A stretch of DNA of 34,775 nucleotides from an uncultured Verrucomicrobia subdivision 3 bacterium. Lineage in GTDB: Bacteria; Verrucomicrobiota; Verrucomicrobiia; Limisphaerales; UBA11358. Shown here piece after piece: positions 1 to 34,775 of the stretch (the first letter of the stretch is position 1; every line of letters starts with the position of its first letter). The DNA is taken from positions 1-34,775 of the forward strand of contig CAINLR010000154.1 in the NCBI GenBank assembly GCA_903850425.1, in the 5' to 3' direction. The translations under genes were made by a program, and so were the position numbers. The notes below the pieces were generated by a model. That model was not told the DNA's origin. It was given only the letters and a program-made list of their open reading frames with translations, and searched no databases.

Positions 1-1
1 C

Positions 2-472
<471 letters not shown>

Positions 473-502
473 GCCTTATCCGTCCAATAAGCCCTATCCA
501 CC

Positions 503-1066
503 ATGCCCGAGTCCCCTGAAAAATTCCTTCAGAAGACCGGCAATTACCGCGCGCTCCACGCCTACCGCAAGGCCGAGGTGCTCTACGACTTCACCTTTCG
601 CTTCTGCGAAAAATTTCTCGCGCTCGGCGACCGCACGCGCGACCAGATGATCCAAGCCGCGCGCTCCGGCAAACAGAACATCGCCGAAGGCAGCAAAGCC
701 TCCGTCACCTCCACCGAGACCGAGATCAAGCTCATGAACGTCGCGCGCGCCAGCCTGGAGGAACTGCTGCTCGACTATCAGGATTTCCTCCGCGTGCGCG
801 ATTTTCCCCAGTGGGCGAAAAACTCCAAGGAAGCCCTTTACGCCCGCAAGCTCGGCTCACAGCCGGATGAATCTTATGAGACGTATCGTTCTTTCATGGA
901 ATCTAGGCCGCCCGCCGTGCTCGCGAACATCGCCATCTGCCTGATCCACCAGACCAACTACCTCCTCGACCAGCTGGTTCGCCGTTTGGAAACGGACTTT
1001 GTCCAAAAAGGCGGCCTCCGCGAACGCATGACCCGCGCCCGCCTCAACCACCGCGAAAAGCATTAA
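503..1066 (+). CDS. Four-helix-bundle suffix protein (S23 / 23S rRNA IVS-protein family)
   Basis: A 187-residue helical protein. The core (about residues 15-110) carries the signature of the S23/IVS family: an N-terminal helix with AYRKAEVLYDFTFRFCEK, then the conserved block QMIQAARSGKQNIAEGS, then a helix with EIKLMNVARASLEELLLDY. The long C-terminal extension (AICLIHQTNYLLDQLVRRLE) is typical of the larger 'suffix' version. The family forms small pentameric helical bundles; a biochemical role is not established. It starts 30 bases after thiC and ends one base before the next gene, so it may belong to a small operon with the DUF4256 gene. No transmembrane segment or signal peptide is visible. 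Confidence 0.9.
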   Translation: MPESPEKFLQKTGNYRALHAYRKAEVLYDFTFRFCEKFLALGDRTRDQMIQAARSGKQNIAEGSKASVTSTETEIKLMNVARASLEELLLDYQDFLRVRDFPQWAKNSKEALYARKLGSQPDESYETYRSFMESRPPAVLANIAICLIHQTNYLLDQLVRRLETDFVQKGGLRERMTRARLNHREKH

Positions 1067-1067
1067 A

Positions 1068-1625
1068 ATGAAAAAAGAATTATCCCCCAAACAACGCGAC
1101 GAGTTGCTGGCCGCGTTGAAAACCCGGTTTGAAAAGAACTTGGGCCGCCACTCAGGTTTGGTGTGGGCCAAGGTGCAGGCGCGGTTGGAGGGCCGGTCGG
1201 AAAAGATGTGGTCGCTCGCGGAAATGGAACGCACCGGCGGCGAACCGGATGTGGTTGGTCAGGATAAAAAATCGGGCGAGTTTATCTTCACGGATTGTTC
1301 CGCGCAAAGTCCCAAGGGCCGCGTCAGTTTTTGCTACGACCGCGCGGCGTTGGATGCGCGGAAGGAACATAAACCCAAAAACTGCGTCCTGGATGCGGCG
1401 GCGGACATGGGCGTGGAGGTGTTGACGGAGGAGGAATATTTCGCCCTACAGAAGCTCGGCGAGTTCGACACGAAGTCATCGAGCTGGCTGCGGACGCCGC
1501 CGGAGATCCGCGAACTTGGCGGCGCGATTTATGGTGATCGCCGCTACAACCGCGTCTTCATCGGCCACAACGGCGCGGAGTCTTACTATAGCGGTCGGGG
1601 CTTCCGCAGCTTGCTCAGGGTTTAG
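1068..1625 (+). CDS. DUF4256 family protein
   Basis: A 185-residue soluble protein that I recognise as DUF4256: a helical N-terminus (KQRDELLAALKTRFEKN), the segment WSLAEMERTGGEPDVVG, FIFTDCSAQSPKGRVSFCYD, the middle MGVEVLTEEEYFALQKLGEFD and the end TPPEIRELGGAIYGDRRYN followed by FIGHNGAESYYSGRGFR. The family is widespread and usually single-domain. Its function is unknown and I do not assign one. The start codon follows the upstream stop by one base (TAAAATG), which suggests translational coupling. The Gly/Tyr-rich C-terminus matches the conserved end of the family, so the gene looks complete. Confidence 0.9.
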   Translation: MKKELSPKQRDELLAALKTRFEKNLGRHSGLVWAKVQARLEGRSEKMWSLAEMERTGGEPDVVGQDKKSGEFIFTDCSAQSPKGRVSFCYDRAALDARKEHKPKNCVLDAAADMGVEVLTEEEYFALQKLGEFDTKSSSWLRTPPEIRELGGAIYGDRRYNRVFIGHNGAESYYSGRGFRSLLRV

Positions 1626-1729
1626 CGCGCGAAGTCGCCAGCCAAACGTCGTGGCCTGTGCTCTGGCTTCAAACAAGGGGACGCATTTTTCTTTGGTAAC
1701 ATTTTCATCAGTTTTTCGTCTTTGATTTC

Positions 1730-2509
1730 ATGCAAGCGAGATTTTTTTGGTTGGTTTTGATGACGTGGTTGCCAGTTGCGTTGGTGCGCGGTGCGGAGCC
1801 AGTCCGCGAATTGCAACTCACGGTCGACGGTGTCGCGCGCTCGACGCTCATCTGTGCGCAGGGATCGGCGAAAACAAATGCTTCGCCAGTGGTGTTTGTG
1901 TTTCATGGCCACGGTGGTAATTCGCGCAATGCCGAGCGCAGTTTTCACATCGAACAGGAATGGCCGGAGGCGATCGTGGTTTACATGCAGGGATTGCCGA
2001 CCGTCGGCCAGCTCACCGACCCTGCGGGCAAACGCAATGGCTGGCAGGCCGCGGCGGGGGATAACGGCGATCGCGACCTGAAGTTCTTCGATGCCGTGCT
2101 CGCGCAGTTAAAACAGGATTACAAGGTCGATGCCAAACGCATCTATGCGACCGGCCATTCCAACGGCGGCGGTTTCACATATCTGCTCTGGCTGACGCGC
2201 AATGATTTGTTCGCGGCGTTCGCGCCCTGCGCGGCGGTGGCCAAATACGCGGCGCAACTGAAACCAAAACCGGCGATGCCCATTGCCGGTGAAAAAGATC
2301 CGCTCGTCAAATTCGCCTGGCAGCAGCGGATGATGGACGCAGTGCGCAAGATTGATGGCTGTGCGGCAACCGGCGAGACGTGGGCGACCAATTGCACCCT
2401 TTATCCGTCGGCCAAGGGCACGCCGGTAGTCACCTTTATCCATGCCGGCGGACACATCGTGCCAGCATCGGCACCGACGCTCATCGTGAAATTTTTTAAG
2501 GAACACTGA
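1730..2509 (+). CDS. Secreted PHB-depolymerase-like esterase (alpha/beta hydrolase)
   Basis: A 259-residue exported alpha/beta hydrolase of the LpqC/PHB-depolymerase/feruloyl-esterase group, likely to cleave ester bonds in polymers or in acylated plant polysaccharides. Seen: a signal peptide over residues 1-22 (hydrophobic FFWLVLMTWLPVALV), an oxyanion-loop HGHGGN at 60, the nucleophile elbow GHSNGG with Ser144, a probable acid Asp190 (GEKDPLV) and His242 (HAGGHIVP). Length fits a one-domain member without a carbohydrate-binding module. It stands alone after a 104-base gap and faces the minus-strand lectin gene. Substrate cannot be told from sequence; the neighbouring glycan enzymes favour a hemicellulose esterase over a storage-polymer depolymerase. 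Confidence 0.85.
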   Translation: MQARFFWLVLMTWLPVALVRGAEPVRELQLTVDGVARSTLICAQGSAKTNASPVVFVFHGHGGNSRNAERSFHIEQEWPEAIVVYMQGLPTVGQLTDPAGKRNGWQAAAGDNGDRDLKFFDAVLAQLKQDYKVDAKRIYATGHSNGGGFTYLLWLTRNDLFAAFAPCAAVAKYAAQLKPKPAMPIAGEKDPLVKFAWQQRMMDAVRKIDGCAATGETWATNCTLYPSAKGTPVVTFIHAGGHIVPASAPTLIVKFFKEH

Positions 2510-2530
2510 CCGTCGCATATCCACCGGCGT

Positions 2531-2848
2531 TTACACCCCGAGCGCGAGCAAGCTAAAGGCGACGGAGTAAACGCGGGTCTCCCGCCAGGTGGCGATCTCG
2601 GCGATGAAGCCGGTGCCGGTGATTTCCGAGGCGGTGAGCGTGAGACGGCTGGCATCGCGCTGGTCGAGGTCGAAGCCGGTCAAGCTGAGGTGGACGACGG
2701 GCGGCGCATCGAACGGCGCACTGAAATAAACCGTAAAGCGCAGGACGCGGATTTCATCGCAAGCGTCGGGCGCGGGCGTGGCGAGGGTCCAGCCTTCAGT
2801 GAGGGTGCCGACTTGCACCGTGGCGGACAGGGCTTTCCAGGATTGCAT
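2531..2848 (-). CDS. H-type lectin domain protein
   Basis: A 105-residue protein that is almost entirely one beta-rich domain resembling the H-type lectin (discoidin-associated, GalNAc-binding) fold. Seen: the middle motif FSAPFDAPPVVHLSLTGFD, then GFIAEIATWRETRVYSVAF at the end, which matches the family pattern of 'F..PF..PPxV..S..GFD' and 'GF...I.TW..T.VY'. No signal peptide is obvious; the start MQSWKALSATVQVGTL goes directly into the first strand. It is convergent with the esterase gene, 21 bases apart. Known relatives bind sugars on cell surfaces; here a glycan-recognition role is an inference. H-type lectins also occur in phage fibres, so it could be a domesticated fragment. Confidence 0.75.
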   Translation of the reverse strand: MQSWKALSATVQVGTLTEGWTLATPAPDACDEIRVLRFTVYFSAPFDAPPVVHLSLTGFDLDQRDASRLTLTASEITGTGFIAEIATWRETRVYSVAFSLLALGV

Positions 2849-3045
2849 ATAAGTTAAGTTCCGATCAAAAGGGTTAGGGTTTCTCCTTGGCTGCGACGGA
2901 GGTTTCCAGGCGCAGCGACCAGAGATTTAAAGCGTGGCGCGGCGCGAACGCAAGCTGGTAATCAGCAAAGCGCGCAAGCTTTCGCCGCCGCAGCCTGTTC
3001 GCAGAACGGTTGATTTCAAGAACGTTGTCGGTTCTAATTTTCGGG
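2849..3045. other. Gene-poor spacer between divergent genes
   Basis: This spacer lies between the minus-strand lectin gene and the plus-strand ABM gene and must hold both promoters. I see no convincing coding region, hairpin terminator or repeat in it. Longer reading frames that cross it lack the third-position GC bias of the neighbours. Confidence 0.4.
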
Positions 3046-3597
3046 ATGCCTATTCATATTGCCATCACGCGTTCGGTGCGGCCTGGTTGCGAAGCGGAGT
3101 TTCAGCAGGCGCTGCGCGAATTTTTTCAGGCTTCCTTCGCCCACCACAGCGTGCTGGGTGTGACGATGATTCTGCCGCCACGGGGTTCGCGAGAGTTCGG
3201 GGTCATCCGCACGTTCACCGATGCAAAGGCGCGCGACGAATTTTACACGTCGGCGCTGTTCAAAAACTGGGAGCAGAAAATTCAGCCGCTGGTGGAAGGT
3301 GATTGGTCGCAACGGTCGTTGTGTGGATTGGAAGCGTGGTTCCGCTCGCCCACCGGACCGCCGCCGCGTTGGAAGATGGCGCTGGTGACGTTGCTTGGCG
3401 TTTATCCGGTAAGCCTGCTGATCGGATATTTTGTGGCGCCGCATCTGCGGCAGCTTCCGTTCGCGCTTTATCTATTCATCGCCAGCGCGCTGATGGTGGG
3501 TTGCCTGACGTGGATCGTGATGCCACAACTGGCGCGCTGGTTTAAACCATGGCTACAGCCACAGAAGCCGAAACCGGATGGAAACAGACCCGAATGA
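3046..3597 (+). CDS. Antibiotic-biosynthesis-monooxygenase-domain membrane protein
   Basis: A 183-residue protein with two parts. Residues 1-95 look like a ferredoxin-like ABM dimeric alpha-beta barrel (IHIAITRSVRPGCEAEFQQA, then EFGVIRTFTDAKARDEFY and WSQRSLCGLEAWF). Residues about 108-165 hold two transmembrane helices (ALVTLLGVYPVSLLIGYFV and FALYLFIASALMVGCLTWIV). ABM domain plus two helices is a known arrangement in membrane-anchored family members of unknown substrate. I start at ATG because an upstream TTG would add only 12 residues without a better ribosome site. It precedes the GH43 gene in the same direction, about 120 bases apart. Confidence 0.8.
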   Translation: MPIHIAITRSVRPGCEAEFQQALREFFQASFAHHSVLGVTMILPPRGSREFGVIRTFTDAKARDEFYTSALFKNWEQKIQPLVEGDWSQRSLCGLEAWFRSPTGPPPRWKMALVTLLGVYPVSLLIGYFVAPHLRQLPFALYLFIASALMVGCLTWIVMPQLARWFKPWLQPQKPKPDGNRPE

Positions 3598-3718
3598 AAA
3601 TGTTTCAGACTATCGCTGCGGTTCCTCGGGCGATTCGCACCGACGTCCAATCCCGTTTTTTCAAAGAAGGAATGGGGCTGTCTTGAATCGCCTCGGAATC
3701 CACTCCACACTGAAGAGC

Positions 3719-4819
3719 ATGAAATTCACATCAAGTCGCCCGCTCAATCGGCGCCGGTTCATCGCTGCGTTGTTCCTTGGAGCATCCATTTTTTCGGCCA
3801 CGGCAATTGCGCAGGAAAATTCACCCAGGCCGGAATTCAGAAACTCGTTCCCGGTCCTCCCGCTGGAACAATCGGCGAGCCGTGGCATCGTCACGCGCGA
3901 TCCTTCGAGCATTGTGCAGTGCAAAGACGAATACTGGGTGTTCTACACAGGGCGCGGCGTGCCGTCGTATCATTCGAAAGATCTCGTGAAATGGGAACGC
4001 GGTCCCGCCGTGTTTAAGACGGCACCGGCATGGGTTGCCGGAACCGTTCCGGAAAACCGCAACCTGTCCTGTTGGGCTCCCGATGTGATGAAGGTAGGCG
4101 ACCACTACCTGCTTTATTATTCCGTTTCTTCGATGGGAAAAATGACCTCGGCCATCGGCTTGGCGACCAATCCCACCTTGGACCCGAACGATCCAGCGTA
4201 TCATTGGACCGATGAAGGCGTCGTGGTGCGGACGCAGGAAGGTCAGCCGGGCGATGCTTACAATGCGATTGACCCGTCCGTATTTCACGACAACGACGGC
4301 AGCCTGTGGCTGACGTTTGGTTCTTATTGGACGGGCATCAAACTGATCCAACTTGATCCGCAGACCGGCAAACGGATTGCGCCGGATTCAAAGATCTATT
4401 CCCTGGCTTACAATAGCTCCATCGAAGCTTCCTATCTGTGCCGGCATGACGACTACTATTATCTGTTTGTGAACTGGGACGGCTGCTGTCAGGGAACCAA
4501 CAGCTCCTACAACATTCGCATTGGGCGGAGCAAAACGGTCACCGGACCTTATCTGGACAAAGTCGGCGCGGACATGCTGCACAGCGGCGGCTCGATTTTT
4601 CTGGCGACAAAAATCGGTCCGTTGATCGGTCCGGGGCACGCGGGGACTTTGAGCGCGGAAGGCAAGAATTGGTTTACGTCTGATTTCGAGGGCGATGTTC
4701 GCATGAATGGCAGAGCGACTCTGGCGATCATGCCGCTCAAGTGGAATGCCGACGGCTGGCCGGAGGCGACGGTGAATGATGTCAAGCCGAACTCACCTGA
4801 GAAATCTGCGACTAAGTAA
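3719..4819 (+). CDS. GH43 family glycoside hydrolase, endo-arabinanase-like, exported
   Basis: A 366-residue five-bladed beta-propeller enzyme. The N-terminus (NRRRFIAALFLGASIFSATAIA) is a signal peptide with a twin-arginine-like motif. Catalytic residues typical of GH43 can be placed: base Asp61 in RDPSSI, pKa modulator Asp185 in NAIDPSVF, and acid Glu236 in NSSIEASYL. Other family marks are WAPDVMKVGDHYLLYYSVSS, GSLWLTFGSYWTGI and GPGHAG at about 304. These match the alpha-L-arabinan endo-1,5-arabinosidase branch. The product acts outside the cytoplasm on arabinan side chains of pectin. The ATG chosen is the one directly before the signal peptide; upstream in-frame sequence is not protein-like. 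Confidence 0.9.
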   Translation: MKFTSSRPLNRRRFIAALFLGASIFSATAIAQENSPRPEFRNSFPVLPLEQSASRGIVTRDPSSIVQCKDEYWVFYTGRGVPSYHSKDLVKWERGPAVFKTAPAWVAGTVPENRNLSCWAPDVMKVGDHYLLYYSVSSMGKMTSAIGLATNPTLDPNDPAYHWTDEGVVVRTQEGQPGDAYNAIDPSVFHDNDGSLWLTFGSYWTGIKLIQLDPQTGKRIAPDSKIYSLAYNSSIEASYLCRHDDYYYLFVNWDGCCQGTNSSYNIRIGRSKTVTGPYLDKVGADMLHSGGSIFLATKIGPLIGPGHAGTLSAEGKNWFTSDFEGDVRMNGRATLAIMPLKWNADGWPEATVNDVKPNSPEKSATK

Positions 4820-4877
4820 AAATCTCATGCAAGAATACAACGCCCGCATCAGACCGAATGAACTTCAGCACAAGCCC

Positions 4878-6164
4878 ATGATGGTTGCACAGCTTTGGCC
4901 GAAAAGAACGAGTGTGTCGCGGCTGACTTTGCTAGGCCTCGCTCTGTTGTTTCTCGTCGCACCATGTCGGGCGGGCAGCAATGAAACTGGTTTTGTCCTA
5001 AAGGACGGCGACACGATGGTGTTCCTCGGCGACAGTATTACCGCTGCGAGGGGTTACACCAAGATCGTGGAGCTTTACACGCTGATGCGGCATCCCGAGG
5101 CGCGTGTGAAATTCTGGAACGCCGGTCAAGGCGGTGACACGGCATCCGGCGCGGTGTCGCGGCTGGAGCGCGATGTGTTTGCGCACGGCGCGACGGTGGT
5201 GACGGTTGCGTTTGGGATCAATGACATCGCTTGGGGCACGAAAGCGGATCAAGAACACAAACAGAAATACCTCGATGGGATCCGCACGATCGTGACCGAA
5301 TGCCAGAAGCATCACATGCGCGTGTTCATTTGCTCGCCGGCGGTGTTGCACCAGGATCCGGAAAAAGCCGAAACTGAGTTTTTGCAGAAGATGGCGGACG
5401 AAGGCATGGCGCTGGCGAAATCACTCGGGGCCGGAACGATTGACATCTCGCGCGGAATGCGGGAAGTGCAGCGCAAAGTGGTGGCTGCGAATGCGCAGGA
5501 GAAAGATCCCAAAAATATCACGCGGCTGCATGTGGAAGACGGCATTCATCTGAATGAGCTCGGCCAGTTGACCATGGCGTGGGCGATGTTGAAAGGACTC
5601 GGCGCGGAAGCGGACGTTTCCGACGCGGCGGTGGATGCGGCGACGGCGAAAGTTGTCAGCGCTACGGGTTGCAAAATCACGGATATCAAAAAACTCCCGG
5701 ATGGTGTGACGTTCGTGCGCTCGGATGCGGGATTGCCGATGAATCTTGGCGTGCTGAGCGCGCTGCAATATCGATTTGTTCCCGTGCCGGAGACGTTGAA
5801 TCGTTATCAGCTTACAGTGAAAGGCCTGAACGCTGGGCGTTATACGGTGCGCGCGGAAGGACGTTTGCTCGGCACTTGGGACGCAACTCAATTGGCTGAA
5901 GGCGTGAACATCGCCTCGGCGACCGCGAATGGCTGGGAGCCGGGCGGTCCGTGGGATGCCCAGTCCGATGCCGTGAAGGAACTGGTGGACGCGCGGGACA
6001 AAATGTGGATGGGTGGTCGGATTCGCGCGCAGCATAATGATACTAATCCCAAAGCAGCGGCGCTCGCGAAGGAATTCGAGCGATCGGATCAACAGCTCAC
6101 CGAGTTAGCGCGCGCCCAGGCCCGGCCCTATCCTTACCATTTTGAAGTGCGCGTGGCGCAGTAA
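4878..6164 (+). CDS. SGNH/GDSL hydrolase, exported
   Basis: A 428-residue lipase/acylhydrolase with the four SGNH blocks: FLGDSITA (nucleophile Ser53), NAGQGGDTASG (oxyanion Gly), FGINDIAWG (Asn115), and DGIHLNELGQ (Asp221/His224). The N-terminus from this ATG gives a normal signal peptide (RLTLLGLALLFLVAPCRA); starting at the ATG 51 bases upstream would give a long charged leader. The C-terminal 190 residues form a beta-rich and then helical extension seen in esterases that de-acetylate plant polysaccharides. It follows the GH43 gene by 58 bases, and a joint role in removing arabinan and acyl decorations is an inference. Confidence 0.88.
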   Translation: MMVAQLWPKRTSVSRLTLLGLALLFLVAPCRAGSNETGFVLKDGDTMVFLGDSITAARGYTKIVELYTLMRHPEARVKFWNAGQGGDTASGAVSRLERDVFAHGATVVTVAFGINDIAWGTKADQEHKQKYLDGIRTIVTECQKHHMRVFICSPAVLHQDPEKAETEFLQKMADEGMALAKSLGAGTIDISRGMREVQRKVVAANAQEKDPKNITRLHVEDGIHLNELGQLTMAWAMLKGLGAEADVSDAAVDAATAKVVSATGCKITDIKKLPDGVTFVRSDAGLPMNLGVLSALQYRFVPVPETLNRYQLTVKGLNAGRYTVRAEGRLLGTWDATQLAEGVNIASATANGWEPGGPWDAQSDAVKELVDARDKMWMGGRIRAQHNDTNPKAAALAKEFERSDQQLTELARAQARPYPYHFEVRVAQ

Positions 6165-6192
6165 GTAGCCCTGACCCAAACGAATTCAGGTT

Positions 6193-6372
6193 GTGAAAAC
6201 GTTTCAAGGTTATCAGCTCATCAAGCCAGACGATCTTCCTTGGCGGCCGTTCAACCTGATGAAGATCCCAAACGCGGATTATCTGGAGCGCACGGGGAGC
6301 GAGAATCTCGGCGCGCGGCTCTGGCGGCTGCCGCCCCAAACCCGCTTCGGTGTCGCGCGGAGCACTCGGTGA
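6193..6372 (+). pseudogene. Cupin protein N-terminal remnant
   Basis: A 59-codon GTG-started frame whose first 48 residues (MKTFQGYQLIKPDDLPWRP, then NLMKIPNADYLERTGSENLG and ARLWRLPPQ) resemble the start of a small cupin-fold protein. In such proteins the text continues with the metal-binding H-x-H and EE..VLEG strands. Here it breaks off right after RLPPQ and reads RFGVARSTR to a stop, with no cupin beta-barrel in any frame downstream. This looks like a 3'-truncated gene. No insertion sequence or repeat is visible at the break. Confidence 0.6.
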
Positions 6373-6537
6373 AGGCGATCGGTGTTGGTAGTGTTTGTGG
6401 TCACACTGTCGTTGGGCTGTTGCCTTTCATTACTACCACGCGCGAATATTTGATGTAAAAATTGCGTGTGACCAGGTGCCGGTGATTTAACCATTGATTG
6501 CCTTGAAATTTGTGTTTCTCGTCGGCAGCATTCATCC

Positions 6538-7671
6538 ATGTCCGCTACATTCTCGCGCCCAGCCGATTCTTCAACTCCGCTGCAGCGGGTCATGTCCATT
6601 GATGCGCTTCGCGGCATGGACATGTTCTTCATCGTCGGGGTGGAGGAAGTCTTCGAGGCGCTCTCGGCGATGTTTCCAATGACTCCCAGCTTGAACGACC
6701 GGCTACAACACGCCCCGTGGGCCGGGTTCCATTTCTATGATCTGATCTTTCCGCTCTTTGCCTTCATCGTCGGGGCGTCATTGGTGTTTTCCCTCTCCAA
6801 GTCCGTCGCCACCGACGGCAAAGCGGGAACCTCGCGGAAGATTCTCAAACGCAGTTTGATTCTCTATCTGCTGGGAATTCTGATCTACGGCGGCATTCAC
6901 GGTGGGATTGAGCACGTCCGACTACTCGGAGTGCTCCAGCGGCTGGCGCTGTGTTTCGGCGCGGCAGGTCTGGCGTTTGTCTGGCTGAGTCCGCGCAAGC
7001 TGGTCGCACTCACGGTTTCGCTGCTCGTTGGTTATTGGGCGATGCTCACCTTCATTTCCGTCCCGGGCTTCGGCGCGGGAGACTTTGCCGAGGGGCACAA
7101 CCTCACCAACTGGATTGACAGGATGTATCTGCCGTTTCGCAAATGGGATGGCGACCACGATCCGGAGGGCATCCTCAGCACGCTGCCAGCGATTGCTTCG
7201 AGCTTGCTGGGGGTCTTCGCCGGTTTGCTGATCAAGAATCCGGCGGTCGCACCGGCCCGGAAGGTTCGGTTGCTGGTGCTGTGGGGCATCGCCGGCGTGG
7301 TGGCGGGACTCCTGTGGCATCTTCAGTTTCCGATCATCAAGAAGATCTGGAGTTCATCCTTTGTTCTATTCACAGCCGGGATCAGTTCACTATTATTAGC
7401 GTGCTTCTACTACGTCATCGACATGAAGAACCACCGGGGTTGGTGTCGGCCGTTTGTGTGGATCGGGATGAATGCGATCACGATCTATCTGATCGCCCAC
7501 TTCGTAAAACTGGAAGGCATCGCGGACTGCTTTGTCGGCGGTGAAATCAACGCGGCGCTCGAGCGCGTTCACCCCGGCTTGGGCGCGTTGGTGACGGCGC
7601 TCCTGGCACTCAGCTTTTCCTTTCTGATTTGCGGGTTTCTATTCCAGCGCAAGATTTTCCTCCGCGTTTAG
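6538..7671 (+). CDS. DUF5009 / heparan-alpha-glucosaminide N-acetyltransferase-like membrane protein
   Basis: A 377-residue integral membrane protein with about ten transmembrane helices. The family start RVMSIDALRGMDMFFIVGVEE is followed by FHFYDLIFPLFAFIVGASLVFSL, the conserved loop and second helix of the HGSNAT/NagX group. Members transfer acetyl groups across a membrane to glucosamine-type sugars, or are of unknown function in bacteria. Late features include IGMNAITIYLIAHFVKLEGI. Length fits the family. It is transcribed toward the converging MFS gene with 11 bases between stops. Its place beside sugar-active enzymes agrees with a role in acetylated amino-sugar handling, but this is only context. 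Confidence 0.85.
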   Translation: MSATFSRPADSSTPLQRVMSIDALRGMDMFFIVGVEEVFEALSAMFPMTPSLNDRLQHAPWAGFHFYDLIFPLFAFIVGASLVFSLSKSVATDGKAGTSRKILKRSLILYLLGILIYGGIHGGIEHVRLLGVLQRLALCFGAAGLAFVWLSPRKLVALTVSLLVGYWAMLTFISVPGFGAGDFAEGHNLTNWIDRMYLPFRKWDGDHDPEGILSTLPAIASSLLGVFAGLLIKNPAVAPARKVRLLVLWGIAGVVAGLLWHLQFPIIKKIWSSSFVLFTAGISSLLLACFYYVIDMKNHRGWCRPFVWIGMNAITIYLIAHFVKLEGIADCFVGGEINAALERVHPGLGALVTALLALSFSFLICGFLFQRKIFLRV

Positions 7672-7682
7672 GGGCTGCCCAA

Positions 7683-8900
7683 TCAATTTTCAGCATCGCT
7701 TTTGGCTGGCACCCGCCGGCCGAGGAGCAGTTTTACCAAGCCGAAGAAAAGCACGGCACTTAGCAGGGCCAGGCCCGATTCCATGAAAAACATGCCAGCG
7801 GAATTCCAGCGGTCGTGCGCCCAGCCATCAAGGTTGGTCATGTAATAGATGGGCATGTTGGATAGGGAAGCCAGGGCGTTATACTTGGTGGCCGCCGCGC
7901 CTTTGCCGATGACCTCCAGCACAAATGCCGAGAAGGCGGCGTAGGCCAGCCCCGAGGTGAAGGTATAAATGGAAACCCACACGACAAACATGATTTGGCT
8001 GCGCGGCATCAGGGCCATGGCTACGCCCGCTCCGGCCTGCAAAATGCCGAACAGGAGGTAGGCTTGCTTGCGATCCATCCGGTCGCAGACGAAGCCGCCG
8101 ACGATGCAGCCGACGGCGGAGATGACGCCGCCGAGCACGCCAGTGATCAGCGCCACGGTGTTCGACGATGCGTCCCATTCGCCAGCGATGGAGGGAAACA
8201 CCACTGCGCCCGTGCCGATGGGCAGGAAGCATAGGATGAAAGCCAGCATGCCGGAACGGTTGCGGATCAACTGCCAGAGGTCTTTTAATGTGGCGGCGAG
8301 ACTTTTGAAAATAGTCGAGTTCACCTGTGGTCGCTCTGGTGTGGGCACGAGGGCCAATGCCGTGCAGCAGACAAAGCAAAGGCCACCTACGATGCCACTG
8401 GCCATCCACGGCGCGGGGAGGCGCTCGACCATGAACAAGCCCAAGCCGCCGCCGATGCCGCCGCCACCGAGATTGCCGGCCTGAAACCAGCCGGACGCAT
8501 GGCCCTTCAATTCATCCGGCGTGCTGTGGGCGAGCAGACTTTCGACCGCCATGCCGAGGACGGTGCTGGCGAGATTCGTCAGAAAAACCACCGAGGACAA
8601 GGCGGTCAACCCGACTTTGGTCGCGGGAAACCAACCCATTGCGGCAATGCCCGTGGCGCAGAGGATGCCGGCGAGGATATACCAGCGTTTCTGAGTCAGC
8701 GTGATGTCCACGACCGGCGCCCAAAAAAACTTCCAGGTCTGTGGCAACATGCCCATCGCCACCAGGGCCGCGATTTGACTGACGGACGCGCCAGCCTGCT
8801 TGAGTTGGTAAGCCAGCGTCACAGACACATAGCCGCTGACCACGCCAAAAGGAACGATCAGAACCATGAACACCCAGGGATGAATGTGCCGCGGATTCAT
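7683..8900 (-). CDS. MFS transporter
   Basis: A 405-residue permease with 12 predicted membrane helices in the inner membrane. The first half has VFMVLIVPFGVVSGYVSVTLAY, a loop PQTWKFFWAPVVDITLTQKRW of AmpG/PAT-type MFS proteins, and a second-half helix pair with the cytoplasmic loop GFVCDRMDRKQAYLLFG, the MFS motif D-R-x-x-[RK]. A Gly-rich helix (GNLGGGGIGGGLGLF) follows the domain-1 signature. Substrate is unknown; resemblance to AmpG-like permeases might suggest muropeptides or sugars. I use ATG; a TTG 42 bases further up would add 14 non-hydrophobic residues. Confidence 0.88.
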   Translation of the reverse strand: MNPRHIHPWVFMVLIVPFGVVSGYVSVTLAYQLKQAGASVSQIAALVAMGMLPQTWKFFWAPVVDITLTQKRWYILAGILCATGIAAMGWFPATKVGLTALSSVVFLTNLASTVLGMAVESLLAHSTPDELKGHASGWFQAGNLGGGGIGGGLGLFMVERLPAPWMASGIVGGLCFVCCTALALVPTPERPQVNSTIFKSLAATLKDLWQLIRNRSGMLAFILCFLPIGTGAVVFPSIAGEWDASSNTVALITGVLGGVISAVGCIVGGFVCDRMDRKQAYLLFGILQAGAGVAMALMPRSQIMFVVWVSIYTFTSGLAYAAFSAFVLEVIGKGAAATKYNALASLSNMPIYYMTNLDGWAHDRWNSAGMFFMESGLALLSAVLFFGLVKLLLGRRVPAKSDAEN

Positions 8901-9303
8901 GCGGATGGCTGGAGCGGGCGCGTCATCTGGGGCGTAAAGCAATCACGCGCGAAAGGATGCCGCGGGGAAAGGGAAAAAGAAAACAATTATTCAAGCGTCC
9001 GGGTGCCCGCAGGTTTCAAATGAAACCTGCGGGTGGCGCGGAGGCGGTCCGCGTCGGGTGAATATTGATTTCTGGGGCGGCGCGGAATCTGAACGCCGAG
9101 AGCGGGTGAGTGTTTGCCATGCGTCCTTCAGTGCGAAGCGGCTGCGGCGGGTCTCCGCGACCCAGCCGGCGAAAGGTTCAACGTGCTGAGATATTTGCCG
9201 GTGCGGCAGTGTATGCGAACGCTGCGGCGACTGGCTTTCAGCCCAGTCGCGCCGTGGCCGAATCACGTTTCCATTTTGTCTGAGCGTGCGTTACGATTTG
9301 ACG
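8901..9303. other. Non-coding divergent spacer with two perfect palindromes
   Basis: No gene is supported here. Two hairpins stand out: a 13-bp perfect stem with a 2-base loop at 9006-9033 (arm CCCGCAGGTTTCA) and an 8-bp stem (GCGACTGG / CCAGTCGC) around 9226-9250. Neither has a following T-run, and both sit between divergent starts, so they are not terminators for the flanking genes. They may be REP-like elements or regulator sites. Confidence 0.5.
9006..9033. repeat. Perfect 13-bp inverted repeat
   Basis: Arms CCCGCAGGTTTCA and TGAAACCTGCGGG are separated by AA. It is a near-continuous palindrome with no T-tract, in the spacer between divergent genes. It could be a dispersed palindromic element or a binding site. 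Confidence 0.7.
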
Positions 9304-10641
9304 ATGACGATTCCAAAAATATTTTCCCCCGGAATTCTCTCCGTTTTCTCGCTGGGTAGCATCTTGGTGTGCGTCGGAGTATGGAGCGCTCGCGGCGGCG
9401 AACTCCCTCCGCTGATGCGGGAATTCATTGGCATCAATGGGCACACGGTGCAATTCAAGCCGGACCTTTACCGCCCGGTGTGCGGTGTGGTGCGGGATTA
9501 TCATCCGGTGGAATGGGACTTGGGCAAGGATACTGCGGAACTGCCGGGGTTTCCGTTCGCCAAGAACGGTGTGGATTGGAATCAGGTTTATGGTTCGTGG
9601 CGCGCCAAAGGCTGGAACATTGACGCCTGCCTGATGTTTGAATCGGTCAAGCCGGCCGACTGGGACAACCTCCAAGCCGACGCCCGGGCTTATGGCCGGG
9701 CGTTTGCGCATGGCTTCGGACCTTCGGGCAAACGGAAGCTCGTGGACGCGGTGGAAATCGGCAACGAGCCGGGCAAGTGGAGTGATGCGGACTATTCGCG
9801 GATGTTTCAGGCGCTGGCCGAAGGCGTGCGGGCCGGCGATCCCAAACTGAAAATCGCGACGTGTAATCTCACCACCGGCAAGAGCAGTGATTACGAGAAG
9901 AGCGTCGAGTGCGTGGCGAAGTTTCCCGAATTATTCGATGTGTTGAATGTTCACAGCTACGCGCAACTCGAAGGCTGGCCGACGTGGCGGCGGAGTTTTC
10001 CCGAAGACCCGAAGCTGCCGCATTATCTCCAAGACGTGGCGGCGCTCTGCCAGTGGCGCGATGCGCACGCGCCGGGCAAGCCGGTGTGGATCACGGAATT
10101 TGGCTATGACAGCAGCACGAAGCCGCCGGAGCCGCAGGGTGATTTTGCCAAATGGATTGGCGTGACGGACACGCAACAAGCGCAATGGCTCGTGCGTTCG
10201 CTGCTGGTGTTTTCGGCGATGCCGGTCGAGCGCGCCTATATTTATTTCTTCAACGACGAGGACAAGCCGAGTCTTCACGCCAGCGCGGGCGTCACCCGAA
10301 ATTTCCAACCGAAGCCTTCCTTCCATGCGCTCGCTCACTTGCAGCAGGTGCTGGGCGAGTATCGCTTTCACCGCATCGTCACCAATGAATCCGGTCGCTT
10401 GCGGGTGCAGGAGTATCGGAATGATTCCAAGAAAGTCATTTGGGTCGTGTGGTCGCCGACCGGTGCGGGCAGAAATTTCACGGTCGCGCTTGCCAATGTT
10501 CCCGGCAAGCTTGTGGGCGCGCAGCGGATGCCGCTCACCGCCGATTCGGCGGGCCAACCCGTGCCCACCCAAGCGGATCGCGGGCTGCTCACGGCGTCCG
10601 TGGATGAAAGTCCGCTCTATCTGTTCTTCGACCCACCCTGA
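9304..10641 (+). CDS. Secreted (beta/alpha)8-barrel glycosidase, clan-A-like
   Basis: A 445-residue exported protein. The N-terminus is a hydrophobic signal (ILSVFSLGSILVCVGVWSARG). The barrel carries VEIGNEPGKW, where Asn-Glu-Pro is the acid/base signature of clan GH-A enzymes, and later VWITEFGYDSS, where the Glu after Thr is the likely nucleophile. Between them lie DVLNVHSYAQ and YFFNDEDKPSLH, also seen in GH39/GH5-related barrels. A beta-sandwich tail follows (VIWVVWSPTGAGRNFTVAL). I cannot name the family or substrate with certainty. A GTG 18 bases upstream is an alternative start. Confidence 0.8.
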   Translation: MTIPKIFSPGILSVFSLGSILVCVGVWSARGGELPPLMREFIGINGHTVQFKPDLYRPVCGVVRDYHPVEWDLGKDTAELPGFPFAKNGVDWNQVYGSWRAKGWNIDACLMFESVKPADWDNLQADARAYGRAFAHGFGPSGKRKLVDAVEIGNEPGKWSDADYSRMFQALAEGVRAGDPKLKIATCNLTTGKSSDYEKSVECVAKFPELFDVLNVHSYAQLEGWPTWRRSFPEDPKLPHYLQDVAALCQWRDAHAPGKPVWITEFGYDSSTKPPEPQGDFAKWIGVTDTQQAQWLVRSLLVFSAMPVERAYIYFFNDEDKPSLHASAGVTRNFQPKPSFHALAHLQQVLGEYRFHRIVTNESGRLRVQEYRNDSKKVIWVVWSPTGAGRNFTVALANVPGKLVGAQRMPLTADSAGQPVPTQADRGLLTASVDESPLYLFFDPP

Positions 10642-10766
10642 AGCCGGAGCGGTCCCACCCTTTTGGCCTCATGTCGGCGAGAGGTTGTCATCGCACGCGG
10701 CAAAAGTAACAGTTTGCCAGGCCGTGGCGGTAGTTATAGCCTGCTTTCGTGCGACTAATAAACTGG

Positions 10767-11261
10767 ATGCGAAAATGCAGTTGGTTCGCGTTATTGCTTG
10801 CGGCCGGCGCGGTGGATTCACTTTGCGCCCAGGAGCCGCCGCCGCAGATTTTCTTCCTCCACCTGAAACTGGAAAGCAATCAGGTGGCGCTGGTCTCGGC
10901 CGCGCTGGCGCCGGGAAAACTCAAACAAATTTCCGAACCTCATCCAGCCTTCGATCTGGAAGTGACCACGGCCGCCGGCCTGGTGCTCTGGACCAATAAC
11001 GTGGCCGACCCTTCGCGACGTCATCTGGAGTATGAAGCCCCCGACCATCCGGGACAGATTCTCAACCAGGAAGTGCAATTGACGAACACGGAATTTTCGG
11101 TCCGCGTGCCGGTGTTTCCCGACGCACATCAAGTGAACTTTTTTCTCGTGCCAGCGCTCACCGAAACCAATGGCGCGGCCGTCCGCCCCTTGGTGGGCAA
11201 TGTGCCGGCACCGTCGCGAAAAGCAATTGGCACCATCCTGTTGCCGTCAACCGCCAAATAA
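10767..11261 (+). CDS. Secreted protein of unknown function, paired with the M64 peptidase
   Basis: A 164-residue protein with a clear signal peptide (CSWFALLLAAGAVDSLCAQE). The mature part is beta-rich and alternates short strands (QIFFLHLKLESNQVALVSAA, FDLEVTTAAGLVLWTNN, FSVRVPVFPDAHQVNFFLVP). I do not recognise a family. Only five bases separate its stop from the start of the M64 peptidase, so the two are surely co-transcribed. An inhibitor or accessory role for the peptidase is plausible but not shown. A GTG 18 bases upstream is a possible alternative start. Confidence 0.7.
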   Translation: MRKCSWFALLLAAGAVDSLCAQEPPPQIFFLHLKLESNQVALVSAALAPGKLKQISEPHPAFDLEVTTAAGLVLWTNNVADPSRRHLEYEAPDHPGQILNQEVQLTNTEFSVRVPVFPDAHQVNFFLVPALTETNGAAVRPLVGNVPAPSRKAIGTILLPSTAK

Positions 11262-11266
11262 TCTTC

Positions 11267-12661
11267 ATGAAACGACGCTGGCTACTCTGGCTGCTGTTTG
11301 GCGTGGTGCCAACGGCATTTGTCCCGACGCTGCTTGGGCAGGCAACGATGACCACCATCCGCACGAACGGGCCGACCAGCGCGCGCATTAACCTGGTCTA
11401 TCTCGCCGAAGGCTACACCACCGTCCAGTTGCCGCAGTTCCTGGTGGATGTCACCAACACCATGAACAAGCTGCTGACGATTCCGCCCTGGAGTTCCTAC
11501 AGCAACTATTTCAACGTGTTTGCGATTTCGGTGGCGTCGGTTCAGTCCGGCTCCGACCATTACACGCCGACGACGAACCTGGTGAACACTTACTTTAACT
11601 CGACGTTCGACAGTTATGGCACGCAGCGGTTGCTGACCATTCCGCCGAATGACCGGGACGGAAATTACAATGACGGTTACGGCAAGGTGGTGGCCTTGCT
11701 GCAACAGTTCGTGCCCGAATACGACGTGGCCGGTTTGATTGTGAACGACACGGTTTATGGCGGTTCGGGCGGACAATATCTCCTGGCGTCCGTGAACAGT
11801 GCTTCGGGCGAAATTGCCAATCACGAGATCGGTCATACTTTTGCCAAACTCGGTGATGAATACTCTACGGCTTACCCGGGCTATCCGGACGTGGAAGAAC
11901 CGAACACCACTACGAACGCAACCCGCGGGGTGAAATGGAACGATTGGATACTCCCGGCCACCCTGGTTCCCACGCCCGACGTTTCCTCCAACTACACCGT
12001 GGAGGGAGTGTTTGAAGGCGCGCACTATCACGCGACGGGCTGGTATCGTCCTAAACACGACTGCAAGATGCGCACGCTGGGCGTGGCTTATTGTGAAGTC
12101 TGCGCCCAGGAACTGGTGCTGTCTTATTACAACGCCCTCCGCCCAATCCAGGCCAAGTCCCCGGCCGCCACCAATTTTTTCTTCGGCGGGCCCGGCACGA
12201 TGGCGGCCTTCAATATTGCGATTCTCAAGCCGCCGACGAACAGCCTGGCTGTGCAATGGTTCACCAACGGCGTGGCCGTTGGTTTTGCGACCACAACTAA
12301 CTTCGCCATCACCGCCGCACAGCTTGCGCCTGGCACCACAAATGAAGTCAAAGTGGTGGTTCACGACGCGACGGGATATGTCCGCACCGATCCCACCAGC
12401 AAGCTCTGGCAAACTAACATTTGGAGGCAATTCGTCATGGGCGCCCCGGCAATCACCAATCCGAGATGGACGGGAACGAACTTCACGCTCGCCGTAGCTT
12501 CCGTGGCCGGCTTCAATTACGTTTTGGAATTCAAGAACACACTCACGGATCCAAGCTGGACGGCCATTCAAACCAACCCTGGCACCGGTGGTTCCGTTGC
12601 CCTGACAAATACCGGGCCGGTCGGATCAAACCGGTTTTATCATGTGCGGGTGCAACCGTAA
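11267..12661 (+). CDS. Secreted M64 family zinc metallopeptidase
   Basis: A 464-residue exported peptidase. A signal peptide (WLLWLLFGVVPTAFVPTLLG) is followed by the IgA-peptidase M64 core: INLVYLAEGYTTVQLPQF (family start), FNVFAISVASVQSGSDHY, and the zinc motif HEIGHTF with His186, Glu187 and His190, then KLGDEY. YRPKHDCKMRTLGVAYCEVC closes the catalytic domain with a disulfide-type cysteine cluster. Residues about 300-464 are Thr/Asn-rich beta-sandwich repeats, probably binding or sorting domains. The protein likely degrades extracellular protein. It is coupled to the small secreted protein upstream. Confidence 0.9.
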   Translation: MKRRWLLWLLFGVVPTAFVPTLLGQATMTTIRTNGPTSARINLVYLAEGYTTVQLPQFLVDVTNTMNKLLTIPPWSSYSNYFNVFAISVASVQSGSDHYTPTTNLVNTYFNSTFDSYGTQRLLTIPPNDRDGNYNDGYGKVVALLQQFVPEYDVAGLIVNDTVYGGSGGQYLLASVNSASGEIANHEIGHTFAKLGDEYSTAYPGYPDVEEPNTTTNATRGVKWNDWILPATLVPTPDVSSNYTVEGVFEGAHYHATGWYRPKHDCKMRTLGVAYCEVCAQELVLSYYNALRPIQAKSPAATNFFFGGPGTMAAFNIAILKPPTNSLAVQWFTNGVAVGFATTTNFAITAAQLAPGTTNEVKVVVHDATGYVRTDPTSKLWQTNIWRQFVMGAPAITNPRWTGTNFTLAVASVAGFNYVLEFKNTLTDPSWTAIQTNPGTGGSVALTNTGPVGSNRFYHVRVQP

Positions 12662-12719
12662 TTCGACTTAATGACGACCGATTGGACTTCGGTAGGCGAG
12701 CTTAATTGCGTTCGGTTAT

Positions 12720-13427
12720 ATGCCTAAACTTTCAACTCGGAGAGTCCGTAATCCCGGCCAACGACTGTTTGATCGCGCCAACCTTGCCCGGGATCACGGC
12801 AAGCTCGACGACGCCGAGTCGCTTTATCGGCAATCGCTCGCGCTGCGGAAAAAGGTTCTCGGCTTGGAGTGCCCCGAAGTGGCCCAGAGCCTGAATCAGC
12901 TCGCTAACCTGCTTTCGGAACAAGGTCGGCATGAGGAGGCCGAGCCGCTCTATTGGGAATCGCTGGCGTTGCGAAAGAAGCTGCTCGGCATGGAGCATCG
13001 CGACGTGGCATCGAGCTTGAGCAATCTTGCGAATCTGCTGCAAGCCACCGACCGTTGCGCGGCGGCGGAGCGGCTTTATCGGGCATCGCTGAAACTAAGG
13101 AAGAAAAACTACGGCCCCCGCCATCAAAATGTGGCCATGTGCCTGAGCAACCTCGCCATTCTCATGCAGACTACGGGCCGCAGCGCGCAGGCGGAATCCT
13201 ATTTCAAACAAGCCGTGGCGATGCTGGAAGCCACGGCCGGTCCCGCGCATCCGCTGACCGCCTATACCAAAGCCAACCTCGCCGACTTCCTGCGACTCGC
13301 CGGCCGCATCACCGAGGCGCGGCCCTTGGCCAAGGAAGCCTTGAAAGATTTGCGCCAGACGCTGCCGACGGGGCATCGCTATGTCCAATGGGCGCGCGAA
13401 GTTATTGCGAACTTCCCAACCGCGTGA
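12720..13427 (+). CDS. Tetratricopeptide-repeat protein (kinesin-light-chain type)
   Basis: A 235-residue soluble protein built from about five 42-residue TPR_10/TPR_12 units. Each has the pattern 'A.LYR.SLALRKK.LG.E...VA.SLNNLA.LL...GR..EAE', for example DDAESLYRQSLALRKKVLG and EEAEPLYWESLALRKKLLG. No signal peptide or catalytic domain is present. Such proteins are protein-protein adaptors. It lies between two secreted enzymes, but nothing ties it to them functionally. Confidence 0.9.
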   Translation: MPKLSTRRVRNPGQRLFDRANLARDHGKLDDAESLYRQSLALRKKVLGLECPEVAQSLNQLANLLSEQGRHEEAEPLYWESLALRKKLLGMEHRDVASSLSNLANLLQATDRCAAAERLYRASLKLRKKNYGPRHQNVAMCLSNLAILMQTTGRSAQAESYFKQAVAMLEATAGPAHPLTAYTKANLADFLRLAGRITEARPLAKEALKDLRQTLPTGHRYVQWAREVIANFPTA

Positions 13428-13514
13428 CCGAAGGCCACTCTTGTGTCTTTGTTGGCCCCGCGCTCATTCCGCGTTGCCACTTTCGGAGGAATTGCTGAAA
13501 CTGCGCCTCACCAC

Positions 13515-15626
13515 ATGAACAAGCTGTTTTCTTTCCGCCTCGCACTGGGTCTGGCGATTTCAACGCTGGGTTGCATTAAGCTCCTGGCCGCCGACTCGGG
13601 CGTTATTTTGGAGCAAACCGAAAAGCAGTTGCGAGTGACGTGGCCGATCTCCGAACAGGAAAACGGCGTGGCGGTTTTCAGTTTGGATGAAACCAAGCCG
13701 CTCATTGAATCGCTTGGCATCGCGGCCTCGCGTCAGCCAGCGAGCGTGGTGATGAAGGCGTTGAATCCGGTGACGCTGCTCACGGTGGGGAGTCGTGATT
13801 CCAAGAATCCACAAGGCTGGGGCGCGTTTTTCGACAAGACCTCGACGCGACCTTACGAGACCTTTCTGGTCGCGCTGGGCAAGCGCCGTGTGCAAACCAC
13901 GAACGAGGGCAATCGCACCACGATCCGTCTCGCTGACGCCTCGGCCGGCGGATTTAGCGGCGACGTGCGCTGCACGTTTTTTCGCAACAGCCCGCTCATC
14001 CACCTCGAAACGGTCATGACAACCAAGGAGGATTGGCGCGCGATTATTTACGACACTGGGCTGGCAAGCGCCACACCGGATTGGGATTGGATGGGTTGGA
14101 ATGACACCAGCGGAAATTTTCAAAGCGCGAAGCTGAATCCGTCGGCGGCGGCGGAACCGCTGGCCGTGGCCGGCCGCGCGTTGGTCGCCAGTGGCCGCAC
14201 CGGTTCGCTGGCAGTATTCCCCGCGCCGCACCAGTTTTTCTATCCGCAGGACGAGGCGTTCAACAACAAATTCGTCTGGTATGGGCGGGATTACGCCAAG
14301 CGGGTGGGAGATTTTGGTTTCGGCATTCGCCAGTCCCCGACCGGCGACGATCGTTATGTGCCGTGGTTCAACGCGCCGCCCGGCACGGAGCAGCACCTCG
14401 GCGTTTTTTATTTGCTCACGCGCGGCGATGCGCGGTCGGCGCTCGCGGAAGTCGCGCGCTACACGCATGGCGATCGTTACAAAAGGCTGCCCGATCATTT
14501 GACCTACACGAGTCATTATCATGTGGAGCATTCCAAGAATTTTCTCGAAAGGCAGAAACAGCAGCAGACAACCGGCGTGCCGCGCGGGCTGGAAACGCCG
14601 GGCTTCGTGAAGACGTTCAAGGCGCGCGGCGTGGATATCGCGCATCTTGCGGAGTTTCATTACGAGGATGGTTCGCGTTTGTCCGAGACGAACCGGCTGG
14701 CCAAGCTGAAGGTGATGCATGATGAGTTGCGCCGGCTTTCCGACGGGGAATTGCTGCTGCTTCCGGGCGAAGAACCGAATGTGCAGCTCGGCGGTCATTG
14801 GATGAGCCTCTTCCCGAAGCCGGTGAACTGGACGTTGAATCGCCCGGAAGGCACACCGTTCGTCGAGGAAGTCGCCGGCTACGGTAAAGTCTATCATGTC
14901 GGGAGTCCCGCCGATGTGCTCCAGTTGTTCGAGGCGGAGCACGGACTTTTTTGGACCGCCCATCCGCGCATCAAGGCATCATTCGGCTTTCCCGATCAAT
15001 ACAAGGACACGGCATTTTTCCATTCCGACCGTTTTCTTGGCGGCGCGTGGAAGGCGATGCCGGCGGATCTGTCGCGCCCCACGCTCGGCTGGCGCGTGTT
15101 GGATTTGCTTGATGACATGTCGAACTGGGGCGCGAAGAAACAAGCCCCTGGCGAGGTGGACACGTTCCGCATGGAGCCGGACTACGAAACCTACGCGCAC
15201 ATGAACATCAACTATCTCCGGCTCGCGAAACTGCCGCGCTACGACGATGGCTGGCAGCCGGTGCTGGAGGCGTTGCGCGGCGGCGAATTTTTCACGACCA
15301 CCGGCGAAATCTTGATTTCACGTTTCACCGTGGGCGGCCAGCAAAGTGGCCAAACGCTGAAGCTCCGCAACAACGACCAGCCGGTGTTGGCCGCGGAACT
15401 CGAATGGACTTTCCCGCTCGCGTTCGCCGAAGTGATTTCCGGCGACGGCGAGAAAGTTTTTCGCCAGCGCATGGATCTCACCGACACCGGGAGTTTCGGC
15501 ACCCGCACGCTGCGGCTGCCACTCGATTTGAAAGGCCGCACCTGGGTGCGTCTGGAAGTCTGGGACATTGCGGCGAACGGCGCTTTCACGCAGCCGGTAT
15601 GGCTGGTGGGCGGGAAAGCCGAGTGA
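13515..15626 (+). CDS. Secreted PHP-like metal-dependent hydrolase, multidomain
   Basis: A 703-residue exported protein with signal peptide (RLALGLAISTLGCIKLLA). The N-terminal ~310 residues are beta-rich with no recognised catalytic motif. From about 325 on, motifs resemble the PHP-domain amidohydrolase-like group: YTSHYHVEHS (His cluster), ARGVDIAHLAEFHYED, LPGEEPNVQLGGHWMSLFP and FWTAHPRIKASFGFPD. These are in the order expected for metal-binding strands. The last ~110 residues form another beta domain. Substrate is unknown. I start at the ATG preceding the signal peptide; the frame is open 72 bases further up but not signal-like. Confidence 0.7.
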   Translation: MNKLFSFRLALGLAISTLGCIKLLAADSGVILEQTEKQLRVTWPISEQENGVAVFSLDETKPLIESLGIAASRQPASVVMKALNPVTLLTVGSRDSKNPQGWGAFFDKTSTRPYETFLVALGKRRVQTTNEGNRTTIRLADASAGGFSGDVRCTFFRNSPLIHLETVMTTKEDWRAIIYDTGLASATPDWDWMGWNDTSGNFQSAKLNPSAAAEPLAVAGRALVASGRTGSLAVFPAPHQFFYPQDEAFNNKFVWYGRDYAKRVGDFGFGIRQSPTGDDRYVPWFNAPPGTEQHLGVFYLLTRGDARSALAEVARYTHGDRYKRLPDHLTYTSHYHVEHSKNFLERQKQQQTTGVPRGLETPGFVKTFKARGVDIAHLAEFHYEDGSRLSETNRLAKLKVMHDELRRLSDGELLLLPGEEPNVQLGGHWMSLFPKPVNWTLNRPEGTPFVEEVAGYGKVYHVGSPADVLQLFEAEHGLFWTAHPRIKASFGFPDQYKDTAFFHSDRFLGGAWKAMPADLSRPTLGWRVLDLLDDMSNWGAKKQAPGEVDTFRMEPDYETYAHMNINYLRLAKLPRYDDGWQPVLEALRGGEFFTTTGEILISRFTVGGQQSGQTLKLRNNDQPVLAAELEWTFPLAFAEVISGDGEKVFRQRMDLTDTGSFGTRTLRLPLDLKGRTWVRLEVWDIAANGAFTQPVWLVGGKAE

Positions 15627-15789
15627 CTCCCGTTGTGCCGGCGGCCCGAATCCGGCTTGAGGACGAGCGCCAGGCGGTCCAGCTTGCCGGAGCTTTCATG
15701 GCCGTCCCTTGCGCGTCGCGGCGGAGGCGGCTGGCCGGGCAGCTTTTTTCTTGGCCGGGCTTAGTCCGAAGGTTACGCTCCCACACTAG

Positions 15790-18552
15790 ATGATGAGGCA
15801 AATTCTCGAAAATGCGGAACGCAAGTCTATGGGTGCATCCGAACGGCAAAAAGTGCTTGTGGAATGGAATCAGACGCGGCAGGACTATCCGCGCCAAGCT
15901 TGTTTGCATGAGTTGTTCGAGGCGCAGGCGGCGCAATCCCCGCAAGCGGTGGCCGTCGAGAGCCAGGGGGAACGGCTGACCTATGAGCAGTTGAACACCC
16001 GGGCGAACCAACTTGCGCGGCACTTGCAGGATCTCGGCGTGCGGCCCGAAGTCTTGGTGGGCATCAGCCTGGATTCTTCGCTGACTTTGCTCGTGGCACT
16101 GCTGGCGGTTTTGAAAGCCGGCGGGGCCTATGTCCCCCTTGATCCGGCCTATCCGCACGAACGGCTGGATTTCATGATCCGTGATTCGGGGATGCAGATC
16201 GTGCTTACCGAGGGGAAATTCAACGGCCGGGCCGTGTTTCAAAACGTGCGGGTCGTGCGCGCCGATGCTGTTTTTTCCGCGTCTGGTTTGGCGCAAGAGA
16301 ATTTGTCCAGCGGGGTGGAGGCGGAGAATCTCGCTTACGTCATCTATACCTCCGGCTCAACCGGGCGGCCGAAAGGCGTCATGGTGCCGCACCGTGGGCT
16401 GGTCAATTATCTGGTCTGGGCGGCAGCGGCCTATCAGGTGGTGCGCGGTGACGGAGCGTTGGTGCATTCCTCCATTTCCTTCGATCTGACGATCACGGGT
16501 CTCTTTGCGCCCCTGTTGGTGGGACGCTGTGTCCACTTGTTGCCGCAAGACCAGAACCTCGACCGGCTCGCCAACACGTTGCGCCACGCGGGAGATTTCA
16601 GCCTGGTCAAAATCACCCCGGCGCATCTCGAAATGCTCGGGGCCCAGTTCGCCAAAGACGGCGCGATTGCCGCCACCCGGGCCTTCATCATTGGCGGGGA
16701 AGCGCTGTTCGGCGAAAGTCTGGATACCTGGCGGCAATGCGCGCCCGGGGCCTTGCTGGTGAATGAGTATGGACCAACGGAGACGGTCGTGGGCTGTTGT
16801 GTTTATTTTGTGCCGAAAGACCGGGGGTTTACGGGCGCGATTCCGATCGGCCGGCCCATTGCCAATACGCAGCTCTATGTGCTGGATGCCAAACGCGAGC
16901 CGGTGCCGATCGGCGCGACCGGCGAATTGTATATCGCCGGCGACGGGGTTGCGCGAGGCTACTGGAACCAGCCGGAGTTGACCGCCGAGTTGTTCGTGAC
17001 CAATCCCTTCCTCGCCGAGGTGGAGCACACTTCCGCCACCATGTATCGCACCGGGGACCTGGTGCGTTATCTGCCGGATGGGAACCTGGAATTTCTGGGC
17101 CGCGTGGATGAGCAAATCAAGATTCGCGGCTACCGCATCGAGCCGGCGGAGATTGAAGCCGCATTGCTGACCCATGCCTCCGTGCGCGGTGCCGTGGTGA
17201 TGGCTCGCGCCGACCCGGCGGGCGACAAGCAACTCGCGGCCTACCTCGTCCCGGCCACCGCGCCGCCGCCCACCGCCTCCGAATTGCGTGCCCATCTGAA
17301 GACGAAGGTCCCGGACTATTTGATCCCGACCGTTTTTTTGTTCGTGCCGGAGTTTCCTTTGACGCCAAACGGCAAGGTGAATCGTCGCGCGTTGCCGGAG
17401 GTTGCCACCGAACTGGGGGCGGGATCTGAATACGTCGCGCCGGAGACCGAGATCGAGCGCCAGTTGGCCTCGATTTGGAAAGACTTGTTGCAACAACCGG
17501 TTGGATTGCACGACAACTTTTTCGAACGGGGCGGACATTCGCTGCTCGCCGTTCGGTTGGTCGCGCAAATCAACCAGACGCTGGGATCGGATCTTGACGC
17601 CCTGACCCTTTATCAAAAACCCACGATCTACGAACTTGCCGGGGTCTTGCGGCGCGAAGTTGCTCGCGACCGGGTGGCCAAGTTCTTTGCCATTGGTTCC
17701 CCCACCGGTGGTCGCAGGGTCATTTTCCTGAATCCGCCGCTGGAATTCGTCCGGGTCGCCAACCTGATGCGGGGCCAGGCCGCGTTCTACATCAGCGAAG
17801 TGCCCTTCGCGGACACGGTGGTCGCGGCGGCGCGGCGCTACGAAACCAGCGCCTATCCCAGCCTGGCCGAGTTGGTGGCACCGCATGTGACCTTGATTCT
17901 TGGCAGCGGCCTGCGGGGGCCGGTGAATCTCGCCGGCTATTCGTCCTATGGCACGATTGCCTTCGAAGTCGCCCATCGGTTGCAGGCGGCGGGCATGGAG
18001 GTTGAAGATGTCTTTCTGTTCGACGCCGACATGCAGCCGTCCCGCTTTAACCTGTTAAAAGTGTTGGTCCAAAGGCATGTCCACCATACAAAAACGAAGG
18101 GCTTTAGCTACCTCTGGGACCGCGTGCGGGGGCGTTGGCAGCGCCGCCAGCAGCGGCATCAAGAGCAGGTGACCGCTCGCGAAGCCCCCGTGCCGGATGC
18201 CTGTGTTTCAAACGGGGAAATTCCCTGGCCCATTTTCCAGCGCATTTGGGATCACGCTTTGCGCGGTTACCAACCGCAGCGGCTGGGCTGCCACGGCGTG
18301 CTGTTTCGCGCCACGACCACCATTTATGGCGACATCCACGATCATGATGGCTGCCTCGGCTGGAAAGATCGGTTCGCGCTTGGCTTGGAGATTATCGAGA
18401 CCCCCGGCGACCACGTCACGATGTGGACGGAGCCGGAGGTGCAGGTGTTGAGCCGGGCCTGGCATCATTCGCTGCAAAAACTTTCCCAGTCCGCCCGGAC
18501 CCTCCTGTGCTCCGCGCCGACGGTGCTGGCGGCGATCACTTGCAGCATTTGA
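15790..18552 (+). CDS. Single-module NRPS, adenylation-thiolation-thioesterase
   Basis: A 920-residue cytosolic megaenzyme without a condensation domain. Adenylation domain, about 40-535: YTSGSTGRPKG (A3), NEYGPTE (A5), YRTGD (A7), GRVDEQIKIRGYRIE (A8), NGKVNR (A10, Lys529). Carrier domain: DNFFERGGHSLLAV with Ser584 for phosphopantetheine. Thioesterase domain, about 640-920: GYSSYG with Ser718, candidate Asp745 and His875 (PGDHVTMW). Aligned by eye to GrsA, the ten specificity residues read D232 L233 T236 K274 I300 G302 E326 V334 G335 K529, an asparagine-type code. The usual GxSxG elbow has Tyr at the last position. A free-standing A-T-TE enzyme may release a modified or homodimeric amino acid; the product is unknown. 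Confidence 0.88.
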   Translation: MMRQILENAERKSMGASERQKVLVEWNQTRQDYPRQACLHELFEAQAAQSPQAVAVESQGERLTYEQLNTRANQLARHLQDLGVRPEVLVGISLDSSLTLLVALLAVLKAGGAYVPLDPAYPHERLDFMIRDSGMQIVLTEGKFNGRAVFQNVRVVRADAVFSASGLAQENLSSGVEAENLAYVIYTSGSTGRPKGVMVPHRGLVNYLVWAAAAYQVVRGDGALVHSSISFDLTITGLFAPLLVGRCVHLLPQDQNLDRLANTLRHAGDFSLVKITPAHLEMLGAQFAKDGAIAATRAFIIGGEALFGESLDTWRQCAPGALLVNEYGPTETVVGCCVYFVPKDRGFTGAIPIGRPIANTQLYVLDAKREPVPIGATGELYIAGDGVARGYWNQPELTAELFVTNPFLAEVEHTSATMYRTGDLVRYLPDGNLEFLGRVDEQIKIRGYRIEPAEIEAALLTHASVRGAVVMARADPAGDKQLAAYLVPATAPPPTASELRAHLKTKVPDYLIPTVFLFVPEFPLTPNGKVNRRALPEVATELGAGSEYVAPETEIERQLASIWKDLLQQPVGLHDNFFERGGHSLLAVRLVAQINQTLGSDLDALTLYQKPTIYELAGVLRREVARDRVAKFFAIGSPTGGRRVIFLNPPLEFVRVANLMRGQAAFYISEVPFADTVVAAARRYETSAYPSLAELVAPHVTLILGSGLRGPVNLAGYSSYGTIAFEVAHRLQAAGMEVEDVFLFDADMQPSRFNLLKVLVQRHVHHTKTKGFSYLWDRVRGRWQRRQQRHQEQVTAREAPVPDACVSNGEIPWPIFQRIWDHALRGYQPQRLGCHGVLFRATTTIYGDIHDHDGCLGWKDRFALGLEIIETPGDHVTMWTEPEVQVLSRAWHHSLQKLSQSARTLLCSAPTVLAAITCSI

Positions 18553-19316
18553 AGCCGGGGCAAACTATCATCGCAGTCGCCGACCCAGGCGCGACGAGTG
18601 CCGCCGAAGCGGCTGTTTTGCGCACGCAACTGTTGGCCAAGGCGGAATGGCAGAGCATCCGGCGCTTCGTTGGATCCGAACTGCAGCATGATCGCGTGGT
18701 CGCCTGGTCCTTGGTCCGGCTGGGACTCTCGCAGGCTTTCCCGGTGCGGCCGAACGAGTGGGTTTTTTCCCGGCGGGAAGATCAGCGTCCGTTTGTGCTC
18801 GCGCCGCGCGGCTTGCCACCGTTCCAATTCAGCCTGTCCCACACCAGTGGGTTGATCGCATTGCTGGTGACGTCGGCCGCCCAGGGCGGCGTGGACGCCG
18901 AGCGAATGGAGCGCACCGAGGATCTGCCGCTGGTCGCGTCGAACATCTGTGCGCCCAGCGAACTGGCGGCGCTGAAACTCCTTTCTGGCGCGGCGTGGCA
19001 GGAACGATTTTTTGAGTTTTGGACGCTGAAGGAAGCCTACGCCAAAGCCCGTGGCCCCGGCCCTTCGCTGCGCTGGTCGGACGTGGCCTTTGAGATCGAG
19101 GCCCGACGTCGGGTGAAGGTTCGATTCGCTTCCGAGGTGGCCGGCCAGCCCGCCGGTTGGCAGTTCTGGCGACATCGCATCAGGACCGGACACATGCTGG
19201 CGGTGGCGCTGCGCGGTGATCCCGGTGACGCCGGCATCGCCTTGCAACCAGTTACCGTGCGGGCGGTCGAGCAGAACGCCTGGCTTGAAATGTTGGGCGG
19301 GAGTTCTTCGCTGTAG
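18507..19316 (+). CDS. Sfp-type 4'-phosphopantetheinyl transferase
   Basis: A protein of about 269 residues that transfers phosphopantetheine from CoA to carrier-protein serines. Seen: FQFSLSHTSGLIALLVT (motif 1 region), GVDAERMER (the Mg-binding GVD-x-E motif) and FFEFWTLKEAYAKARG (the W-x-x-KEA-x-x-K motif). Length and the two-lobed layout fit the Sfp/Gsp class. The start is uncertain: I use a GTG that overlaps the NRPS end by 46 bases. TTG codons at 18540 and 18549 are alternatives. Overlap with the NRPS gene makes activation of its carrier domain the obvious role. Confidence 0.85.
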   Translation: MLRADGAGGDHLQHLKPGQTIIAVADPGATSAAEAAVLRTQLLAKAEWQSIRRFVGSELQHDRVVAWSLVRLGLSQAFPVRPNEWVFSRREDQRPFVLAPRGLPPFQFSLSHTSGLIALLVTSAAQGGVDAERMERTEDLPLVASNICAPSELAALKLLSGAAWQERFFEFWTLKEAYAKARGPGPSLRWSDVAFEIEARRRVKVRFASEVAGQPAGWQFWRHRIRTGHMLAVALRGDPGDAGIALQPVTVRAVEQNAWLEMLGGSSSL

Positions 19317-19497
19317 TCAGGGTGACCGGTGGGCGACAGGTAACGGGGACTTGATTACGTATTTGCCAAGAAAAGGTGGTCGGAGCGACAGGATTTGAAT
19401 GGCCCATAAAACCCTTTGTTTTCAAGGCTTCTGTGCGTTTTTGAGACAGCCGCGACGGGCGCAATTTACGCAGTTCGGATTGAATTGAGGATTTCAT
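19252..19497 (-). CDS. Possible chimeric small ORF across the left attachment site
   Basis: An ATG with a good upstream AAGGTGA begins a basic peptide (MKSSIQSELRKLRPSRLSQ...) inside the element. The frame then runs through the tRNA-derived core and into host DNA antisense to the PPTase end. Only the first ~35 residues are element-coded. It may be a small element gene that loses or gains its 3' part on integration, or chance. No family is recognised. Confidence 0.25.
   Translation of the reverse strand: MKSSIQSELRKLRPSRLSQKRTEALKTKGFMGHSNPVAPTTFSWQIRNQVPVTCRPPVTLTTAKNSRPTFQARRSARPPAR
19377..19399 (-). other. Left attachment site: 3' end of a tRNA gene
   Basis: Read on the minus strand this 23-base segment is a T-loop (TTCAAAT), T-stem 3' strand (CCTGT), acceptor 3' strand (CGCTCCG), discriminator A and CCA. 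The bases before it do not pair with CCTGT and no D- or anticodon arm follows, so it is a fragment and not a tRNA gene. An acceptor stem that would begin with CGGAGCG and end with A-CCA suits tRNA-Pro. This is the expected duplicate left at the distal end when an element integrates into a tRNA 3' end. The complete tRNA should lie to the right, beyond the window. Confidence 0.75.
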
Positions 19498-19527
19498 AAC
19501 CACTCACCTTTGACATCTTTCTGGTTT

Positions 19528-19590
19528 TCAGATGGCCGCGAGATTGTAAAAAATCTGCCGGAACGCTTCTTTGGGGTCGGGCTGGTTCAT
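19528..19590 (-). CDS. Possible 20-residue leader-like peptide
   Basis: The ATG overlaps the stop of the ribbon-helix-helix gene (ATGA). The peptide MNQPDPKEAFRQIFYNLAAI ends in a stop before the next possible start. The overlap style is the same as in the early operon on the other strand, which is the only support for it being real. Confidence 0.25.
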   Translation of the reverse strand: MNQPDPKEAFRQIFYNLAAI

Positions 19591-19838
19591 TTGCGCGGCC
19601 CTTTGTGGCTCAAGGGTGGTTGATTAAATCGGTCAATTGGCTGAGTAGTTAAACCTTTGCTCTCGATCACGAGCTTGGGAGGGAAGGACAGTTGCCCTTG
19701 ATTCTTTTCCACGGCTTCGATAGCCGCGATTAGCAGCATGCGCGCGACAGCCTGCCGGTTCAATGCCCTGCCGGCCATTCTATCCAAAACCTCGACCTCT
19801 GCGTTTTCTAGCCGGATGTTAACAAGTGTGGTTTCCAT
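19587..19838 (-). CDS. Ribbon-helix-helix-like regulator, candidate prophage repressor
   Basis: An 83-residue protein whose first 50 residues fit the ribbon-helix-helix pattern: a short strand (TTLVNIRLEN), then two helices (AEVEVLDRMAGRALNRQAVARMLLIAAIEAVEKN). The C-terminus is disordered and basic. The ATG has AAAGG nine bases upstream. The gene is divergent from the early operon, with an 80-base intergenic region that holds a palindrome. By position it is the likely transcriptional switch of the element. It is not clearly Arc, CopG or MetJ, so repressor function is an inference from fold pattern and place. Confidence 0.6.
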   Translation of the reverse strand: METTLVNIRLENAEVEVLDRMAGRALNRQAVARMLLIAAIEAVEKNQGQLSFPPKLVIESKGLTTQPIDRFNQPPLSHKGPRK

Positions 19839-19896
19839 AGCATAACCTTTGGTTAGTGTGCTCCCTTATGACAGGTTGCGTTCGGTTGCTCAATGT

Positions 19897-19920
19897 TATA
19901 ATTGTTGTTGACTACAACAA
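19897..19920 (+). promoter_or_regulatory. Candidate early promoter and operator palindrome
   Basis: A consensus -10 box TATAAT (19897-19902) is followed by the palindrome TTGTTG-ACTA-CAACAA (19905-19920), which would cover the transcription start. A clear -35 is not seen; TTGCGT lies 15 bases upstream. The site sits between the ribbon-helix-helix gene and the early operon, where a repressor should bind. Confidence 0.5.
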
Positions 19921-19947
19921 ATGATGTTGGCAATGTTTTGGCGCATG

Positions 19948-20250
19948 ACACTTCAAACCATCCTCCGAAACATGACCGATGCTGGGAAGCCGGTCCATCT
20001 CGTCCACCTCCACCGGCTGTTAAAGGCCTTGTGGATTAAACCGCTGGGGCGCTCGCGTCCACAGAACTACCCAGAAGACACCGCCACGCGCGTGTTGGAA
20101 CATCTGGGCATCACGCCGGCGGCGCTGCCGCAGCGGCAATCAATCCAGTCGGCGCTCGCCGATCTGGGCCTTAAACCAAGAACCTCCAAACTCGTCACCG
20201 CCGCGCAACTCCGCGCGGCCAAACCCTCCAAAAAGAAAGGAACAAAGTGA
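19948..20250 (+). CDS. Early operon protein 1, helical, probable DNA-binding
   Basis: A 100-residue basic protein of unknown family. It is predicted mostly helical: MTLQTILRNMTDAGKPVHLVH, HRLLKALWIKPLGRSRPQNY, then SALADLGLKPRTSKLVTAAQL and a lysine-rich tail (KPSKKKGTK). Spacing of the helices resembles small helix-turn-helix proteins. The frame is open to an ATG 27 bases upstream, directly at the operator, but those codons lack the GC-rich third positions of the rest. It is the first gene of the early transcript and its stop overlaps the next GTG. Confidence 0.6.
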   Translation, partial: TLQTILRNMTDAGKPVHLVHLHRLLKALWIKPLGRSRPQNYPEDTATRVLEHLGITPAALPQRQSIQSALADLGLKPRTSKLVTAAQLRAAKPSKKKGTK

Positions 20251-20459
20251 GATTCAAATTCGCCCTCAGTAAATCCGGCGCGGCGGGCATCTTCGACAAA
20301 CTCAGCAATCGGTTTTTCCCGATGACGGTCCGGCTGGCGCTGGCAGAGATTAACACTTGGAACCAAAACCCCACGCTGGCAGACACGTTTTTCAGCGTGG
20401 CCGTGCTGGCCAAAACCGGCAACGGCTTTTATGTGTGCGACGAGGAGGGCAAACTATGA
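20247..20459 (+). CDS. Early operon protein 2, unknown
   Basis: A 70-residue protein starting with GTG that overlaps the previous stop (GTGA). A purine run AAAGAAAGG lies just upstream. The sequence has a basic start (RFKFALSKSGAAGIFDKL), a central helix (MTVRLALAEINTWN) and an acidic end. No family is recognised. Its stop overlaps the next ATG, so it is part of a tightly coupled operon. Confidence 0.6.
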   Translation: MRFKFALSKSGAAGIFDKLSNRFFPMTVRLALAEINTWNQNPTLADTFFSVAVLAKTGNGFYVCDEEGKL

Positions 20460-20677
20460 AGCCCGATCTTTGCCCCGTCTGGCGCGTGAATGGCTTCCGG
20501 CAACTCGCCGGCGGCGGCAGTGTGGAAATGCTCGCGACGGCGCTCGGTAGCACGGAAGAAAAAGCGCGGGCGTTTTTTCATCGCGTGGTGAATAAGCCGC
20601 ATATTTCCAACGGAACGGAACGGCGGATCTGGGCGGACCACGAATTGACCTTTACCCGCGAAGGAGGCGAACAATGA
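20456..20677 (+). CDS. Early operon protein 3, unknown
   Basis: A 73-residue protein with ATGA overlaps on both sides. It contains two Cys/Trp-rich N-terminal residues (CPVWRVNGFRQLAGGG) and a helical centre (VEMLATALGSTEEKARAFFHRVV). The helices after the glycine run could form a small helix-turn-helix fold, but this is weak. No named family is assigned. Confidence 0.6.
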   Translation: MKPDLCPVWRVNGFRQLAGGGSVEMLATALGSTEEKARAFFHRVVNKPHISNGTERRIWADHELTFTREGGEQ

Positions 20678-20907
20678 GCGACGCGATTACGGGGCACTGG
20701 TTTTGCAGCCAGTGCAATGACATTGTGAATAAGCCGGCCCCGGTGGGGCGGTGGGATTCGTTCCAGGATGCGTTCTGTCCCGTGTGCCGGCGGTCGTCGG
20801 CGTTTTGGGTGAAACACATCCCCACACGTTCCACGGTGACACCGGAGCGGGCGAAATTCCTGTTCGCCAAGATGCGGGAGAACTTTCAACCGGGGGACGT
20901 GATATGA
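20674..20907 (+). CDS. Small zinc-ribbon protein A
   Basis: A 77-residue protein with two CxxC knuckles: WFCSQCNDI and AFCPVCRRSS, separated by 25 residues. This is the layout of a rubredoxin-like zinc ribbon. The helical C-terminus (TPERAKFLFAKMRENFQ) is charged. The gene overlaps both neighbours by ATGA. Zinc ribbons in phage early operons often bind nucleic acid or transcription proteins; the actual partner is not known here. Confidence 0.7.
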   Translation: MSDAITGHWFCSQCNDIVNKPAPVGRWDSFQDAFCPVCRRSSAFWVKHIPTRSTVTPERAKFLFAKMRENFQPGDVI

Positions 20908-21104
20908 ATTGCGCGAAATGTGCGGTGAAGTATCAGGGCAACGTCAACCACCGGCCCCGGCTGGCGGTGAGGCCGCTGGTGAAACTCCATGCGGTGGGCG
21001 ATCACGACAAGTATTTCTGCCCGGTGTGCCGGGCGATTTATTTTTTCCCCACGGACGAACGCGGGGAGCAACTCTCCTTTAATCAACGGCTCACCCTGGC
21101 GTGA
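20904..21104 (+). CDS. Small zinc-ribbon protein B
   Basis: A 66-residue protein with MNCAKCAVKYQG and KYFCPVCRAIYFF, i.e. two CxxC knuckles about 37 residues apart. It is similar in build to the preceding gene and could be a diverged duplicate. ATGA overlap upstream. Function unknown. Confidence 0.7.
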   Translation: MNCAKCAVKYQGNVNHRPRLAVRPLVKLHAVGDHDKYFCPVCRAIYFFPTDERGEQLSFNQRLTLA

Positions 21105-21105
21105 C

Positions 21106-21372
21106 GTGAAATTCTGGACGCTCAAGGATTTGGCCGTGGCGATGCAGTTGCATCCGCGCACGGTCAAGCGTTGGTGGAAACTCCTCAACGTCAAGCCGAG
21201 CGTGGCGGGCAATGGTTGTCACCGTTGGACCGAACGCCGCGCGAAGCTCTTATTGAAGCGCTGGTCCGCTTACTGGACGGCGCGCGGCCACTCGCCGCAA
21301 GTCATCTCCCAAAAATATGCCGGCGGTTATGATGACCCGGCACAGTTGAAATTCCGTTTTCTCAAAAAATGA
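21106..21372 (+). CDS. MerR-type helix-turn-helix protein
   Basis: An 88-residue protein. The N-terminal WTLKDLAVAMQLHPRTVKRWW is a clear winged helix-turn-helix of the MerR/excisionase kind, followed by LLNVKPSVAGNGCHRWTERR, the wing. The C-terminus (LLLKRWSAYWTARGHSPQVI) is basic and helical. The GTG start lies one base after the previous stop. Such proteins act as replication accessory proteins, regulators or excisionases; its position next to the helicase suggests replication or early regulation. Confidence 0.7.
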   Translation: MKFWTLKDLAVAMQLHPRTVKRWWKLLNVKPSVAGNGCHRWTERRAKLLLKRWSAYWTARGHSPQVISQKYAGGYDDPAQLKFRFLKK

Positions 21373-21587
21373 AAATTACGTTGTCGGACGGTTTCATGGA
21401 GGCGGCGATCGAGCCGCAAGATTTAGAGTTGGAAGTGCCCTGTCCGGCTTGCCGGCTGGGGAAAAACCCAAGTGGCGGGGAATGCTCGACCTGTCGCGGG
21501 AAGAACTACGTAGTCACGCCGATTGGGCGGCAAATACTGTCGTTTGTCATCGCCAACGCCAAAGACTTCCGCGCGGGAAAGATTTGA
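21369..21587 (+). CDS. DnaJ-like cysteine-rich zinc-finger protein
   Basis: A 72-residue protein with PCPACRLGK and GECSTCRGKNYVVTPIGRQI. This CPACxxG...CxxCxG layout is that of half a DnaJ zinc finger. The C-terminus is a short helix. Start overlaps the previous stop by ATGA; the helicase ATG follows two bases after its stop. Role unknown; probably a nucleic-acid or protein-binding accessory to replication. Confidence 0.7.
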   Translation: MKITLSDGFMEAAIEPQDLELEVPCPACRLGKNPSGGECSTCRGKNYVVTPIGRQILSFVIANAKDFRAGKI

Positions 21588-21589
21588 TT

Positions 21590-22930
21590 ATGTCTAAACA
21601 CAAAGAATTTGAGCGGGTGGCCGTGTCGGGGCTGGTCAACGTCGTGGACGCGGACGCGGTGGGCAAAGTGCCGTTGCACTGTTGCCACGGCAAATGGTAT
21701 GGCCCGAACAGCGAGGGCGGTTTTTCGAGCTACAAAGACACGCAAGCCGGCGCGCTCCTGGGGCAGTTCGGTTACAGCCGGACGCAAAAGAACGACAAGG
21801 GTAACTCGGAGGCGGAAGTCGTGCTGCTCTGGCTAATGCAAAATCGTTCGGTGGACTACGCCGGCCCGCTGGCGGGCTATCCCGTTGGCCGTCACTTTAT
21901 GGGCCAGCAGCGCGTGCTGGTGACCGAGGCGTTGCGCTTGGTGGAACCCCAGGCGGGGAAGTGGAAAACGATTCAGCAGTTGACGCAATCGCTGTTGGAC
22001 GACCCGGACCACGATCAAATCACCGCGTTCTACACCGTGGCGGCGGCACGGCTGCGTTATCTCCGCGCGCGGATGGCCAAGCCCGGGGAGCAACCGTTTA
22101 TTCCGTGCCCGTGCCTGGCGCTGTTCGGTGAGTTCCAGTCGGGCAAATCGGCGTTGATTGATCTGGTGTTGGCCCCGCTGTTCGGCGGTCGCAAGGCGGA
22201 CCCGCTGGCGTTTCTAAAGGAAGGGAAATTCAACAAGGATTTGTTTCCAGCGGCGTTGCTGGTGATGGATGACAAGGGCGCATCGGCCAATCTGGACGAA
22301 CGGCGGCAGCGGGGCGACGCGCTCAAATCCGTCATCATGTCTGAATATCAGCGCATGGAGGGCAAAGGCGTGGATGCGTTGATGGTCTCGCCATTTTGGT
22401 GGCTCATCATCGCGGGTAACATGGAAGATTCTTCGCTGAACATCGCCCCGGCGCTGAATGACTCGATGCGGGACAAAATTATTTTCCTGAAATGCCGGCG
22501 CGCGGACGGCTTACCCACGACGGAGGCGGAAAAAACGGAGTGGGTTAAAAAGATTCGGGAGGAACTGCCCGCGTTCGCTGATTTTCTTTTGAAGTGGAAA
22601 GTGCCCAAGCGAACGGTGTTGAACAAGCGCAGTCGCGTGATTGATTTCTGGCACCCAGAGATTGCCGCCGCGCTGCTCGAAAAACAGCCGGAGTGCAAAG
22701 CCATTGAAGTCATTGACCTGCTCGACCTGGCCCCGTGGAAGGGCACGGCCACGGAGTTTTACAACGCCATCCGCGACGTGGACAAGGGCGGGCATCACGA
22801 ACGGCTGTTTTCGTCCATTGATAAATGCGGGCGGATGCTCTCTGAACTCGCCAAGACGATGCCGCTCCGCATCGTCAAGACCACGCCGCAAAACATCTCG
22901 CACTACGAAATCACCCGGAAACAAAAATGA
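21590..22930 (+). CDS. Superfamily 3 helicase, replication protein
   Basis: A 446-residue protein and the main replication enzyme of the element. The ATPase core has Walker A GEFQSGKS (180-187), Walker B AALLVMDDKG with Asp227-Asp228, motif C ending WWLIIAGN (Asn277), and an arginine at 294 in SMRDKIIFLK, in the position of the SF3 finger. This set is typical of SF3 helicases of the D5/DUF5906 kind. Residues 1-170 show no primase motif that I can name; CCHGKWYGPNSEGG may be a degenerate N-terminal domain. The start ATG is two bases after the preceding stop; the frame is open further up but overlaps the zinc-finger gene. The protein probably unwinds the origin and recruits host polymerase. Confidence 0.82.
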   Translation: MSKHKEFERVAVSGLVNVVDADAVGKVPLHCCHGKWYGPNSEGGFSSYKDTQAGALLGQFGYSRTQKNDKGNSEAEVVLLWLMQNRSVDYAGPLAGYPVGRHFMGQQRVLVTEALRLVEPQAGKWKTIQQLTQSLLDDPDHDQITAFYTVAAARLRYLRARMAKPGEQPFIPCPCLALFGEFQSGKSALIDLVLAPLFGGRKADPLAFLKEGKFNKDLFPAALLVMDDKGASANLDERRQRGDALKSVIMSEYQRMEGKGVDALMVSPFWWLIIAGNMEDSSLNIAPALNDSMRDKIIFLKCRRADGLPTTEAEKTEWVKKIREELPAFADFLLKWKVPKRTVLNKRSRVIDFWHPEIAAALLEKQPECKAIEVIDLLDLAPWKGTATEFYNAIRDVDKGGHHERLFSSIDKCGRMLSELAKTMPLRIVKTTPQNISHYEITRKQK

Positions 22931-23100
22931 ACGTCATTTACCGATGCTCCGAGTGCGGCGCGTGGTTGACTCGATATTTCGCCAACAGTTTTTTGCGTTG
23001 GCCGGAGACCTGCGGCCCGATCTGCGCGCGCCAGCGCAAGACGCGGCGGCAAAAGGAGCGGCGGTTAAAACTGAGGCAAGCATCGGTCGAAAATCCTTAA
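22927..23100 (+). CDS. Small basic Cys4 zinc-finger protein
   Basis: A 57-residue protein overlapping the helicase stop by ATGA. It has YRCSECGAWLTR and ETCGPICARQRKTRRQKERR, a CxxC plus CxxxC zinc site followed by a very basic tail. This resembles small treble-clef or 'C-x2-C-x(n)-C-x3-C' nucleic-acid binders. It is the last early-operon gene; a strong terminator begins five bases after its stop. Confidence 0.65.
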   Translation: MNVIYRCSECGAWLTRYFANSFLRWPETCGPICARQRKTRRQKERRLKLRQASVENP

Positions 23101-23104
23101 TCCC

Positions 23105-23133
23105 ATCGTCGGCAAGTGCCGACGATTTTTTTT
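23105..23133 (+). terminator. Rho-independent terminator of the early operon
   Basis: Arms ATCGTCGGCA and TGCCGACGAT pair perfectly with only AG between them, and the right arm runs into eight T. It follows the zinc-finger gene directly and separates early from late genes. Confidence 0.92.
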
Positions 23134-23231
23134 GCAGAAAAAAGGGCAAGACGCTTTGAATGAAAAGAATTTTTCGCCAAGTCTTTTGCGCGGTCGCGGC
23201 ACGCTCTTTATACGCGCAACCGTAAAACAGT

Positions 23232-23295
23232 CCAACCTTGTCCAACTTGTCCCACCTATTTTAATTTTTTCAAAGGGGTAGTGGGACAAGGTTGG
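23232..23295. repeat. Iteron-like direct and inverted repeats
   Basis: CCAACCTTGTCC is followed at once by AACTTGTCCCAC, a near repeat. After a 25-base AT-rich loop, GTGGGACAAGGTTGG gives the reverse complement of both. Ten base pairs pair perfectly (CTTGTCCCAC with GTGGGACAAG). Repeats around an AT-rich core are the usual look of an origin or operator. Confidence 0.65.
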
Positions 23296-23336
23296 TGTGT
23301 TTGGCCGCTCCTCGCGCTACGCTACACACACGGGTA

Positions 23337-23360
23337 AAAACCGCTCACGTCTGCCATCTG
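23337..23360 (+). promoter_or_regulatory. 24-base conserved motif, copy 1
   Basis: The text AAAACCGCTCAC-G-TCTGCCATCTG recurs at 26068-26091 with one mismatch (C for G). Both copies lie in non-coding DNA upstream of late genes on the same strand, here 67 bases before the coiled-coil protein gene. A late promoter or activator site is the simplest reading. Confidence 0.55.
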
Positions 23361-23427
23361 CACAGAAAAACGGCGTTCTGACAGCATTGGGACGCACTGA
23401 CCAACAACCAACAACCTCGAAAAAATT

Positions 23428-23739
23428 ATGGCCGATGACATACCTCCGACTGCCCCTGAAACACCAGAAGTTCCGACCGCCACGCCGGACCCGGAAGTTC
23501 AAGCCCCGCCGCCCGCAACCAAGCTCGTGGTCCACGGCGTCAAGTCTGAACGCGAAATTGAACTCGAAGCCCGCGTAGAAGCGGCGGAGAAAAAACAGCG
23601 CGACGAGGAATTTATCGCCGCCGAAAAGGAACGCGAAGCGCAGGAACTCAAACGCATCCCGGCCCCGCCGCGCGCCAAGCCGGTCAAGAAACACAACTGG
23701 CTCGCGCCGATCATCGGCGCGGATGACGAGGAAGACTGA
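23428..23739 (+). CDS. Acidic/coiled-coil late protein, possible scaffold
   Basis: A 103-residue protein of biased composition. The first 30 residues are Pro/Thr/Glu-rich (PPTAPETPEVPTATPDPEVQ). The centre is a long charged helix, SEREIELEARVEAAEKKQRD then EEFIAAEKEREAQELKR, a likely coiled coil. The end has a Pro/Lys segment and the acidic GADDEED. No family is recognised. Position at the head of the late operon and the helix make a scaffold or membrane-associated assembly factor possible. There is no Shine-Dalgarno; the ATG follows an A-rich run. Confidence 0.6.
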   Translation: MADDIPPTAPETPEVPTATPDPEVQAPPPATKLVVHGVKSEREIELEARVEAAEKKQRDEEFIAAEKEREAQELKRIPAPPRAKPVKKHNWLAPIIGADDEED

Positions 23740-23748
23740 GGGCCATTC

Positions 23749-23775
23749 AAAATTAAAAATTAAAAATTAAAAATT
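23749..23775. repeat. AT-rich heptamer tandem repeat
   Basis: About 3.7 units of AATTAAA (period 7) end at TTGCCC-ATG of the next gene. The same kind of array, in the same or opposite orientation, precedes the ATPase gene (24638-24668), the 27413 gene (short) and the 32732 gene. Confidence 0.8.
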
Positions 23776-23779
23776 GCCC

Positions 23780-24553
23780 ATGAATGAAATTCTTAAATCG
23801 GTTCCGCCGGCCCAGCCCGGGGCTAAGCCAGTGGCGGCAACGACCGGGCAGCCCGCTCCTGTGGCTGCTCCGGCGGGTCAATCGGTCCCGCTCTTTGGCG
23901 GTCATCGCGGCGGCGGAAAGAAGCGCGCGGATGGCCTGCCAGCGGGCAGCCCGGAGGCAATCGAGGCTGACCGCAAGAAAGACCGCGAGCGCAAAAATGC
24001 GGCGAACGCTGCAAAGAAAGGCACGCCACTGCCGCCGGCATTGCCGGGTGCAACGCCGCCGGCTGCAAACGCGCCTGGGGCGCTGGCTGGGAGTCCAGCT
24101 GTTGTGTCTGGCGCTGTGGTTGCTGCTCCTGGCGTTGCCGTGGCTGCTCCGCTATTTGTGCCGTGGTCGCAAAAGCTGATTGAAAAACCGGCGCGGCTGC
24201 TCACCAAGATTGCCGACCGGCTGCGCGTGTGGTCATTGATGAAGCACGTTCGCCGATTGCAACTCACGCCGGAGGAGGAAAAGGAAATTGCCGCCGATCT
24301 GCGCTACAAGGATGAAGTCTTGAACGATTTCAACCTGGCGCTGGCGGAGGCGGCCACGGTTGAACTGAACAAACGCAACACGCCCGGCGCGGCCAATTCG
24401 CATTGGATCAATCTCAGCATGACCGGCGGCGAACTGGTGTTGCTGCATCTGCAAAGCTTGGACCGGATCGAAAAGCTGGTCCTGGCCAAAGCGGACGCGC
24501 TCAAAAAAGAAATTGCCGCCAAGGAAGCGGCGATGGCCACGAATAAAAATTAA
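23780..24553 (+). CDS. Ala/Pro-rich late structural-type protein
   Basis: A 257-residue protein. Residues 1-130 are low-complexity Ala/Pro/Gly with a basic patch (HRGGGKKRADGLP, then ADRKKDRERKNAANAAKKG). A short hydrophobic stretch (VVSGAVVAAPGVAVAAPLFV) follows, perhaps membrane-associated. The C-terminal third is helical: IADRLRVWSLMKHVRRLQL, EEEKEIAADLRYKDEVLNDF, then LDRIEKLVLAKADALKKEIA. No family recognised. It lies directly before the packaging ATPase. A DNA- or membrane-binding packaging or internal virion protein is a guess. Confidence 0.6.
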   Translation: MNEILKSVPPAQPGAKPVAATTGQPAPVAAPAGQSVPLFGGHRGGGKKRADGLPAGSPEAIEADRKKDRERKNAANAAKKGTPLPPALPGATPPAANAPGALAGSPAVVSGAVVAAPGVAVAAPLFVPWSQKLIEKPARLLTKIADRLRVWSLMKHVRRLQLTPEEEKEIAADLRYKDEVLNDFNLALAEAATVELNKRNTPGAANSHWINLSMTGGELVLLHLQSLDRIEKLVLAKADALKKEIAAKEAAMATNKN

Positions 24554-24560
24554 CACTCTG

Positions 24561-24630
24561 ACGGCGGATGGCGCTCACCGCGAGGCGCGCAAGGTGGTTT
24601 GGTTGATTTACACCTTTAGGCATCCGCCGT
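24561..24630 (+). ncRNA. Candidate three-way-junction RNA structure before the ATPase gene
   Basis: Outer arms ACGGCGGATG and CATCCGCCGT pair over 10 bp and enclose two inner hairpins: GCGCTC...GAGGCGC (one bulge) and AAGGTG...CACCTT (6 bp, 14-base loop). The closed shape is a small three-way junction of 70 bases with little unpaired sequence. It lies in the 120-base gap upstream of the packaging ATPase and is followed by a T-rich heptamer array. It could be a leader regulator, a terminator variant or a small RNA. Confidence 0.45.
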
Positions 24631-24637
24631 TTCGTTG

Positions 24638-24668
24638 GTTTTTAATTTTGCATTTTTAATTTTTAATT
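24638..24668. repeat. AT-rich heptamer tandem repeat (opposite orientation)
   Basis: TTTTTAA units with one interruption (TTTTGCA) end at TTGCCCC-ATG of the ATPase gene. Compare 23749-23775, which has the complement units and also ends in TTGCCC-ATG. Confidence 0.75.
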
Positions 24669-24673
24669 GCCCC

Positions 24674-25324
24674 ATGCCCGATTACTCCCTCCCCCCGTGC
24701 GTGACGCTGATTTTTGGGCGTTGCGGTTCCGGCAAGACGACGATGGCGTTTCGCTACATTGCCAACGCGCTGGCCGAACAGCCGGCCAACGTCAACCCGG
24801 CGGCGTGCGTCTTTATTTTCGATTGGAAGCTGGAAGCGGCCCACCGGCTGGGCGTCACGCCCGCTGGCACGGCGGCGCAGTGCGAAGCGGCGGTGTCCAC
24901 GCGGCTGGTTTGTTTCGAGCCTTCGGTGATGTTCCAGGAGCGGCAGAAGGACGCTTTCCGCTGGTTCTGCCATTGGGTGTTTGAAGTCAGCCGGCGCGGA
25001 CCGGGCAAGAAAATCTTTTTCTGTGATGAGTTGTGGAAATTCGTGGATGCGCAATCGCTCCCGGTGGAACTGGAAAAAATCGCGCGCATCGGGCGGGCGG
25101 AAAACTTGGAACTGCTCACCGCGACGCAGCATCCGCGTGACTACCATCGGGACATCCGGGCGGAAGTGACGGAATGGATTTGCTTCAACACCACCGAGCC
25201 GGGCGATCTGGACGCCGTGCGGCCCTATTTCCGCGACGTGGACAAGGTGGCCTTGCTCCCGCGCGGTTCATTCATCGGATACAACCGCGAGAGCGGGGCG
25301 GAACTGGCGGGAAAGTTATTTTAG
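24674..25324 (+). CDS. A32/FtsK-HerA-type genome packaging ATPase
   Basis: A 216-residue ATPase. Walker A is GRCGSGKTT (from residue 15), Walker B KKIFFCDE (112-119), then ELLTATQHP with Thr149 and Gln152, the A32-type sensor motif. FIFDWKLEA after the first helix and PYFRDVDKVALLPRG near the end also fit. This compact size and motif set are those of packaging ATPases of membrane-containing double-jelly-roll viruses (PM2 P9, PRD1 P9). Zot of filamentous phages is related but normally has a membrane helix, absent here. The frame is open 39 bases upstream, but that part is translated heptamer repeat, so I start at ATG in MPDYSL. Confidence 0.85.
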   Translation: MPDYSLPPCVTLIFGRCGSGKTTMAFRYIANALAEQPANVNPAACVFIFDWKLEAAHRLGVTPAGTAAQCEAAVSTRLVCFEPSVMFQERQKDAFRWFCHWVFEVSRRGPGKKIFFCDELWKFVDAQSLPVELEKIARIGRAENLELLTATQHPRDYHRDIRAEVTEWICFNTTEPGDLDAVRPYFRDVDKVALLPRGSFIGYNRESGAELAGKLF

Positions 25325-25629
25325 GCTTCTGGAAACATGGCGGGCAGATTCATCGCGCCATGCAGCACCCGCACCAAAAAGACATCCTCCGCCCGCACTT
25401 GGTAGAAAATCAGGTAGCTCTCAAAACCAGCCACGCGAAAACTGCGCAGATTGGGTTGGGCTAAATCTTTTCGGCGGCGTCCGATCTCCGGTTGGCTGGC
25501 AATCAACTCCACTGCCGCCAGCATCCGGTTTTCAAAGCGGACGGACAAAGCGGGCGAAACCTCCCCGGCGAACTGGGTGACGATCTCGGCAAAGTCATCT
25601 TCAAAAACCGAACTAAAAACGAGTTTCAT
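25321..25629 (-). CDS. ParE/RelE-family toxin
   Basis: A 102-residue protein of the RelE/ParE fold: MKLVFSSVFEDDFAEIVTQF, then ELIASQPEIGRRRKDL, LRSFRVAGFESYLIFYQV and VFLVRVLHGAMNLPAMF. This is the order of helix hairpin and beta-sheet with conserved Arg and the final LHGA. ParE toxins poison gyrase; RelE cut mRNA. It is on the minus strand between late genes, with its stop overlapping the ATPase stop and its start overlapping the antitoxin stop (ATGA). Confidence 0.85.
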   Translation of the reverse strand: MKLVFSSVFEDDFAEIVTQFAGEVSPALSVRFENRMLAAVELIASQPEIGRRRKDLAQPNLRSFRVAGFESYLIFYQVRAEDVFLVRVLHGAMNLPAMFPEA

Positions 25630-25880
25630 TTGACGGTGGCGCGGGCTTTGGCGGCGATTTCCCGCAACCGATTCAGCGAGCCGGCCCGCTCTTTTCCGGC
25701 CATGCCTTCATCCACCATCTTTTGCAGTGACTTGGACCGAAGCGAGTCTTCTACTTCAAAACTGAACTGGATGCGCGCCAAGGCCTCCTGATTAATGCTG
25801 CGGAAATTACGCTCCGCGCTCGCGGAAAGACGTTCCTTGATTTCGTCCGTTACACCTTTGACCTGTATTTGATAGCTCAT
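25626..25880 (-). CDS. Antitoxin of the ParE-type module
   Basis: An 84-residue protein. The first 50 residues fit a ribbon-helix-helix: SYQIQVKGVTDEIKERLSAS, then RNFRSINQEALARIQFSFEV, as in FitA/CopG-like antitoxins. The C-terminal helix (AGSLNRLREIAAKARATVK) would wrap the toxin. ATG at MSYQIQ is chosen because the upstream extension is not conserved-looking. Antitoxin first and toxin second with a 4-base overlap is the usual layout. Confidence 0.82.
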   Translation of the reverse strand: MSYQIQVKGVTDEIKERLSASAERNFRSINQEALARIQFSFEVEDSLRSKSLQKMVDEGMAGKERAGSLNRLREIAAKARATVK

Positions 25881-25931
25881 GCGCAACCATAACACACCCT
25901 TTTCGACTGTCAAAGAAACGCCATTAAGCAA

Positions 25932-26245
25932 TCAAATCGCCGGACATCTTGGGAACGGAAAAACAAGGGGTCACCGTCACAGCGGCATCGCCGGAAGCCC
26001 AAACCGGAAGCGGATGAGCCGGAAAACCCCCCATAATAAGGCGGTCGGGGCGTGAAAAACGGAAAAGAAAACCGCTCACCTCTGCCATCTGGTGATTGGG
26101 CAGACTCCGGTTAATGTCCTTGCATACGGTTCGCAGTCAGTAGCCGGCGAGTTGGACCTGAACCCCAACCGACCGCTGAACGCCGCGAAATAAACCGAGT
26201 CCTGCCCCGCCGCGAAAATCCTTTCCGGCCCAACCCCATCCCCAA
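25932..26245. other. Non-coding region before the capsid genes
   Basis: No supported gene. It carries the second 24-base motif and ends just before a 41-residue membrane protein. One open frame on the plus strand from about 25,948 reads basic (ERKNKGSPSQRHRRKPKP) but has no start codon. The region probably holds a promoter for the capsid operon. Confidence 0.4.
26068..26091 (+). promoter_or_regulatory. 24-base conserved motif, copy 2
   Basis: Same as 23337-23360 except one base in the middle. It lies about 155 bases upstream of the small membrane protein that precedes the capsid gene. Flanks are not conserved, so it is a site and not a duplication of a longer segment. Confidence 0.55.
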
Positions 26246-26371
26246 ATGAAAAAATTCGTGCCCTATCTCATCACCGGCCTGGTCGCCATCGTCGCCGTCA
26301 AAGTTCTCTACCCGATCTTGCAACCCTACGCGGCCAAAGTGCCGTTGGTGGGTGGCTTCTTCAAGGCGTGA
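26246..26371 (+). CDS. 41-residue single-span membrane protein
   Basis: Lys-Lys N-terminus, then the helix VPYLITGLVAIVAVKVLYPI, then an amphipathic end with PLVGGFFKA. Third positions are GC-rich as in neighbouring genes. Size and place directly before the candidate capsid gene fit the small membrane proteins of lipid-containing virions. No Shine-Dalgarno; the ATG follows CCCCAA. Confidence 0.65.
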   Translation: MKKFVPYLITGLVAIVAVKVLYPILQPYAAKVPLVGGFFKA

Positions 26372-26416
26372 CCCATCTGGTTTAACCCCGCAACCGCAAC
26401 CTCAGTTAAAAAAAAT

Positions 26417-27319
26417 ATGTCCACTAAACGCAGAGTTCTTCTTCCGACGATCACCGGCATTGTGCCCAGCTCGGCCATCGGCACCGTCGGCACGCTCGAC
26501 ATTCCCATCGGCTCCGGTTTCCGGTTGCACGATCTCCAAATCGTTTACATTGATGGCGGCGGCTCGCCGACCGATGTCACGGCCATGTTCTCGGACATCG
26601 GCATTTACCGGAACGGCACGCCCCAGCGCACGTTTGCGTCGGCCTCCGATCTGGACCACATGAACAGCTTGAACGGCTCGCAGTATGCGCGCCAGCAGGT
26701 CAACACCGGGGCCAACATGCGGCAGACCTTGCCCGTGTTCATGGCGGAACCGTGGCGCAAAGACAAGGTGGACACCGATGTCCTCGCGTGGAATGTCTGC
26801 GCGGAGAATGGTTGGAAGACGCTGCAAGTGAAACTCAAGCTGGCGACGGCCATGCCCAGCACCGGTTCCCTGGTGTGCTACGCCTGGATTGAAGACGTGC
26901 CCACGGCGTTGCGCGGCGTGGCGCAGTCCATCAAGAAAGTTTACACGCAGCAAATCCCGGCGAGTGGCCTGTCCATTGACGTGACCACGTTGGACCAGAA
27001 AGACGCGCTGCAAGTCATCAGCCTGAAGCATCCCACCACGGGCGTCATCACCAAGGTTTCGCTCAAGCGCAATTCGGACCTCATCATGGACCAGGTGGTC
27101 CGCGAGGATAATTACGCCGCGCTCATTGGCAAAGGCATGGTGCCGGCCAACTCCACCACGGCGAGCGCCTTCGGCTACGACATCGTGCTCGACGCGGATG
27201 ATCCGAACAACTCCGCGCTCTACGCGCAGGGGCAAAGCCTGTGGCTGCAAGTCGCCTTCAGCGTGGCGGCAGCCGGCAATGTCATCGCGGTCATTGAGCG
27301 CATTGGACCGCTCGACTAA
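26417..27319 (+). CDS. Candidate major capsid protein, PM2 P2-like double jelly roll
   Basis: A 300-residue protein without signal peptide or membrane span and with strand-rich sequence throughout. The N-terminal third follows the pattern I associate with P2-type coat proteins: a smooth strand (VGTLDIPIG), GFRLHDLQIVYI, then FSDIGIYRNGTPQRTF (61-73) and SDLDHMNSLNG (77-87), where 'I-x-x-x-NG' and 'LD-x-x-N' recur in the family. A second strand-rich half begins after about 150 (LQVKLKLATAM, GSLVCYAWIEDVP) and ends with LWLQVAFSVAAAGNVIAVIE. Two similar halves and the size fit a double jelly roll. It sits downstream of the packaging ATPase. An 11-bp hairpin follows the gene. Not proven without structure prediction. 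Confidence 0.7.
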   Translation: MSTKRRVLLPTITGIVPSSAIGTVGTLDIPIGSGFRLHDLQIVYIDGGGSPTDVTAMFSDIGIYRNGTPQRTFASASDLDHMNSLNGSQYARQQVNTGANMRQTLPVFMAEPWRKDKVDTDVLAWNVCAENGWKTLQVKLKLATAMPSTGSLVCYAWIEDVPTALRGVAQSIKKVYTQQIPASGLSIDVTTLDQKDALQVISLKHPTTGVITKVSLKRNSDLIMDQVVREDNYAALIGKGMVPANSTTASAFGYDIVLDADDPNNSALYAQGQSLWLQVAFSVAAAGNVIAVIERIGPLD

Positions 27320-27356
27320 GGAATTAAACGCACCGCTCCGGCGGTCATCACCCCAC

Positions 27357-27383
27357 GCGCGCCGCCCATCCGGGGCGGCGCGC
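27357..27383 (+). terminator. Strong hairpin after the capsid gene, partial terminator
   Basis: Arms GCGCGCCGCCC and GGGCGGCGCGC pair over 11 bp around ATCCG. The T-tract begins only 13 bases later and overlaps the leader of the next gene, so it may be an attenuator that lets the capsid mRNA accumulate over distal genes, or a 3' stabiliser. Confidence 0.65.
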
Positions 27384-27412
27384 ACTCCCCCAACAATTTT
27401 TAATTTTTTTTT

Positions 27413-27787
27413 ATGGCAGCAACCGATCAATACGGCAACACGGCGGACACCCTCGCGGCGATCTATGGCGGCAGTGCCAGCGATTATTCCAGCGACATGG
27501 TAGACGCTCCATCGCCCACCGTCGCGGCTGGCAGTAGCGGCAGCGGCAACGGCGGCTGGTCCTCGATCTTTGGCTCGTTGCTGGGCGCAGCCGGCACGGC
27601 TTACGGTTCCACGGTCGCGGCCAACACCGCCGCCGGTCAGCAAAACACCGCCAAACAAATCGCGGCGCTCAACGCCAACACGGCCAACAACAGCAGTGCC
27701 ACGCTCATGAAGATTGTGCCCTGGCTGATTGTCGGCGCAGTGGCTTTGCTTGTCGGCGCGTTTCTCCTCAAACGTAGTCGCGGTTAA
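27413..27787 (+). CDS. Tail-anchored small membrane protein 1
   Basis: A 124-residue protein. Residues 1-95 are Gly/Ala/Ser/Asn-rich and probably disordered or glycine-zipper like (SIFGSLLGAAGTAYGSTVAA). Residues 101-119 form one membrane helix (IVPWLIVGAVALLVGAFLL) followed by KRSRG. The positive end should stay in the cytoplasm or virion interior. The gene follows the capsid hairpin and a short AT run. It belongs to a set of four such proteins in this operon. Confidence 0.65.
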   Translation: MAATDQYGNTADTLAAIYGGSASDYSSDMVDAPSPTVAAGSSGSGNGGWSSIFGSLLGAAGTAYGSTVAANTAAGQQNTAKQIAALNANTANNSSATLMKIVPWLIVGAVALLVGAFLLKRSRG

Positions 27788-27794
27788 ACCGGCT

Positions 27795-28112
27795 ATGTAT
27801 GACACCAGCACAGCCAACCCGATCAACCCGCAAGGGACGGTCGGTGGCGGCAATGTGTTCTACGCCGCGCCGATCTTCGGTTATTCGGCGATCAGCGGCG
27901 GCGGCAGTTTTGGCAACAACCCGGCCACCACCACGAACAAGGACACGGCGGCGCTGGGCGGCGGCGCCACCTCCGCCGATGTGCCGGCGGCTGGCAGCAC
28001 GCAAACGCTGACCAGTTTTCTGGCGGCGAACAAAACCCTGTTGTTGGTGGGCGCGGGCATCTTCGGAGCCGTGCTGATTCTCCTGAGCGTGTTCAACTCC
28101 AAATCCAAGTGA
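27795..28112 (+). CDS. Tail-anchored small membrane protein 2
   Basis: A 105-residue protein with a Gly/Asn/Thr-rich ectodomain (residues 1-75) and a single C-terminal helix, LLLVGAGIFGAVLILLSVF (82-100), then NSKSK. It starts 8 bases after the previous stop and its end overlaps the next GTG. Composition and layout repeat those of the two flanking genes, though the ectodomains are not alike. Confidence 0.65.
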   Translation: MYDTSTANPINPQGTVGGGNVFYAAPIFGYSAISGGGSFGNNPATTTNKDTAALGGGATSADVPAAGSTQTLTSFLAANKTLLLVGAGIFGAVLILLSVFNSKSK

Positions 28113-28648
28113 GAAATTTTCATCCGCAATTCCGACGCGGGCGGTTGGACGAAGCCGAAGGTTTCATCCTTCAACCTTCATCCCTCATCCTTTGTTTTCA
28201 CAAGGGCGACGCCAGCCAGGCGCAGACGAGCGAACAGGTTGGCGCGCAAACCGCCGGCGTGGCCGTGCATGGCGATAGCAACACGGCGAACACGGGCAAC
28301 CAGATTATCATCGGCAGCGCGACGGATAACAGCCAGCGGACGAACACTCGCCCCTGGCGGCCACAAGACGCCGGCAAGGAAAGTTCCGGAGGCGGTTCTG
28401 GCAGTGTGACGCCCGTGGTCAACGCCACTATTTCCAACGGCCTTTCCAGTGCCGACGTGACGGCGGCGATCAGCGCACTGGCATCGGCCTTTGCGCCCGC
28501 AGTCGCCCCGGTGGCTGCCGCCCCCAAACCGGCCACGGACGCCGCCCCGGCCACCCCGGCATTTAGTTTGACCACCTTGCAGACGGTCGCGGCGGTCGCG
28601 GCCATTGGCGGCACGGCCTACTTATTTCTCAAACGCAAAAAATCATGA
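28109..28648 (+). CDS. Tail-anchored small membrane protein 3, heptamer repeat in the 5' end
   Basis: A 179-codon frame starting with an overlapping GTG. The first ~33 codons include a CT-rich heptamer array (translated EGFILQPSSLILCF) and are probably not original coding sequence; the true protein may begin further in, near VAVHGDSNTANTGNQIIIG. The middle is Ala/Pro/Ser-rich. The C-terminus has LTTLQTVAAVAAIGGTAYLFL as a membrane helix and ends KRKKS. The stop overlaps the next ATG. Confidence 0.55.
   Translation: MRNFHPQFRRGRLDEAEGFILQPSSLILCFHKGDASQAQTSEQVGAQTAGVAVHGDSNTANTGNQIIIGSATDNSQRTNTRPWRPQDAGKESSGGGSGSVTPVVNATISNGLSSADVTAAISALASAFAPAVAPVAAAPKPATDAAPATPAFSLTTLQTVAAVAAIGGTAYLFLKRKKS
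28163..28190. repeat. CT-rich heptamer tandem repeat
   Basis: Four exact-period heptamers: TTCATCC, TTCAACC, TTCATCC, CTCATCC. It lies within the annotated 5' end of the third membrane protein gene. Period 7 equals that of the AT-rich arrays elsewhere in the element. Confidence 0.8.
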
Positions 28649-29262
28649 GCCAAGAAATCACTCTCACGCTTGCCGCCGGCGCGGCGGCGATGAATAAAAC
28701 CTCCGGCAAATTCATGTCCGTCAAGGCGTGTTCACTGCCGCTGCTCGCCGCCTTCAACGGTGGCCCGGAGCAAACCATCAGTGCCGGCATGGTCATTGAC
28801 CGTTCGGACGCGGAAATCACTTACGTCAATTTGCGCAATTCTCAGAGCGTGGCCGTGACGATCACGTTTTACATTGATGCCAACCCGGTGAACTACGCAC
28901 CGGCCAACAACGCCGTCAGCACGGCGGACACGTTCGCGCTGGGCAATCTGGGCGTGGGCATCGGCGGCGCGGCCAACTCGGCGTTTGCCGGCTCCCCGGC
29001 GGATGTCGGCGGCTACCTCACCATTGGCGCGACGGCGCTAGCCATCCCGGCCAATGGCTACCGGCGGCAGCAAATCACATTCAGCGTGGCGGCGGGGCAG
29101 GCGTTTCCGCTGGCGATTTTGGATCCGAACGGCAACGCCTTCATGCTGCTGGGCAGCGGCGATAAAATTGTGTTGATGACCTCGACGGCGCTCTCGGTCA
29201 AGGGCATTGGCGGCTCGGTGTCGGTTTCCATCGGCCAAATTTTTTATAGCTCCAATGGATGA
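28645..29262 (+). CDS. Beta-rich virion protein, candidate vertex (penton) protein
   Basis: A 205-residue protein, strand-rich and without membrane helix or signal peptide: SQEITLTLAAGAAAMN, ITYVNLRNSQSVAVTITFYI, YRRQQITFSVAAGQAFPLAI, GDKIVLMTSTALSVKGIGG and VSVSIGQIFYS. Alternating strands of this number are compatible with one jelly roll. Lying downstream of the capsid gene and before fibre genes, it is a candidate for the fivefold-vertex protein. No family is recognised with certainty. Its ATG overlaps the previous stop and its stop overlaps the next ATG. Confidence 0.55.
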   Translation: MSQEITLTLAAGAAAMNKTSGKFMSVKACSLPLLAAFNGGPEQTISAGMVIDRSDAEITYVNLRNSQSVAVTITFYIDANPVNYAPANNAVSTADTFALGNLGVGIGGAANSAFAGSPADVGGYLTIGATALAIPANGYRRQQITFSVAAGQAFPLAILDPNGNAFMLLGSGDKIVLMTSTALSVKGIGGSVSVSIGQIFYSSNG

Positions 29263-29453
29263 TTTTTCCGCCAAACAATCTGGCGGGCGAACCCACGCCG
29301 CTGTTGACCTCGATGAGCCGGGGCGGCGACACGTTGCCAGCGGCCCCGTCCAGCAGCCCGTTTAGCACGGAAGACGGGCGCGGCATCATCACGGAAGACG
29401 GTGTGGCCTTGGCGACGGAGGACGGCCAGGAACAGCATGACGATCCGAAATGA
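29259..29453 (+). CDS. Short TEDG-repeat protein, copy 1
   Basis: A 64-residue protein: MIFPPNNLAGEPTPLLTS at the start, a Ser/Pro linker, then STEDGRGIITEDGVALATEDG, three TEDG units spaced by six to eight residues. It is clearly paralogous to the next gene. No family is recognised. TEDG-type repeats with small hydrophobic residues could form a short beta solenoid or an adaptor for fibres. Confidence 0.65.
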   Translation: MIFPPNNLAGEPTPLLTSMSRGGDTLPAAPSSSPFSTEDGRGIITEDGVALATEDGQEQHDDPK

Positions 29454-29617
29454 TTTTGCCGCCGCACAACCTTTTTGGCGAACCGACACCTGGCCTGGTG
29501 TCCAGCAAGTCCGGCGCGGGCGCGGGCACGGCGGCGCAACCCGCTGGCACGATTTTGGAAACTGAAGACGGCGCGGAACTGCAAACCGAAGATAACAAAT
29601 ACATCGCAACTGAATGA
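29450..29617 (+). CDS. Short TEDG-repeat protein, copy 2
   Basis: A 55-residue protein, MILPPHNLFGEPTPGLVSS..., with a Gly/Ala linker and ILETEDGAELQTEDNKYIATE. It matches the previous gene at both ends, so the two arose by tandem duplication. Overlaps by ATGA on both sides. Its end overlaps the first fibre gene. Confidence 0.65.
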   Translation: MILPPHNLFGEPTPGLVSSKSGAGAGTAAQPAGTILETEDGAELQTEDNKYIATE

Positions 29618-30501
29618 AAAAACTTTTAATGCTCGCAATGGCGGCGCTCGCGCTCGCCAGCCAGGCCCAGACGAACCTCGTCAAAATCTCCGCCCTGCCG
29701 GCGACTCAACTCATCACCGGCAATGAGCTGGTGCCCATTGTCCAGACCGGCACCAACCGCCAGGCGAACGTCAACCAAATCATCGCCGGGGCGTCGGCGC
29801 TGGCGAATAATTGCAACGCCTATTTCCTTTTGGTGGACGCCACGAACAAGGCGACGATGGCCACAAACCTTTTTGCCTTGTCTGCGGCCACGAACCTGTT
29901 GACGGCAGCGGTCGCGGCGCAAACGAACCGGATCGCGGAGTTATTCAGTCACACCAACGACCCGGTGGCAGCGGCCCGGCTCACCGGCTTGGGCAATGCG
30001 ATTTACGGTGACACGAATAATTTTTACCGGACGACCAACCCGAACGGCTACCAGACATCGGGCGACGTGGCGGCAGCGGTCGCGGCGGGCCTGGCGGGCG
30101 TGCCTACCAGCGGCGGCAGCATGACGTTGACGACGTTGACGGCCACGAACGTGGTGACGCCCAGCCGCACCAGCCCCGTGATTGGCGGCTTTACCGGTAG
30201 CATGGTGACTAACCTCGATTTTTCCGCCAGCTCATTGCAGCGCGTTGAACTGTTTCCGGGGAACGGGGCGAGCACCGCCATTTTCCGACCGGCCAACGCG
30301 GCGGACGGCCAACAGGTTTATGCTTTGGTTCACTCTTCGGTCAGCGTGCAAGTGAACTCGGCCACGGTGGCCAGCGGCGGGCTGTTTAGCGTGCGCAATG
30401 TCGGATCAACGCTGACTCTGGCGGCGGGCCAGTATTCGCTGCTTAACTGGATCGTCATGGGAACAAACATTATCTACTCCGCCAGCCCGGCCTTTAACTG
30501 A
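29614..30501 (+). CDS. Fibre-like receptor-binding protein with signal peptide
   Basis: A 295-residue protein. Residues 1-19 (KKLLMLAMAALALASQAQ) form a typical Sec signal with A-x-A cleavage. Directly after is VKISALPATQLITGNELVPIVQTGTNRQANVNQI, a version of the 'ISALP..T.L.G.DLVPIVQ.G' start seen in tail fibres and spikes of many phages. The centre is Ala/Thr/Asn-rich with helix (NLLTAAVAAQTNRIAEL). The end is a beta domain (VQVNSATVASGGLFSVRNVG, LLNWIVMGTNIIYSA). It is probably the host-recognition spike. Confidence 0.65.
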   Translation: MKKLLMLAMAALALASQAQTNLVKISALPATQLITGNELVPIVQTGTNRQANVNQIIAGASALANNCNAYFLLVDATNKATMATNLFALSAATNLLTAAVAAQTNRIAELFSHTNDPVAAARLTGLGNAIYGDTNNFYRTTNPNGYQTSGDVAAAVAAGLAGVPTSGGSMTLTTLTATNVVTPSRTSPVIGGFTGSMVTNLDFSASSLQRVELFPGNGASTAIFRPANAADGQQVYALVHSSVSVQVNSATVASGGLFSVRNVGSTLTLAAGQYSLLNWIVMGTNIIYSASPAFN

Positions 30502-30502
30502 T

Positions 30503-31477
30503 ATGCGCGCACTCTTTTTCTCCCTGGTGTTGTTGCTCGCGGCCACCGCGCACGCCTTCATCTTTTTTCCTGCCGACTGGTCCGCCGTGGAATCCGCCGC
30601 CTACCACGCCGACAACATTGACAACGGCGCGGGCACAAACGTGGTGTTGAGCGGCGCTTTCAGCGGTAGCTTGGACGCCCGCACGTTGAACTTCCGAGAC
30701 AATGTTGATACCGGCACCGGTTTGTATTTTTATCCGACCAATGCACTATTAGGCGTTTCATGGTTCGGCCTATCGGACGCGAATAATGGCGACTTGGAAT
30801 TGAGCACCGCGCAAAGCGATAGCGTATTAAACATTTACAGCATTGTAGATTTCAAAGGCTACCAAGTCCGAAACGGTGTTTTTTCGGGCGACGGTTCAGG
30901 CCTCTCCAATGTTGTTCCTTTGATTGCAGCCCAAACAGTAGACACCACCGACACTTCTTTTGTGGGTGGTTTCAGGACTTATGGTGTAGATCAATTTATA
31001 TGTCAGGATGACAACCAAACTGGATTGGTGTTGACAAGTTTAACCAACTCGGGAGACGGCGCAGTCTGGTTTTGCGGATCGGTTGGAGCCGAAACAATGT
31101 GGTTTGCAGCAGGTTCGCCAATGGTTGTAGATGGTGGTATTTACGACGGAATAGGAACTCACTTTGACCCTGGAAATTTGGCTATAATGCCCAAAGTAAG
31201 GAAACTTTTTGGAACGAACGGAACTGACGTTGTGCTTGATTGGTCGAAAGGAACAAATGCGGGAAAATTCTCCGGCAGCTTCTCCGGCAGCTTCTCCGGC
31301 AGCTTCTCCGGCAGCTTCTCCGGCAAAGGCTTTGTCGCACAAACCAACTCGTTCTCGCTTTCTTCGTTCACAAATGGCTGGATGCCTGGAACAGTAGGAT
31401 CAACTACGTCCAACGGCTGGCCGTTCAAAGCGTGGATAACCCCGGCCGGCGCACTGGTGACTTCGACCAATCTTTAA
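30503..31477 (+). CDS. Second fibre-like protein with signal peptide and FSGS array
   Basis: A 324-residue protein starting one base after the previous stop. The signal peptide is RALFFSLVLLLAATAHA. Motifs include VVLSGAFSGSLDARTLNFRD and NGVFSGDGSGLSNVVPL, the 'FSGDGSGLTN' fibre motif. Residues 256-275 are five FSGS/FSGK units. The C-terminus (WPFKAWITPAGALVTSTNL) resembles fibre ends. Between about 30,705 and 31,260 the DNA is visibly more AT-rich than its neighbours with AT-rich third positions, which suggests an exchanged domain. Confidence 0.65.
   Translation: MRALFFSLVLLLAATAHAFIFFPADWSAVESAAYHADNIDNGAGTNVVLSGAFSGSLDARTLNFRDNVDTGTGLYFYPTNALLGVSWFGLSDANNGDLELSTAQSDSVLNIYSIVDFKGYQVRNGVFSGDGSGLSNVVPLIAAQTVDTTDTSFVGGFRTYGVDQFICQDDNQTGLVLTSLTNSGDGAVWFCGSVGAETMWFAAGSPMVVDGGIYDGIGTHFDPGNLAIMPKVRKLFGTNGTDVVLDWSKGTNAGKFSGSFSGSFSGSFSGSFSGKGFVAQTNSFSLSSFTNGWMPGTVGSTTSNGWPFKAWITPAGALVTSTNL
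31268..31327 (+). repeat. Five 12-base tandem repeats in the fibre gene
   Basis: Four identical TTCTCCGGCAGC units and a fifth ending CAAA, in frame as FSGS. Exact repeats of a codon multiple let the protein lengthen or shorten by slippage without frameshift. Confidence 0.95.
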
Positions 31478-31497
31478 CCCCCCCCAAAAAAAACAAT

Positions 31498-31899
31498 ATG
31501 TCCTGGTTTGATCTCTCCTACTTCTTCACCGGCCAAAACGAAACGGCGCGCGGCCAAGCTCTGGACGCGCAGCTTGCCACCATGAATAACGCCGACTACG
31601 CCCCCGGCGGACGGCTCTACGGCCTGATTGCCAGCGACCGGGGCGCGGTTGCCGCCGACGCCGCCTTTGCGGAAACGCAAGCGCACCTTGCCGCGCAGGA
31701 GGCCGACACCGCCAGCTACAATTCGCAAGTGGCCAGTGCCGCCGCCGATGGCGCGGTGAGTGGCCTTAAAAGCGTCGCGGACCTGGTCAAGAATCCGTTC
31801 CTGGGCATCCCCGTCGCCTGGTGGATCATCGGCGGCGTGGGGCTGTTCCTTTACGCCGGCGGCGCGTCCTGGCTGCGCGGCGCGTTCAAGAAAAAATAA
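31498..31899 (+). CDS. Tail-anchored membrane protein 4
   Basis: A 133-residue protein. N-terminus SWFDLSYFFTGQNETARGQ, an Ala-rich helical centre (DAAFAETQAHLAAQEADTAS) that may be a coiled coil, then one membrane helix GIPVAWWIIGGVGLFLYAG (103-121) and a basic end FKKK. It follows the fibre gene after a C8-A8 homopolymer stretch. The longer frame upstream overlaps the fibre gene and is not used. Confidence 0.65.
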   Translation: MSWFDLSYFFTGQNETARGQALDAQLATMNNADYAPGGRLYGLIASDRGAVAADAAFAETQAHLAAQEADTASYNSQVASAAADGAVSGLKSVADLVKNPFLGIPVAWWIIGGVGLFLYAGGASWLRGAFKKK

Positions 31900-31903
31900 G
31901 TTT

Positions 31904-32068
31904 ATGACGCTCGAAGCCATCATGGAATTTATCCTGTTGCCCTGTGTCGGCTGGCTCATGCTGACCACGAGCAAACAATCCGCCAAGCTGGCGCGCATTG
32001 AAACCTTGCTCGACTTGATTCTGCCCGATCACCAAAAGAACCACCCCAAAAAGAAACATGAATACTGA
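31904..32068 (+). CDS. 54-residue membrane protein
   Basis: MTLEAIMEFILLPCVGWLML forms one membrane span; then a charged helix (KQSAKLARIETLLDLILPD) and a basic end NHPKKKHEY. It sits four bases after the previous stop and overlaps the next gene by 11 bases. Size and topology are those of a small holin partner or virion membrane protein. Confidence 0.6.
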   Translation: MTLEAIMEFILLPCVGWLMLTTSKQSAKLARIETLLDLILPDHQKNHPKKKHEY

Positions 32069-32684
32069 CCAACTCTCCTCCCTCGTCCGCACGGTGATGA
32101 AGCTCGCCGCCGCCCTGCTCGCCAGCCACGGCCTGGCCGACACCGCCGGCCTCATCAACACGCCCGACGTGACCGCCGCCGTGCTCTTGATCGTCTCGCT
32201 GCTCTGGTCACACTTCAGCCACGCCGACCCCGATGGCACGCCGCCGACCACCGGCACCGGCACACGCCTGGCCTTGTGGCTGGCGCTCATCATTCCGGCA
32301 CTGGTGTTCACCGGCTGCGCGGCGCTCGCCCCCGGCGCGCGGCCCGAAGTGGTCCGCGCGGAGCAAAGCATCAGCATCGGCACGGCCACGCTCAACACCG
32401 CCATTCACATGGACAACGCCAACCGCGCGTTCTACAAAACCAATCTGCCGCCCTTTCATGCTTTTTGCGAATGGCTCCGGCAACCCGTCACGCTCGCCCC
32501 GCTCACCAACGCGTATCCGCGCGGCCTAGCCATCGTGCGCAGTGCCGACGCTGTGAAGAACCGTTACAAGGCGAGCGGCGCCACCAACGATCTGACGGCG
32601 CTCACGGCGGCACTGGCCACACTGGAAACCGCCCTCAGTCAAGCGCAAGGCTATCTGGCCCAAATTCCCCAGCCGGCGCATTGA
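32058..32684 (+). CDS. Holin-like domain fused to a lipoprotein-type domain
   Basis: A 208-residue protein with two parts. Residues 1-55 (RTVMKLAAALLASHGLADTA and VTAAVLLIVSLLWSHFSHAD) match small phage holin-like proteins with two membrane segments. A linker PDGTPPTTGTGTR leads to LALWLALIIPALVFTGCAAL, a lipoprotein signal with FTGC lipobox. The rest is a helical periplasmic-type domain (ALTAALATLETALSQAQGYL). This could be holin plus outer spanin in one frame, or two genes with an unconventional internal start (TTG or CTG near 32,272). Confidence 0.55.
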   Translation: MNTDQLSSLVRTVMKLAAALLASHGLADTAGLINTPDVTAAVLLIVSLLWSHFSHADPDGTPPTTGTGTRLALWLALIIPALVFTGCAALAPGARPEVVRAEQSISIGTATLNTAIHMDNANRAFYKTNLPPFHAFCEWLRQPVTLAPLTNAYPRGLAIVRSADAVKNRYKASGATNDLTALTAALATLETALSQAQGYLAQIPQPAH

Positions 32685-32697
32685 TGCTTAATTTATA

Positions 32698-32728
32698 ATT
32701 TTTAATTTTTAATTTTTAATTTTTAATT
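32698..32728. repeat. AT-rich heptamer tandem repeat
   Basis: Four ATTTTTA units precede AATTCCT-ATG of the next gene. Same unit as before the ATPase gene. Confidence 0.85.
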
Positions 32729-32731
32729 CCT

Positions 32732-33088
32732 ATGTCCGCCATCATCGCCCTCATCCTCGCCAATCTGCCCACGATCATTTCCGCCGGGGAAGCCGGTTAC
32801 AAATTTGTGATGTCCGTCCGCTCCGCCGCCCAGCAAAGCGGCGAATGGACCGACGCGCAGGAAACCGCGTTTCAAGCCAGCCTCACCGCCGAAGCCTGTG
32901 ACCCCGCCTGGCAGCCCGATGCCACCGCCGCCGAACTCGCCACCGTCAAGGCGCAGTTGGCCACCGCGCAAGATGCGTTGACCTTGGCGCTCGCCATCGC
33001 TCCGCCGCCGCCGCCGCCGCCGCCACCGGCCCCGACGGTTGAAGAACCCTACATCGCCCCCGATCTCCGGCCCGGTTGGACGGATTAA
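32732..33088 (+). CDS. Late protein with N-terminal hydrophobic helix and polyproline
   Basis: A 118-residue protein. Residues 1-19 (MSAIIALILANLPTIISAGE) are a hydrophobic helix; a charged helical centre follows (FVMSVRSAAQQSGEWTDAQE, then LATVKAQLATAQDALTLALA). A run of ten prolines (broken only by Ala) precedes VEEPYIAPDLRPGWTD. No family is recognised. Helix layout resembles small phage proteins near the lysis genes. It is the last gene before a strong terminator. Confidence 0.6.
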   Translation: MSAIIALILANLPTIISAGEAGYKFVMSVRSAAQQSGEWTDAQETAFQASLTAEACDPAWQPDATAAELATVKAQLATAQDALTLALAIAPPPPPPPPPAPTVEEPYIAPDLRPGWTD

Positions 33089-33150
33089 CTCTCACCCCCG
33101 GCGTTTAATGGCGTCGGCTCTACCAGCAGTCCTCCATACCAGCAAAGACT

Positions 33151-33182
33151 CAGCGCGCCGATACCAGCCGGCGCGCTGTTTT
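33151..33182 (+). terminator. Rho-independent terminator of the late operon
   Basis: Arms CAGCGCGCCG and CGGCGCGCTG (10 bp, no mismatch) around ATACCAGC, followed by TTTT. Its T-run touches the start codon of the next frame. Confidence 0.85.
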
Positions 33183-33184
33183 GC

Positions 33185-33677
33185 ATGAAAGCCACCCTGG
33201 CGGAACAAATTGACGAACGCAACCGGCTCACCTTGGAACGGCACCGCTATGAGAAGCACATCCTCACCCGCATCTTCGCCAGCGAAAAACTACGATCTGC
33301 GGCCCGTCACGCTCGCCAGCGCGCTCGCCTGGCTGCGCGGCGAAATCCACGACACGCAAATGCCCCCCGGCGGCGACGTGGTGTTCTGGAATGAGATTCT
33401 GAACCGTGATGGCTACCGCGAGAGCCTGCCCCTGATTGCCGCGCTCGCCGGCACCGGCTGCAAGGCCATGATCGTCCATGCGTGCAACCCCATCGTCTGG
33501 CGCAAACTGGAAAAGGAAAAGTGTGTGGCCACGATGGAAGAACGCATCTTTTGGCGTGGGGCGGACTACACCGCGCGCCGCTACCTCGCGCCGCCGGCCA
33601 CCTTTGCCGCGTGGATAGCAAAACTCCCGTTGTCATCACCCTCGCCAAAAATCAAAACGCCTGTAATCGAATCCTAG
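33185..33677 (+). pseudogene. Frameshifted or +1-recoded gene, unknown function
   Basis: Coding signal switches frame. From the ATG (MKATLAEQIDERNRLTLERH, then YEKHILTRIFASE) third positions are nearly all G or C until about 33,284. Beyond that the frame one base on has this property (NYDLRPVTLASALAWLRGE, GDVVFWNEILNRDGYRESLP, CKAMIVHACNPIVWRKLEKE). The shift lies in GAAAAAC; one A fewer would restore a 163-residue protein. Either a homopolymer mutation or sequencing error, or programmed frameshifting. The ATG follows the terminator T-run with no ribosome site. The stop shares CTAG with the convergent integrase stop. No family recognised. Confidence 0.6.
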
Positions 33678-34729
33678 CGCGTCAATTTCGGACGAATTTC
33701 AAAAAAAGCGGCGGCAACGTCCGGTCGGACCAATTCGCGGTAGTGTTTAAACAACATCGTCTCGCTGTGACCGCACTCCAAAGCCGTTTTGCCGGCGTTC
33801 TGAAACTGGGCCAAGTGGTAGCTGCAAAACGAATGGCGCGTCGCGTTGTGATGCCACGGCACGCCCGTGGCCCTAGTCATGGCTGCGGTGAAGTCTCGCC
33901 AGACATTGGACTTGCTCCCGCGCACCGGCAACTCCCCGCCCAGGTCCAACCACGCGCGCAAGTTCGGTTGGATCGTCACCAGCCGGCGGCGGCGGGCACG
34001 ACCGCCCTTGGCCGTCTCGACGGTCACTTCAATAAATTTCTCGCCGAGGCATTTTTCCTCCATCCGCTCCGCCTCGCAACTGCGCAAGCCGGCGAAATAG
34101 CGGCACGCCAGCGCGCGGCAAATGTTCGCGTCATAGCGGCGCGCGAAGTCCAACACCGCTTGCGCCTGGTCCGGCGAGTGGATCTGAATTTCGTCAAAAT
34201 CTTCGACGGGCAACTCGACGCCGGCGGCGGGATTGGTTTTAAGCAGTCCACGGCGCACGCCAAAATTAAAGAGCGTCCGCACATCGGCCACATAGCCGCG
34301 TTGCGTGCGCGCGGCCCACTCCGGGCGACGCATCCATTTTTCAATTTCTTCTACGGTGACTTCGATCACGGGCTTATGTGCGCGACCGGTGTTGAATTTG
34401 GAAAGCGAATTGCGCAAGGCGCGGAGATACCTGTCAGAGCGGCCCGCGCGGGCTTTGGCCAAAAGGAATTGATTCACCAACTCAACGACGGTCAGAGAGT
34501 CCGGCGGATAGACCACCACCGGCGGAGTTGGGGAAGACGGCGCGAAGTGACCTTGTGAATGCGCAGCGGCCAAGTTTTGCAACTGGCGACCGATCTCCGC
34601 GAGCGCACTCCAAACCTGCTGGTCCTGCCCCGCCGCACTAGTGTAGTGTTCTGTAAATGAGGGGTCATAACGGTGATGTGGCGACTTGGGCCGCCCGGGC
34701 TTTGGAAATCTTGGCCAGAATTTCCTCAC
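33674..34729 (-). CDS. Tyrosine recombinase (integrase), 5' end replaced by IS sequence
   Basis: Catalytic residues are in place: Arg216 (YFAGLRSCEAERM), Lys241 (AKGGRARRR), Arg298 in HNATRHSF, His321 (CGHSETM) and Tyr330 (FKHYREL). The first His of HxxR is Asn, as in many relatives from this group of bacteria. A SAM-like core-binding domain lies at about 79-160 (LTVVELVNQFLLAKARAG). The first ~30 residues from the GTG are encoded by the adjoining IS630-like end, so the native start is lost or lay elsewhere. The protein would integrate the element at the tRNA site. It may still work if started in the IS. Confidence 0.88.
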   Translation of the reverse strand: MRKFWPRFPKPGRPKSPHHRYDPSFTEHYTSAAGQDQQVWSALAEIGRQLQNLAAAHSQGHFAPSSPTPPVVVYPPDSLTVVELVNQFLLAKARAGRSDRYLRALRNSLSKFNTGRAHKPVIEVTVEEIEKWMRRPEWAARTQRGYVADVRTLFNFGVRRGLLKTNPAAGVELPVEDFDEIQIHSPDQAQAVLDFARRYDANICRALACRYFAGLRSCEAERMEEKCLGEKFIEVTVETAKGGRARRRRLVTIQPNLRAWLDLGGELPVRGSKSNVWRDFTAAMTRATGVPWHHNATRHSFCSYHLAQFQNAGKTALECGHSETMLFKHYRELVRPDVAAAFFEIRPKLTR

Positions 34730-34775
34730 CCTTCTTGCGCCAGACGTATCGCTTGGGCGCCAGATTTCGCTCCGC
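34639..34775 (-). mobile_element. Partial IS630-like insertion sequence
   Basis: From TA at 34639 (the likely target dinucleotide) the sequence reads a terminal-repeat-like GTGTAGTGTTCTGTAAATGA, then the 3' end of a transposase on the minus strand. It continues out of the window. The insertion sits directly upstream of the integrase body and separates it from the expected tRNA junction. Confidence 0.65.
34665..34775 (-). CDS. IS630-family transposase, C-terminal 36 residues
   Basis: Partial frame ending RNLAPKRYVWRKKGEEILAK then ISKARAAQVATSPL. The pattern 'F/YVW...EEILAKI.RAR' just before the stop is the C-terminal hallmark of IS630-type DDE transposases with a last helix. The rest lies outside the window. 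It overlaps the first codons of the integrase frame on the same strand in another phase. Confidence 0.7.
   Translation of the reverse strand, partial: AERNLAPKRYVWRKKGEEILAKISKARAAQVATSPL

Follow-up and report, generated by a model that had tools for sequence, protein, structure and literature searches.

A gene for a probable PM2/autolykivirus-type major capsid protein in a provirus of an uncultured Verrucomicrobia bacterium

What does the reading frame at 26417-27319 encode, and does it place a virus in the chromosome of its host? It lies in a stretch of 34,775 nucleotides (the window), which is the entire contig C154 of a 6.9-Mb genome in 197 contigs from an uncultured Verrucomicrobia subdivision 3 bacterium. 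The assembly yielded no 16S rRNA gene; of five same-class genomes, three have a site identical to a Verrucomicrobiota-specific 16S probe and two lack it. A preliminary description of this DNA took the reading frame for a capsid candidate with a P2-like N-terminal pattern. We read it as follows.

26417-27319, plus strand: almost certainly the major capsid protein, a double jelly roll protein of the PM2 P2/autolykivirus type (300 aa, ATG start)

The two motifs on which the preliminary description relied, SDIGIYRNGTPQRTF and SDLDHMNSLNG, said to lie a few residues apart, are present: they begin at residues 59 and 77, respectively, are separated by three residues and fall in the region of the 300-residue protein that is best aligned with autolykiviruses. 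An alignment of four sequences, the window protein, a near copy from the same genome and two autolykivirus coat proteins, shows the same residue throughout at N66, G67, P69, S75, L79, N83 and G87. In an alignment of ten rows that spans the autolykivirus, PM2 and NO16 types, G67 is the same in every row, and L79 and N83 are so in nearly every row.

Single-sequence searches found almost nothing, so the remark in the preliminary description that the sequence is far from any that could be named holds. By tblastn, the capsid alone matched two of 50,697 phage records (E 0.3 and 0.6), both of them autolykivirus coat genes, over residues 1-87; no match came from PDB sequences (phmmer, up to E 10), from PHROGs (up to E 1) or from NCBIfam (up to E 0.01), and scans of IMG/VR and GTDB contigs gave no confirmed match. 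A profile of ten phage coat proteins, built without the window (four autolykiviruses, PM2, PG21, a NO16-like phage, GXT1010 and two Vibrio prophages), matches 26417-27319 with 25.9 bits (E 6.1e-7), which is the sole significant match among 327 window ORFs (next best, 7.6 bits), and none of 2000 shuffled copies is significant (best, 7.3 bits). Profile-profile comparison of the window pair with the phage coat proteins extends the similarity over nearly the full length (residues 6-297; probability 94.9, E 4.7e-8), with a score of 58.8; the reversed pair scored 15.0, and none of 200 column shuffles exceeded 24.0. The profile search that the preliminary description had called for is therefore positive. 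The curated models say less: the only Pfam match is P2_C, a model of the C-terminal part of the viral P2 coat protein, which covers residues 173-298 with 23.8 bits (cut-off 25) and, when run on the genome, scores the window capsid at 25.6 bits, about the cut-off, in a run where three of 14 control genomes also gave matches, none of them above the cut-off. P2_N has no match at E<=1 in either the window capsid or its near copy, so the "P2-like N-terminal pattern" stands by comparison with autolykivirus proteins and not by the P2_N model. Membership among the P2-type coat proteins of Vinavirales is accordingly indicated by profile and fold matches, with P2_C borderline and P2_N without a match for the window copy. 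On the antisense side, a 483-aa minus-strand ORF (26402-27853) overlaps the capsid gene.

The fold was modelled twice. From the single sequence, no usable model resulted (mean pLDDT 38). The model with eight relatives in the alignment (pLDDT 68, pTM 0.60) is a double jelly roll, the fold that the preliminary description had expected, and its top PDB match is PM2 P2 (2vvf; Foldseek E 1.3e-13; Z 21.0 over 258 residues at 3.2 A), with the STIV, PR772 and PRD1 coat proteins next in the fold list (Z 15.8-17.9). The eight relatives were picked as one of 382 tried subsets of nine, by the criterion that MAFFT aligned the FMAEP stretch with its expected partner; the PM2 near copies L042 and L043, and L046, were omitted. 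The model leans on P2-type sequences because of this selection, and because PM2 P2 is itself in the alignment and the subset was chosen, the fold result supports the sequence result without being independent of it. Together with the two profile results, the predicted fold bears out the capsid candidate.

According to the available part of PMC8812541, proteins of the DUF2961/GH172 type have a double jelly roll fold too, and 8ic8, 4kq7 and 8ah3 appear in the fold list of the capsid model with Z of 11.1-11.7. The gene might then encode a cellular protein of this glycosidase family and not a capsid, a reading to which the glycoside hydrolases among the host genes left of the provirus would lend some colour. 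We regard it as improbable in the extreme, as PM2 P2 scores far higher (Z 21.0) than the glycosidase-type folds, sequence profiles match phage coat proteins with the DUF2961 model absent at E<=1, and the neighbours of the supposed glycosidase gene are a packaging ATPase and an integrase.

A phage capsid is also what the surrounding genes suggest. In the following lines, C167 is a second contig of the same genome and numbers with G are other genomes.

24674-25324, plus strand: packaging ATPase, a homologue of PM2 P9 and of the ATPases of autolykiviruses (profile alignment; phrog_2666, E 3.3e-18)
26246-26371, plus strand: 41-aa one-helix membrane protein in the gap between ATPase and capsid genes, of PM2 P7 place and type (hydropathy, position)
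27413-27787, plus strand: small one-helix membrane protein, probably of the virion (hydropathy; 73% identical in C167)
27795-28112, plus strand: small one-helix membrane protein, probably of the virion (hydropathy; 83% identical over 96 residues in C167)
28109-28648, plus strand: membrane-type protein, probably a virion protein (63% identical in C167)
28645-29262, plus strand: 205-aa protein, candidate vertex/spike protein (C167, E 5e-48; G559, E 4e-5)
29614-30501, plus strand: late protein of 295 aa, perhaps fibre-like (matched in part in C167, E 1.5e-5, and in G271, E 9e-4)
30503-31477, plus strand: 324-aa late protein with a signal-peptide-like start and a repeated SGSF stretch (sequence)
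31498-31899, plus strand: 133-aa protein with a C-terminal helix, kept in relatives (G395, E 3e-6; G473, E 9e-12)
32058-32684, plus strand: holin-like membrane protein, candidate lysis protein (G559, E 3e-75; G473, E 7e-8)
32732-33088, plus strand: 118-aa late protein conserved in G559 (E 8e-23)

The ATPase ORF is listed from a TTG at 24635, and the ATG at 24674 was chosen as its start. Profile alignment of five relatives with three phage ATPases gives prob 97.0, E 7.9e-11 and a score of 71.9, where the best of 60 shuffles reaches 18.4; a P9-type packaging ATPase thus lies close to the capsid gene, as is typical of Vinavirales. A small membrane gene in the P7 place, a frequent though not universal feature of the order, is present by position: the 41-aa protein has counterparts at the equal place in C167 and G395 (identified by eye), and its hhalign comparison with PM2 P7 is not significant. 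Such a small gene between ATPase and capsid occurs in many genomes according to the available part of a 2022 census (PMC9502842). The order of ATPase, small membrane gene and coat gene is that of two autolykiviruses and of PM2.

Because late proteins of 205-324 aa without an assigned function are present, another late gene could encode the true major capsid protein, which would leave 26417-27319 with a minor capsid or vertex protein. This is very unlikely, since the protein matches major capsid proteins in size and over its full length, and the position of its gene, directly behind those for the ATPase and a small membrane protein, is the one seen in PM2 and autolykiviruses. The protein of 27413-27787 is weakly matched in two genomes, G473 (E 4e-4) and G559 (E 0.004), and that of 27795-28112 weakly resembles PM2 P8 (hhalign, prob 19.9, 19 columns). 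The 28645-29262 protein, a vertex/spike candidate by position only, matches phrog_11964, a family with no assigned function (E 6e-4); none of 12 window proteins compared as single sequences by hhalign was significantly similar to the PM2 P1 spike. A P1-type spike with a penton domain is stated for each analysed clade A-C genome (PMC9502842, available part). When the other late proteins were compared with PM2 proteins as single sequences, no significant match appeared, and P1, P3 and P5 were not recognised. The products of 29614-30501 and 30503-31477 have no Pfam match; in the latter, four SGSF units stand in tandem (31271-31318). For 31498-31899 the ATG at 31498 was chosen as the start, and its relatives were searched with the query frame 31240-31899. 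The holin-like protein matches Pfam Phage_holin_10 with E 8e-4, below the cut-off.

With high confidence, we thus assign 26417-27319 to the major capsid protein of a tailless, probably membrane-containing, double-stranded DNA phage that is integrated here and is of the PM2/autolykivirus type, in the order Vinavirales. As this chromosomal virus carries a gene for a PM2-related double-barrel shell protein, the bacterium hosts a small tailless phage, of a kind that has been little studied. In the PM2 model, coat trimers tile an icosahedral shell over an inner membrane. By analogy, the capsid protein would fold as two jelly rolls, with three copies making a hexagonal capsomer, and the capsomers would assemble into an icosahedral shell around an inner membrane formed with the small membrane proteins encoded around the capsid gene; the P9-type ATPase would package the DNA, and the integrase would insert the phage genome at the end of a tRNA gene. 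The homology, the predicted fold, the gene neighbourhood, a second copy under purifying selection and the integrase with a tRNA-type attachment sequence come from the data; the trimer, the inner membrane, packaging, particle release and a virus that can still be produced are inferred.

The genes upstream of the ATPase, and a minus-strand pair beyond it, are as follows.

20989-21372, plus strand: small helix-turn-helix-like protein (relative in C167, E 3e-10; weak Pfam matches below cut-off)
21449-22930, plus strand: DUF5906 protein, probable replication protein (Pfam PF19263, E 1.7e-10, above cut-off)
23428-23739, plus strand: 103-aa protein (relatives in C167, E 1e-6; G490, E 5e-10; G395, E 0.002)
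23780-24553, plus strand: 257-aa protein 5' of the ATPase, positioned like PM2 gp-h (G490, E 2e-11)
25321-25629, minus strand: ParE toxin (Pfam PF05016, 54.8 bits, above cut-off)
25626-25931, minus strand: Arc-like antitoxin, the probable partner of ParE (Pfam PF03869, 23.1 bits, above cut-off)

The DUF5906 protein, whose role we take to be that of a helicase, may serve replication. The protein of 23780-24553 did not match PM2 gp-h. The ParE/Arc-like pair (25321-25931) lies on the opposite strand between the ATPase and the 41-aa membrane gene and so interrupts the structural block. Only 346 bases separate the ATPase and coat genes of the C167 element, into which the toxin-antitoxin pair would not fit.

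The provirus spans from about 19376 to past the contig end, and its edges are marked by three features.

19376-19399, minus strand: probable left attachment site, whose 24 bp match the 3' end of tRNA-Pro(TGG) exactly
33674-34641, minus strand: tyrosine integrase, N-terminal part apparently missing (phrog_1, E 2.8e-16)
34642-34775, no strand assigned: end of a dispersed repeat, a probable insertion sequence (edge about 34638-34642)

The 24-bp match starts just past a host gene that ends at 19316, and the tRNA is from the same genome. The integrase is 50% identical to residues 59-364 of a 368-codon frame in G395; as that frame was measured from stop to stop, the length of the missing start is unsure. 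The integrase frame continues open for about 30 codons into the dispersed repeat, which is found at 25 places in the genome, that in the window included, and elsewhere adjoins an unrelated gene, also at a contig end. The repeat is probably an insertion sequence. Because it replaces the integrase start and ends the contig, the right end of the provirus and the right attachment site are missing, and because it occupies the integrase start, this copy probably cannot excise unaided. Most tailless prophages of Vibrio cyclitrophicus have integrases, with dusA as one hotspot (PMC11630473, available part).

A cut integrase raises the question of whether the capsid gene belongs to a decayed provirus that no longer makes particles. 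The same reading would fit the 2022 census, which in its available part calls the Verrucomicrobia prophages extremely divergent and possibly degenerate, places them in Vinavirales clade A and leaves them out of its core-gene count (PMC9502842), and it would fit a Pfam scan in which no lysin was recognised among the scanned window proteins; a known lysin is likewise absent from the Verrucomicrobia prophages in that part of the census. We consider decay unlikely, though a serious contender, as the capsid, ATPase and small membrane genes are open, tRNA repeats are found at both ends in two relatives, and the capsid gene has a dN/dS of about 0.14 between the two copies in this genome (dN 0.090, dS 0.627), which speaks for the lineage and not for the window copy.

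The second of these copies, on C167 (L008/L009), encodes a coat protein 87% identical to that of the window, and its coat gene and that of the window are under purifying selection. Between the window and the last 21.8 kb of C167, DNA similarity is confined to 26385-28511 (79% identity), starting just before the coat gene. As the coat-membrane block is common to both elements whereas their ATPases are only 35% identical, the two look like mosaics. The DUF5906 protein has no match in C167 at E<=1e-4, with one weak match (E 0.0055) well before the element. This resembles the exchange of replication genes that has been reported between two clade A prophages (PMC9502842, available part).

A search with the capsid sequence alone returned two of 387 genomes of the phylum, its own and one chance match; the latter, in G034 (E 0.0042), was dropped, since it lies in frame inside a 628-aa ORF unlike a coat protein. 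The coat-protein profile built in this work finds further members. As no more than six candidates were scored in any genome, the profile searches give minimum counts: at least five of the 387 genomes of the phylum and at least seven of 384 genomes of the class, the latter being its own, G490, G559, G473, G395, G048 and G271. Among the four phylum genomes besides its own, only G271 was counted. The match in G171 spans 39 positions with two stop codons inside, and those in G334 and G119 are short (E 0.005 and 0.007). Among eight same-class coat proteins, two of them from the window's own genome, P2_N is above the cut-off in four (G271, G395, G473 and G048) and P2_C in one by hmmscan (G271). In an unrooted tree of 20 coat proteins, in which G048, G271 and G559 form long branches, a branch with 99/99 support sets the eight same-phylum sequences apart from cortico- and autolykiviruses and Vibrio prophages. 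The window protein thus groups with seven same-phylum sequences and not inside the Corticoviridae or Autolykiviridae branch.

Both ends can be seen in two of the eight elements. In G048 (L056, 76-14389) an exact direct repeat of 46 bp, spaced 14,268 bp, lies in tRNA-Met with an integrase adjoining, and in G559 (L057, 1085-14540) a 61-bp repeat (84%), spaced 13,395 bp, lies in tRNA-Val. Taken as boundaries, these repeats would give provirus lengths of about 14.3 and 13.4 kb, respectively. In C167 and G490, too, a tRNA gene (Gly and Thr, respectively) stands a short way ahead of the first ORF that has a counterpart in the window; none was found in the provirus stretches of G271, G395 and G473, those of G395 and G473 being short contigs. 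Because the coat gene is under purifying selection in two copies and the relatives have tRNA repeats beside a tyrosine integrase, we argue that at least some Verrucomicrobia Vinavirales proviruses are working temperate phages, and we suggest insertion at tRNA genes as their integration route. The available part of the 2022 census describes the integration mechanism of Vinavirales prophages as clear for one group only (PMC9502842). In the literature searched, with most subscription journals outside its scope, we found no report of an integrase and tRNA sites for the Verrucomicrobia group.

How does this provirus relate to known phages? PM2-type prophages are a large published group (PMC5894146, available part), and the window provirus is a further example of the Verrucomicrobia Vinavirales prophages already reported. 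Those of clade A, "Mestraviridae" (PMC9502842), share with it, in the available part of their description, the host group, a P2-type coat protein, a P9-type ATPase, a small membrane gene between ATPase and coat genes and the lack of a recognised lysin; the comparison is with that description only, and the window has in addition an integrase and a tRNA sequence. Autolykiviridae (Vibrio phages 1.008.O and 1.080.O) have the same order of ATPase, small gene and coat gene and a coat N-terminus 36% identical over 76 columns, whereas overall coat identity is 18-24%, depending on the alignment, and, unlike the window with its DUF5906 protein and integrase, these phages encode a putative terminal protein and a DNA polymerase of type B. 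Corticoviridae (Pseudoalteromonas phage PM2) resemble it in the double jelly roll P2 coat, the homologous ATPase P9 and small structural genes flanking the coat gene, but coat identity is 17-18% and the replication gene differs. Jorvik-like phages are likewise Vinavirales prophages outside Corticoviridae and Autolykiviridae; their hosts are alphaproteobacterial, and the available text of PMC10589892 gives Jorvik no predicted integrase and dif-like sites, in contrast to the integrase of the window. Tentatively, and with rather more doubt than conviction, we propose that the same-class proviruses may form a family-level lineage of tailless phages in Verrucomicrobiota, separate from the five published Vinavirales clades and functional, which would insert into tRNA genes by tyrosine integrase and swap replication and packaging genes around one retained coat-membrane block.

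Further searches with single proteins found no more members: scans of IMG/VR and GTDB contigs with the G271 protein gave none confirmed, IMG/VR scans with the window ATPase and with PG21 gave none, and plasmids had no match to the G271 protein. Contig scans with the autolykivirus, 1.249.A, PM2 and NO16-like proteins gave 4, 1, 4 and 2 loci, respectively, all of those same kinds. The G271 provirus, in a one-contig genome, encodes a Rep_1 rolling-circle protein (L024, 18366-19811, minus strand), against the DUF5906 protein of the window. On the host side of the window, 15790-19316 holds a small peptide-synthetase-like pair: first an AMP-binding/carrier/thioesterase protein of 920 aa, then a phosphopantetheinyl transferase.
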